NCBI GenBank assembly: GCA_030278955.1
Contig: JAOANR010000004.1
Location: 56,817,120 to 56,881,119 of the forward strand
Length of the DNA: 64,000 bases
Source of the DNA: Hygrophila difformis
Taxonomy: Eukaryota; Streptophyta; Magnoliopsida; Lamiales; Acanthaceae
Direction: 5' to 3'
Shown: positions 1 to 64,000 of the stretch, one piece after another
Layout of the letters: each line of letters opens with the position of its first letter
Numbering within the stretch: position 1 is the first letter of the stretch
The notes under the pieces: model-generated
The model's input: the letters and a program-made list of their open reading frames with translations, nothing else
What the model was told of the DNA's origin: nothing
Databases searched by the model: none
Translations under genes and position numbers: made by a program

Positions 1-240
1 GGGAATCATCAGGTTGCTGATTTATTGGCAAAAAAGGCGGCTCGGGGGAAGATTTCTATACTACATGGGCATTTCCTCCGAATGAGATTGTGCAAGCATT
101 GGCTCAAGATGCGGCAGGGCTTCGCTATTGCCGTGTGTAGACTCATTTGAGTGTTTTGGTTTTTGTTGCTTGTTGTTTTTCATTTATTTTTTCTTTCTAT
201 TTTTTCGTCCGTCTTCTCAGGCTTGTTCACCAAAAAAAAA
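1..240 (+). mobile_element. LINE 3' end, RNase H tail fragment
   Basis: The window opens inside the C-terminal RNase H region of an L1-type LINE. Bases 1-51 read GNHQVADLLAKKAARG, which carries the last catalytic Asp of RNase H. The continuation EDFYTTWAFPPNEI lies in another frame and runs to a TAG at 138-140. The two frames meet at a run of five G (44-48), so a one-base indel has broken the reading frame. A short 3' UTR and an A-run (232-240) end the element. The same TTWAFPP-type tail occurs in the complete LINE at 4.4-9.9 kb, which supports the assignment. The 5' part lies outside the window. Confidence 0.8.
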
Positions 241-276
241 TATTGGATAATAATTTATATCTATTCATATTATATA

Positions 277-527
277 CTTCCTCCGTTTTTTTTTATCTAC
301 GTTTAAAAATGGCTACTGTTTACTCATGTACTTTGATTTAAAGTTTTATCATGGTTATAGTATAAGTTAAAATATAGTCAAGTGGGATCTTGTTAGATTC
401 GTCTCATCTTGTAGTTTTTAAATATTGAACTTTTAGAATTTTTACATGTATAAATTTGAGTTATTAATGATTTAAAATATGCATTCGACTGCGTGCTGTG
501 TGGGTCCGCAGCAATCTTTTAAAAACG
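277..527. mobile_element. Stowaway-like MITE, 3' end lost
   Basis: The element starts with CTTCCTCCG after a TA and has the internal sequence of a family seen repeatedly here (ATCTTGTTAGATTCGTCTC, then GCATTCGACTGCGTGCTGTG). Its expected 3' inverted repeat is missing, because the next MITE begins right after AAAACG. That second insertion may have used a TA within the 3' repeat. Confidence 0.6.
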
Positions 528-529
528 TA

Positions 530-788
530 CTCCCTCCGTCCCACTTCAGACGTCATGTTTGACTTTTTGGCACTGTTCATTGTTTAACTTCGACTCAATA
601 TTATTGCAAATAAATATCTGAAAAAAATAGTCGAGTTCGGTCTTGTTAGATTCGTCTAATTGTGTAGTTTGAGAATATATATTTCACATAATTTTTACTT
701 ATATATATTTTGAGATATGATCGATGTAAAAAGTGCACTGGATTGTGTGCAGAAATCAAACAAGACATTTTAAATGGGACGGAGGGAG
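530..788. mobile_element. Stowaway MITE
   Basis: The terminal inverted repeats CTCCCTCCGTCCCA and TGGGACGGAGGGAG are perfect, and each is flanked by a TA target duplication (528-529 and 789-790). The terminal CTCCCTCCGTCC is the plant Stowaway (Tc1/mariner) consensus. The element is 259 bp and non-coding. Confidence 0.9.
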
Positions 789-790
789 TA

Positions 791-2324
791 CTTCTTAAAA
801 TAAAATTGATTTATTAACTTAATTCTTTGTTAAAATTATTTTTATATGATAAAATATTAGAACTATTACATATTGGATTACTTTCTAAAAAGTATTAGTA
901 TATGCCAAAAGAATTAATTAATAGTGTATGAAATATATGCATAAACCTATTTTTTATTGTATGTTTCAAAGAAAATATATTATCCGAAGTTCAAAATAAA
1001 ATAAAATAATAAAATAATAATAATAAAAATTGAGTTCGATCCACAATTCGAGCCTTTTAAAGATCAAACCAAACTTGAGTCGGGGTCTGACTCTGACCCA
1101 CAATTGGAGTTTTAAAGTTGAACTCGCCAACAATGTTAGAGGCAGTGGACACTGGCCAGTGGTCGACATCAAACTTGCCGGAAATTATAGTGAATGTATC
1201 ATTTCACCAACAAATTTCACACTGCTAATTGTGTTACGGCCAAGTGTTTCGATGTTTCCCAAATAATCCAAAGTCGGTTGAGTCATGACTCTCTGTCATT
1301 TTTCATCCTGTCATGTTTCCAGCTTTGTCATTTCAATGTCTCATCATTTCCCTCTTGGAATACGTACAAACCTTTTGTCATTTCTATTGGACTTTTCACT
1401 ATTCTCCCTTAAGTAATGTAAACCACATTGCACGAGCTTTTGCCCATACTCGTTTCTAGTGGCAATAGAGATTTCAAAAAAAAAAAAAAACAATGGAAAA
1501 TAGAATGAGAAGAGCCTCATGTAATGCACTCCACTTGGCCTGGAAATGGAAACAATATTGACAAAAATATGTCGAGTTTCAGAATCTGGAAGTATGTACA
1601 CTTGATCTAGTAGACACTAGTGGTTGTCACTTTCATATAGCATAGCTTTATAATTATTGCCAAACTTTGTTTTGTACTACCGTTTCATAAAGAATAGCAT
1701 CATCTCAAGTGATTAATTTAACATGGTAAGATATTATGCTGTAAGCCAAGAGAATATATAAGTCCATATTGAGGGTTTAGTCTGTCTTAACTTTTGAGAT
1801 TCAGACCGGATCATTCATCAATCATCAGTGTCTTGGCCATCTCTCATTTCACCAATTTCACAGAAGTAAAGGTGCATAGATTCATTTTCCCAATGAAACA
1901 CAATCTTCATCCTTGCTTGTATAAGAATCAAATCCAAGACAATTGTATGACAAAATATTTAAACATCATCGATAACAAGTTCGGTATTTCATGAATATTA
2001 TGCAGTAGCTTAATACATTCTATAACCATCAGCAGCTTAAGTAAAAGCCACATCTTCAAAACACACCCAAACCATGGGTAAACTGACTGTTGCTACCACT
2101 ATTAACAATACACATAGTATATGCATATATATATATATATATATATATAACATTATATGCATCAATATAGATATAGATGATGTTCCTACTTTAAAACATA
2201 TGTGCAGTGCTGATACCCAAAAAAATTAACAGCCAGCACATATGCAGTTACTATTAAAGTTGCTATTATATGACACTATATGCAGAATATCCATTCCAAG
2301 GAACCAATGCAAATTGCTCTAACC
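791..2324. other. Intergenic, no gene recognised
   Basis: This stretch is AT-rich and holds no recognisable protein. The part nearest 2324 should contain the 3' UTR of the minus-strand FLZ gene. A (TA)n microsatellite lies at about 2125-2150. Confidence 0.5.
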
Positions 2325-3396
2325 TCAAGGCACCTTAACATTGGGCTTTGTCGGCTGCTTTTTTGCTGAAAGGTCAATTGCAATCTGACGGTCACGACAT
2401 TCGGCAGAACAGAATGCACAAAGGTTGCTGTTTTTAGGGCAAGAAAATAAGATTTAAGATTAGTGATATACTAGTGCTATTATGAACTTTGAATATTCTC
2501 AATATCTATGAAAGTTAAGAGTGTTGAAGAAAAGGCTAAGTGAAGCATATAGGTGACTGTGGATTCATTTATGGTGTTCTGGTAAATAATTAACATTGAA
2601 GGCAAAAATGTGTTGCTATCAGAGATCATACCGTAGTCAATGGTACATTAAATGAGAAGGGTTTTCAAATCAAGAAGTTTAGGTGTGCAGAAGTTGGTTG
2701 AAGAGATTATGGGAATGGAAACAGAGTTCTGAAAAATATACTATTAGCAAGCAAAAAGAAATCATACAAAATATGGAAATATCAATTTTTTTTTAATTCA
2801 AAATTACCAAAAGATAAAGCAAATATAGCCCAAATCGCGAGAGAAATTTGGGAATGCATCAAGATCATGGCTAAGTAACATGTGATACAAAATTGAACAA
2901 AAAAATCAGAAAAAAAAAAATAAATAAATAAAAATTCAATAATCTGAAACAGAACACTGCACCTCACAATTCATACAAAAATAAGGAAAATGAGTATGAA
3001 CAGATCAAGCATCAAAAGAACTACACAGAACTCAGTGATCATCATCCAGCTGCTGGCCAAATAATAATTATGTATATTCAGAAACAGTCAAAAAACACAA
3101 GCAGGCAACAAAATCGATCGAACGGCAAAAATAGCGCATAGAAACGTATACCTGTACATAAAGACCTCAGAATTTGGAGCAATCCGCTTCTTGCAGTAGT
3201 GACAACGCTCCAAAAACCCTCCAATTTTGAGCTGCTCGGATTCGCCAACACCAGGCTGACACCCGATGTCGAGAATCTTGGACGGTTCACCAGACTTGTT
3301 AAACGACGACAAATTGACGGTGGCGGGGTCGGCGGTGGAAACTTGCATCACGTTGTGGCCGGAAGGACTTCCGATCCGGGTGCGCTTGACCGGCAT
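2325..3396 (-). CDS. FLZ-type (DUF581) zinc-finger protein
   Basis: This is a two-exon gene: exon 1 3396-3152, exon 2 2427-2325, with a GT-AG intron of about 0.72 kb. The joined frame encodes 115 aa. The C-terminal half is an FCS-like zinc finger: FLERCHYC at residues 61-68, then FMYS and CAFCSAECRDRQ at 85-96, giving the C-x2-C...FCSxEC pattern of the family. FLZ proteins of plants are small adaptors that bind SnRK1 kinase subunits, known from other members and not shown here. The start was set at MPVKRTRIG because FLZ proteins begin this way; the open frame extends 40 codons upstream but looks untranslated. The first finger reads MYS where many members have MYR/MYNG. Confidence 0.82.
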
Positions 3397-3561
3397 TCTG
3401 GATTGGGCGAAGGAAGGAAGTGAGAGGAGAGCTAGGTTTTGGTTCCGGAGCGAGTGGTAGAGTTGATTGAAAGGAGCGACCCCAGAAATAGTTGAGAATT
3501 GGAGAGTGAGAAGCAATACGCATTGCGTAAGCAGTTTTGCGGTACTAATAATAAACTTATA

Positions 3562-3790
3562 CTTCCTCCATTCCTCTTTATTTCACGAGTTTTGTTACTG
3601 TTTATTTAATAATTTTGATTCAATTTTTTAATATTTATATAGGATAAAAAATAATCAAGTGAGATCTTGTTAGATTCGTCTAATCACATAAATTTAAAAT
3701 ATCAAAGTTTCATATAATTTTTACTTGTACGCAATTTAAGTTTTTGAAGATTGAAAATATGTATTGAATTGCTTGAAATGTAGGTTACTA
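3562..3790. mobile_element. Degenerate Stowaway-like MITE
   Basis: It starts TA|CTTCCTCCATTCC and contains the shared internal block GAGATCTTGTTAGATTCGTC. The 3' inverted repeat is not readable, so the right boundary is approximate. It lies upstream of the FLZ gene, between that promoter and the LINE. Confidence 0.55.
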
Positions 3791-4074
3791 GATAGTGAAT
3801 AGTGATTGAAGCTTCCGAGTAGCGCTTTTAGCACATTAAATGAAAACGCGCTTTCCCACTTGTGGACGCAAAACTGCAAAAATAAAAATAGGCTTTTATG
3901 GCATTTTCTTTAAATACAGCTGTAGTTGTGTAGTGGGTAATAACTATTCTAATGACCTAATGTACTCCTTAGTTGTTTAGGACTGCCGCGCGGTCGTGTA
4001 ATTTTATCCGTTTCTTGTTCAAACATAGATTTTGTTGTCAAATACCAATTGATGGATGCTTGTAATAGTAGATA

Positions 4075-4335
4075 CTCCTCCCTTCGTCCCACAATAATGT
4101 TCCCATTTAATTTCTGCACACAATCCAATGCACTTTTTAAATTGTTAATATCTCAAAATATATACAAGTAGAAATTATGTAAAATATATATTCTAAAACT
4201 ATACGATTAGACGAATCTAACAAGACCGAACTCGACTATTTTTTCAAATATATAATTACAATAATATGGAGTCAAAGTTAAACAATGAACAATGTCAAAA
4301 AGTCAAATGGGAACATTATTCTGGGACGGAGGGAG
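4075..4335. mobile_element. Stowaway MITE
   Basis: The inverted ends are CTCCTCCCTTCGTCCCA and TGGGACGGAGGGAG, continuing inward as a longer imperfect palindrome (CAATAATGTTCCCATTT / AATGGGAACATTATT). TA duplications flank both sides. This is the same family as 530-788 in opposite orientation. Confidence 0.88.
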
Positions 4336-4480
4336 TACTTATATTTATTTGTATTAGTTGATTAGTTGATAATCAATTGCACGTTTCATTTCTTTTTAGT
4401 TTTTTTTTGCTGAACAGCCTAACAAGGCTAGGAAAGTGGCCAAGGAGGCCAAACAAAAAGAAAAGAACATAAAAGAAAAT

Positions 4481-7400
4481 TCAACTAGCACGTGGGAACC
4501 ACGTGCCTGCAAGATCTGCTGATAAAAAGCTACGACAGGTGTCCGGAGGGAACGCCCAAGAAGTGAAGAACGCTTCCTCCGTGGCACCCAATTTCGCCAA
4601 GCTGTCCGCAACTGAGTTTCCTTCCCGTAGTATGTGTTGGAACCGAATGAAGTGGAACCGAACCTTCAGGTCATCAATGCGAGCAAGATAGGCAGCAAGC
4701 GAATGAGAAGGCGATCTAGGGGCCTGGAGCAAGTGAAGAGACTGCATGGAATCACACATACAACAAACATCCTCTATGCCACGATCAATAGCCAATTGTA
4801 GACCAAAAAGAATGCCAGCAACCTCGGCATGAAGAACCGATGTACTCCCCAAATTTCCAGACACCCCTCCCAACCAAGCTCCATCGTTTGCACGCAAGAC
4901 CGCACCAAACCCAGATCTGTTTGAGCCCGCCTGGAAGGAGCCATCTGTGTGCAGGAACACCCCACTCCAATCTCCCATATTCCAAGTGACAAGTCGGGGG
5001 GAGTGCAGGCGAGGTGACTTGATGATAGCTTTGTCTAACAAACCCTTGAAATGCATAGTCTGCCGAACAAGGGAATGATGGGACGAAGCGGAGCCCTGGA
5101 AAACCCTTGCGTTACGCTCTTTCCAAATACACCAAAGTCCAGCCATGAATATGTTGCCAAAGCTGGAGTACATGTAGTGCAACCATCGCCGAATATTATC
5201 CCTGTCCAGCGTGTGGAGATCTGTTGGCATGGGAATTTCAAGAGATCGCCATACTGCCTTCACCCATTGACATAGGAACATGCAATGACGCCAATCTTCC
5301 TCATAAATTCCACATATTTGACATAAAGGAGAGCTTGCAAGCTGCCTATGGTGACGGAGGGAGTTGCATGGCAAGGCTTCCCAAGAAATCATCCAGACCA
5401 AGAAGCAAATTCGCTCCGGGAGCTGAGTATTCCAAATCCAAGACCAGCTACCACTCATCTCAGCCACATTAAGAAGAAAGTGATATCCCGAACGCACCGA
5501 ATACAACCCATGCGCACTCCCTTTCCAACTCCACCCATCCAGAACCATCGCATGTAATAAAGGGGGCGGCTGATCAAGTATAGATTTGCGTATAGGCTCC
5601 GGAATGAGAGTGTACAGTCGAGACAGATCCCAACCATGAGGTGTGAGAATGTCAGACACCCTTAAGTCCATATCCCGATTCTCCACAAAGGGCATTCGAG
5701 GTCCAAGTTGATGATTCTCAAACCATGGAGAAAACCATAGAGAGCTCGCCCCATCTCCCAGCCTGAAGGAGTAACCAGGAAGAAGGTGAGTTGCCGCTTT
5801 GAGAATCCCTCGCCAGGTGCAAGAACCCTGTCGCTTAGAGGAGAGGGTCGGCTGGCCATTCCAACCTCGGAAATCATATTTAGCACGAAGCAGTCGACAC
5901 CAAAGTTTATCTCGACCCATAATCATATCATCCACCAGCTTACCCAGAAAGGCCATATTAGCATGCCTAGCTTGCCGGAATCCCAAACCCCCCGCTGCTT
6001 TTGGGCAGGCAATACGATCCCAACCGACTAGATGGATCCCACGGCTCTTATGATCCTTCCAAACGAATTTCCGAATCCTCTGATCAATCCTTGTACAGGT
6101 TGCAACTGGAAGCAGACCGATTTGCATAGGGTATGCAGGGATAGCCGCCAATACATGACGAGCTAATGTGGCTCTCCCCGGTTTATTAAGCAGCCTCATC
6201 GCCCAAGAAGTCATCTTCTTATCCATGGCCTCCAAAATGTAGTCATAAGCTCCTCGGCTTACTCGCCCCATATGAATGGGAAAGCCCAAGTACTTGCCCA
6301 GATTAGTAGTGAAAGGAATACCAATTAAATCCGAGAAGGACGTCTTCTCCATAGAGGACACAGACCTGGAAGCGAGCGCTCTTGATTTCTGGATACTCAC
6401 ACGCAGGCCCGATTGAGAAGCAAACTTCTGTAGTGTAATGGCCATGGACTGGATGCTAGAGGCAGTCGCCATGGTGCATAAAATGATATCATCAGCGAAA
6501 AAGAGATGAGAGACCCCCTCACATGCCGGAGACATTTTTATCGGAGCCCAGTCGCCTCGGCCAACAGCCTGCCCGATGGCCCTGGACAGCCGCTCCATGA
6601 CTATGTTAAACAAATACGGTGACAATGGGTCACCCTGTCGAAGACCCCGATGAGGGGAGAAACCCTCCAAGGGCAAGCTATTCCAAAGGATGGAGTATGA
6701 TGGTGAACCGACGCATGACATAATGAGGGCCCGCAGGGAGGATGGGAGATCCATTTGCATTAAACACTCCTCCAGAAAAGGCCAACGGACAGAGTCATAA
6801 GCCTTCTCAAGGTCGATTTTTACAATAATAGCATGAAGGCGCGAGGTGGATGAGTTGAGAGAGTGGACCAGCTCCTGAAGGATGATGGCATTATCAGCCG
6901 TCCCTCGACCGGGCAAAAAAGCCGATTGAAGAGGCGAGATGTAAGAAGCCAGCAGGGGCCGAAGACGATTCACTAGCACCTTCGAGACCAATTTGTATGA
7001 GACGTTACATAAGGTGATAGGACGGAACTGCTTCAAGGTTTGAGGAACTGGGACTTTAGGCAGCAGACAGATGTGAGCCTTTGCCAACTCCGGATCTATG
7101 CAGCCTGTAATAAAAGCCTGTTGGACCATAGCTACGATACTATTACCAAGTATCGGCCAGTGCCTCTTGTAAAATGCCGCCGGAAACCCATCCGGTCCCG
7201 GAGCCGCATAGGGTTTAAATTGGCGGAGAGCATCCACAACTTCCTGGGATGTGACTGGCCCAGACTCAACCGAGCATCCCAACTCGTTTATGGGCCGAAG
7301 AGGAGGTAGTGTATGTCCTGAATCATGTCTACTGTCATCAGAAAATAATTGGATGTAAAAGTCCCGCACAGACTGTTGGAGGGTAGTAGAATCCGTGCAC

Positions 7401-8626
7401 CATGACCCGTCAGGCAACATGAGACCATGAATCTTGTTACGATGATGATGAAATTTGGCTTGGGCATGGAAATATTTAGTGTTCCGATCCCCAAGCCGAA
7501 TCCAATCATCTCTAGCTCGTTGAAACCAATACAGTTCCTCTTGATCAAGCACTTCCTGGTAATCCTTTTGCAACTTCTTCTCAAGTAGAATATACCGGAT
7601 AGAATCGACATTCGCCAAGGCCCGATCAAGGCCAGCCAACCGTCGTAGAATTTTCTTCTTTCTGTTTCTAAGCCGACGGTATTCTTGGGAGCAATTCTGA
7701 ACAGACAAAACCTGGAGGCGATGGAGTTTGGCAGATAAAGCACCAGGGCTGCCAGTCCATGCGTTCTGAATAAGATCCTCGTAATCAGGCCGGTTACTCC
7801 ATATCGCTTCCCAGCGGAAGGGACGTGGGGCATGACACTGTATAGGCGTCCCACAAGACATGAAAAAGGGTGCGTGGTCAGAGCCTACCCTTGCCAGGAT
7901 ATCAACATGGCCGGAGGGAAACATGTCAATCCACGCCAAACTTGCTAGAGCACGATCCAAACGTTTCTTCAAGATGGTCGTGTTAGCAGGCCTGGACCAT
8001 GTAAAGAACGAGCCATCCGTCCTAACAGGGAGCAATTCACAAGCAGCAATACAATCATGAAACTCATCCGCCCGAGCTTGGTTGAAAACCCCACCTTGCA
8101 CCTCAGAAGATGAGATCACCTCGTTCCAGTCCCCCATAAGGAGCCACGGCCCCTGTATACGAGTCCTTAACTGGGCCAGATATTCCCAATCAAGGCGCCG
8201 CCTATAAAAGTTAGGCGAGGCATAGACCGCAGTGTAATACCAAACAACAGATCCTGCCTTCAACGACAGCGTTAGAAAGCGGGCATTCTCTTCAAACACA
8301 TCACATTTGATCAAGCTCCCCGATCGTCCCAAAATCCATATACCTCCCGCCCTTCCGACAGATTCAGCGAGGCATATAGGGTAGTAACCACGGCTGTACA
8401 CAAAGTTCCTAACCCGATCATAGGGCCCTTGGGGTTCAAACAAACAAACCATAGAGGGACAATGGAGCCGCAGTAGATCAGCAAGAGTTCGACGTGCGTG
8501 GCTATTCATCAAACCACGTGCATTCCATGCCATAATAGTAAAATCAGTAAATCCTGACATAAAAATAATTAAGAGAAACCCCAACAACCAAACACCACAT
8601 AACGCGGGGAATATCAACATTAGCAT
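4481..8626 (-). CDS. LINE ORF2: endonuclease, reverse transcriptase, RNase H
   Basis: The frame is open for 1381 codons. The domains in order are: an APE-type endonuclease (MAWNARGL, LLMGDWNE, SFFTWSRP, VGSDHAPF); reverse transcriptase (FRPITLCNVSYK, IVKIDLEKAYDSV, GDPLSPYLF and the catalytic FFADDI); a zf-RVT region with a CxxC...HC pattern; and RNase H (HTDGSF, LHAEVAG, CDSM, VADSLAK, with all four acidic residues). The RNase H tail ends FFTSWAFPPDT...GTWFPRAS. The real initiator could be the first Met or the internal Met at MSGFTDF or MAWNARG. It would catalyse target-primed reverse transcription of its own mRNA. No disabling change is visible in this frame. Confidence 0.93.
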   Translation of the reverse strand: MLMLIFPALCGVWLLGFLLIIFMSGFTDFTIMAWNARGLMNSHARRTLADLLRLHCPSMVCLFEPQGPYDRVRNFVYSRGYYPICLAESVGRAGGIWILGRSGSLIKCDVFEENARFLTLSLKAGSVVWYYTAVYASPNFYRRRLDWEYLAQLRTRIQGPWLLMGDWNEVISSSEVQGGVFNQARADEFHDCIAACELLPVRTDGSFFTWSRPANTTILKKRLDRALASLAWIDMFPSGHVDILARVGSDHAPFFMSCGTPIQCHAPRPFRWEAIWSNRPDYEDLIQNAWTGSPGALSAKLHRLQVLSVQNCSQEYRRLRNRKKKILRRLAGLDRALANVDSIRYILLEKKLQKDYQEVLDQEELYWFQRARDDWIRLGDRNTKYFHAQAKFHHHRNKIHGLMLPDGSWCTDSTTLQQSVRDFYIQLFSDDSRHDSGHTLPPLRPINELGCSVESGPVTSQEVVDALRQFKPYAAPGPDGFPAAFYKRHWPILGNSIVAMVQQAFITGCIDPELAKAHICLLPKVPVPQTLKQFRPITLCNVSYKLVSKVLVNRLRPLLASYISPLQSAFLPGRGTADNAIILQELVHSLNSSTSRLHAIIVKIDLEKAYDSVRWPFLEECLMQMDLPSSLRALIMSCVGSPSYSILWNSLPLEGFSPHRGLRQGDPLSPYLFNIVMERLSRAIGQAVGRGDWAPIKMSPACEGVSHLFFADDIILCTMATASSIQSMAITLQKFASQSGLRVSIQKSRALASRSVSSMEKTSFSDLIGIPFTTNLGKYLGFPIHMGRVSRGAYDYILEAMDKKMTSWAMRLLNKPGRATLARHVLAAIPAYPMQIGLLPVATCTRIDQRIRKFVWKDHKSRGIHLVGWDRIACPKAAGGLGFRQARHANMAFLGKLVDDMIMGRDKLWCRLLRAKYDFRGWNGQPTLSSKRQGSCTWRGILKAATHLLPGYSFRLGDGASSLWFSPWFENHQLGPRMPFVENRDMDLRVSDILTPHGWDLSRLYTLIPEPIRKSILDQPPPLLHAMVLDGWSWKGSAHGLYSVRSGYHFLLNVAEMSGSWSWIWNTQLPERICFLVWMISWEALPCNSLRHHRQLASSPLCQICGIYEEDWRHCMFLCQWVKAVWRSLEIPMPTDLHTLDRDNIRRWLHYMYSSFGNIFMAGLWCIWKERNARVFQGSASSHHSLVRQTMHFKGLLDKAIIKSPRLHSPRLVTWNMGDWSGVFLHTDGSFQAGSNRSGFGAVLRANDGAWLGGVSGNLGSTSVLHAEVAGILFGLQLAIDRGIEDVCCMCDSMQSLHLLQAPRSPSHSLAAYLARIDDLKVRFHFIRFQHILREGNSVADSLAKLGATEEAFFTSWAFPPDTCRSFLSADLAGTWFPRAS

Positions 8627-8783
8627 TGTGGAGCATTCTCTCCAACAGCCACGACAGTAGTGGCCTCCAAATCCATCGCTTGTACTGAGGTGGAAGAAAG
8701 GTTATCCCTCGAGGAGGGCGCTTCAGAAAAACCATTGGGACAACCCGACGAATTGGAACTCCCGTCCGGCTGCTGTGTAAGTC

Positions 8784-9887
8784 TTAAAGCAAGAGTCGAG
8801 GCAAGGGACTGACCATCAAAAGGTCCTCCGCTGGGACTATATTGGGGACAGCCGCAGGTTTCTTGCGTGGACCTCTCCGTTTGACCACCATCCACTCACC
8901 AATACCATTAGGGCTGGGGTCCAGATTCGTATGATCATGGGTATCGGTTTTTTTCGTAGTGGTAACCGCTTCCGAGGAGTCATGCGTAACCACTTCTTTG
9001 CCAGTAACCGTCTCTGCCACCTTACCAGAGCTATTGCGATTGGCATTGTCTGCGGCCGTGGCCACGTTCCCATCTGCAGTCTCAGTTTCAGACGGCTGGG
9101 ACGGAGCAACCGGACAACGGCCTCGAAGGTGGCCGAACTTGCCACAATTCATGCAAACCATATGAAGGCCCTCATACGCAATGTGAATGATATCACCCTC
9201 CACATCCACCATACCAAGTAAAGGGTCATCAAGATTCAACTCGACACAAACACGTGCATATCGTCCCCGTTTAAGTTTGAGAGTGTTAGAATCCACCTTA
9301 ATAACTGTCCCCACCGCTGACGCAATTGCACGGGCACCGCTCTCACTGTAGAAAGCATGGTCGAGACCTGGAAAGCGTACCCACGCCTGGACTGTCTTCA
9401 CAGTCGATTTCGCAGGATGAAACCCTCGGAACCATCGAGTCACAGATAAGACATGGTCGAAGACCATCCATGGTCCAGTTGTCAAAACCTTTTCCCGATC
9501 TGCAGGCAGTTCAAACCTCGCCATATAATATCCATGGCCAACGTCCAGTAGTTCATACTGACCCGTCAACTTCCACGCCTTAGTAAGGCGATCCTTCAGC
9601 GCCAGGAATCCCACAGTAATACCCAATGGTTTAAGGATCAAAGTATCCTACCAGGAAGCATAAAATTCATCAAGGACCGAAGGTGCGAAACGAATTTTGG
9701 GACAAATCTTATTGACACCAGATTTGTCAATAGTAACAAGGTTCGCAGCAAGTAAGTCTGGGACCGGCTCCACAGTAGGAGCATCTTCTGACACAGGAGC
9801 CGACATGACGACATCCTTAAACGATGGAGGGGAAGGTGGCCTACCAGTCGAAGGAGGGGGATCAGGAGGATGCTCAGGAGAATTCAT
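8784..9887 (-). pseudogene. LINE ORF1 (gag-like), one in-frame stop
   Basis: The frame opens at ATG 9887 with a proline-rich start (MNSPEHPPDPPPS) and continues to 8784 in one frame, broken only by a TAG at 9648-9650. After the stop come a DUF4283-type region (PWMVFDHVLSV, AWVRFPGL) and a CCHC zinc knuckle, CMNCGKFGHLRGRC. This is the usual order for plant L1 ORF1, an RNA-binding protein that packages the element's RNA. Because the frame is otherwise intact, the stop looks like a single recent substitution. Confidence 0.88.
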
Positions 9888-9911
9888 GGCCTCTCTACTT
9901 TCTTTTTAGTT

Positions 9912-11169
9912 CAATACATAATTTTAATTTTTAATAATTTAAATTATAAATAAAAAGTATAAAAAAATTGATATTGTTAATCAAATCCAACAACACCTCT
10001 GGATTATTAGTTTTGTATAATAACAATGAATATTTTATTAATGAATCTTCTAATAATTATAGATGTCAATTTTTTCAGGTGAAACAATTGATTTACCTCA
10101 TTGTAATTGACTGAAAAATCAATTGTTTCTTTTTGAATTATTTATACGATTACATAATAAATATTCTATTATGCATGCAACGATAATAGATAACTTCTAT
10201 ATTATTGATTTGTGTATACAACAATAAAATCTTTATGGTGGCACCATAAACACGGAATATTGATAAACCGATATTCAAACTAACATTTTTTAAAAAAACT
10301 TTAATGAAAACTTTTTAGGCCAAGTCATCCACGTGTTAAACAGTACTATGTTTAGCTTATAATTCCTCCATTTTTTAAAGATAAATATATTCCTCCATAT
10401 TTTAAAGATAGCTACATTTGTGAATGTGATATTATTTACACAAGCACTTTGATTTGAAGTTTTATCATAGTTATACAAGTTAAAATATAGCCAAATGAGA
10501 TCCTTCGTCTCGTCATGTAATTTTTAAATATCTAACTTTTAGAATTTTTACTTGTACCGATTTTTAGTTATTAATGATTTAAAATGTACATTGGACTGCG
10601 TGCTGGGTGGATCCGTAGCAAAAAAAAAACAAAAAAAAACAGGGAGTATATATTAATGGAGAGTAAAGAAGTGAACAATTTTCATTTTTTTTAAACAAAT
10701 GTGTAGAGAAAAAATGAAGGTACTATAAAGAGTTAGAGTTAGATGGATAAGGTAAGTAGGTATTTGAATCTATTCAATGCTGCGGGCGAAATCCAAGTTT
10801 GAACAAGAAGCTAGGTAATTACAAATTTATACTTCATATTGGGCTAATATATTACTTGTATAATTAGTTTATTACTCCTAGCTATGCTATGTATAATATA
10901 TATACATATAAGGCTATCTGTGTATATATTTTTTTATAAAATTTATTTTTAGTCTTTAATAGTTTATAATTTACAAATTTATAATTGAGTAAAAATTCTA
11001 ACTTTTTATATATTAGTAGTTTTTTTTTTTTTGCACAACAGCCTACAAGAGGCTAGAAATTTTATATATTAGTAGTTGAATACTGTTACTATCATTTTTT
11101 ATTTTTTATTTTAAAAGTAAAGCTGTATTTTAAATATTGATATAATTGTAAAAGTATTGATTGATGCGT
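9912..11169. other. AT-rich intergenic DNA with one MITE
   Basis: Apart from the MITE at 10390-10646, no gene or clear repeat boundary is seen here. Confidence 0.5.
10390..10646. mobile_element. Stowaway-like MITE
   Basis: It starts near ATTCCTCCATATTTTAAAGATAG and ends AAACAGGGAG|TA. It contains the family core TTGGACTGCGTGCTGGGTGG. A second partial head (AATTCCTCCATTTTTTAAAG) lies immediately upstream at about 10361, suggesting two overlapping insertions. Confidence 0.6.
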
Positions 11170-11872
11170 AGTTATCAAAATAGTGATCTCGATCTTAGGA
11201 TCGCACGATCCTACGATCCTACCAATGAAAAACGATCCGGATCGTCATAGGATCGAACATGTGGTAGGATAGGAGTTGGATCGGTAGGATCGGAGTAGGA
11301 TCGCTTGGGCGATCCGATCCTACTCCTTTGGTTTATTTATTTATTTTTTTGTTTTTATCTCTAGCTCTTTGTGGTTTTGGTTATGATGATGTTATTTTTG
11401 TCAATTTTGTTTAATGTATCTTTGCATATATTGAACTCAAAATTGTTGAGTTCTATGCCAGTGTTTAACTTCTATTGGATGGGATGAAGACTTAACCCAA
11501 GTGGTTAAGTCACTTGACTTCCAACGGAAGGTTGGAGGTTCGATTCCCACCGGCCCCCTATCCCTCCCCTTTATTCCCCTTTGTAATTGTGTGGCATTGG
11601 CTCCCACTACCCATTTCTCAGGCCTTCAATGGCTCATCAAAAAAAATAATCTATTGGATCATTAATAAGCATACAATTAACTATGAAATTCTAGTTAAAA
11701 ATTGATCTAAAATACATATTTTTAATTATTCATGTCACCAGTTTAGTGAGATAATTAATAAATATTAATTTTTAAAAATATAAATAATAATTTCATAGGA
11801 TCTTAGGATCTCAATTCGATCCTACGATTCCGAACAAAAACCATCCTATATAGGATCCCGGTCTTGATAACC
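11170..11872. mobile_element. GATCC-rich TIR element split by a SINE
   Basis: The ends are inversely related: GTTATCAAAATAG...GATC on the left and GATCCCGGTCTTGATAAC on the right. Next to each end are arrays of GGATCG/CGATCCTA words in both orientations (11190-11320 and 11805-11860). The interior is AT-rich and is interrupted by the SINE at 11481-11649. A clean target duplication was not found, so the superfamily is open (hAT-like is a guess). Confidence 0.5.
11481..11649 (+). mobile_element. tRNA-derived SINE (family A)
   Basis: The head carries pol III box A (TTAACCCAAGTGGTTAAG) and box B (GGTTCGATTCC). It is followed by a CCCCTTTGTAATTG body and an A-rich tail. The 10-bp duplication TCTATTGGAT flanks it at 11471-11480 and 11650-11659. 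The tail and duplication identify it as a SINE and not a tRNA gene. Confidence 0.88.
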
Positions 11873-12085
11873 TTGAATTGCTGAATTATATTATTAATTA
11901 ATTATGATTAAAAAAACGAAAAGTGATGTATAAGAATTCTAAAATGACAGTGGATAGCGGAGGGGATAGTGCGGATCGAGAGTATTTTTGTAAGTGTCCC
12001 AATAAATAGTTGAAATTATATTTAAATTAGAAATAATAGTTATAAAATTATTGTGGTGTCATCATAAGTGGTCAGCCAAAACTAG

Positions 12086-12298
12086 CTCCCTGTTCCGTTT
12101 TAGTTGTCTTTTTAGAAACAAAAAAAAAACATTCCAAAATAGTTGTCACTTTTCATATTTATATCACATTTTTCCAATATTACCCTTACCCTTTCATATA
12201 TATTACTCCTAGAATATTGTGCAATCTCTCTCTACTTCAACTTGACTCTATTATAGAATAGGGATAAAAGTGAAAAACTAACCAAGGAACGAAGGGAG
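12086..12298. mobile_element. MITE of the TAGTTGTC type
   Basis: The ends are CTCCCTGTTCCGTTTTAG and AACTAACCAAGGAACGAAGGGAG, followed by TA. The interior starts TTGTCTTTTTAGAAACA, which recurs at 19530. Stowaway-like length and TA flank. Confidence 0.7.
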
Positions 12299-12670
12299 TA
12301 TGGTAAAAGATCATTGAAGACTCGAAAGTAGTAAAAGCATGAAGACGATGGAACTGTAGCTAGCTAGGGACAAGTCAGAAGTCGATTTTAATTTGTGGAC
12401 AGCTAACACTCCCAAATTAAACAAAACCAAAAAATACATGTAAGAAATTTAGGCAACGAGCAGCAGCAGCAGCAGATGGAGTTTTTATTGCTGTTGATCA
12501 GAAAATACACAAAGCAGTTATTATTATTATTATTGAAATCTCCCAAGCTAAGGGGTACGTCCTCATTAATTACTACCACTACTGCTGTTGCATATTTGCT
12601 GCCTCAACATCATTTCCACTCTACTGAATACAGAGTACTACTCTCTCTCTCTCTCTCTCTTAAGAGTATT

Positions 12671-14504
12671 TTAAGCCGCCGCCGCAGCCCCTCCCTGTTC
12701 CTGCTGGCGCTGCTGAGGTCCCGGGAAGAACATCTCATACTGCTGCTGCTTCAACACCGCATTCACCTCCGCCACCGGCACCCCGAACGCCAACTCCTTC
12801 GCCGCATCCTCCATTTGGTCCAGCACATTCCTCTTCCCTGCCAACGGCATTTTTGCATTATCGTACGCCACCGCGTCGTAGCACATTATCTGCAGGTTTC
12901 CATTGCCGGAAGCCACCGCCACGAATGGATACCCCGCCGGCACCACCACAAACATCCCCGCCCGAAGCTGCGAGCTGATTTTCCGGTAGCTTGGGGCGGA
13001 CGGCTCCGACTCGCGTGGCTGATATCCATAGCTCTCCGCCACGGCGTCGCGCGGCGCAATCATTTCCATGTAGCCTTCGCCGCCGGCTATGTAAGCCAAC
13101 TTGGTCGATTTGGTGTTGTACAACGGACCCATCATCGCGCCCTGGATGTTAGTTATTAAGCAATTAATTAATTAATTAATTCACTAATAAGTACAGTAAT
13201 CAATTTCACCACAAAAAAATTTGAAATTCACAATAATGCATGCCCTCGGGACCAACGCACCGGCTTGATGGTAGCAAAACCAACCCCCATATTAAAGTCC
13301 TGGAACTCCCGGTACACGTCAGCTGTCACCTCGTACAACTCCCCGAACTCGTTCGAAAACGTCGGCCGTTGCCGGAAAATATTGACGGGGCGTTCCTCGG
13401 GTTTTCCGCCGAAAGGCCAGAAACCGCCACCGCGGCCCCTCTCCTCGCGGCTCATGGACTGTATCTGCTCCGGCGACGCCTTCTGTATGACGGGCGTGTT
13501 CTGCCCGAATACGTTGCTCAGCTGTTCCTTGTTTGCCTGGATCCCAAATCACACAGCCAAACCATCAATCTCCATTAAACATACACAAAAATCAATGATA
13601 ATGAACAACAAATGCACAACATACTGTACGTCGTCACCCACATTGAATGCAGATTGGAGGATGTCGTCACTGAATTCCTTGAGGAAAGAGTTGCCCCCTG
13701 CCCCAAAGAAAGTCTGGAAGTGGCCGGGATTGAAGACCGGGAGAAGGAGCTTAGCGACGATGATTTTCTGGTTAGAATCCCTATTGATCATATAAACCGT
13801 AGTTCCAGCATGCACTCTGAGAGTATCTCCCGCCTGCAGATTGATGCTCCGCCTCCTATCCGGTCTAAGTAATTTCAACGTCGCTTGACCTGCACGCCCG
13901 TACAACAAATAACTCAAATTACCAGCTAGGCTCCTAGATCCTACTATGATGGATAATGAGTAGTAGCTAGCTAGTAGATTGTACCTTCAATGACATAAAG
14001 GACGCCATCGGCGTCCCAATGATCGGGGGAAACGAAGGATTGGGGGGCGGCCTCGAGGAGGGTGAAGCGATAATTCTCGATACCGTTGAAGAGAGCGGAT
14101 CGGTTGTTGAATTTAGGGAGGATCCAGAGGCGGCCGTGTTCGCTCTGGAGGCCGGCGTAGAAATGGCGTTGCTCAAACACATAGGGATTATTCTCTCTTA
14201 CCTCTTCTCCTTGTTGTTGTTGAGGTGGTTGTTGTTGTCCTTGTCCTTCTGCTTGTTGTTGTTGTCCTTGTCCTTCTTCTTGTTGTTGTTGGTTATATTG
14301 TGGTCCTTGGTATTCCCTCTCACATTGTTCCATGCAATAAGTGATGGCCTCAGGGGCACCGCGGGCACAGTAATCCTTGCATTTCCGGAGGGCCTCCTCG
14401 GGGTCTCTTTGGGCGGCGGAAGGGTTGGGAGCGGCGATGAGAGCAATGAAGAGTGCTGCAGCAGCAAGGAAGAGTAGTCGGGAGGATCGCATCTTCATTT
14501 TCAT
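12671..14504 (-). CDS. Vicilin-like 7S seed storage globulin
   Basis: There are four exons: 14504-13985, 13889-13630, 13536-13261 and 13141-12671. The summed frame is 509 codons (508 aa plus stop). Residues 1-31 form a signal peptide. Residues 42-61 hold CKDYC-x10-CMEQC, the C-x3-C...C-x3-C hairpin found at the front of many vicilins. A Gln-rich linker (about 68-105) follows, then two cupin barrels: the first around WILPKFNNRSALF to GTTVYMINRDSNQK, with a sequon NRS; the second around MMGPLYNTKSTKLAYIAGGEGYME to GMFVVVPAGYPFVAVAS. It ends in an Ala run. Vicilins trimerise and are stored in protein vacuoles as nitrogen reserve. The upstream DNA carries a TATA box, an ACGT element and RY motifs typical of seed promoters. 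Intron 3 is short (about 120 bp). The Met used among three at the N-terminus is uncertain. Confidence 0.92.
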
Positions 14505-14570
14505 TATTATATAATATTTAATTTAATTCAGGAAATAAGGATGGGAGGCAATGATGAGAGGGTGAATTAG

Positions 14571-14580
14571 GGATATAAAG
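14571..14580 (-). promoter_or_regulatory. TATA box of the vicilin gene
   Basis: CTTTATATCC on the minus strand lies 67 bp upstream of the start codon. The surrounding sequence is shared with the promoter of the cupin-less relative at 16546, which has nearly the same spacing. Confidence 0.7.
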
Positions 14581-14616
14581 AGGAGGGGGTGGCATGCGGG
14601 AAAACAAGTGTCCAGC

Positions 14617-14626
14617 TGACGTGTCA
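14617..14626. promoter_or_regulatory. ACGT (ABRE-like) element, vicilin promoter
   Basis: TGACGTGTCA contains the ABRE core ACGTGTC, bound by bZIP factors in abscisic-acid and seed-maturation control. It lies about 115 bp upstream of the vicilin start codon. Function is inferred from motif and position only. Confidence 0.5.
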
Positions 14627-14758
14627 AGTGGTGGGGGTATTTGAGCGCCGCGTACCGGTCATGCAAAGCAAATGCAAGACAGGTCATACTCTTGCATGTC
14701 ATCATATATAGTTGTTGAATGGTCCATTTTGTACGGTGCAACATATAGTATAAACCAG

Positions 14759-14766
14759 CATGCATG
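14759..14766. promoter_or_regulatory. RY repeat CATGCATG, vicilin promoter
   Basis: A perfect RY element, the binding site of B3 factors (ABI3/FUS3/LEC2) in seed genes, lies about 255 bp upstream of the vicilin start. Further TGCATG or CATGCA cores lie near 14660 and 14693. Confidence 0.6.
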
Positions 14767-14881
14767 CACCCCAAACTCCTTTTCTAATTTCTAGCTAGTA
14801 CGTATACGTACGTAGTATATATGTATTTTAATTTAATTTTTAGTTATTTATATGCTGCTGTCTCTGCCTGTATACTCTATG

Positions 14882-14888
<7 letters not shown>

Positions 14889-14914
<26 letters not shown>

Positions 14915-14915
14915 T
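14889..14915. repeat. (TA)n microsatellite
   Basis: An uninterrupted AT dinucleotide run upstream of the vicilin promoter. Confidence 0.9.
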
Positions 14916-15043
14916 TTTAATTTTCACCAATCAATATTGTTATATTCACATTATGCATATTTTAATATTTTTAATCCTTTAATTTCTCCTTTTTCAAAAC
15001 AGCCAGAAAAGCTAAGAAAATAAACAATTAGAAAATGAAAGGA

Positions 15044-15177
15044 ACCAAACACAGTTGGCCGGAGTGGAATAGAGCTCTGACAGCTTAAACAAAGAATTCG
15101 GATTCGGGTTCGAGCATTTGTTTAGTCTTAGGTCCAATGAGACATATGGATACCCCGATATATTCACCTAAAAAAAA
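15044..15177 (+). mobile_element. tRNA-derived SINE (family B)
   Basis: Box A is TTGGCCGGAGTGG and box B is GGTTCGAGC. The element ends in an A-run after TATTCACCT. The 13-bp duplication GAAAATGAAAGGA flanks it at 15031-15043 and 15178-15190. It is related to 18061-18253. Confidence 0.87.
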
Positions 15178-16060
15178 GAAAATGAAAGGACAAACAAAAC
15201 ACTAGGCCCAGCTACCGGTGAGAAAACCAAGTTCTCGCCGCTGATGCAAGGAGCGGTATCAAAGGATCAACCGGGAACACCCACGTAATAAAAAAATTAC
15301 TCATCATTCGCACCCATCTTTACTAGATAGTCCGATACGGCATTCCCTTTCGCAATTTTGGAAATCCCTTGGAAGCTCATCAATCCGTAATAGCTGCGGA
15401 GCCAGCCAATGGTTAGGAAAATCCAAACCTAATCAAATTGAAAACCGAAAAACCAAAATAAAATTTTAAATTTTATTTTGGTAAAATTTGATTTTTGAAT
15501 TTTCGATTACTTTTCTCGCACCTGTAGAGCAGCATGTGTGAGAAATTGAATGACGTTCATTACTTTAGGAGTCTTCCTGTAGCAGCATACCCAAAACACA
15601 TAAAATATTGCTTTGGTTAATTGAATCGATTTGGGTCCAAAACACATAACATTTTGCTTTGGTTAGTTGAATCGATTTGGGTAGAGAATTAAATGAAAGT
15701 TAGTAGAATTTGACACTCTTTTTTAAAAAAGTACTACTAAATTATAAGTTGAAGTTTTACTTAGTTGTGTATCATCCTGGTTCGATGCATATACATATAT
15801 AGTGAAGTGCAGCTGTCCCTATTATGAATTTGGCGCACTTGAACTTAATTATGACTTGAATTGAATATTGAGTTGGAAAATTAAATCTGCAGGAGGGCTC
15901 TAATTAAGGAGCTACTATAGTTTAGTTTATTGATGTTGAAAGAAGTTTACACGCAAGCCATTATTATTATTATTATTAATAAATTCTCCCATCGAGGGAA
16001 TAAGATAATATTCCGTATATACTTGATGATAAAATTTGAAGACAATAGTAGTGGTATTAT

Positions 16061-16480
16061 TCAGGCAGCAGCAGTACCGGTCCCGGTCCCAGCTGAAGCC
16101 GCCGCAGCAACTCCCAACAAATCATATGGGTATGGCTGCTTCTTCAACACTTTGGCATTATCCACCTGCTGCACCTGATCATCATCCTTTTGTTGTTGGT
16201 GGTGGTGGTTATAATTATATGGTGGAAATGGGTAGGCTTCTTCACATCTTTTAAAGCAAGCCTTGTGTGTCGCCGGGGGATCCCAATCGCAGGCATCATA
16301 GCAGTCGTGGAGGGCTCTGAAGTTGTACTCGCAGTCGAATTCGCACCCATAATCGGCGTGGCAGCCGTCCTTGCATTTCCTCAGGTCCTCCGCCGACGGC
16401 TCCGGTATTTGGGCGGTTGATGAGAGAGCAATCAAGAGGAGGAAAAGTGCGAGGATGATGATGAGCAGGGAGGATCTCAT
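16061..16480 (-). CDS. Vicilin derivative lacking both cupin domains; cysteine-hairpin protein
   Basis: This is an intact single-exon frame of 139 aa. Residues 1-23 are a strong signal peptide. Residues 34-79 hold eight cysteines as four C-x3-C motifs (CKDGC, CEFDC, CYDAC, CFKRC), forming two helical-hairpin modules; the second has the same x10 loop as the vicilin at 12.7-14.5 kb. The leader and the first motif (EDLRKCKDGC) match the vicilin start (EALRKCKDYC). The tail NAKVLKKQPYPYDLLG plus an Ala-rich end resembles the vicilin tail NAVLKQQQYEMFFPG plus Ala run. The ~400 aa between, with both cupins, is absent. The core promoter is also shared. I infer a vicilin duplicate with its middle deleted, encoding a secreted or vacuolar cysteine-hairpin peptide. 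Hairpins of this type are known as antimicrobial or protease-inhibitor peptides in other plants; no activity is shown here. Confidence 0.78.
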   Translation of the reverse strand: MRSSLLIIILALFLLLIALSSTAQIPEPSAEDLRKCKDGCHADYGCEFDCEYNFRALHDCYDACDWDPPATHKACFKRCEEAYPFPPYNYNHHHQQQKDDDQVQQVDNAKVLKKQPYPYDLLGVAAAASAGTGTGTAAA

Positions 16481-16545
16481 TTTTATGGAGTAATTAATTG
16501 ATAATATTAATTAGGGATGGAAAAAGGGCAGAAGGAAAATGGGGA

Positions 16546-16553
16546 TATATAAA
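16546..16553 (-). promoter_or_regulatory. TATA box of the cupin-less vicilin derivative
   Basis: TATATAAA (plus-strand reading) lies 66 bp upstream of the start codon. The flanks GGATATATAAAGAGGA match the vicilin promoter GGATATAAAGAGGA. Confidence 0.7.
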
Positions 16554-16570
16554 GAGGACACGCATCAGGT

Positions 16571-16598
16571 GTATATATATATATATATATATATATAT
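16571..16598. repeat. (TA)n microsatellite
   Basis: An AT dinucleotide run directly upstream of the TATA region of the small gene. Confidence 0.9.
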
Positions 16599-16639
16599 TT
16601 TCGCGTATATCGGATATCCCATGCTATATTGGTCCCAAA

Positions 16640-16835
16640 ACTAATTCCTAGATGATCCAGTGGAGATTGAAGAATTGTCTCTCCAAAGCAGAATTCTTCG
16701 TCCCTCGAGAGGATCTGCAAAGGCAATTAAGGGTGCCTCTCCTAAAGCAGTTTTTTGCATACACAATGCTCGAACTCGAGAACTTGCTTAAGCGATTAGA
16801 GCCCCATCCACTCAAGTCAACTGTTGTTGGTGCGT
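16640..16835 (-). mobile_element. Degenerate SINE (family B)
   Basis: Reading on the minus strand, AGTTCGAGCATTGTGTATGC, CTTTGCAGATC and CTCGAGGGA match the body of the SINE at 18061-18253. Box A and box B are recognisable. No clear tail or target duplication remains, so it is an old copy with approximate ends. Confidence 0.55.
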
Positions 16836-17078
16836 GTATATATATTTTCAATTCTATCTTTCATTAAAAAAGAAAAAAGAACTATTTATATTCCGGTTAT
16901 TTTGAGAAAAATAGCCATTTTTAATTAATGAAAACAAATATCCATAAATAATTATGCTTTTCTAAAGTTTAATATGTTTATTTTAGTTTCCCATCTTATA
17001 TTAATAGAAATGTATAGAGATTAATACAGTATGTTTGAAGCCTATAGAATAAATTTTAATTAAGGTGTAAAAGACTAA

Positions 17079-17538
17079 GGGCATGTTTGGATTGGCTATT
17101 AAAAAAAGTAGAAGCCAAAACTAGAAGCAGAAGTGAAAGTCAAAAGCAGAAGCAGGTAACTTTTGTGTTTGGATGGAATGTTTGAAAAACAACTTTTTTT
17201 TAAAAGAGTATTTGGATTTGTAAAGTGAAAAGTGTTTTTGAAATGTGTAAATTATCAAAAAAGATATGCTACATATATAAGATAGTATATATTTATAGTG
17301 TAATTTAAATAAATTAATAGGGGCATTTATGACTCTGCACACATTACTTGGTACTTTTGGCTTCTGCTTTTCGGATAAGCACCTCCTGTACTGCTTCTCT
17401 CAGAAGTACTTTTGCAGTTTTTCGAGATGCTTTTGCTTTTTCTAAAAAGTCAAAACAAACACTTTTTTTTTCTTTAAAAGTAATTTTGACAGAAGCAAAA
17501 GCCAAAAACACTTGAAAAAAGTCATTCCAAACATGCTT
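17079..17538. mobile_element. PIF/Harbinger-type MITE
   Basis: The inverted ends are GGGCATGTTTGGATTGG and CATTCCAAACATGCTT, flanked by TAA on both sides (17076-17078, 17539-17541). A 3-bp TAA/TTA duplication is typical of PIF/Harbinger. The interior holds many AAGCAGAAGC-type words in both orientations, giving a foldback structure. Confidence 0.72.
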
Positions 17539-18060
17539 TAATACAGTATGTTTCAATTGCTAGCTAATCTCTTCTTTTTTTGGGAAAAGGTGGGCAGTTA
17601 AACTGTTCTTCAATACTGGTGTTCAGCCCTCAAAATTTTCAAATAGTTAAAATAAACTTTTTTTTGTATTATTTAATGCTATATAAAATTAAAAAAAAAG
17701 GAATTAATAAAATTAATTGTAAACATCAATTGCTCCATAACCAAGAAAAAAATATTTCTAAACACCCTACTAATATGGATAAAAAAATTAACAACCTACT
17801 AATATGGATAAAAAAAATTAAACGGTTGCTTTTATTAACCACTGTCCACTTAAGAGAGATTTTTTGGGTCTAAATTCTTAGAAATACATAAAGTTGTTTT
17901 AAAAGAAACTAAGAAAGTTAAAATAAAGAATATACACAAATTTAAATTTGAGTTCTTATAATTACATAAAGATGTTTACAAATAGTTAAAATTGTTCTTA
18001 TAAGTACCACTTTTTATTTTTATTTTTTTAAGAACAATAAAACAAGAATCTCTAATAAAT

Positions 18061-18253
18061 AACCAAACGCAATTGGCCTGAGTGATATAGAGTTCTGGCA
18101 GTTTAAGCAAAGGTCTCGGATAACAGCTTTTGTGTATGCAGAATTTTACTTTTGCAGAGGCAACCCTTTGATGCCCACAGATCTTCGAGGGATCAGTCTT
18201 GGATCCAATGAGTATCCTGAATATACTCGGTCATTCAAAAAAAAAAAAAAAAC
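18061..18253 (+). mobile_element. tRNA-derived SINE (family B)
   Basis: It has a box A-like ATTGGCCTGAGTG head, a body with TTTTGTGTATGCAG and CTTCGAGGGATC, and a 15-base A tail. The 11-bp duplication CTCTAATAAAT flanks it at 18050-18060 and 18254-18264. Confidence 0.85.
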
Positions 18254-18770
18254 CTCTAATAAATGGGCCTTCAATTTCTTCCCAAAAAATAGAAAATAAC
18301 AAGCCTTCAATTGAAAAGGCAGTAGTTTATGCAACAACAAAAATAAACAAGAAAGAAGACAGCTTACCAAAAGATAAGAAAGAAAGAAGACAGTAGCTAG
18401 TTTGTCTAGTTTTCATGAAATTCTTACGAAATAGAACTAGGGCGGTAGGGCCTAACACGATCAATTTGGTCCATTTATTTGTAGCGTAAGACGATAGAGA
18501 GTTAGAGACCAAATTTCTGATGTGACGTGACGCCCACTTATAAGTCTCCATGTAAATTGCATAGCCAATTTCCCAACTTCATCAACTCCACTCAAAGTCT
18601 CCACTTATTAATTAGTACTTGTACTAGTATATCTTTTATTTGTAAATCTGTACAATTTAAAACTTTGCTTTCATCAACTTAACTGATTTCAGTATAATTG
18701 TATTTGTATCCGATGTACTAGAATTCGGTTTATTTTTTTCAAAAAAAAAAACCAAAAAAAAAATCAGTTG

Positions 18771-18968
18771 ATTTTTTTTTGTTTTTTTTTTATTGTATAA
18801 ACATTGACACTCAAGTGTCGACAAATGGGTGTAGGAGCCCAAATCATACAAATTATAAAGGAGGATGAAGAGGACAGATAGATGCCGAGTGGAGAATCGA
18901 ACCCCCAACCATAAGGTTGGAGCCTTAGAAGTCAGGAGACTTGACCACTAGGCCAAGTCATCATCCTC
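18771..18968 (-). mobile_element. tRNA-derived SINE (family A)
   Basis: On the minus strand the head reads GACTTGGCCTAGTGGTCAAG (box A) and GGTTCGATTCTCC (box B). The tail is a T-run on the plus strand near 18771-18791. The body (ACACTTGAGTGTC..., GGGCTCC) matches the SINE that is split by the Helitron at 56-62 kb. No clear target duplication was found. Confidence 0.75.
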
Positions 18969-19178
18969 ACTTGAAGTTTCATTTAGTGGTGTATATTTAT
19001 GTCAATCATTTAATTTTAAAATTCATTATATCAAGCCTAAAATCACTAAGAATTAATTAAAACATATATAGGTGAAAATATAAAAGACATGTGGCTGAGG
19101 TGCCACATGTCCTAGTGAAGTTAGGACTTAGGAATGAAGTTGTTCCTATAAGCATTGGGTGTTTAGATGAATGAAATA

Positions 19179-19439
19179 CTCCCTCCGTTTTTTTTTTGTT
19201 AGTTACTGTTGACTAATGGGTACTGTTCACTTATATATTTTGACTTAAAGTTTTCTCATGGTTATACAAGTTAAAATATGGCCAAGTGTTATCTTGTTAG
19301 ATTCGTCTCGTCTTGTAGATTTTAAATATCGAACTTTTAGAATTTTAACATGTACCGAATTTGAATTATTAATGGTTTAAAATGTGCATTGGACTGCGTG
19401 CTGAGTGGGTCCGTAGCTATCTTTAAAAAACGGAGGAAG
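19179..19439. mobile_element. Stowaway-like MITE
   Basis: The inverted ends are CTCCCTCCGTTTT and AAAAACGGAGGAAG, with TA on both sides. It has the same internal family core as 277-527. The DNA on its left (GCATTGGGTGTTTAGATGAATGAAAT) recurs with few changes on its right at 19465-19490, so it lies between two copies of a short local duplication. Confidence 0.85.
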
Positions 19440-19633
19440 TATGACAGAGTGAAGTTAGGAAAAAGCATTGTGTGTTTAGATGAATGAAATGGTACTCCAT
19501 CGTTCCACAATACTCCTTCCGTTCCTTTTTTGTTGTCTTTTTAGAAACAAAAATATATTTTAGAATAGTTGTTGTCATTTTTCATATTTATATCATATTT
19601 TTTCTAATTATCATTTTACTCTCATAAATACTA

Positions 19634-20095
19634 CTCCATCCGTCCCAAAAAGTGTCGTGCTTGACTTTTTGACACTGTTCATTGTTCAGCTTTAACTCAA
19701 TATTATTGTAAGTAGCGGCAGATGCCTCCGGCGTTTTCCACATGGGCTTTTCCCACCTGACTGGGTCCTTGGGGAATTAGCGGCAAATGCCTCCGGCGTT
19801 TGTTTCCCCAGATTCTAGATTTCTTTGTTTTCCCTTCCGTTTGTCGCTTTTATTTTCCTTTTTTCCTTTTTATGTTTGTTTCCTAGCTTCGGCTCTTCAA
19901 AAAAAAATATTATTGTAAGTATAAATTTTGAAAAAAATATTCGAGTTCGGTCTTGTTAGATTCGTCTAATCGTATAGTTTTAGAGTATATATTTTGCATA
20001 ATTTTTAGTTCTATATATATTGAGATATTAACGATAAAAAAAAGTGCATTAGATTGTGTGCAGAATGAAACATGGCATTTTAAGTGGGACGAGGG
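19634..20095. mobile_element. Third-level Stowaway MITE in the nest
   Basis: It starts TA|CTCCATCCGTCCCAAAAAG and ends AAGTGGGACGAGGGA. Its interior matches 530-788 (TTGACTTTTTGACACTGTTC; TTCGGTCTTGTTAGATTCG). The middle is interrupted by the LINE fragment at 19715-19905. Confidence 0.75.
19715..19905 (+). mobile_element. 5'-truncated LINE 3' end
   Basis: This 191-bp insert encodes only the last residues of a LINE RNase H region: FPPDWVLGELAANASGVCFP, then a stop at TAG near 19817. A short 3' UTR and an A-tail follow. The 16-bp duplication AATATTATTGTAAGTA flanks it at 19699-19714 and 19906-19921. It is a typical dead-on-arrival LINE copy. Confidence 0.88.
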
Positions 20096-20477
20096 ATCAT
20101 TCTCTTTCCACTCAAACTCTACTTTTTCTTGGTTTGTGTAAATAAAGAGGGGCTAAAATGGAAAATTGGAGAGTAAACATTACATTTCTTAGTATGTGGA
20201 ATTTGTTTTAAAAAGTCTACTAGTATAAGGGAACTGAGGGAATAGTTGTCTATTTCAACTCAATTTCAATAACTAAGATTTATATTAATTAACTCATAAA
20301 TTTTTCATTTTTACTATTCAACTAAACTCTTTCATAATTAATGTCAATAAATAATATTTATATAAAATAAAGGGTAATATAATAAAAATATAACACAACT
20401 ATCTATAACTAACTACAAATTACAACTATTACAGAACACTTTTTTAAAGAGAAAACTAAAAATCAACGGAGAGAGTA

Positions 20478-20906
20478 GTTAAGAAACCCCCCATGTTATT
20501 GTTACCCCAAGCCAAGAACAATAAAGCCGCGGTGATGTAAATTTCAGTGGAAAAAACCCCTCAACTAACAACCTCTGCTTAGGAGATTCACTTTTTCACA
20601 TCTCCTACCCCACAAGAAATTTCCAATGCAAATACACAAACCAATCAAATCAACCACACACGCATACCGACCATCACCAATTTCAGATGACAAAATTACT
20701 ACCTCCGAAAGTTCTTTTACATTTAGTTAGGTGTCAATCCCAACTATGCGTAGTAAATTCTTCACCCTAAATTGTAGTACTACTAGTATTTAATGAAGAC
20801 TGCTTTCATCTATAAGGACTACGGAATACCTGGAGAATTGTCATTCTGAATCTCATCTCTTGCCTTGCCTTTATTCAATCAGTTAACCAAATCCTCCTCC
20901 GCCAGA
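20478..20906. other. Upstream region of the HSP20-like gene
   Basis: No repeat or gene is recognised. An in-frame ATG at 20865 lies 42 bp upstream of the start chosen for the HSP20-like gene. Confidence 0.4.
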
Positions 20907-21341
20907 ATGAAGGTTCATCCGCTCCCTGGAAACTATCGCCGCCGCCTCAAGGAGCTGCGGCGCCTTCCCCACATATTCCCCAAGGTTCTGGAGCTTCCGT
21001 TCCGCTCCGACGCCGACGTTTCCGTTGTGGAAACGCCCGATTCCTTGTATTTCACAGCCGCCGTAGCGGATATCGACGGTGGCGGCGAAATTAGGGCGGA
21101 TTTCGTCGACGTCTACCCTGGATTCACGAAGATTGTGATACAGGGGAGGGGGTTTGTGGACTCGTCGGCGACGGAACTGGAGGCCGATTGGTGGCGGATT
21201 AGGCTGCCGGATTTGGTCCGAGGGGAGCTGGCGTCGGCGAGGTGCGATGACGGCGAGCTGGTGGTGACGGTGCCGAAGGGGGCGGAGGTGGAAGACTTGA
21301 GGGGAATTGGAGGCGGGAGAATTGTGGGCATTGGTGTATAA
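20907..21341 (+). CDS. HSP20-like (alpha-crystallin fold) chaperone-type protein
   Basis: The open frame encodes 144 aa from MKVHPLPGN, or 158 aa if the ATG at 20865 is used. I prefer the second Met because residues before it look like untranslated leader (MPLFNQLTKSSSAR). A basic start (RRRLKELRRLPHIFPKVLELPF) is followed by a beta-rich region of alternating residues (DADVSVVETPDSLYFTAAV; TKIVIQGRGF; RIRLPDLV; DGELVVTVPKG). The order ADVSV...F, IRLP, DGELVVTVPK fits the p23/HSP20 fold, in which the final strand reads G-x-L-x-V-x-x-P. No intron is visible. Substrate and location are unknown; the assignment is by pattern, and a divergent plant-specific member is likely. Confidence 0.65.
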   Translation: MKVHPLPGNYRRRLKELRRLPHIFPKVLELPFRSDADVSVVETPDSLYFTAAVADIDGGGEIRADFVDVYPGFTKIVIQGRGFVDSSATELEADWWRIRLPDLVRGELASARCDDGELVVTVPKGAEVEDLRGIGGGRIVGIGV

Positions 21342-22248
21342 TAGTAGAATTCTAGAAAGAGGGGAATTAATTACTCTCGTCTATTTAAACTTACGCTTTT
21401 TAAATGTGCGCGCGCGCGCATAGTGCATAATGCATTGCTTGCAACTTTAAGCATATATACTACTCCATGTTCGTATTTTGAATTTTGATTTCAGCTGTGT
21501 TAGTAGTCGTCCTTCTAAGTTACTAGTACTACATTTTGAATTTTTCTTGGTGGGTTTTTTAAAACAAAACAAGAGACTGGAAACACTTTCATTCCATTTT
21601 GGACCTTTTTTCTTTTCTTTCTTTTTTTACCTTTTCTTACAGGTTTTTTTGTTTCCAAATGTTGGGTTACGGCTATTTCAGGTATATAAAAAGTTTGTGG
21701 CACGGAAAACACGGATTCTCGTTAAACTTTTCAAAGGGTTAGATGGAAAGGTGCATTCTTATTCAAGCAAAGAAAAGAAAACAAATCACACAATTCGTCC
21801 TGTCCTATAAATGCTCTTTACGCTGCAATACACAATTTTCCCTCAACATATTAACTCCTCTTTCAAACTTCCATTAGCCGAAAGAAAAGTATTCATCCAC
21901 GCTTGCTTTCTTTTCTTCCCTCAACATATTCCAAATCCAAACCGACTGCAGCTTATATTATATAGGTATAATAAAGCTCCTGAGATATACATGAAAAACC
22001 AAAACGGTGGTCTTTTATTATATAGCAGTAATTCATGACTCAAAACAGGCAGACCGAAACCCCAATAGAGAGAGGCCTCAAAAACAGCACCAGGATCAGT
22101 ATGGGCTGTAATAATGCTAATTCCAACACGTTTAATCTCGTCACCCACCGCCGCCCTTGGGTAAGTTATTAATAGTAGTAGGAGTATATAATAGGAGACA
22201 TACATACCAGTAGAAGGTGAAAGAAAACGCAAACAAGGAAGGGGCGAA
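21342..22248. other. Intergenic region, seed LEA gene promoter side
   Basis: It holds a short alternating (GC)n run near 21409-21420 and otherwise AT-rich DNA. No gene is seen. Most of it is probably 3' flank of the HSP20-like gene and promoter of the LEA gene. Confidence 0.45.
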
Positions 22249-23484
22249 ATGAGTCAGGAACAGCCAGTGCGGAAGGAGGAGCAGCAGGCGGGCGTCAAAT
22301 ACGGCGATGTTTTCAATGCTTCCGGTGAGATAGCCTCCGGGAGAGAGGATGCCATCAGGTACGGCGATGTTTTCAACGTTTCCGGCAATCTAGCCACGCA
22401 GCCAATTGCACCACAGGATGCCGCGGCTCTGGAATCTGCGGAGAGTGCCGTGCTCGGGCAGACGAACAAGGGCGGCCATGCAGCGGTAATGCAATCGGCC
22501 GCACAGGCGAACGAGCGTTGCGGTGCGGTCGGGCATGATCAGATGTCTGATGCTGTTGAAGCCCATGGCGTCACCGTCGCTGAAGCAGAAGTCGGTGGCT
22601 ACCACATCCTCACCGAGGCCCTCGGCGGTCAAGTACTATACGTCGTCCCTTTCCCTTGATATTTTTATCCATACATGCATTTTGCTGGGGCTTCTATCCT
22701 CTGCTCAAACTATATTCTATCAATCAGAATCAATTATTGTTTCCTTGGTTGAAGGATTCATCACCCTCGTTTGAAATGATACAAATAATTAAATCACATC
22801 ATATCATATCCTTACAATTTCCTGTTTTTAAACACAAGTTTGGAGGTGAATCCAAAGATGCAAGTCCAAATATAATTATCATGTCCGTGATTTCAAAATA
22901 TTTTTGAACACGAATGAATTATTTTTTCCACCTCTCTATGAATTTAAGGTAATTGGACAGTATAGCATGTCGGAGGCGATTCAGGCCGCAGGTCGTCCGG
23001 CATCGGAGATGGATTCTGATGCGGTTACAATTGGCGAGGCGCTGGAGGCAAGTGCCCTTTCTGGCGGAGACAAACCAGTCGACAAAGGTGATGTAGCCGC
23101 AATACAGGCAGCAGAAGTTTGTGCGACTGGTCTGGGGCATGTTGTTCCCTGGAGCATTACGGCAGAAGCACAGTCAGCTGCCAAGTACAATCTCCAAACA
23201 GACAAGGACGAGGACAAGATTAAACTCGCAGACATTTTAATGGTACGGAGGATCTTACAACGATTTAATAAATACACTGCCTGGCTAGGGCTCAATGTAC
23301 TGAACTTGGGATTACTTGTATTTAGGATGCATCGGCAAAACTGGCAGATGACAAGGCGGTGACAATGGAGGATGCAAAAGGTGTGGTATCGGCTGAGATA
23401 AGGAATAAACCGGGCATGGCAACAGACCCAGACGGTGTAGCTGCCTCAGTGACGGCGGCAGCAAGGCTTAATCAGGATAAGTGA
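22249..23484 (+). CDS. Seed maturation protein, LEA SMP (D-34) family
   Basis: There are three exons: 22249-22632, 22949-23242 and 23326-23484, all in phase 0, giving 278 aa. The N-terminus has the tandem signature KYGDVFNASGEIASG and RYGDVFNVSGNLAT. Three SMP-type repeats follow: AAALESAESAVLGQT; TIGEALEASALSGGDKPVD with AAIQAAEVCATG; and VTMEDAKGVVSAEIRNK with VAASVTAAARLNQ. The protein is hydrophilic and rich in Ala, Glu and Asp, without signal peptide. SMP LEA proteins accumulate late in seed filling and are thought to protect cell contents during drying. It lies near the vicilin and its derivative, which share the expected expression time. Confidence 0.92.
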
Positions 23485-23958
23485 TGTATTAGAGGTTAAG
23501 AATGTGTGTGTGTTACTAGTATTTACTAAAATGGATGTATGTACTAGTTTCTGGTGTAGGTTTTGGTAAGAATACCATGGTTTTGAAGTTTCCTTGGGTA
23601 AAAAAGAATCTCTCTGATAAAACTACAAACCAAAACGAAACAAAGAAAGCATAGGTAAAGCATGCCATGTGAAAACCTTGCAATAGTTCTTATAAGGGCA
23701 AATTACACATCCCACTGAAAAGTCAAAACTAAACCAACATAAATAAAAAGATAAAAGCCAAGGTCGCACAGCAGGTTAAAATCCAGTAAATGATTCCTAT
23801 CAAAACATTCATATCCATAAACGGCAATCAAGATTTGAAGAGTGAATCAAAATTCCAATCCAAAACAGAGAAGTATAAGCTTAATACATGCGATATCATC
23901 TCTAGATGAAGGGCAGTGCGCAGTCGACATGATGGTGCAGGAGAATTAATTTTTTCTT
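23485..23958. other. 3' flanks of two convergent genes
   Basis: This stretch lies between the LEA gene (plus) and the uS13 gene (minus). It is likely the 3' UTRs of both; nothing else is recognised. Confidence 0.5.
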
Positions 23959-25338
<1,380 letters not shown>

Positions 25339-25731
25339 GGCTTTCGTTTATAATCCCCGGGGGAGTGCAGTTGCACGGCTGTTGGCTCCTCTGGAACGAG
25401 AATGGGATCGCAAGTTCGCAACCCTAAGAACCCTAATGTGAGGGGTTGGGTCGTAGGAAATGATGAACTTATAGTTGGAGAATTTGGGCCGTAAGAGGCC
25501 CTGTAGGGCCAAATATTTGGCCCATTTTCAGATAATCGTCGGTATTAGCCGGTTTAGGCATTACTTAGATATTCAATGCACTCCTGTAGGTAAATAAACT
25601 GCAAATTTAAATTGAATAATTTATTTTATAAAAAATATTTTTTACATCGGAGTAAAGTATTTAAAATTTTATGCGATAGCATGTCTAAAAGATATAGAGG
25701 TAGTTACATTTATATATAGTTGGATTAATTA

Positions 25732-26384
25732 TAGGGGTGAAAACGGACGGATACGGGCGGATAGTATTCATCCCGTATCTTATCCCATATTTTTTTGTCG
25801 AATATGGAATCGGATACGAATAGGCCGGATACAAATACGAATTCGAATATTTGGGGAAACGAGATGGATTCAGTTTTTAACTCGGATAATCTTATAATTA
25901 CTAAAATTAAATTTTTTATAATTTTTTAAGTGAAATCGGAATATACTACTATGTAAGCTAAACTAAATTTTTATATTTTCCAATATCATTAGTTATTTCG
26001 TTCAAAACATCTAAATAACATCACTACAAGATGTTACATACTACAATTTTGATGCAAAGAACCTAATGATGTAGTCGAGTTGATTGATATGATTTGATTT
26101 AATAAATTACATATGGCTTTCAAGCTTTTGATTATATTTATACATATAGTATTACTTATTTATTTTATAGTTAATATAATATATTATATTATACATATAA
26201 AAATATATATAAATTTTTGGATATTTGAATAGAAATACGGATAATATCCGCATTATATTCGGATTTTTTGGGGCGGATATTTACAATCTCATATCATGTC
26301 CTGTATCCGCCGCATATAAAAATTCGAATTCGGATTCGAATATAATCGGTTACGGCGCGGATATTATCCCCACTTTCACCCCTA
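25732..26384. mobile_element. hAT-type non-autonomous element
   Basis: The ends are TAGGGGTGAAAACGG and CACTTTCACCCCTA. An exact 8-bp duplication, ATTAATTA, flanks it (25724-25731, 26385-26392). Eight-bp duplications are the hAT hallmark. The interior is rich in CGGATA/TATCCG words and AT runs and has no coding capacity. Confidence 0.85.
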
Positions 26385-26585
26385 ATTAATTATATGCCTG
26401 GTTTCTTTCTTTTCCTTACCTAGTAGAAGTGTAGAACTACAATTGAAGAAATAGACGGCATACAAGAGGGAATTCCCCATCCGTCCAAAATATATCAAAT
26501 CAAAAAAATATATATCCATGGTTAATTAAATTTGACTGAGTGAATTTGTTTTTTATCCCCTTTCTTTCAGAGAGTACATTTATAA

Positions 26586-26921
26586 TTCAAATTAAAATGA
26601 TTTGTTAAACATACAAATCAAATTCGTTACAAATTGCTCATCCAAAAAAAATTCGTTACAAATATACATTTTTAACGATTTATAACTCAAATTCGTTACA
26701 AATAAAAATTCTAAAAATTTGATATTTAAAAACTCAAATTCGTTACAAATAAAAATTCTAGAAATTTGATATTTAAAAACTATAAGACGAGACGAATTCA
26801 ACAAGATTTCACTTGACTATATTTTGTCTTCTATAACTATAATAAAAATAGAAGTTAAAGTGCTACTACAATGAACAATAAAAAAAGTTAAAACGTAACA
26901 CTTAAAAAAAAACGGAGGCAG
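26586..26921. mobile_element. Stowaway-like MITE remnant with internal duplication
   Basis: The 3' end AAAAAACGGAGGCAG|TA and the family block TAAGACGAGACGAATTC identify it. The block CAAATTCGTTACAAATAAAAATTC followed by TTTGATATTTAAAAAC occurs twice in tandem (26690-26785). The left end is approximate. Confidence 0.55.
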
Positions 26922-27184
26922 TATAAATATTCCCTTAATAAAGTCAAAATTTAATAGAAAAAATCACCATTTGTTGTTCAAATTCTCCCATATCCAAACT
27001 AGGCCGGAAGGAATGAATGTAACACAGAAGAGATTTTTTTAAACATGATAAGTGATTTCAATGAAACAGTAAATTGACTAACCGGCCTTAATAACAGTAA
27101 ACAGAAAAAAGAAAAAGACAATCTTCTCATGTGAAGTGACCTTTAAACAAGCTTGAAAAATGAAATAAATACAGAACCCTAAGT

Positions 27185-28997
27185 CTATTTCTTCTTTCCA
27201 CCCTTTGCAGCATCCCCGGCCTTCGTCTGCACAATTGAAAACATTATCAACTAAGGTATTGTATAGCCAAAAAAATCATTAAGAAACAAGGAAATAAAAC
27301 TGGTTGTAGAGTGAAGCCATTAGAGATGTTCAACTAGGTCAAGTTGGAAATATCAAAATTTGGGAAAGGATTTGATGGGAAACTTAAACAAATCAGGTAA
27401 TGCTCTATGGAAAAGAAAATTATAGCATACCTTCTTTACACCGCGAATCTTCTTGGCTCTGTTTTTCCGTTCTTTCATTTGTTTTCTTGACTTCTCAACC
27501 TTGGTAGCAAGGCCATTCTGGATATAAAATTCATAGGCCATCCATCAGATACAAAAAGCAAAATAACAATGTCTGCAGTGCTTTAAGGGCAGTCATAAAT
27601 TTAACTCTATCTCATACTTGCAGTATCACTGTATTACAACCTCCATACTATGTTTGCAGAAAACAATGTCATTTGTTAATTTACATTCTTATAACTAGGA
27701 TCAGTACTGCTGAGAAGGAATTTATGAAAGGAATGACAATTGACAACAGATCATTCTCTTATCTCCACCCTCCTAATTACTGTCCGACAATCCCAATCTA
27801 CTTGACTTGCCAGAGTTCCATCAAATATCACCACCATTGAAATTAACAGAAGAAACCAAAACATAGAAGTTCTAGATTAGAAAACACAAGAACAATGGCA
27901 AGAACATATTCTGAAATAATGAAGAAATGAGCTCCGTACATATTAACTGGTGTGATAAACCCATACCGGAAGGAGGAATTTCGCAGCCAAGAGTAATAGA
28001 CTCAATGAAACAACAGGCAAGACTCTAAAATGTTGCTCAGGCACCATTCAGAAATGAACATAAAATGAAAAGGAATTAACCCAATAAAAAGCATGGACCA
28101 AATAATTTATCATACCCTTAATTAAAATTAAACAAAATAACACGCATGCAAAAGGACAAGTTATGAAATTGCCAAGAACAAGAGGAAACTAAATTACCCT
28201 GATGAGCCTGTATTTTGGTTCGTATTTCTTAGCACTCTCAACTGAATCATATATCAAGCCAAACCCAGTTGATTTGCCTCCACCAAAATGAGTCCTAAAC
28301 TTGAAGACAAAGATAGCATTTGGATCCTTAACCTCATACATTCTTGATAATTTCTCCTTTAGATCAGCCTACAATGATAGCATTATAGAAGGGCCAAAAA
28401 TTTCATTTGACAAAATGATATGCAGAATACATAAATTACTGCAACAAGCAAGATGATTAAATATAAAACCTGATTGCTTATTACTAATAAATTTGTGTAG
28501 AGCAAACAGTCCATCTCTAAAAGCGAGCATAAGAATAATGGATTGCATGCCTGCGTGGTAACACTTTCTCAATATGAACGAGCAACAAACATTTCATCCA
28601 TTAATTTTTCCAAATTACTGAATACAATGCATTTTAGTGACAATAAACCCAAAACTACACCAAATTACCATAACTTTTGTATCTATACTACAAGCGAGAT
28701 GACTAAATTCATAAGTACAACACAATACTACTAATACTAAAACTGCGGAAATGAATAAATAGAAGTCCACAAGATATCGGACCTTGGAAACATTAGCTCT
28801 CCCCGGATGCAGCACATCAATGATCTATCAACGAAAATAAATAAAGGGAACAAAAATGTTAAATACATACATATGGGGGAAAAAATTATACATTAAACAA
28901 AATGCAAAGTTCCTGTATGGCATACAAATTGCTTCCTGGAGAGGAGACGGTTTGTCATAAACTTCCTCGTTCTAATAGTGACAGCCTTATCCGCCAT
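27185..28997 (-). CDS. RPS24: 40S ribosomal protein S24 (eS24)
   Basis: There are five coding exons: 28997-28926, 28824-28783, 28368-28198, 27517-27431 and 27226-27185, all in phase 0, totalling 138 codons (137 aa). Landmarks are [78 protein letters not shown] and the basic tail [15 protein letters not shown]...KGGKKK. eS24 is a eukaryote-specific small-subunit protein needed for 18S rRNA processing. A likely further intron lies just before the ATG (a TACAG sits 3 bases upstream of it). The length fits plant members. Confidence 0.96.
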
Positions 28998-29726
28998 TTT
29001 CTGTACCAAATGGAAAAAAAGGAAGTAAAGGAGACGGCAAAATCCAAATCAATCCCACGCATAAGAACCAAAAATGCATATCGAAGGTAATAGATAGCAC
29101 ATCTGCAATTCATTACGGTGTAGTTTACGCCGTACTCCGCCGCCTATTGCCGCCGCGGTTCTGAAGCAGTGTTCGCCTTTCTGCACGAGGGATTGGGGGG
29201 ATGGGCTTCAAATCTAGCGTTTGAAGTATGAAATTTCCTTTTTGGGCCGTTCTTGTATGGGCTGCCAACACATTTATAGCCCAACAACGACGGCTTAAGA
29301 AAGGAAAAGCCCATTTAGCACTTGGTTCATTATGAAGAACTGGTATTTTATGGCAATTTGCAACCGAGTTTGATCTTCGATGTCCTTTTTAGTTTTATTT
29401 TCTTTTACAATGTACAATAAAGGGGAGGAATATGAAGCGAAGTGATTATTTCCCTACCTTCTAATTTTATGATTGAGGTTTGATTCTTCGCTTAATCTCC
29501 AATCTAGGGGTGAAAACGGGACGGATACTGGCGGATAGTACTCGTCCCGTATCCTATCCCATATTTTTTGTTGAATACGAAATCGAATATGAATAGGCCG
29601 GATACAAATACGAATCTGAATATTTCGGGATACGGATACGACATAGATTCGGATTTTAACTAAGATAATCTTATAATTTTCAAAATTACTTTTTTTAATA
29701 AATTTTTAAGAGAAATCGGAATACAT

Positions 29727-30310
29727 TGTAATACCCCGAGAGAATGTATGGAAGAATAGCTTAAAAGAATTGAAAAATCTACTCATGTCAACAAGACACC
29801 TTTCTTTTCTGGTGACCGTCCCATAAGAACTCCACAGTTAAGCGTGCTTGTTGTGGAGTAGTCTTAAGGATGGGTGACCTACTGGGAAGTCTCCCAGGGT
29901 GTGCGCGAGTGAGACCAAAGTGCACTGGAAAGAGTTCTATTGACCTGTGGGGCCAGACTTCAATTTCGAAAGAAGCTCGAAGGCAACTCCGGCTCCATAT
30001 CGGGCCGGAGTGTTACAGAATGGTATCAAAGCCAACCTGCGACCGCGCGCTGTGATGGGAGGACCAGTCAGGCGTCTAGTGGGGCAAAGATCCTGAGGGA
30101 CTTTGATTAGGCGATCGAGGAACTCCACAGTTAAGCGTGCTTGTTGTGGAGTAGTCTTAAGGATGGGTGACCTCCTGGGAAGTCTCCCAGGGTGTGCGCG
30201 AGTGAGGTCAAAGCGTACTGGAAAGAGTTCTGTTGACATGTGGGGCCAGACTTCAATTCCGAAAGAAGTTCGAAGGCAACTCCGGCTCCATAGCGGGCCG
30301 GAGTGTTACA
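29727..30310 (+). mobile_element. Cassandra-type TRIM with 5S rRNA-like LTRs
   Basis: The left LTR (29727-30017) begins TGTAATACC and ends GTGTTACA. It contains a 5S rRNA-like block: AACTCCACAGTTAAGCGTGC and GGATGGGTGACCTACTGGGA, which are the box A and box C region of 5S genes. At 30021 TGGTATCAAAGCC forms a primer-binding site complementary to initiator tRNA-Met. The right LTR (about 30118-30310) has the same 5S block and end but lacks its first ~90 bp. There is no coding sequence. Cassandra elements are known from many plants. A matching 5-bp target duplication was not found. Confidence 0.87.
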
Positions 30311-30468
30311 CTATGTAAGCTAAATTATTTTTTTATATTTTCCAAGATCATCAGCTATTTCGTTCAAGACATCTAAATAGCATCACTACAAATTAGATGC
30401 AAAGAACCTAATGATGTAGTCGAGTTGATTAATATGATTTGATTTAATTAATTACATACACTACAAGA

Positions 30469-31329
30469 AAATTCCGGAACACCGACCGCATTTACCGGCC
30501 GACATTTTGTGGTCGGTATTACCGACCGAATCACCGACCGCAAGCCGTGGTCGGTAATTTATATCCGTTATTGTGTTTGGGTGTTTATTGCCGACCGATT
30601 TACCGACCGCAACAAAGGTGGTCGGTATTACCGACCACAATTACCGACTAAAATTTCGGTCGGTAATTTTTTTCCAATTTTTTATTTTTTTATAAAAAAA
30701 TATAATTTAGCGACCGACTTACCGACCGAAAATGTCGTCGCTAAATTTACCGACCGAAATGTGCGGTCGCTAAATATTTCCCCATTATTTTATTTTTGTA
30801 TTTTTTATTTTCATTGAATATTTTTAAATATAATTTAACTTTTTAATTTTTTTATCTATATAAATAATTTTATTTTTATGATAAATATTATTTAATGATT
30901 TTTTATTTTCTTTAATAGTTTTATTTAACTATTTAATTTAATTAATATTTATTTCATTTTTATTTCAAGTTAATTATTAATTTACAAATTTAAATTTATA
31001 TATGTATATATAGGTTATACATAAAGATTTACATGTAATGACATAAATTGAAGGATACTCGGATGGTACACGCGCGAGGAAAACTTACGCTTACAAGGGT
31101 TCGAGCCTTCTCTTCAGTATTTCCCAAAATATATTTGGGAAGACTTTGATATATGACACATGGATGAATATAATTGGTGGGATATGAGAGCTAGCCAAGT
31201 TGGTTAAGGTGGGCGTTGAGGGATGCTGCGGTGGTGGGTTCGAGCCCTCTCGAGCACAATTTTTCTTATGTATGGTGTGCTTTTAGCGACCGGATTTTTC
31301 GGTCGGGAAATAGGTTTTTTCTTGTAGTG
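30469..31329. mobile_element. CACTA (En/Spm) non-autonomous element
   Basis: The inverted ends CACTACAAGAAAA and TTTTTTCTTGTAGTG with a 3-bp ATA duplication on both sides are diagnostic. Repeats of the type ACCGACCG and CGGTCGGTA fill the first 300 bp, as usual for CACTA subterminal regions. Two GGTTCGAGCC words (about 31099 and 31238) resemble pol III B boxes; the second follows AGCTAGCCAAGTTGGTTAAG, so a tRNA-like piece may be captured. No transposase is encoded. Confidence 0.9.
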
Positions 31330-31628
31330 ATATGGCTTTCAGGCTTTTGATTATATTTATAGATAGATTACTTATTTATTTTATAGTTAATATAGTATAT
31401 TATAATATACATATATAAATATATATAAATTTTCGGATATTCGGATAGAAAATACAGATAATATCCGCATGATATTCGGATTTTTTGAATATGGTCGGAT
31501 ATTTACAATCCCATATTCGGTCCTGTATCCGCCGGATATAAAAAATACGAATTCGGATTCGAATATAATCGAATACGGGCACCGGATCGGACGGGAATTA
31601 TCCGTCCCGCTTTCACCCTACTCCTATC

Positions 31629-32240
31629 TTTCACATTTCTCTGGCCAACTATTAGTCTATCAAGTATATTTACTATCATCATCATGTTCTTCACAAAACT
31701 TACCTTTTAACTCTTTCAATTAGTTTAATTTGCTTCACTTATTTATTTTTATTAATTGTACCATTTGACTCATGAAGCAACTTTGGAATCATCCATGCCC
31801 AAACTGCAAATTGAGATGGATATGATGATCGACTACATGACCTGCTATTAATTTCTTTTCTTCTTTTGTTTTTTTTGGGGAAAGCCACAAGCCATCAAAG
31901 GATGCTATTGATTACTTTGTCTGAATAGACTCCAACTTCGTACAAGAGATGAAAACTGATAATATATGTAGACGTGGGTTCCATTAGAGATTAGAAAATG
32001 TTGGCCGCTTTGACAGCAGCACAGCACCAATGAAAAGTAATAACCATAGTGTTTTGTCCCCCTCCCAAAAATTCAACCATTGCTATTTATTTGGCATGGC
32101 CTATGAACAAGAAACATTCCAATCACTTATAATTATGAGTTATGACTCTCCCATCACTATCATCTTTACTCTTGAGGAAAAAAAAAAGATAAACAGCTAA
32201 TGATAATTGAAAGGTCAAGGAATTGCCTACAACCACATTT
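31629..32240. other. Intergenic, nothing recognised
   Basis: AT-rich sequence without a gene or repeat boundary that I could identify. Confidence 0.4.
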
Positions 32241-32496
32241 CTCCCTCCGTTTCTTTTTTTCTTGCACCGTGGGTTGTTTTGTACTATTCACACTCACAAT
32301 TTGACTTAAAATTTTATTATAGTTATACAAGTTAAAATATAGTCAAGTGGGATCTTGTTAGGTTCGTCTCGTTTTATAGTTTTTAAATATAGAACTTTTA
32401 AAATTTTTATTTGTACCGAAAATCAGTTATTATTAATGATTTAAAATGTGCATTGGATTGCGGGTGAGTCTGTAGTAAGAAAAAAAAATGAAGGTA
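32241..32496. mobile_element. Stowaway-like MITE
   Basis: It begins CTCCCTCCGTTTCTTTTTTTC and ends AAAAAAAATGAAGGTAA, followed by TA. The internal family core is ATAGTCAAGTGGGATCTTG. The left target base pair is not TA, so the boundary may be eroded. Confidence 0.65.
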
Positions 32497-32499
32497 ATA

Positions 32500-32788
32500 C
32501 TTCCTCCATTTTTTTGGGTTTGCACCATATGGAACAAGCACGTATGCTGATTTATATTTTCAATTATTATTAATAACTTAAATTGTATATAATTAAAAAT
32601 TATAAAAAAGTTATATTCTAAAACTACAAGTTTAAACGAATCTAACAAGATATCACTTGACTATATTTTTTCTTCAATAACTATGATAAAAATTTGAAAC
32701 AAAGTTAAACCATGAATAGTGCAAAAAAACTTAAATGGTGAATAGTGCAAAAAACTTAAATGGTGCAAACCCATAGAAACGGATAGAG
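32500..32788. mobile_element. Stowaway-like MITE
   Basis: The inverted ends are CTTCCTCCATTTTTTTGGG followed by TTTGCACCAT, and TGGTGCAAACCCATAG followed by AAACGGATAGAG, with TA on both sides (32498-32499, 32789-32790). Near its right end GTGAATAGTGCAAAAAACTTAAATG occurs twice in tandem. Confidence 0.82.
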
Positions 32789-33169
32789 TAATAAACATCC
32801 TAGATAATAGTTTCATCTTGATGCTATTTCCTTCTTGGATAACTTTGATGCTAATTTCTTTCTTTTTGTCTTCTTTTTTTTTAAAAAAAATATATATATT
32901 TTTATATTCATACTACGGTAGATCGATTTTTTTTTTTTTTAATTTTAAAATCCTTTTCATTATGAAAATGACACAATTCATCTGTCCCATTTGAATCACA
33001 TCATTCGACTGATGACTCTTTCCAAACAAGTACAGGGATTGTGGATAGAGTGAAAAATTTGAGAATAATGGAGTATACACCACGGATATACTATATGTAT
33101 AGCAGCAATATCAAAATTCCAAAGTCAATATCATTATCTAAAATAGAAACAATTGTCTTTTCCAATTTC

Positions 33170-33448
33170 AACGAAGGAACCGTTTTTTTAAAGATAGTTA
33201 CATTGGAGAATATGACACTATTCACACAATCACATTAAGTTGAAGTTTTATCATAGTTATACAAGTTAGAATATAGCCAAGTGAGATCTTTTTAGATTCA
33301 TCTCATCTTGTAGTTTTTAAATATCAAATTTTTAAAATTTTTACTTGTACCGAATTCGAGTTATTGATGATTTAAAATGTGCATTGAACTGTGTGCTAGG
33401 TGGGTTCATAGCAAAAAAAAAAAAAAACATAACAAAAAAACAGAGGGA
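33170..33448. mobile_element. Stowaway-like MITE, left end eroded
   Basis: The right end reads AAAAAACAGAGGGAG|TA. The interior has CAAGTGAGATCTTTTTAGATTC and GAACTGTGTGCTAGGTGGG. The left end (GAAGGAACCGTTTTTTT) is degenerate. Confidence 0.65.
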
Positions 33449-33768
33449 GTATTTGATATGATCACATTGGCCTGTTATTTTGTACCAAAAAAAACCTAAT
33501 CAAGTTTGTGTTTGGCGAGTGTTCCACTAAATAATCCATAACTTTTCATAATGCATGGAACATATGCTTTGCCTATGAACATTTATCATGTTTCTATTTT
33601 CGTAACAAAATCTCTTTAGTTTTTTGGGGTATACAGATTCCCTTCTATTTAAGCTAGAAATAGAAAATAAGGTGTTTATGGGTAAATAAATATAATTTCA
33701 ACTTGATTAAAAAAACAAAACAAAACATATCAAAATGATACAACATGAAATATTTTCATTGCACACAA

Positions 33769-36700
33769 TTATACTCTTAGGAAGAGCACTTTAGTCATGT
33801 GATAACTTATACTTCCTGGACTGCAATATGCACTGTAGTAATAACTTCTGGCCACATCAAGAAAATTTTGCTTCACACTAGAATCTAATTCATCGTCCCT
33901 GCCCGGGTTCTTAACAAGCACAAGTTTTACCATCTCTTGCATCCCTTGCTCGATTTCAGCAGTCGTAGCAGCTGCGCCTTCCATGTTCTGAACCAGTGTT
34001 GTCTGAATGTATACATGAAAAAATAGATTCAATGTATATCACACTCCACTTACAGAACATTTCATTACATACCTTTTTTTTTTCTTTCCCACAAGTTGAG
34101 AATATATGCACTATCAATTTGGTTGTGATTAAAGCGAAGCTACGTGGATACAATTCGCCCATATAACATGGCAATATGTGTGTGTGTGTGTGTGTGTCTG
34201 TGATATATATGTTCCCAGGTTCAAATTGGATGATCTGATAATATTCTCCAGGAGAGGCATACACAACACACAACAGTCCAGGGCACTTTCCAAGGGTCAA
34301 AATAAATGTCAGAAAAGGACCTTCACCATGAAAGTAATTTGTGGAATAACATATGGATGAGATGAGTGAGGTCCCACTAGCTAGTCATATTGAGGATAAC
34401 ATTGAATTATAATAAGGCCATCCTTTCACTATCGGGAGATGAGATTCCGTCGACATACTTTCTTTTCTAATACTTTTCCAATTAAAAGATGAAATATGTA
34501 AAAAATTAAGTTATAAGTATTACGGGATTTTCTTTTTCTCTCTTTTTAAAATACTTCCTCCGTATTCAAATATTTTTTACGGACCCACATATCACGCAGT
34601 TCAATGCACATTTTAAACTATTAGTAACTCAAGTTCGTTACAAGAAAAAATTCTAAAATTTCGATACTTAAAAACTACACGACGAACACGAATCTAACAA
34701 GATCTCACTTGGCTATATTTTTTATCTTCTATAACTATGATAAAACTTTAAGCGAACGTCTGTGTATGAATAGTAACATATTATCAAATGTCATTACGAT
34801 ACGATACGGAGGTAGTATTTATTTTTATCTCAGATGACTATTTTAATTATTAGAGTAGGAGCTACCTTTACTAACCTTTTGGTTGCGAAACACGCGAAGA
34901 TTGTGGCAAACTCTGGTGGTGATTTGTAAGAGGCGTTGATACATAGGATGGGACAGCAACAATTCATCCGAAAACCGACCCTTGCTGGCTCCGCTGCACA
35001 GAGTTAGAGTGCACACAAGTAGGTCTGCGTCGCCTTCCCCGATGTCTCCTTCTTCCCGTGAACTTAGCCACTTATGCCACTGTCGGAATAGTTCAATAAT
35101 TATTTTCACTTCGCTATATGTTAAGGTTATGTTGGTATTTATGAATGAGCTTGCACATGAAACAACTTTTTATATATAAATGTATGTGCCCTTACGGTTT
35201 CAGTTCATGACCAAAAGCCTTTATGAAATATTCAAGATTACCGCATGATACAAATGTTGATGGATGTCCACGCCACGACGCACCATTATGGTGCCCAATG
35301 AGAGTTCGTTCAATGTTGTGATGACGATCCCGACCAAATTGTAATTTGTTATGAACCTGCCAAATTTTGGACCATATAAGCATATGTGACGGTGTTAAAA
35401 GAATAAACTTGGAAAAACTTTGTGTATCCGAATGTAAACACTCTGTACTTTTGTCCAAATAGGTTCCCGTGTTCAAATTCACGGATGAATGCGCGTTTTT
35501 CGTCCTTAGAGACCGGGGTTCGGTCGAAGTATGATGATATGGTTTCCATTAGAATTGAGGTTTTAGCCCAGGCGAGACGCTCATGTGACCTTTCTGGCTC
35601 GAATATGCTTGCTGCTGCTATGTAATATGCTTGGAGAAGACTTCTCTCGGACAATCCGAACTCGCCTAGTCTGGAATCACTGTACCATCTGTATTAAAAA
35701 ATAACGTTAGCCAAACTCTATGCAATAAACATAAAATAAGCTAAGTGAAATCAAGGTATAGTTACCTCTGTATACTTTTCCATTCACTGTTATGCACTGC
35801 CTGGCAACTGTTGTAGTCTAACTTTGCCAGATCAAGATACGTTTTGTTGTTGACAATTGGCATTCTAAAGAGGCAAAAAAATCGAGTGGTGATAACACAT
35901 AGTCATATGTACTAATTCATCAATGGTTATTAGAGGTCCCAAAAAAAAAAAATCAATTTTTTGTTTTGGAAAAAGTTCCAGTAAATTTTATTGTTTTTTA
36001 GACGTATGTACCTGATTGGTCCTAATTGTGTGACATTACAAGTGGGAGTCCAGCTTGTTTTCTATGGTTTATATCTAATTGACCCGTCGGCTACCCCAAA
36101 TTACTGTTTTTGTAGTACCGTATATGTCTGTGAGAACTAGATTTTGCTTTTTCCGTGTCAGTGTATTATCTAATGTGATTGTGGTATGCGCATTTAATTT
36201 GTAAAATTATCCATAGATTTTATATATTATTTATAATTCTTTTTAAACCAACTGGCATTAGCACATGCCACACAAAATTATAAATGAATAAAGAGGAGAT
36301 AGAAGACAAGATGAGAAATCAAATACTCAACCATGCATAAAGTTGAAATATAGAAAACTAATTGATCAAATCATCGTCTCCATATATTTATAATATGATA
36401 TCTAATAAAGTATGTTATCATCACATTAAAGAAAATTTTAGTTCACCAAAAAAAATTAAAAGATAATTTTGGGACACATGGAAGAGAGGCCGTGTCTAAA
36501 TCAATTAAATTAGAATTCATTGAATCTATGTACAGAATAGTATTAAGAAGTAGAGTGAAATTTTTTTGAATATTGGAACTCCAATTATAAGATTAGAAGT
36601 CGGGGTGTCGAAACCTATGGTAATTGTTTATTCTAATTAAATTCTGGAATTCAACGTTAACAAAGAAAAAAAAATGTTAACTTACCTATACAAGGTTTTC

Positions 36701-39700
36701 CCAATCCAAACATCATCATCGCCACCATATTGCTCCAAGTAAAATCTTGTCTCAATTCTTGGCAAACTGGCACACCATGGCACATCAAGTGCAAATCCCA
36801 CCTGTAATAATTTCTTACCTGTTACACCCAAGTTTTTCCTATATGTGCATGCTTCAAATAAATACTAGTGTATCTTTATCTACTAAAAAAACTAAAATCC
36901 GTGACTGTTGCAGTACAAATTGAATATCTCCCAACTATGGTCCATAGCAATATTTAAATTAAATCACCAACACTTATGTCGATTGCTACTACTTATGCAA
37001 GTAGTGCAAATGCGCAATGTAATAATCATGGTATAATACCTCTCCTGGGAGGTCTTTGCTGATGATCCATTTATCAAGAAGTTCATTTTTGGCTCTCTTC
37101 TCTTGTAAGAAGTTGTATGAAAATGTGCATGCTTCTTCAAGTATGTCCTCCCCTGGAAACTTCATCAGAGAGGCCCTGTACAGATTGTACATCCCGGTTA
37201 CTGACTGATTTGACTGCCCCGCAAAGCAAAAGAATTCATTGCCTTGTTTAAAGTTTGCAAAAACATCTGTACAACCAATAAAACAGTTTTACAATATAAT
37301 GTATAGATATATATAAACTGTATGCATGTGAGCATGTGCATTTGAAAGAATTTTTGCATTCCATTTTGGGAGACAAACTTGCTTTCCCAAACATATTCAG
37401 GAAGAGCAGTTGATTTTGTTTGGAATGGAAAAGTTATTCATTAATTTTACATCGTACCCTATAGTATGTAAGAATTTTCATCAAGTAAGTAAGTTATATA
37501 TATTAATCAATAATATCTATTTGGACATCTTTGTATAAGTGAAGAAATCAGTAAGGAAAATAATTAATAACATGTGATTTAATGATAGGAGAGTTCTACC
37601 GTTTAAAAATAAAATTATTTACATACTTATGTATATATATATATGCCCTTTGCTTATATATATGATGTAAAATTAAGTCTGTCAGATGGTCGACACTCAA
37701 AATCATTAGTTCTGAGTAAATTTGAAGCAACGATTTCACAATTCACAACGATTCAATGCAGAAATTTATGAATATAAAACAAACTGTGGAATACAGAACA
37801 GTGAATTGATGAACACATTGTTGAATTACTAAATTAAGGTTGAGCGAAGAGTTGGAGTTCTTAATAACGAAAACATTGTTGAATTGAGAACTATATATAT
37901 ATGATCTACCTGCAGAAACGTGGTAGCCATGCAACCTCAAAAGCCTGAATCCCATGGAAGTGTCGTCAATATCCTGAACTTTGGAATTTCTAGCCCAGCT
38001 AATCCCCTTGTCTGTCCAATATCTGAAATTCAAAACTCAATTTTCAGTTAGCTTTCTTACAAATATAATGCCAGAGTTGAAAATAAAAACAAAAACAATA
38101 TGCTCCTAAATTTAATCAGTAACACAACCTATGTACATAATCAACACACTCCTCAATCTCCGGTTGAAAATACCGCGATATTCCCAACCTCTGCAGCCGG
38201 TCGACTGCCCACAAGTGCTCGAATAAGTCCACCGGATACACATTAGGAACTAATTAAACAATCAACATTACAATACGATCAATACAATATATGAATCAAC
38301 ATTGATCACAGATCAAAACAAACTGATGCGGCTCTCAAAAGAATTTTAAATTCCAAATCAGCCAAATAAGTAGAGGGTTTTACTGGAATTATCCAAAAAA
38401 GAGAGGTAGAGGGTTTTACTTGTGTGAATTTTATGAAATCATTCTTTTTATTAAATCCTTTAACTGAAATTGACTCATATATGTTCGGGACCAACTTCCC
38501 CAAAATAGGATTTTAGGTAGAACGACTAAGTTAACATCCCTTCTATATCATAGCCTACCATAAAGAGAGACAAAGAATTGGTGGGATTCAATTCCTAGAA
38601 CTGTACCTCAATTTATTGTGATAGTTGCGTTAGTAACTTACATGTTATATTAGAGAAATTTTTTATCTGAAAGCTGAAGTAATTATTACCTCCTCCATTG
38701 AATTTTTTGGCATGCTTGAGTAAATATTGGAGGCAATTATCATCCTTAGTTTGCTGTAATGCAAAGGCAGTGGAGGATGGAGAGAAAAGAAATGACCCAT
38801 CAGAACACTGTAACTTCAACAACTTATGCCACTCAAGCCCTGATGATGCTGATGCCATTCCTTCCAAGCTATGTAGTAATGTTGTGGGCACATTATGCAT
38901 AATGTCCCATGGTATCCTGCCAATAAAATTGTTCAACACAAAGTAGTATTTTAATTAAGCACTTTTAATAAAATTATGTGAGGTTTAATATGATGATAAT
39001 TTTTGATTAACTTTATGAATTAAATGATTGCATTTATAGTTGTCAAAGATAGAGAACAAAATATAATTTTTTTTAAAAATGCAATAGGAGTCATAATACA
39101 TCATGAGACCTAATAAGCCTGACTCCGGACCAAACCCAAATCCATTATCATCAACTCAATGGATCGTTTATGAGTTTGTTCTTACCAGATTCAAGACCTG
39201 ACCACAATGTCGGGTCTGGTCCGAACTCATTTGTCATCTATATGTATGGAATCATCCAAGTTCGAGAAGCGTATTTGTTACTATAATAAAGTAATACTAA
39301 TAATAATAGTCTGAATAATGTTCCTGTCGATACCTTGTGAGCTTGAAATCCCTTTTTGCATAGATTTGTTGCAAGGCTGAGGAATCTGGCACACCAATCC
39401 CAAGCTTTTTGGCCTTGTCAATGAGTGCGGGAAGTGCCACTTCGAACCCTATCGGCATATGCTCCTCATTTTCGTCCTCTAATTTGTCGAAGTTTTTCCT
39501 AATAAATGCAATCCCTGTAATACCATTTTTCAATTAGGTACAATCACAACCACTCATAAATATTGATATATATTGAGATTCTAAATATATTACTGCCCCT
39601 AATAATGTTCTATATAATAATGCTTCTTGCACTGCTTCAGTCTTGAATAGTCATCATTATATATGCCTCAGTATTGCAATATCTTGATGTTCATATTTTG

Positions 39701-41728
39701 TGTAAGATTGTGACTGATTGGCATTTAATTTTATATTATTTGTAAATACGAAATTATTTTTTCGGTTATATCAACATTATTTCAGTTATTCGAATAGCAT
39801 ATTTGTCGTATAATAGCTCAGTTCGGTTCAGTTTGAATAATCCGCAAATAGTATGATTTTGCTCGGTTAACCGAAATTTCAGTTTAACAATTTCGGTTTA
39901 ACCAAATTTTCGGTTCAATTTCGAAAACTGATTTCGAATATTTACTTGATTCGGTTAACAAATACTTTAAAAATCCCAAGTATTCGAACCGTGTCCCCCC
40001 TAATTAAGCGTATGCATTTGAAATGCATACGCTTAATCATGCATGCACATACATCATATATTTATCTACATGAATACTCCATAGGCCATAGCAATAGGAA
40101 GTAGGACATAGCCATAGGACATATAGTTATCTACATGCTCACGGGGCCACCCATGGGCCCATCTTGGCCTCATATAGTCATATTTGCAGCCATTAATAGA
40201 TACTACCTCTTTTGTGATAATGCAACAAAGTACTATTTGTTACTATTATTTATTGTTCGAGTTTTACTTTAGTTTTTATCATAGTTATACAAGAAAAACA
40301 TAATCAAGTGAGATCTTGTTGGATTCGTCTCGTCATTTAGTTTTTAAATATCAAACTTTTAAAATTTTTACTTATACCGAACTTAAGTTATTAATAGTTC
40401 AAAATATGCATTGGGTGTTTGTTGCACTATCACAAAAACGGAGAAAGTGTTTTCAAACACACTTGTAACAAAACGATAAGAGGAAACTAACCTCGATCCG
40501 CCTTGTCATCGTGCACTTTCCAGGTTCTCAACGCCACAACACACGCCAACGTGCTGAGTATCCTGTCATGCGCCATGTACGCTGCTGCATCGCCCCACGA
40601 CCCATCCGCCAACTGATTCTTCGATATCCAGTCGAGGCTAGTCGGGAACTGAGGGCCCCCGCTGCCTCCAATATCCTCCACCAACGCCACCCATGCCGTA
40701 TCATATGGGGACACGCTGATCTCCCCGTCCTCCATCGAGCACAGCATTGACCGGATCATCTCCACCATCCGATCCCTCTCCTCATCCAATTTTTTTCCAT
40801 CTCCCTAAAGTTTAAACAGAATGAAAAAAAAAAAAAAAAAAAGAAAGAAAGAAAACCCGGTAATGACTAATGATGAACCAAGAGGAATATAATAATGTTC
40901 AATTTGTTCGCTCGCAAGTAGCTTATTAGACTATTATGCTTACTTTATGCTTATCCTGTTGTGTGTCATCCTCCACGATATTCCTGAACGGCTTGGTGAA
41001 AAGAAAATCATTCTGAATCACGCCTACTTGTTCTGGAATCATTTGTTATTAAGTTAATTTTCGAAAATATAGTAGTACAGTCGTAGTACTTAAAAATTAA
41101 CCAAAAAACCGAGAATTCCTTTTATTATGAGTTCAACTGTACTACTACCTTCTGCGAGAGCCCTGGACGTCGCGGTACATTGCAGAAGGAGATTGCGTGC
41201 ATTTGTTGTCTTCTTCCGAGCGGGAAAACCGCCTGCAAAAATATAAATAAATAAATAAAAATTGGTAGTCGTACATCCGATCAGGAATTTCGTTATGGCG
41301 CGAACTGCAGAATCGAAGCACTTACGAAAATGGAGGCAAAAACAGAGAGAATTGGAATTAGTGCGATCAATGTATACGTGATCGAGCAACCAAAATGACA
41401 ATAACAATAACTCGATTGCACCATGAATCGAACAGAAACTGGTCTAATTGCAAAGAGTAATGACCGAATTTATACGCAAGTAAATATACACTGGGGCAGA
41501 GAAATGCGCCGCCTGAGGATTCATTGCCCGCGAATTTATACGTAAGTAAATATACACGGGAGCGGAATTACTTAATAAGATTGTGCAAAAAAATTCCAAG
41601 TTAATAGTTGTTCCAGAGAGAGTTAGAGGGATACCAGCTACGGTGAAGGGGTGACGAGGAGAAGCTGCCGGAATATGGAACGCCAGTGGAGGACAAGCGG
41701 AAGAGCGGAGCAGAGAAAATAGGGGCAT
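33769..41728 (-). CDS. Class II diterpene cyclase (copalyl diphosphate synthase-like, TPS-c)
   Basis: There are fifteen exons: 41728-41635, 41232-41149, 41032-40944, 40804-40492, 39514-39334, 38916-38690, 38249-38129, 38022-37910, 37266-37040, 36801-36686, 35864-35766, 35688-35449, 35356-35242, 35079-34876 and 33987-33769. The sum is exactly 814 codons (813 aa). The N-terminus is a plastid transit-type peptide ([17 protein letters not shown]). Motifs are SPYDTAW (about 121-126), [32 protein letters not shown], the class II catalytic DIDD (387-390, in [11 protein letters not shown]), and the late [14 protein letters not shown] and VWIGKTLYR. It lacks the class I DDxxD motif. The enzyme would protonate geranylgeranyl diphosphate to a bicyclic diphosphate in plastids. 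Product stereochemistry, and gibberellin versus specialised role, cannot be read safely. The last two acceptors are the least certain (exon 15 could begin 15 bases earlier). Confidence 0.92.
34554..34815. mobile_element. Stowaway-like MITE in intron 14 of the cyclase gene
   Basis: The ends are CTTCCTCCGTATTC and ACGATACGGAGGTAG, with TA on both sides. The interior is the reverse of the family core (CGAATCTAACAAGATCTCAC). A (GT)n run at about 34177-34197 lies in the same intron. Confidence 0.8.
40203..40447. mobile_element. Stowaway-like MITE in intron 4 of the cyclase gene
   Basis: It starts TA|CTACCTCTTTTGTGATAATGC and ends GCACTATCACAAAAACGGAG. The inverted ends and the core TCAAGTGAGATCTTGTTGG place it in the common family. 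The right flank is slightly eroded. Confidence 0.72.
41467..41557. repeat. Short direct repeat in intron 1 of the cyclase gene
   Basis: GAATTTATACGCAAGTAAAT and then ATACAC recurs about 67 bp downstream with one change. It is a small tandem duplication within the first intron. Confidence 0.8.
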
Positions 41729-41798
41729 GTTTGGGAGAGCAGTTGTGATGAATGAGGAATGGCGAAAATGGGAATGGAGGGACAAATGTTTTTGTGGG

Positions 41799-41808
41799 TT
41801 TTTATAAG
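41799..41808 (-). promoter_or_regulatory. Probable TATA box of the cyclase gene
   Basis: CTTATAAAAA on the minus strand lies about 72 bp upstream of the start codon, in the only 170 bp left between the gene and the LINE tail at 41901. Confidence 0.6.
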
Positions 41809-41954
41809 CAGGGGAGAGAGGGAATACCACAACTTTTAATTAATCTTATCGGTCAAGTAATCCGATTATGAAATCTGATAAGCGATACCGGATTATTGGG
41901 TTTTTTTTTTTTTTTTTTTTTTTTTTCGAAAAAAGGAGGGCCGAGGCCGAAGTT

Positions 41955-44900
41955 TTATTGCAAAAATTGCTTCGTGTGGTACAACCCGATACGATCTAAC
42001 TCAAGAACATCAAAAAGGAAATCTGGAGGCCTCACAAAATGCTGAGGACTAGCGCTAGAAAAATGACTCCTAATGAGAATATCGACAGCCTTGTTACATT
42101 CTCTAGAAATTGAGGAGAAGTGTATGTCCCAATTCCAGGACTTCATCTCACGGATTTGCTCAACCCAACGATAAGCCGGACAAACAGTTGGAGATGCATC
42201 ATTTATAAGCAGAATAAGATCCTGACAATCCGACTCAACAATTAACTTAGTGATCCCCATAGACCAAGCAAGCTGGAGAGAAATGAGAATACCCCAAGCT
42301 TCTGTCTGAACAATGTCCAGTTTGTTGCCTTGAACTCGAATGCCCCCTAACCAACCACCATTTGAATCCCGCAAGATACCACCGGCCACACTGGCATCAC
42401 GAAGAACTCGGCCATCACAGTTAACCTTGATCCATCCATCGGGGGGCCTTTCCCATCTTGCTCGGCCACAGATCCAAGCATGAACACCATGCAATCGGAG
42501 TTCTTTCCTTGCGCCAAGAAATTCATTAACAACTCGTTGAATCCTGCAATGCAGCATGTTCCACTGAATATCTCCATGGCCAAAGAGTTCCTGGCATCTG
42601 AGCTTCCATATAAGCCAAGCACCAATCCCAAAAACTGCAGCTTTCATCTCCCCAACCTTCTCACAACTCATAGAAGAGATCCAGTGTCGAATATCCGTCT
42701 GCCAAAAGTGGTTGATTGAGTGCATTCCCAAGTTCGACCAGACCAGGGCCGAAAGTGGACAATCTCTGAGAGCATGGATACCTGTTTCTAATTCACCACA
42801 TCGATGACAGCTTCCATCCATTGCTACATTTCTTCTAATGCGTTCAAAACCAGTAAGAAGCCTGTTGTGGGCAGCGATCCAAAGGAATGTGCGAGTCCGG
42901 TGAGGGGCAGGCCATCTCCAAACCAATTTCCAGTCCATGGTGGGACTGTCAACACAGTGCAAGCTTTCCAAGTGATTAAGGGTACTACTGACCGAAAAGA
43001 TGCCATTTGAAGCGGGCTTCCAGAACATGAAATCTTCCACCGCAGGATTAAAGGGAACTGGATCACATGGCAATTGCTGCAGAACATGTTGAGGTATGCT
43101 TTGATTTAATTCATGAACTTTCCAAGAGGATCCTTGTAAGTAGGATGCCACAGTTCGGTTGAGTTCAGCTTGAGTTAATTCCCGGAAGGATAAATCCTGC
43201 AACAAACAGTTCAAGTTAGTCCAGTTGTCCAACCAAAAGCGAGTAGACTTACCATTACCAATTTTCCAACCAATCATGGTATGAAATTCCTTAACCACGG
43301 AAGAAAGATCTTTGGCGAAGTAGGAGAAGGATTGAGAATTGTGTAGGAAATGGTGTCCATTCCATCCGTATCTAATTTTCAAAAGTTGGCCCCAAACTGT
43401 ATCTCGTTTGAAAAAACCCCAGAAAGATTTCATGAGAAATGCTACATTAAGATCCTTGAGACGACGAAAGCCAAGGCCTCCATTAGTTGAATGACGAGTA
43501 ACATTGTCCCATGCAAGGAGGTGGAAGCTACGATTGCTTGAATGTGATCCCCAAAGAAAGTTCCTGCATATTTTCTCCATATCAGTGATAGTCTTATTGG
43601 GGAGTCGAACGACTTGCATGGTATACATCCCGATGGAATGGAGAACGGATTTAATAAGTGTAATTCTTCCGGCCATGCTGAGGTGACGATGGGACCAATT
43701 CTGGAGCTTAGCAGTGAGCTTGTCAATAAGGTAAACATAGTCCCTGTGAGATCTTCTCCCAGTGATAATGGGAACACCTAAGTAAGAGCCAAACTTAGTA
43801 ATACTTTGAAAACCAAGCTCATTAGAAATATCAACCCTGGTAGCATTATCAACAGATTTACCAAAATAAACTCTAGACTTAGCTATACTCACAACTAAAC
43901 CAGAAATAGAACTAAAATGAGACAAGATGGATTTAATAAGAGAAGCTTGGCCACGGGAGGCTTTAGAAAAGAGTAGGATATCATCAGCAAAAAATAAATA
44001 AGGGATCTTAAGACGTCCTCTATCCCAAGAAGGAGGCTTCCACCGATTGCTGGACACAGCATCAAGGATCATAGCGCTGAGTCGTTCCATACAAAGAATG
44101 AAAAGGTAAGGTGAGATGGGGTCGCCTTGCCGGATACCACAACTTGGTTTAAAGGGAGCAGAAGGAGTGCCATTCCACCAGACCTGAAAACAAGAAGAAG
44201 TGACACAATTCATGACAAGATTAGTGAAATTGGTAGGAAAGCCAAACATAATAAGAGTATCTCGAATGAAGTTCCAGTTAAGTCGATCATATGCTTTTTC
44301 AAGATCTAATTTGAGAATCATGAACCCAGGCTTGGCTGTAGATTTCTCAAGATAATGACAGATCTCTTGGCACAGAATTATGTTATCGTGGATCACCCTT
44401 CCCTTCACAAAACTTGCTTGCCCTGGCCAATGATTCTAGGAAGAATGGGAGACAGACGATGGACCAATATTTTGGTCACGATTTTATAAAGGACGTTGCA
44501 TAAGCTGATGGGACGGAACTGAGTCACTGACTTAGGATTATGGACTTTAGGTAGAAGTACCAGAGAGGTCTGATTAATATCTGATAAATCCCTAGAACCA
44601 TTAAAGCAATCAAGGACGAATTGGTGAACTGAAGGTCCCACGATGCCCCAATTTTGGATATAGAACATAGCATGAAAACCATCCGGACCCGGAGCTTTTA
44701 ATGGAGACATACTCTTGATTGCACTCCATGTTTCTTCCTTAGAAGGGGTAGCTTCTAGTAACTCAGATTCAGAAGGTGATAAAGTGGGAATGAAACCAGG
44801 AGAAATAAAAGTGTCCACAGGTTGGCTAATGGCTGCAGAGAACAAATGTTGGAAATATTGAGTGACCATCAGGTGCATGGACCTTCCATTGGTGAAGATG

Positions 44901-46033
44901 TTACCCTGAGCATCCTCTAGAATAGTATAAGTCTTTTTCCTCATCCGAGCTTTGACAAAGTTGTGAAAAAATTTTGTATTGAGATCCCCAGCAAGATTCC
45001 AGTCCCTAGTGCTCTTCTGAATCCAGTCCAGTTCTTCTCTTTCAAGAATTTGGCCAAGTTCAGTACAAAGTTGAGCATGAAGACGCTTGGAGAACTTGTT
45101 AGTAAACCAACCATCCTGACGTTCAATACCAGCAAGCCTGGCTCTAATTCTAGCTTTCCTCACATTGGTAGAGTTGGAAACTTTAGCATTCCATTCGGTA
45201 GCAGCCGTCCTAAAAGAGTCCAGACATTTAATTATAGATTCATTGGACCTCCATGTCTCTGAGATAAGGCGACGAAAGCTAGGATAACTCTGCCAATTAG
45301 CTCTATATCTGAACACCTTAGCTTGATGGGGAGAATCTGAGGATGGAGGGCTGACAATCTTGGTTAGAAGAGGAGCATGATCAGATTGAATCCTAGGGAG
45401 GACATGGACCGTACAATGAGGGAAATGATCAAACCATGCTTCATTACCAAGCATACGATCAAGGCGCTTCCGTAGAGTCCCCCTAGCCCAAGTAAATTTG
45501 CTTCCAAAAAATTTTATCTCTTCCAAGGAAGTATTATCCAGCCAGCTTCGAAGCTCACTAATATTACTGGTAACAGAAGCACCACCACGACTCTCATCAT
45601 ACTTGGCAATGCAGTTTAGATCTCCACCAATAAGCCACGGATCAAGACGATTGTTATTAATTCTGATGAGTTCTGGCCAGAGATAAGATCTACGAAAGCG
45701 GTTGGGGGATGCATAAACAAAAGTTATAAACATCCGCACATCAGCAACCTGAAGACGGAGATCAACATACTGAGAATGGCTTTCAATAATATCCACAAGA
45801 AGATTGTCATTCCAAAGGATCCAAATGCCTCCGGAGAAACCTTGAGCCTCAACACGGTAAGAGAAATGAAAACCACAGCGACGAACAAATCTGTCAGCCT
45901 GAAAACCACTAATTCAAGGTTCAAAGATGGCCATGATATTGATTGACTTGCTGGCAACAAGATCACGAAACTCTCGTCGAAAACTAGATGAAGCGGCTCC
46001 CTGCACATTCCAACACGCGATATTTAGATGCAT
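41955..46033 (-). pseudogene. LINE ORF2, one stop and one frameshift
   Basis: The frame starts at MHLNIACWNVQG (endonuclease) and is cut by a TGA at 45914-45916 within the EP-x-ISG motif of the endonuclease, a likely CGA to TGA change. It continues in the same frame through WLIGGDLN and IQSDHAPL and the start of reverse transcriptase (FRPISLCNVLYK). Near 44416-44420 one base is missing and the frame shifts into QASFVKGR, LDLEKAYDRLNW, GDPISPYLF, FFADDILLF, a zf-RVT region and RNase H (NCDGRV, QTEAWG, ESDCQD). All domains remain recognisable. Confidence 0.88.
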
Positions 46034-46092
46034 GGTCAAGAGAAGAGAAATAGAAACACAATAAATAATAAAAGTTAAGGAAATGCTAGCAG

Positions 46093-47628
46093 TCAAGGGG
46101 GCATGCTAGCAGCCCTATCATGGGGAAACAGATTTGAGGAACTAAGGCCCTCAAACAATGAAGATTCTGATGGCTGAGAAAGATGGTCTAGTGGTCTGCC
46201 TCCCATCGAGCCTTCCACACCCTTCAGCCGTTTGTGTAGATGGTTAGAAGGGTCAGACACTGAAACCACTGTATGGCGATCTTGCGGCAGGGATGTAGGG
46301 AGAGTCTTAATCCAAACTCCTGAAGGTTGATGAGACCGGGATGGAGAGAGCTCGGGGTTGGCTGTGTTCGTATGAGTATTGATGCGGGGGGAGAGTGGTG
46401 GAGCGTCAACAGCACGAGTCGAAATATTAGTGAAAGTTTGGGGTGGTGAGGGAGATCGGCGGCTTGAATTCCGGGGTGTCTGACGCATTTGGTTAAAGGG
46501 GAGATTAGATCTCACAAAATGGCCAGGTTCTTGTGCCGGAGCCTCAGGATTTGAAGAATTATTATCCGCGACCTCTTGATCCTCCATAAGAATATCAAAA
46601 CGATTCCGGTTGGAGTTGTTGGATAAAGATCCAGTCCCCGTCTTGGGCTGTGGCCTGCGCCTAGATTGAACGAGCATCCAGGGTCCGAAACCAGCACGAT
46701 CTTTAGGCTCAGACTCCTTAGGTTGATCGGCCAAATTTGTGTCCACCACTGCAGCATCTTTCTTGGATTGATCAGGGCAAGAATTCTGGACATGGCCAAA
46801 TTTCCCACAATGGAAACAAACTTGCTTAATATTTTCGTATTCCACACTCACTATATCATCTTCAAGAATCAATTGTGAAGTGAGAGGTATATCTAGTTCA
46901 ATCTTTACAGCCAACCGGGCATATTGACCGCCAGAATTATTGTCTGTGCTGTAGTCAATACTCAAGACTTGCCCTATAGAACCACAAACCCGAAGTAGAT
47001 ACTGCCTATTGTAGAGGTAAACAGGAATACTTGGTAGGCGAACCCAGACGACCATGGATTTAACTTCATTCTTGGAGGGATTAAATTTTTCATCCCATGC
47101 TTGAACATGCAAGTAATTCCCAGCCACCATCCACGGACCCCCTGTTAAAGCGTGAAGCGCATCTGATTCTTGAAGAAATCGCACGATAAAATAACCATTC
47201 TCTACGTCAATCAATGGGACAGATGTGGATTTAGTCGCCGGCCAAAGACGTTCTAGACGAGCCTTTAAGACTCGATAGGATACATTGCGCCCAATAACCT
47301 TGAGGACGACAGCATATCTCCAGGGATGCAAGAGAGTTTCCTTGAAAGCAGCCGAACATTGGAACCGGGGAATGCCGTTCACCATCGTCTGAATGATGTC
47401 GTCCGGATCTCCCAAGCTATCAGTAGCAATTTCTTCCGTCGGAATGTGTATAAATCCGGCACCCCGGCGTGCCGCTTCGCTATACGAGGGTCTCTGCCTC
47501 TTCGTGACTCTAGTATCCATTGGATCCGGTGGTTCGCCGCCGGGATCCTCCATCTCGGAGTCACTCATGGGGCAATCGGAGAAGATGAATCTTGGAGAAT
47601 TCTTTAATTTTTCGCGCCAATTTTTCAA
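46093..47628 (-). CDS. LINE ORF1 (gag-like, CCHC zinc knuckle)
   Basis: An intact frame of up to 511 aa. After an acidic start (MSDSEMEDPGGEPPDPMD) comes a DUF4283-type region (YRVLKARLERLWP, GGPWMVAGNYLHVQAWD, VWVRLPSIPVYLY), then the CCHC knuckle CFHCGKFGHVQNSC. The C-terminal third is Ser, Pro and Asn rich. Initiation may be at the first Met or at MSDSEMED. It ends just before ORF2. Confidence 0.88.
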   Translation of the reverse strand: MKNWREKLKNSPRFIFSDCPMSDSEMEDPGGEPPDPMDTRVTKRQRPSYSEAARRGAGFIHIPTEEIATDSLGDPDDIIQTMVNGIPRFQCSAAFKETLLHPWRYAVVLKVIGRNVSYRVLKARLERLWPATKSTSVPLIDVENGYFIVRFLQESDALHALTGGPWMVAGNYLHVQAWDEKFNPSKNEVKSMVVWVRLPSIPVYLYNRQYLLRVCGSIGQVLSIDYSTDNNSGGQYARLAVKIELDIPLTSQLILEDDIVSVEYENIKQVCFHCGKFGHVQNSCPDQSKKDAAVVDTNLADQPKESEPKDRAGFGPWMLVQSRRRPQPKTGTGSLSNNSNRNRFDILMEDQEVADNNSSNPEAPAQEPGHFVRSNLPFNQMRQTPRNSSRRSPSPPQTFTNISTRAVDAPPLSPRINTHTNTANPELSPSRSHQPSGVWIKTLPTSLPQDRHTVVSVSDPSNHLHKRLKGVEGSMGGRPLDHLSQPSESSLFEGLSSSNLFPHDRAASMPP

Positions 47629-48096
47629 AATTTATTATTTTAATACAAATTTTTATTTTCATAATTAGTATTTTAATTAAATAATTTAAATATAAAAATT
47701 AAATATATATTAATATTATTGACAAATGAAATATTATATGAATAGTAAAGGGAAACAAAATGGAATATTCTATTGTAGAGGGAAATTTAGAGTTGTGCGT
47801 TGGAGAGGGATAGTGGAAAACTGTAAATCTAACTGTAAAATAGAGATTGTGTAACTGTAAATAGAGGTGTGGGTTGGAGATGGCCTTAGTAGCTAAATAG
47901 TATAGTATTATATATTGTAAACCTATGCGAAGTATAAATTTAACAAGACTCAATTTGATTATATTTTTTTTAATTATATACTTACAATAAAATTGAGTTA
48001 AAATTTAATAATGATATATGTGTATAGTTTTTCTATTATAAAATTGGTCCTTTTTTTTTTCTTTTTTTTTTACAATATTTCAGGTTTAAGAATGTA

Positions 48097-48357
48097 CTCC
48101 CCGTCCCAGTGAACGCGTCTTGTTAGAATTTTTAAAACTGTTCATTGTTCAGCCTTGACTCAATTTTATTACAAATATATATTTTAAAAAATATAGTCGA
48201 ATTGGATCTTGTTAGAATCTTATGATTATGTAGTTTTAGACAATATAGTATTTTATATAATTTTTCATTGTAAATATTTTAAGATATTAATGATTGAAAA
48301 AGTGTATAGGATTATGTGCAGAAGTCAAACAAAATAGGTTAAATGGGACGGAATGAG
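48097..48357. mobile_element. Stowaway MITE
   Basis: The ends are CTCCCCGTCCCAGTGAACGC and AATGGGACGGAATGAG, with TA on both sides. The interior matches 530-788 (TTCATTGTTCAGCCTTGACTC). Confidence 0.82.
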
Positions 48358-49581
48358 TACTTTTTTTTAGGTATGTATGCGCTAAGTGGGTAGACTCCTT
48401 CCAAATTAATTATTTGTATTTAAAGGAACTCAGACCTAGTGTCTTATTTAAGCGACTAAAACATCATAGTAACTCAAATCAACTGTTATTGTTACAATTC
48501 TAAAATGAATAGTTAATTTACAATATTTGCATGGTATCGGAATCGTTTCGGTTATGATCATGTGATTTGATTTTGAGATAAATATTATCTCGAAGGAGAG
48601 TTTTGAGACACCACATCGAATATCATGTGGTCCTCCCAATGGATTTTCTATAGTTAAAAATAACTTCACCTATCATCAATTAGTTTTGACTTAGACCTTT
48701 GTCTCGAAATTTAACATTATGGTCGTAGGAGATAAGTATCAAACAATTGAATGAAACCTTGGCAAAGTCAACCGGCAATTCAAGTTACCTGATCTCCGAC
48801 CCATACAAATATCACTATAATAATATACGTGCATAAAATTGCGACAAATAACTTTAGAGAAAAAAAAGGTGACTAACATGATAGGTATGGGCTTGCTCGA
48901 ATAACCAAGAAAGACTTGCCTTAGTTCATGGTTTGAAGGCAAAACATATAGGCAAGTCATTCCTGGCTATCAATCAAGGCCCTTACTCTACATGCAAGGC
49001 ACCCTTCTTCAGCTCATTCGCTCAATTCTACTTCTACTACACGTATTCTGATGAGAATAATAATATTGTTTTCTTGGATGGTCTTCTATTTATAACCAAT
49101 TTCAGGAATACAACAATGGTCCTATCCTTACCAAAAACTCTTCAATTATCCACATGATGCCGAACCTCATGCACGCATCTATTCTCTTATTATCTACTCC
49201 ACATTTTGTGTCGCGATTTAAAGAATGTCAACGATTCCATACAATGAAGGCAGATCGTTTCTGATGTATGGGATAACTTTCAACACAAATCAAATAAGAA
49301 TCTAAATGGATAATGTGGGCATTTGTGGGGATTTTTTAATCTCTTTTTTTTTTTCATTATATTATTGTGAAAAACTACATATATATGCCATATGGGAGTT
49401 GCCCATATCCCAGTGTAATAGCTAGAGTGTTTATCGAGAAAGTTTACACATTCCTATTTCCCTCTCAAACAACACCCACTAAAACAACGTAACATCCAAA
49501 TTGTGAATCCAATCTAGTTGCATTGCATGCACCCAATATATAGATTCTTTCTTTTCTCTCAAACAACGTAACATCCATATT

Positions 49582-49902
49582 GGTTATGTTTGAGAAATAA
49601 TTAGAGTTTAGCATCTGGAGTTTGGAGTTTGGAGTTTAGAGTCTAGAGTTTGAAATTAATGGTGAAAAATAGTTTTAAATTTAAATAATTGTGTTTGGTA
49701 ATGCAATTTTAAATTAGAGTTTAGAGTTTGCAGTTTGGAAAGCTAAAAGCGGGGGAGAGGAGCGTACAGAGATTAGAGAGCAGAGATTAAAATTTGGCGG
49801 TTACTGTAATTAGTGTTTACTATATATAGAATTTTAGGCTATTTTTAGTATGTATTTTAAAAGCTAAAGGCTAATCGCCAGCGTTTCTTCCCAAACGCAG
49901 CC
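49582..49902. mobile_element. PIF/Harbinger-like MITE
   Basis: The ends are GGTTATGTTTGAGAA and TTCCCAAACGCAGCC, with ATT flanks. The target sequence exists uninterrupted 90 bp upstream (ACATCCAAATTGTGAATCC at about 49491), so the insertion point is directly visible. The interior has GGAGTTTGGAGTTTAGAG runs. Confidence 0.72.
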
Positions 49903-51040
49903 ATTGTGAATCCAATCTATACCAGAAATTAAAATCCAACAAAACATAACATCCGTTGGGGAAAAAAAAGAAACCTGTAGAGCCATATATAGGAGATAGC
50001 AAATCTAACTTTATCAAAAACAAATATTCTTCCCAGGAAGAAAAATAACACTCAAGTCTCTAGGGACAAAATATAATAATGCCCCACTTTTCCGGGAATC
50101 CAGTACTCGAACAAATGGGATCTATCTAATTAAAATTTCGATTTGAATTATTGTGTACCCCTTGTTATCATATTCATACTAAAAAAAACTAAGTTCTCTG
50201 GTGCCCACAATTACTTCTTGCATAAAAACAAAGAGCTGATTGTTGCTGAAGGAATCAGAACCAATGAACCATTGGTTGCGGTCGGAAAGACGGAGGGAGT
50301 CCGTAAAATTCCGGAGCTTGAAAGACTCAGTAACAAGGCAGTCAAACCCAATGTATGAGGTTTGGTGTTTAATTTTATTTACGGAAGTATGTTGGACATT
50401 TATTTGATAAATGGACTAATAATAATAAAAAATTTAAGGTTCTGGGCCTGAAATGAAATAATTTGAAAGGTTGGAAGCCAATTAATATAAAAATAAATGA
50501 TTTGTGTAGATGACTAAATGGAACAAAACCAAAGTTTAGGACTAAATTGAAAAAAGATAAAAGAAAAAAGACTAATATTATGCTCACGTGTCAGGTTTAA
50601 AATTAAAACCTTGCCACGTTAGTGATTAGGATATAATTAGTGAATAATGGACTGATTTAGACATAATTAGCATTTGTAGATTTTGATAATAAAATAAAAA
50701 AGGATTGATTTAGATTTTTGGAAAAGAAAATTGAGGTATGGGCCTTGTCAAAATCCCCTTGTGGGCCTTGTTTATGTTTACTCAATTGTGCCGAATAACC
50801 AATACTTATAATGGGCCTTGTCTACCATGCATAATCTATTATATACTTGTAGGCCGCTGGTTTAAGAGGTCCAATTGGTTTTCTGATTCTCCCTATTAAA
50901 ATCATATGAATCCATCTTCTCCCTGATCAATTTTTCCAAGAATCTTCTAAAACCCTAATTACAGTGTAATTGCTTCTCATCTTATCGTCGGTGTTCCTGT
51001 TGCTTCTCCTCATTCCACCGGTGTTTAGAGGCAATTGAGG

Positions 51041-54000
51041 ATGATTGCGGCGGTCTCGTGGGTTCCCAAAGGGGCATCGAAATCCGTGCCCACTGTAGCC
51101 GATCCTCCTTCAAAGGAAGAAATTGAAGAGCTTTTGAAGAGCGGTGCTCTGGAAACACGGTTAGAATGGAAATTTTTGTGTTTCTCTCTCTCTGTGTGCG
51201 TGTTTTCTTTGCCCTTATCGTTTTAAATTTCAAATACAGAGATACAGAAATATAATGAATTGCCACTATTCCACTAAAGTGCATTGCTTGGGACTTGAAC
51301 AACTTAACAATGGTTTGAATATTGAATTACGGGGGGCTATAAAGAAAAAAATCCCTTATTGAGGAACTGTTTAGCTATATGTAACTATGTTCGAAATTTG
51401 CTGGTAGTTATGTGGAAAGTAAATAGTAATGTATTGAAATCTCTCAGCAGAGAAGGGAGTGAGAATGATAATGCGGAAAACGATGAAGACATGAAAGTTG
51501 TTGATGATGATGTAGCACAAGCATTACGTACTGCAGATGTTCTTGGAAAATCTTCCCTAGATGATAGCTTAACGAATGCGCTGAAGGAGCTCGACATGGA
51601 TAATTATGATGAAGAGGATGATGGTATGTTTTGAATTGTCACTATCCTGACACTATTCGACGAAATTTCTCCTGTTTGCTCAAAATTCAGCTTTTAAGAT
51701 TTTCCGTGGTTCTACTGTAAATCATTCTCTCCAATGAAAATTAGGAGTTGAGCTGTTTGGAGCAAGTAATTTATATTATCCAAGTAACGCTATGGACCCT
51801 TATTTGAACAATGAATCTGTAAGTTGCTTTGTATTATATTTGGGCCTATTTAAATTGCCATATATGCTATAATATCTTATTTTCATTGTTTCTTTCTTAT
51901 ATGTTAATTTATCGTCTATTGTTGCAATTAGTTCTTTCAGGATAACGACTCTGATGAGGAAGAGGATATCACCATAAAACCAGATGATGCTGTTATTGTT
52001 TGTGCGAGGAACGAGGATGATGTCAGCCATCTCGAGGCATGTAACTAATTCTAGGAAAGAGTGATAAATTATGTATGGCCAAGTTGATTAGATTTTTTGT
52101 CATTCATTCTTTGAAATTTTGTTAAATCAGGTTTGGATATTGGAAAACTCCCCAAACAGCGATTCAAACATGTATGTGCACCATGACATTGTGATCCCAG
52201 CGTTTCCTCTCAGCACAGCGTGGCTTGATTGCCCTATTAAAGGCGGAGAAAGAGGTAATTGATGTGTATGGATATGGTAACTTCGATGTTTGATGCTTTC
52301 TCATAGAGTCCAGGTAATCTTGTATGATATAAATGTCTCTTTCATGCAGTGACCTATGCGCAGTTGCGCACCATTATTATTATTATCTTTTTATGAGTGA
52401 TGTATTCTTGGTTTAATTGGGCCAAGTATTTTATCTTGTATTTTTGGCTTTCTTTTTTTAAATTGTTTTATGTTTCTGTACCATGAAAGAGATTCTATTT
52501 ATGAATCTAAAACCCCATCTAACTCACATTGACTTGTTTTTTGATTGCTTTGTTTCTTTTGATCTTCTGTTTTGGTTCCTCGAAATAATGATTTTATTGA
52601 CAATAGGCAACTTCATTGCTGTTGGCTCTATGGAACCAGCTATTGAGATATGGGACCTTGATATAGTATGTGCTTTGTGTACTTTTTTGTGTCATTGATT
52701 CTTTGGGCTATAGACAGACTAATTGATCTCCACTGCTTTTAGATGGATGAAGTTCAGCCATCAGCTACATTGGGTGGAATCCTTGAAAAGAAGAAAAAAG
52801 GAAAAAAGGTAATTTCTTTAGTTACTTGAACATGATTAAATCATAAGTACTTATAAAATTTTATTTATTTTTGAACAGAAATCTACCAAATACAAGGATG
52901 GCAGTCACACAGATTCAGTTCTTGGACTCGCTTGGAACAAAGAGTACAGGTATTTGTAAAGTCCTTGGTTGTTTTAGTGCTTCTTCTATGAAGGGTGTAT
53001 TTTTTTAATAAGAATTGTCTTCCAATACGGCCTTGTTCAGGAACATACTTGCTAGTGCAAGTGCTGACAAGTTGGTTAAGATCTGGGATGTGGCAACTGA
53101 AACTTGTAATTTGACATTGGACCACCACACAGACAAGGCAAGGCTTATCCTGTATATTATTTGTCACCGTGACTATAATGCTTCATTTACATTTATACAA
53201 TCATTACAATTTTATTAACAGGTTCAAGCAGTCGCATGGAATCGTTTTGCACCTGAAGTTCTCCTCAGTGGATCTTTTGATCATTCTGTAGTTATGGTAC
53301 TAAGGCCTTTCTTGCATTATTTGTGGTTTTTACTTCCTGCCGTACCACTTACCGTTTTTCATTAATTCAATTGTTTGCATACTAAAATATACTTGTTCAG
53401 AAAGACGGAAGGCAGCCTTCACATAGTGGATATAAATGGCCCGTTGTAGCTGATGTTGAAAGCTTGGCCTGGGATCCTCATACGGAGCATTCCTTTGTGG
53501 TACGTGTTGTAGATGTTCATATCCTAAAATTTGAAAAATTTTACAGTGGAATCGTAGAATATCTTGAAACTCACATTTTTAGTGAAGTGTGGTGTAATTG
53601 ATGCTACTCTGATTGTTTTATCAGGTAAGCCTTGAAAATGGCATGGTTAGTGGTTTTGATATACGAACTGCAAGTTCTGATTCATTGCATCAGTCTAAGC
53701 CAATTTTCACCATCCATGCACATGACAAAGCAGTTTGCTCAGTTGCATATAATAGTAAAGTGCCAAATGTACGTATCTTATCTATTTTGCACAACAAATT
53801 AGCAGTATATTTTTGGACAGTAAATCATGATTCTGATCCAACCACATGTACTACAATATTTTTCTTCAGCTTCTTGCAACTGGTTCGATGGATAAGATGG
53901 TATGCTTTCTCATATTTTCGCATTTATATTTCAAAAGATCATTGCACTGTGATGGTGCTTTGTGTTTTGTTTTAACTAGTTCGACTGACATTCCTTTACC

Positions 54001-54822
54001 GCAGGTGAAACTCTGGGACCTTTCGAATGAACCATCATGTATTGCTTCTGAAAACCGAAAAGCAGTATGTCTCATAAAATGGAAATTTAGTAATGATTTT
54101 AATAATGGTAGGACTTTTTGTTGATTCACATTTCATATCCAATCTTTTGTGAATTGCTGCCAGGGAGCTGTGTTTTCATTATCTTTCTCGGAGGATAGCC
54201 CGTTCACTTTAGCAATTGGAGGTTCCAAGGGAAAACTCAAGGTAATTTCGATTTTTATACTGTTAATTGAATTTTTAAGCACTCTTTTGCACTATGGTAT
54301 CTAAAAAGTGTACATAAATAAAAGGGATGAAAACTTAAAAAAGAATTAGCAAATATCTATTAGAACAGAGTATTTGTCTTGATAAAAACATTGGCAATGA
54401 GTAACCTTCATAGGATCCGTATAGTGAGTAGGGCTGTTAATTGAACCAACTCAATTATAAAATTATTGAGCTGATTTAAGTAATTTTTTCTTATATTTTG
54501 GTTTTTTTTAATAAATACGGTACCCTCTAACAAGCGTAATCAAGAACTCAAATGACCAGCTGAACGAAGTTGATCAAGCTCAATTCCCTATCAACTTTTC
54601 AAGCTCACGCTTACTTAGGTTGTCGAGCTGAGCCGGAGCTCAATTAAATTATCAACAGAACAATTCCTTGCTGAATACTGCTTGTCTTATGGAAGTCCTG
54701 GGAAAATCATTTGCTTGTGTCGATTTTCTCTTCAGGTGTGGGACTTGTTATCTGATAGTGATAGTGAAGTCAGAAGGAGATATGGGAAGTATGCCAACCA
54801 AGCCAGACCCCCATCCTCTTGA
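51041..54822 (+). CDS. PWP1: PWP1-type WD40 repeat protein
   Basis: There are sixteen exons: 51041-51159, 51451-51623, 51745-51818, 51941-52036, 52131-52254, 52607-52665, 52743-52808, 52879-52949, 53041-53137, 53222-53296, 53401-53499, 53625-53768, 53870-53899, 54005-54064, 54164-54241 and 54736-54822. They total 484 codons (483 aa). The start MIAAVSWVPKGASK is typical of periodic tryptophan protein 1. An acidic middle (EENDNA-like, DNDSDEEEDI) precedes WD repeats: FIAVGSMEPAIEIWDL, ILASASADKLVKIWDV, VLLSGSFDHSVVM, LLATGSMDKMVKLWDL, TLAIGGSKGKLKVWDL. PWP1 is nuclear/nucleolar and acts in ribosome biogenesis. Introns 4 and 9 use GC donors; the exon 2 acceptor is a CAGCAG tandem allowing one extra residue. 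GT alternatives break the frame. Confidence 0.93.
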
Positions 54823-55735
54823 ACCACTAAAGTGATCAAAAAATGGGAAAAGTCCTTGTCTCATCATTCAATGCCCAAATAGTAAGTGGTTATGATTTTT
54901 GTCTCATCTCCTGTACCATGATATCCTGACATCTAAATCCTCTGATGATACACACACATACAACCACACACATTATACCATTCTTGCAATCTTGCCTTTA
55001 GAGTTCTAAGTGGAACCTACCGAAACCTGCAGCAGTGGATGAAGTTTTACTACTAGCTTGGACCTCTTTCTCAAGGTTTTGCTCTCACAGATGATGATAA
55101 GGTTTCATCAGGGTTGTTTTTGGTCTCCCTATTTCAACAACCTTATAAAGTGTTTTGTGTTTGCGTTGTTAGTTGGTAAGGGAAATTGATGTCATAGTTT
55201 GTTCGATGGTCCTTTAGAGCACATTGGTTATAAAGTATATTATAAATATCCCTTGATTTATTGTGTCTGTTAGAAGTTTATTTTATATGAGAATTTTGTA
55301 TTTGTTGTAGAAATTTTATGTTTGGAAATTGGAATGTGTGTGATAAATCATTGGGTGGTTTTACCAAACTTTGAAAGGCAAGGATGAGTGAGGCAGCACA
55401 TAGGTTTTAAGTTAAGAAAATTATGGTGTGTGATTTGGCATGTTAGGATTTATTTATTTTAAAAAGTTTTGGAGGTATGATATTTCAAAATGTTTGATTC
55501 AAATATGGTAGGGTGAACTTTTTCTTCTGTTTTTTTTTTTAAAAAAAAAAAGAAATGATGAGAATATTTTTCTTAATATTATGTTAATATACTTTATGCT
55601 TATTTAAAGGGGAAAAGGGTAGAGCCCTCCTAAAAGAGGTTGCTTTGATCAAATTGAGATTTGAAATTTAAAATTTAAAAACTGTTCTTGCGTGATTAGA
55701 TCACCCCCCCCCCCCCCCCCCCACCCCCCCAAAGA

Positions 55736-55767
<32 letters not shown>

Positions 55768-56306
55768 TAATAATAATAAAAAGGTGAAAAAATAAACTAC
55801 TCGATTTTCTTTTTTTAAAAATAGAATTTCTTTTAGATATTATGAATGATTATTTAATTACTCAAGGTGAGCATTGAGAGAAAAAAAAATATTATTACTT
55901 GGGTAAAATTGAAAGAAAAGAAAATATCTCATTCAATGTTCTTTTACAGTAATAAAATATAAATATGTTCTTTTGTATAACGTCAAGTAAAGAGAATGAT
56001 TGAATTAAGGAAATATATACTGTATTTCTTCACATATTGTTTTTAGAGTATGTTAAGGGAAACTGAGAGTTAAAAGGTTGAAGATAGAAAGAATGCTCCC
56101 TATTCTTCCACGTGCGGACGTCTCTGTGGACTATAAATAAGTAAATCAAAAAAGGCGCGTGTAATTAATTAAATACCAAAAAGGTTAATCCAAAATAAAA
56201 TACTTATGAGTAATCTACTCCGACGCGGTACGCCATTAGCATATATACACTCACTCTAACGCACGGTACGTCCATTTAAAATATTAAATTTTCATAATTT
56301 TATTAA
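54823..56306. other. 3' flank of the PWP1 gene and AT-rich intergenic DNA
   Basis: It should contain the PWP1 3' UTR. A homopolymer C run with an adjoining AAT array lies at 55704-55781; otherwise nothing is recognised. Confidence 0.45.
55704..55781. repeat. Poly-C run plus (AAT)n array
   Basis: About 19 C, then A and 7 C, are followed after a few bases by roughly ten AAT units. It is a compound microsatellite where assembly errors are likely. Confidence 0.9.
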
Positions 56307-56400
56307 TATATAATTTAAATTTTTTTTTTTTGGTTAACAGTGATACTCATGTGTCGGTAAAGGTGTACGGGAGTCCAAACTATATCTATATATATATAAA

Positions 56401-56824
56401 AGTAATATAGTCAAGTTTCCCCCCACTTCCCCACCCCCTTTTTTCAACAATCACATTTAATTCATCCAACAATGTTTAATCCTAAAATTTTAATATTATA
56501 TATTGAAATCTCCATAAATATATATCCATATCCAATATTAATTAATATATGTTTAATATAATTCTTTTATCAATATTCATCAATATCCTAACAAATTCTT
56601 AATAATATATATATATATATAAGTAATATAGTCAAGTTTCCCTCCACTTCCCCACCCCCTTTTTTCAACAATCACATTTAATTCATCCAACAATGTTTCA
56701 TCCTAAAATTTTAATATTATATATTGAAATCTCCATAAATATATATTCATATCCAATATTAATTAATATACGTTTAATATAATACTTTTATCAATATTCA
56801 TCAATATCCTAACAAATTCTTAAT
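56401..56824. repeat. 221-bp tandem duplication of the Helitron 5' end
   Basis: The block starting AGTAATATAGTCAAGTTTCC occurs at 56401 and again at 56622, with few differences through CCTAACAAATTCTTAATA. The second copy is also preceded by a (TA)n run. Confidence 0.92.
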
Positions 56825-57262
56825 AAAATATTATAATATCTTTAACTAATTTAAACTATTAATTATATATTTTTAGAAGATCACGTCAAATTTGATTCTA
56901 TTCTTCCAATATTTGCATATATATCTCCATCAAACCTCCTCCTATTTCTCTATAAATATTCCATTCATTTATCTAATATCATGGTTGTCTTGAAATTCTC
57001 ATCACCTCACATTTTATTTCTTCATTCTTTGTTTATGTCTTCTCAACATTGATTTTATATTTAAAACAATGTCTTTTGTTTCTTCTCATGTATTACAATG
57101 TTTCACACCCCAATATTTTCCTATATTTCTTTTGTTGCAGGTTAATTTTTCTCAGATTACAATATATTCTTCGTCTTGCTATTCATGTAAGATTTTTTTA
57201 CTCAAACGTGAATATTAGTGGGTTTTTTTTTTATTTTTTCTTATGTAATATATATTTCTAAT

Positions 57263-59768
57263 GGTTTTCCAATGACTTTTACAGTATTATATGTTGTAAT
57301 TCAAGATTGCAATTAAGTCATACTCTACAAATTATTTTTATGATTCTCCTTTGTATACTACTCAAAATCTTTGTATATCATGAATCTATTTTATGTTGAT
57401 TTTTTTATTGTTTGTTTTTTTTTGTCTTTATTCAAAATTTGAAAAAAAACTGAAGAGAATAAATTTGGAGATATTTTCACTTTATTTTTTATTGATGTAT
57501 TTTTTCCATTTTGTTAATAGATTATTCCATTTTTGACATCTTTCCTTTTGGATACATTTTTTTTACATATTTTTTAATTTATTTAAGTTCACTATAAAGT
57601 AGAAAACAATCATTATTTAATTGAATTCGGAAAAATTGGGAATAATCTAATAAATTGGATAGGGAATGATTTAAATTAGTTGTTTATTTTTTCCGAACTT
57701 TTTATTTAGCATAGTGATTTGTTATTATTTTAGAAGATCTCAATCTAATTTTGAATGGTTGATATATATATATATATATAAGGTGGATACCGATCCTATA
57801 TTTTTAAGAAATTATTAATTAATATAAACAGTATAATAACACTACATAAATTAAAAAGATTTACTATGATATACATCTTTTAACTTCGTCTAATTGAATA
57901 AATATAGTACTATATATTTGTATAATATGTATACTTATAATTAGGGGTGAAAGGGGTACGGTCAATATCAGACCGATCCGATATTGTATCCGATTATATT
58001 CGAATCCGAATCTGTATCCAACCATCCAGCCAAATATTTCAATAGTCGCATCCAAATTTGAATCTGTAATTTAATATATGCATTCGTATTTGTATGGTTT
58101 TCCAATGACTTTTACAGTATTATATGTTGTAATTCAAGATTGCAATTAAGTCATACTCTACAAATTATTTTTATGATTCTCCTTTGTATACTACTCAAAA
58201 TCTTTGTATATCATGAATCTATTTTATGTTGATTTTTTTATTGTTTGTTTTTTTTTGTCTTTATTCAAAATTTGAAAAAAAACTGAAGAGAATAAATTTG
58301 GAAATATTTTCACTTTATTTTTTATTGATGTATTTTTTCCATTTTGTTAATAGATTATTCCATTTTTGACATCTTTCCTTTTGGATACATTTTTTTACAT
58401 ATTTTTTAATTTATTTAAGTTCACTATAAAGTAGAAAACAATCATTATTTAATTGAATTCGGAAAAATTGGGAATAATCTAATAAATTGGATAGGGAATG
58501 ATTTAAATTAGTTGTTTATTTTTTCCGAACTTTTTATTTAGCATAGTGATTTGTTATTATTTTAGAAGATCTGAATCTAATTTTGAATGGTTGATATATA
58601 TATATATATATATATATAAGGTGGATACCGATCCTATATTTTTAAGAAATTATTAATTAATATAAACGGTATAATAACACTACATAAATTAAAAAGATTT
58701 ACTATGATATACATCTTTTAACTTCGTCTAATTGAATAAATATAGTACTATATATTTGTATAATATGTATACTTATAATTAGGGGTGAAAGGGGTACGGT
58801 CAATATCAGACCGATCCGATATTGTATCCGATTATATTCGAATCCGAATCTGTATCCAACTATCCAGCCAAATATTTCAATAGTCGCATCCAAATTTGAA
58901 TCTGTAATTTAATATATGCATTCGTATTTGTATGGTTTTCCAATGACTTTTACAGTATTATATGTTGTAATTCAAGATTGCAATTAAGTCATACTCTACA
59001 AATTATTTTTATGATTCTCCTTTGTATACTACTCAAAATCTTTGTATATCATGAATCTATTTTATGTTGATTTTTTATTGTTTGTTTTTTTTTGTCTTTA
59101 TTCAAAATTTGAAAAAAAACTGAAGAGAATAAATTTGGAAATATTTTCACTTTATTTTTTATTGATGTATTTTTTCCATTTTGTTAATAGATTATTCCAT
59201 TTTTGACATCTTTCCTTTTGGATACATTTTTTTTACATATTTTTTTAATTTATTTAAGTTCACTATAAAGTAGAAAACAATCATTATTTAATTGAATTCG
59301 GAAAAATTGGGAATAATCTAATAAATTGGATAGGGAATGATTTAAATTAGTTGTTTATTTTTTCCGAACTTTTTATTTAGCATAGTGATTTGTTATTATT
59401 TTAGAAGATCTCAATCTAATTTTGAATGGTTGATATATATATATATATAAGGTGGATACCGATCCTATATTTTTAAGAAATTATTAATTAATATAAACGG
59501 TATAATAACACTACATAAATTAAAAAGATTTACTATGATATACATCTTTTAACTTCGTCTAATTGAATAAATATAGTACTATATATTTGTATAATATGTA
59601 TACTTAATTATAATTAGGGGTGAAAGGGGTACGGTCAATATCAGACCGATCCGATATTGTATCCGATTATATTCGAATCCGAATCTGTATCCAACTATCC
59701 AGCCAAATATTTCAATAGTCGCATCCAAATTTGAATCTGTAATTTAATATATGCATTCGTATTTGTAT
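57263..59768. repeat. Threefold tandem repeat, unit about 835 bp
   Basis: Units 57263-58095, 58096-58933 and about 58934-59768 are nearly identical. Each starts GGTTTTCCAATGACTTTTAC. Each ends inside the head of a hAT-like element (AGGGGTGAAAGGGGTACGG to GCATTCGTATTTGTAT). Copies differ mainly in the length of a (TA)n run and T runs. Only after the third copy does the hAT-like sequence continue (CCAAAAATATCTGATC). No gene is seen in the unit. Confidence 0.93.
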
Positions 59769-60096
59769 CCAAAAATATCTGATCTTATCTAAAAACTGAT
59801 AGGATATTATCCAAATTTTAAATATGGATATCCGAATATATTAATATATTATTATTTATTAATTAAAAATTATCAATAATTATAACAAAATATAAAATTA
59901 TTACTCCTATATAATTATCAAATTTTCAAAAAAGATTAAAAATTATCCGATAATCTGTATCCAATTAAATCTATATCCGACATTTATTTGTATCCGGCAT
60001 ATCTATATTCGATCCGATTCCGAGAAAAAAAAATGTGGGATAATATATATTCGTATCCAATACTATCTGATCATATCCATACCGTTTTCATCCCTA
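59615..60096. mobile_element. hAT-like non-autonomous element in the Helitron
   Basis: The ends are TAGGGGTGAAAGGGG and CCGTTTTCATCCCTA. The flanks ATTATAAT and CATATAAT agree at six of eight positions. Its first ~150 bp were copied with the tandem repeat, leaving two further headless-to-tail fragments upstream. Confidence 0.7.
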
Positions 60097-60110
60097 CATA
60101 TAATATAATA

Positions 60111-60286
60111 CTCCCTTCATTTCAAAATAAGTGTAACATAAGGAAATGACCCGAGATTCAATGCAAGGAATAAAAGTGCTTTAGTGGAAGTTTTATACGC
60201 TTAAAAGCATTTATATATGGTAATGTAACATTTATTATGAAACACCCAAAAAAAGAAAGTGTAACACTTAAAAAAAATGGAGGAAG
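60111..60286. mobile_element. Stowaway-like MITE
   Basis: The inverted ends are CTCCCTTCATTTCAAAATAAG then TGTAACAT, and AGTGTAACACTTAAAAAAAA then TGGAGGAAG, with TA flanks. Length 176 bp. Confidence 0.75.
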
Positions 60287-60379
60287 TATAATATAGTATA
60301 ATATGATAATTATATATTCATGATTAGATTTGCATTAGTCACTCCATATGTATGTGAACAATGTTCTAAAATTATTAAC

Positions 60380-60718
60380 ATTATTTTGTGGGAAGTTGAC
60401 GCCAAATAACAAATTGAAAAGAAAATAAAGGGAAAAAGAGCAACAAAAAGAGGTGTCCAAAAGTAGAAAGGAAAAAACAGAGCTAACACCTTGGCTCTTG
60501 GGAACCATACCCCGGAAGAATCCGCCGCTAACACTCTGTGCGTGAAGTCTGGGGGAATGTCCAAGTAGTGTAGAATTCTTCTAAAGATGTACCACATTTT
60601 GCTAGACAATCCGCGACCATTTTACAGTTGCAAAGTACATGATGAACTGAACATCGGTCAAAGACGTCTCGCCAGGTGCGGAAGGCATGCCATTGGTCGA
60701 GTAGTCCAGTAGCATTAT
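60380..60718 (-). mobile_element. LINE 3' fragment (RNase H tail)
   Basis: On the minus strand it reads WHAFRTWRDVFDRCSVHHV, MVADCLAKCGTS, EEFYTTWTFP and, after a frameshift, LAADSSGVWFPRAK. These are the end of a LINE RNase H domain. It lies inside the Helitron and lacks a clear tail. Confidence 0.78.
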
Positions 60719-60890
60719 TAGTGTAATATATAATAATAAATTAACATATATAATATAAAATGGAGTTAAAATTATATATCGGAAATTATAAATTTAAAAA
60801 TGTAAAATCAAATATATTACATAATTCGTATCAGGCAAAAATGTATTAATATAAATTAAATAATGTAAAATCAAATTGATTATGGGCTAA

Positions 60891-61282
60891 GAGGATCTTT
60901 GGATGCGCGTTTTAAAAAGTGCTGCAGCATTTAGAAAAGGATAATCAGATAATTGTTGTAACAAAACATGCTGTAGAAAATTAAGTGTTTTGATGAGCTT
61001 ATGTTGTTTCAAATCGCAATAATCAGATAATCATGAAAAAGTGTTTGGATTTGTATTTTTCATTACCTCAAAAGGCAACAATATGGTAAAATATATTTTT
61101 GGCTACACTCAATTTTCTTGCAGCACCAAAGTGGGGCTGCAAGAAAATAGCGTTTTCATTCCCTCAAAAGGCAAATAATAGATTATTGGAAGTTAGTACA
61201 AAAACAGAATTAACTGATTATTTGCGTTTTGCAAACGCAATAATCAGATAATTCCACCCAAAATGCACAAACAAACGCCCGC
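60891..61282. mobile_element. PIF/Harbinger-like MITE
   Basis: The ends are related inversely (GAGGATCTTTGGATGCGCG and CACAAACAAACGCCCGC), with TAA on both sides. AATAATCAGATAAT words occur repeatedly inside, in both halves. Confidence 0.55.
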
Positions 61283-61393
61283 TAAATCAATAAAACAACA
61301 ATATTAGGAAAATAACTTAATTGACAAAGTTGCTAAACCACTTTGTCACATTTTTTCTCAATAATGTGGTCAGAAAATTAGCATGAACCAAAT

Positions 61394-61558
61394 TTTTTTG
61401 AAGAAGCCATTGAAGGTCTGGAAAGGGTGGTGAGAGCTCATGCCACACAATTACAAAGGGAACAAAGGGAATGGATAGGGGACCGGATGGAGATTCGAAC
61501 CCCTCAACCTAAAGGTTGGGAGTTGGGGGAGTTACCACATGATTAAGTCTCCAACCCC
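61394..61558 (-). mobile_element. tRNA-derived SINE (family A) inside the Helitron
   Basis: Minus-strand box B (GGTTCGAATCTCC) and box A are present, with a T-run at 61392-61399 as tail. GCATGAACCAAAT (61381-61393) and GCATGAACTAAAT (from 61559) are the target duplication with one change. The tail half matches 11481-11649 (CCTTCAATGGCT). Confidence 0.83.
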
Positions 61559-61841
61559 GCATGAACTAAATTTTATGTAATAAGTACAATATTTGAATTT
61601 TTGAAATCTTATCTTATTTTAAAATTATATATATAAATTTTACTTACCGCGCATTGCGCGGGCGGGTATGCTAGTAAATTACAAAGGGCGGTAAAGGTGT
61701 ACGGGAGTCCAAACTATATAAATTACAAAGGGGGATAAAGGGGAGGGATAGGGGGCCGGGTGGGAATCGAACCCCAACCTATGGTTGGGAGAAGGGGACT
61801 TGACCACTAGAGTAAATCCCCAACCCCTATATAATTTAAAT

Positions 61842-62262
61842 TATTGAGATTAAAAATTATATTGGAATATGTAAAATATGAGTCTGTGTTATTAAAAAAA
61901 AATGGAGGAAGTATCTATATATAATGCGGATTATACCCCCGACGTAGCCCACGCTGGCTTGCATCACTCTTCTTCTCCACGCCAGGGAGAATGCGCAGGT
62001 CACATTTGCACTTTTGTGCTCTAAGCTCTTCTGCTTTGTGAGATAGAGCGAATTGCGATTCGACGCCATTAATGTGCTTCAGTGGTAAAGCGTGACCACT
62101 CATTCGCTTTTTTCACGGATTTTAGCTCTGTAAGTGCCCTGTCCCCTAACTAGTCTCCGCCTATTTACTAAAGCTGAAATTGTTTGGTTCACTGTTAGCG
62201 TTTCTTTTTTGCTGCATCGATTTAGGTTAGTGGTGGAAATTGCTATTTAAGTAGATTGCGAG
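61842..62262. other. Promoter side of the patatin-like gene
   Basis: A MITE-like end (ATGGAGGAAGTA near 61900) is followed by a less AT-rich stretch (61925-62120) of unknown nature and the probable 5' UTR. A possible 5' UTR intron runs from a CTGTAAGTG near 62128 to the TTTAG at 62225; this is unproven. Confidence 0.35.
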
Positions 62263-63466
62263 ATGGAATTAAGCAAGGTGACGTCGGAGATTTTCTCCAA
62301 GCTGGAGCAGAAGTGGTTGTACCACTGCGAGGGGAGGAAAGCACGTGTGTTGAGCGTTGACGGCGGAGGAACCACGGGCGTTGTGGCCGGAGCTGCTTTA
62401 ATTCATCTCGAGGAACAGATCCAAGCGAAAACCGGCGATTCCAACGCGCGGATTGCGGATTTTTTTGATATTGTTGTCGGTACTGGAATCGGCGCTCTTC
62501 TCGCCGTGATGCTCGTCGCGGATGACGGTGCTGGCCGTCCGATTTTCTCCGCGAAGAATGCAGTTAAGTTTTTGTCCGATAAGCAATCGGAGATGTTTAA
62601 AGTTAAGCACGGCGGCGTTTTTCGTAGGCGGATGAGGTTTTCGGGGAACAGTGTGGATATGGTGTTGAAGGCAGCGTTGAAGCGTGAAGATGGGAAGGTT
62701 TTAACCCTAAAGGATACGTGCAAGCCTCTCCTTGTGCCGTGCTTCGATTTGAACAGCTCGGCGCCGTTCGTTTTCTCTTGTGCCGACGCTTCCGAGTCTC
62801 CTAGCTTCGATTTTGAGCTCTGGAAGGTCATTCGCGCCACGATGGCGACGCCGTCTGTTTTCAAGCCGTATAAGCTGACCTCCGCCGACGGAAAGACCTC
62901 CTGCTTGGCCGTCGACGGCGGACTCGTGATGAATAATCCCGCCGCCGCCGCCGTAACTCACGTTCTCCACAACAAACGCAACTTCCCATCGGTAACCGGC
63001 GTGGATGATCTGTTGGTCCTGTCAATCGGTAACGGACCGTTAACCACAACGGTGAACCTCAGCCGCTGCACGACCGCTTCCGCAGTGGCCATTGCCCTCG
63101 GCGGCGTCTCGGAAATAGTCGATCAAATGGTCGGCAACGCCTTCTGTTGGAATCCAAACAATTACGTCAGAATTCAGGTACAATTTCCAGTCCTTATTTC
63201 CACACAATACATTGATTCATTTATAAATGAGCTCTTTTCTGACGTTGGCTTTGCAGGCCAATGGTGGGGGAGCGCCAGAGGAAGTGCTGGACGAGAGAGG
63301 AGTAGCGTCGCTGCCTTTCGGCGGCAAGCGTTTGCTGGCGGAGACGAACAGAGAAAGAATCGCGCGGTTCGTACAACGGCTAGTTGTAACGGGACGGAGC
63401 AGCCTGCCGCCGAGTCCTTGCAAGGAAAAGGAAACACTCGTCAGTCCTCTCGTTAACGGCCGCTAG
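62263..63466 (+). CDS. Group III patatin-like lipid acyl hydrolase
   Basis: There are two exons: 62263-63177 and 63257-63466, phase 0, 374 aa. Reading through the 79-bp intron would give a misleading C-terminus. The patatin fold shows the oxyanion loop DGGGTTG (33-39), the nucleophile-elbow position as GTGIG (73-77), and the catalytic Asp in VDGG (217-220) followed by LVMNNP. The elbow has Gly where patatins have Ser (GxSxG). This replacement is a known mark of the plant pPLAIII group, which nevertheless act on phospholipids and galactolipids and influence cell elongation and wall properties. The C-terminal ANGGGAPEEVLDERGVASLP, then RIARFVQRLV, fits the group. The protein has no signal peptide. 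Confidence 0.9.
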
Positions 63467-64000
63467 TTTCTTAATTAATCTATTCTGCCAGTTTTAAATC
63501 AATTAATTCGTCACAGGTTCTTTAGTTGACTGTCTGTGTTGTTAAATTTAATCTGTAGCCTAGTTAGTACATATTATAATATTAAATTTCTTATTTAGCT
63601 ACTGTTAACTAATTTAATTGCTGTTCATCATGTGAGTTATTAAATGTCTGCTTCCTTATGAATCTTCGGATAAATTAATGGGATCTATATAATTTAGTTG
63701 AGAGAATTATCCTGTTTATAGATCTGATTAATGGTTAATGGGCTGAACATATAATGCGGAATTTAATTTCTTTTTTTAATTTCTCATCCAAACGATTTAA
63801 ATAATAGTAATTCAATATATCAAATACAGTACTACACTTTTTTACCCAAAAAAATCCAGTACAATTTTTGTACCACTCATGGGGCTGGTTGCGTTTGTTA
63901 AATCTTTGGGTCCATTGATTGTGCCTAGCATTAAATATATGGACATTAATTTGTTGAAATATCTGTCTTAACTATAAATATGGTCTGTCATTGAATTTAC
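63467..64000. other. 3' flank of the patatin-like gene
   Basis: AT-rich; the probable 3' UTR occupies its start. Nothing further is recognised. Confidence 0.45.

Follow-up and report, generated by a model that had tools for sequence, protein, structure and literature searches.

A cupin-free hairpin-peptide gene beside a vicilin gene of Hygrophila difformis, probably derived by internal deletion

Precursors of alpha-hairpinin peptides are described as being of two kinds, with and without a vicilin body, a third, short single-module kind being considered of great interest (PMC7191063). In the 64-kb stretch of Hygrophila difformis DNA that we analyzed (the window), a small gene for a cysteine-rich protein lies next to a vicilin gene. 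This locus raises the question of whether storage-protein genes can give rise to hairpin-peptide genes that stand alone.

The small gene and its neighbor

The original prediction of an open reading frame for a 139-aa protein proved real, with the minus strand as its coding strand: it runs from the ATG at 16480 to the stop codon at 16061, and the plus-strand reading of the same interval is interrupted by stops. The N terminus is hydrophobic and reads by eye as a signal peptide. The core of the protein is LRKCKDGC-HADYG-CEFDC-EYNFRALHD-CYDAC-DWDPPATHKA-CFKRC-EEAY, in which all four of the predicted C-x3-C pairs were located (36/40, 46/50, 60/64, and 75/79), and the tail, VDNAKVLKKQPYPYDLLGVAAAASAGTGTGTAAA, follows a His/Gln/Asp linker. 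The charge is -6 over residues 29 to 84 and the pI is 4.6 for residues 24 to 84. A Pfam scan found no cupin at E ≤ 10 in the 139-aa protein. An AtDEF-like assignment was rejected (E 0.011, 16.5 bits against a cutoff of 25). The features of both genes are collected in Table 1.

Table 1. Features of the small gene and of the neighboring vicilin gene (window coordinates)
Feature	Position	Strand	Basis
Small gene: CDS, cupin-free 139-aa protein, without intron	16061..16480	-	ORF and codon reading
Small gene: signal peptide, residues 1-23	16412..16480	-	Homologous to that of the vicilin; cleavage before Gln24 read by eye
Small gene: cysteine region, residues 30-84, with four C-x3-C pairs (eight Cys) and three predicted helices	16229..16393	-	Motif count and structure model
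Small gene: His/Gln/Asp linker, residues 91-105, with the putative deletion junction inside	16166..16210	-	Codons compared by eye
Small gene: vicilin-derived tail, residues 106-139 and stop	16061..16165	-	DNA rank 1 against 2,470 segments; protein not significant
Small gene: 3′UTR block common to the vicilin, AATAAA at end	15926..15991	-	DNA alignment
Small gene: TATA box and 5′UTR common to the vicilin	16481..16558	-	DNA segment ranking
Vicilin: exon 1 (signal, single hairpin, Gln-rich linker, cupin 1 start)	13985..14504	-	
Vicilin: exon 2	13630..13889	-	
Vicilin: exon 3	13261..13536	-	
Vicilin: exon 4 (cupin 2 end, tail)	12671..13141	-	Pfam and splicing
Vicilin: TATA box and 5′UTR	14505..14584	-	DNA segment ranking
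Vicilin: 3′UTR block, counterpart of 15926-15991	12484..12545	-	DNA alignment

The next gene downstream, in head-to-tail arrangement, is the complete vicilin that had been predicted about 1.5 kb away; 1,556 bp separate the stop codon of the small gene from the vicilin ATG. Spliced by eye and frame tested, its four exons form a single intact open frame of 508 aa, and the ORF of the last exon has a Cupin_1 match (Pfam, E 6.6e-12). Of 7,996 candidates scored against the spliced protein, 76 qualified as homologs (E ≤ 0.001), 70 with plant names, 5 unnamed, and 1 labeled Klebsiella pneumoniae, presumably a contamination. The best seven, at 43 to 48% identity, come from Lamiales plants. In a tree with 26 of the 76 homologs, the window vicilin sits on a long branch (1.16) in no starred group, and the rows nearest by path are mostly from Lamiales. 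No further vicilin or hairpin gene was found in the window by tblastn, and no Rfam match at the gathering threshold between 12000 and 17500.

The surroundings contain repeats and other genes. A 46-bp tandem repeat in two copies (15591-15682) lies between the small gene and the vicilin, as does 15043-15103 (+), which matches 18061-18121 (E 5.5e-10); upstream of the small gene, 16729-16791 (-) weakly matches 18103-18168 (E 0.009). We read 15043-15103 (+), 18061-18168 (+), and 16729-16791 (-) by eye as tRNA-derived SINEs. Two ORFs at 22195-22659 and 22850-23362 (+) match Seed maturation protein (SMP, PF04927; E 5.4e-19 and 2.5e-17) and mark a further gene of seed type some 6 kb away from the pair. 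A 163-aa stop-to-stop ORF at 20850-21341 (+) looks HSP20-like by eye, with no Pfam family at E ≤ 0.01, and 62251-63456 (+) holds a patatin-like phospholipase ORF (PF01734, E 2.4e-19). By eye, the long-ORF blocks at 4481-9647 (-) and 41955-47631 (-) look like LINE retrotransposons. An approximately 835-bp unit is repeated in tandem about three times, at 98% identity, over 57253-59768, and a 221-bp repeat lies at 56387-56839.

Homology between the two genes and the proposed deletion

Pieces of the small gene were aligned to their vicilin counterparts and ranked against same-length segments of the 64 kb on both strands; these segments overlap and are not independent. The blocks of homology are collinear, comprising the TATA box to 5′UTR, the signal and first cysteines, the last 30 or so codons, and the 3′UTR, and each of them tops all other tested segments under at least one scoring. 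The signal/first-cysteine DNA scored 212 versus 131 for the best of 1,750 other segments, and at the protein level its score of 74 was matched by none of 2,000 shuffles. As proteins, the first hairpin resembles the vicilin fairly (4 of 2,000 shuffles as good) and the second clearly resembles the vicilin hairpin (0 of 2,000).

The tail coding DNA scored 150 versus 100, best of 2,470 segments. The tail as protein alone lacked significance, 460 of 2,000 shuffles doing as well, so its homology rests on DNA, the key match being GTGTTGAAG[A/C]AGCAGC, at distances of 90 and 87 bases from the two frame ends. The original prediction of a common signal type, start, and tail thus held for the N terminus at both levels and for the tail as DNA, not as protein. 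With the 3′ flank included, the tail DNA scored 294 versus 240, best of 834 segments. Taken alone, the 3′ flank scored 55 versus 39 under strict scoring, with 0 of 834 segments as high, and under loose scoring 4 of 834 were higher. This 3′ block has an AAT repeat, and its surroundings also match, with TGGGAGA before it and GCTT, GTGT, TCAACA, and CAATAAA after it. The 3′UTR match had not been part of the original prediction.

Matching core promoters had also been proposed, with a sequence given on the strand opposite to the genes. The sites are GGATATATAAAGAGGA at 16543-16558 in the small gene and GGATATAAAGAGGA at 14571-14584 in the vicilin, their near ends 63 and 67 bp, respectively, from the ATG. 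As evidence of homology the promoter 12-mer alone was ordinary, 109 of 5,254 segments being as good under strict scoring, and the 5′ flank including the TA repeat did not come first (156 of 2,100 as good under strict scoring, 6 of 2,100 under loose scoring). The TATA-to-ATG stretch without the TA repeat ranked first under loose scoring (local 148 versus 128, global 127 versus 104; 0 of 5,254). In the alignment of the small gene with the vicilin that had been suggested as a check, the tail DNA and, under loose scoring without the TA repeat, the TATA-5′UTR DNA are both alignable and top ranked. The promoter likeness extends from the TATA box to the ATG; the upstream motifs described below are not common to both genes.

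Codon reading confirmed the proposed absence of about 400 vicilin residues, and the three introns are absent as well. Since residues and introns are missing as one block and the homology is in order, a single internal deletion in a tandem copy is the simplest origin. A tandem relative of the vicilin would have lost one block, which began in the Gln-rich linker of exon 1 and left about 31 codons ahead of the exon 4 stop, and with it both cupin domains and all three introns; comparison of the two genes shows that the TATA box/5′UTR, signal peptide, cysteine region, tail, and 3′UTR were retained. The left edge lies by eye in the Gln-rich linker, where both genes have CAA runs. This linker is a plausible deletion site because in the vicilin it is encoded by a 27-bp tandem repeat (14228-14291). 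The right edge immediately precedes V-(D)-N-A-(K)-V-L-K in exon 4. An N-terminal fragment with a newly gained stop codon is disfavored, as it would lack the vicilin tail and 3′UTR. Because the divergence is large, the donor may have been a vicilin copy other than the present neighbor.

Birth from a vicilin-type gene by internal deletion, as originally proposed, is probably right; it is well supported, and better than was known at that time because the 3′UTR matches too. We consider it likely that the small gene is a tandem 7S vicilin relative that lost one internal block and makes a secreted peptide of the alpha-hairpinin kind.

Cysteine architecture

The small protein has the alpha-hairpinin motif, with two C-x3-C-xn-C-x3-C sets in which n is 5 and 10. 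A published motif search used n = 4 to 20, members with proven activity having n = 11 to 13 (PMC11591084). The original prediction considered the hairpin module doubled. We could not detect likeness between modules 1 and 2 (395 of 2,000 shuffles as good), a duplication inside the small gene is therefore not supported, and MAFFT places a 24-residue gap inside the vicilin hairpins instead of a duplication. A single-sequence AlphaFold model predicts one three-helix unit (residues 30-38, 46-64, and 69-82) whose central helix is common to both modules. Within these helices, the disulfides would pair 36-50, 40-46, 60-79, and 64-75. Alpha-hairpinins are defined by an antiparallel helix-loop-helix with C1-C4 and C2-C3 disulfides. 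A structure search with the model gave hairpinins in 5 of 11 rows, at low Z; the four Foldseek matches (best E 4.5) were rejected.

It is possible, if rather doubtful, that the protein is instead a short precursor from which proteolysis frees two independent canonical hairpins. Multi-module precursors are known (PMC11591084), and the second hairpin, which aligns to the vicilin hairpin as described above, has vicilin spacing (x10). Against this, the linker between the sets has 9 residues, matched by none of 56 vicilin linkers (minimum 16), and helix 46-64 is continuous in the best model. The loop of 5 was likewise matched by none of 124 vicilin loops (minimum 6), although loops of 4 to 7 are published for predicted 4C peptides (PMC11591084).

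Coding potential, relatives, and possible role

Searches with the 139-aa protein yielded 143 candidates with shared words, none at E ≤ 10. Sequence searches of the PDB gave five chance rows for the whole protein and none for the hairpin region; the Veronica hederifolia trypsin inhibitor (PDB 2cmy), to which the neighboring vicilin's hairpin bears a weak resemblance (E 0.21), was not matched by the small protein. A profile built from the small protein and nine vicilin N-terminal fragments had 17 matches at E ≤ 1 among 7,997 scored candidates. Fourteen of them, which continue into cupin 1, resemble exon-1 pieces; in P0086 and P0092 both the cupin start and the vicilin tail are lacking, and the chain of P0093 is 56 aa long. 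A terminal vicilin tail is absent from all 17, and no cupin-free relative with such a tail was found, which is weak evidence of absence because this search, of low sensitivity and not covering the host genome, needs shared 5-mers. Vicilin_N (PF04702) gave no row for the small protein or for exon 1 of the window vicilin, and only 5 of the 76 vicilins have one.

The 500 bp upstream of the vicilin contain one ACGTGTC and, counting both strands, five CATGCA motifs, of which three overlap in a cluster; these are RY and ABRE-type seed elements. The window average for CATGCA is 0.32 per 500 bp. Neither motif occurs within 500 bp upstream of the small gene. Expression of the small gene in seeds should not be assumed.

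A stop-free run as long as that of the small gene arose in 168 of 5,000 shuffles, and over 66 hand-picked codons the differences between the genes number 22, 21, and 28 by codon position, a slight third-position excess. Both observations are consistent with a decaying pseudogene, in which a deletion removed the core of a vicilin copy and left a frame that is open by chance, as are the missing seed-type motifs and the lack of relatives in our searches. We nevertheless consider this unlikely, since start codon, signal, eight regularly spaced cysteines, stop codon, TATA box, and AATAAA are all intact despite the strong divergence of the two genes, and, of the six frames, the true one scores best for codon preference by the vicilin table.

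Release from a vicilin precursor, originally taken as the norm for hairpins, is one of two published types (PMC7191063, PMC11591084, PMC10252803, PMC8399460). Vicilin-buried peptides from type 1 precursors (MiAMP2, PV100, VBP-8, Jug r 2) have in common with the small gene a signal, N-terminal C-x3-C hairpins, and a vicilin tail. Unlike them, the small gene has neither cupin domains nor introns, and its modules are 9 residues apart and have one helix in common in the model. Descent from a 7S vicilin gene is visible at both ends and in the UTRs, for the tail by DNA only, whereas the two cupin domains are missing by Pfam. The small gene also has the signal, hairpin cassette, and short C-terminal region without cupin or intron of type 2 modular precursors (Tk-AMP-X, Sm-AMP-X, EcAMP) and of the short two-module precursors predicted from 1KP (PMC11591084). 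That study predicted 30 multi-module precursors and describes five short two-module ones whose C-terminal regions are short; 6 of 19 vicilin-similar precursors have no cupins (PMC11591084). However, published type 2 and short two-module precursors are described with spacers between modules and a C-terminal domain without vicilin homology (PMC7191063, PMC11591084), whereas here the tail DNA and 3′UTR match the vicilin. Almond Pru du 8 (31 kDa), which has orthologs, likewise consists of cC3C repeats without cupin domains and was once mistaken for a vicilin (PMC10252803, PMC8399460); it has been assigned to the alpha-hairpinin family (PMC13027201) and, by its published description, is larger and has x10-12 loops. 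That the small gene is an old cupin-free hairpinin gene of the modular or Pru du 8 kind, resembling the adjacent vicilin by common hairpin descent, is highly improbable: such precursors are widespread in the literature and the hairpin layout is unlike that of the vicilins examined, but the matches in tail DNA, 3′UTR, and TATA-5′UTR would go unexplained, and UTR homology already disfavors it.

The product of the deletion-derived gene would be a secreted alpha-hairpinin-type peptide, acidic and helical and stapled by disulfides. Its signal would be removed before Gln24, and a vacuolar protease might trim its tail. Asparaginyl endopeptidase excises some hairpinins, and an N-terminal pyroglutamate is common (PMC8659199). 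A cysteine-rich defense or sulfur-storage peptide of seed or embryo might be its likeliest role. The inhibitor or antimicrobial role originally suggested is putative, and we rate a cationic antimicrobial or canonical trypsin-inhibiting hairpinin lower because the peptide is negatively charged and neither of its two tight loops has Arg or Lys in the middle.

Given the published cases (Pru du 8, modular precursors), cupin-free hairpin proteins are a kind already known; what sets this gene apart is that its origin can still be traced and that its eight cysteines are compactly arranged. In the open-access literature that we searched, we found no published case in which vicilin tail DNA and 3′UTR reveal the deletion. 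More tentatively, and with the odds against it, this could be a working cupin-free gene that links both precursor kinds, its one-deletion origin visible in tail and 3′UTR, with a new three-helix, four-disulfide architecture and a promoter freed from seed-storage control. A gene with vicilin tail DNA and UTRs and no cupins suggests a concrete route from the vicilin-body kind to the cupin-free kind, along which a storage gene can give rise to a separate hairpin-peptide gene. It also offers a case, open to testing, in which part of a storage gene turns into a free cysteine-rich peptide, a matter of relevance to seed defense and to seed allergens such as Pru du 8.
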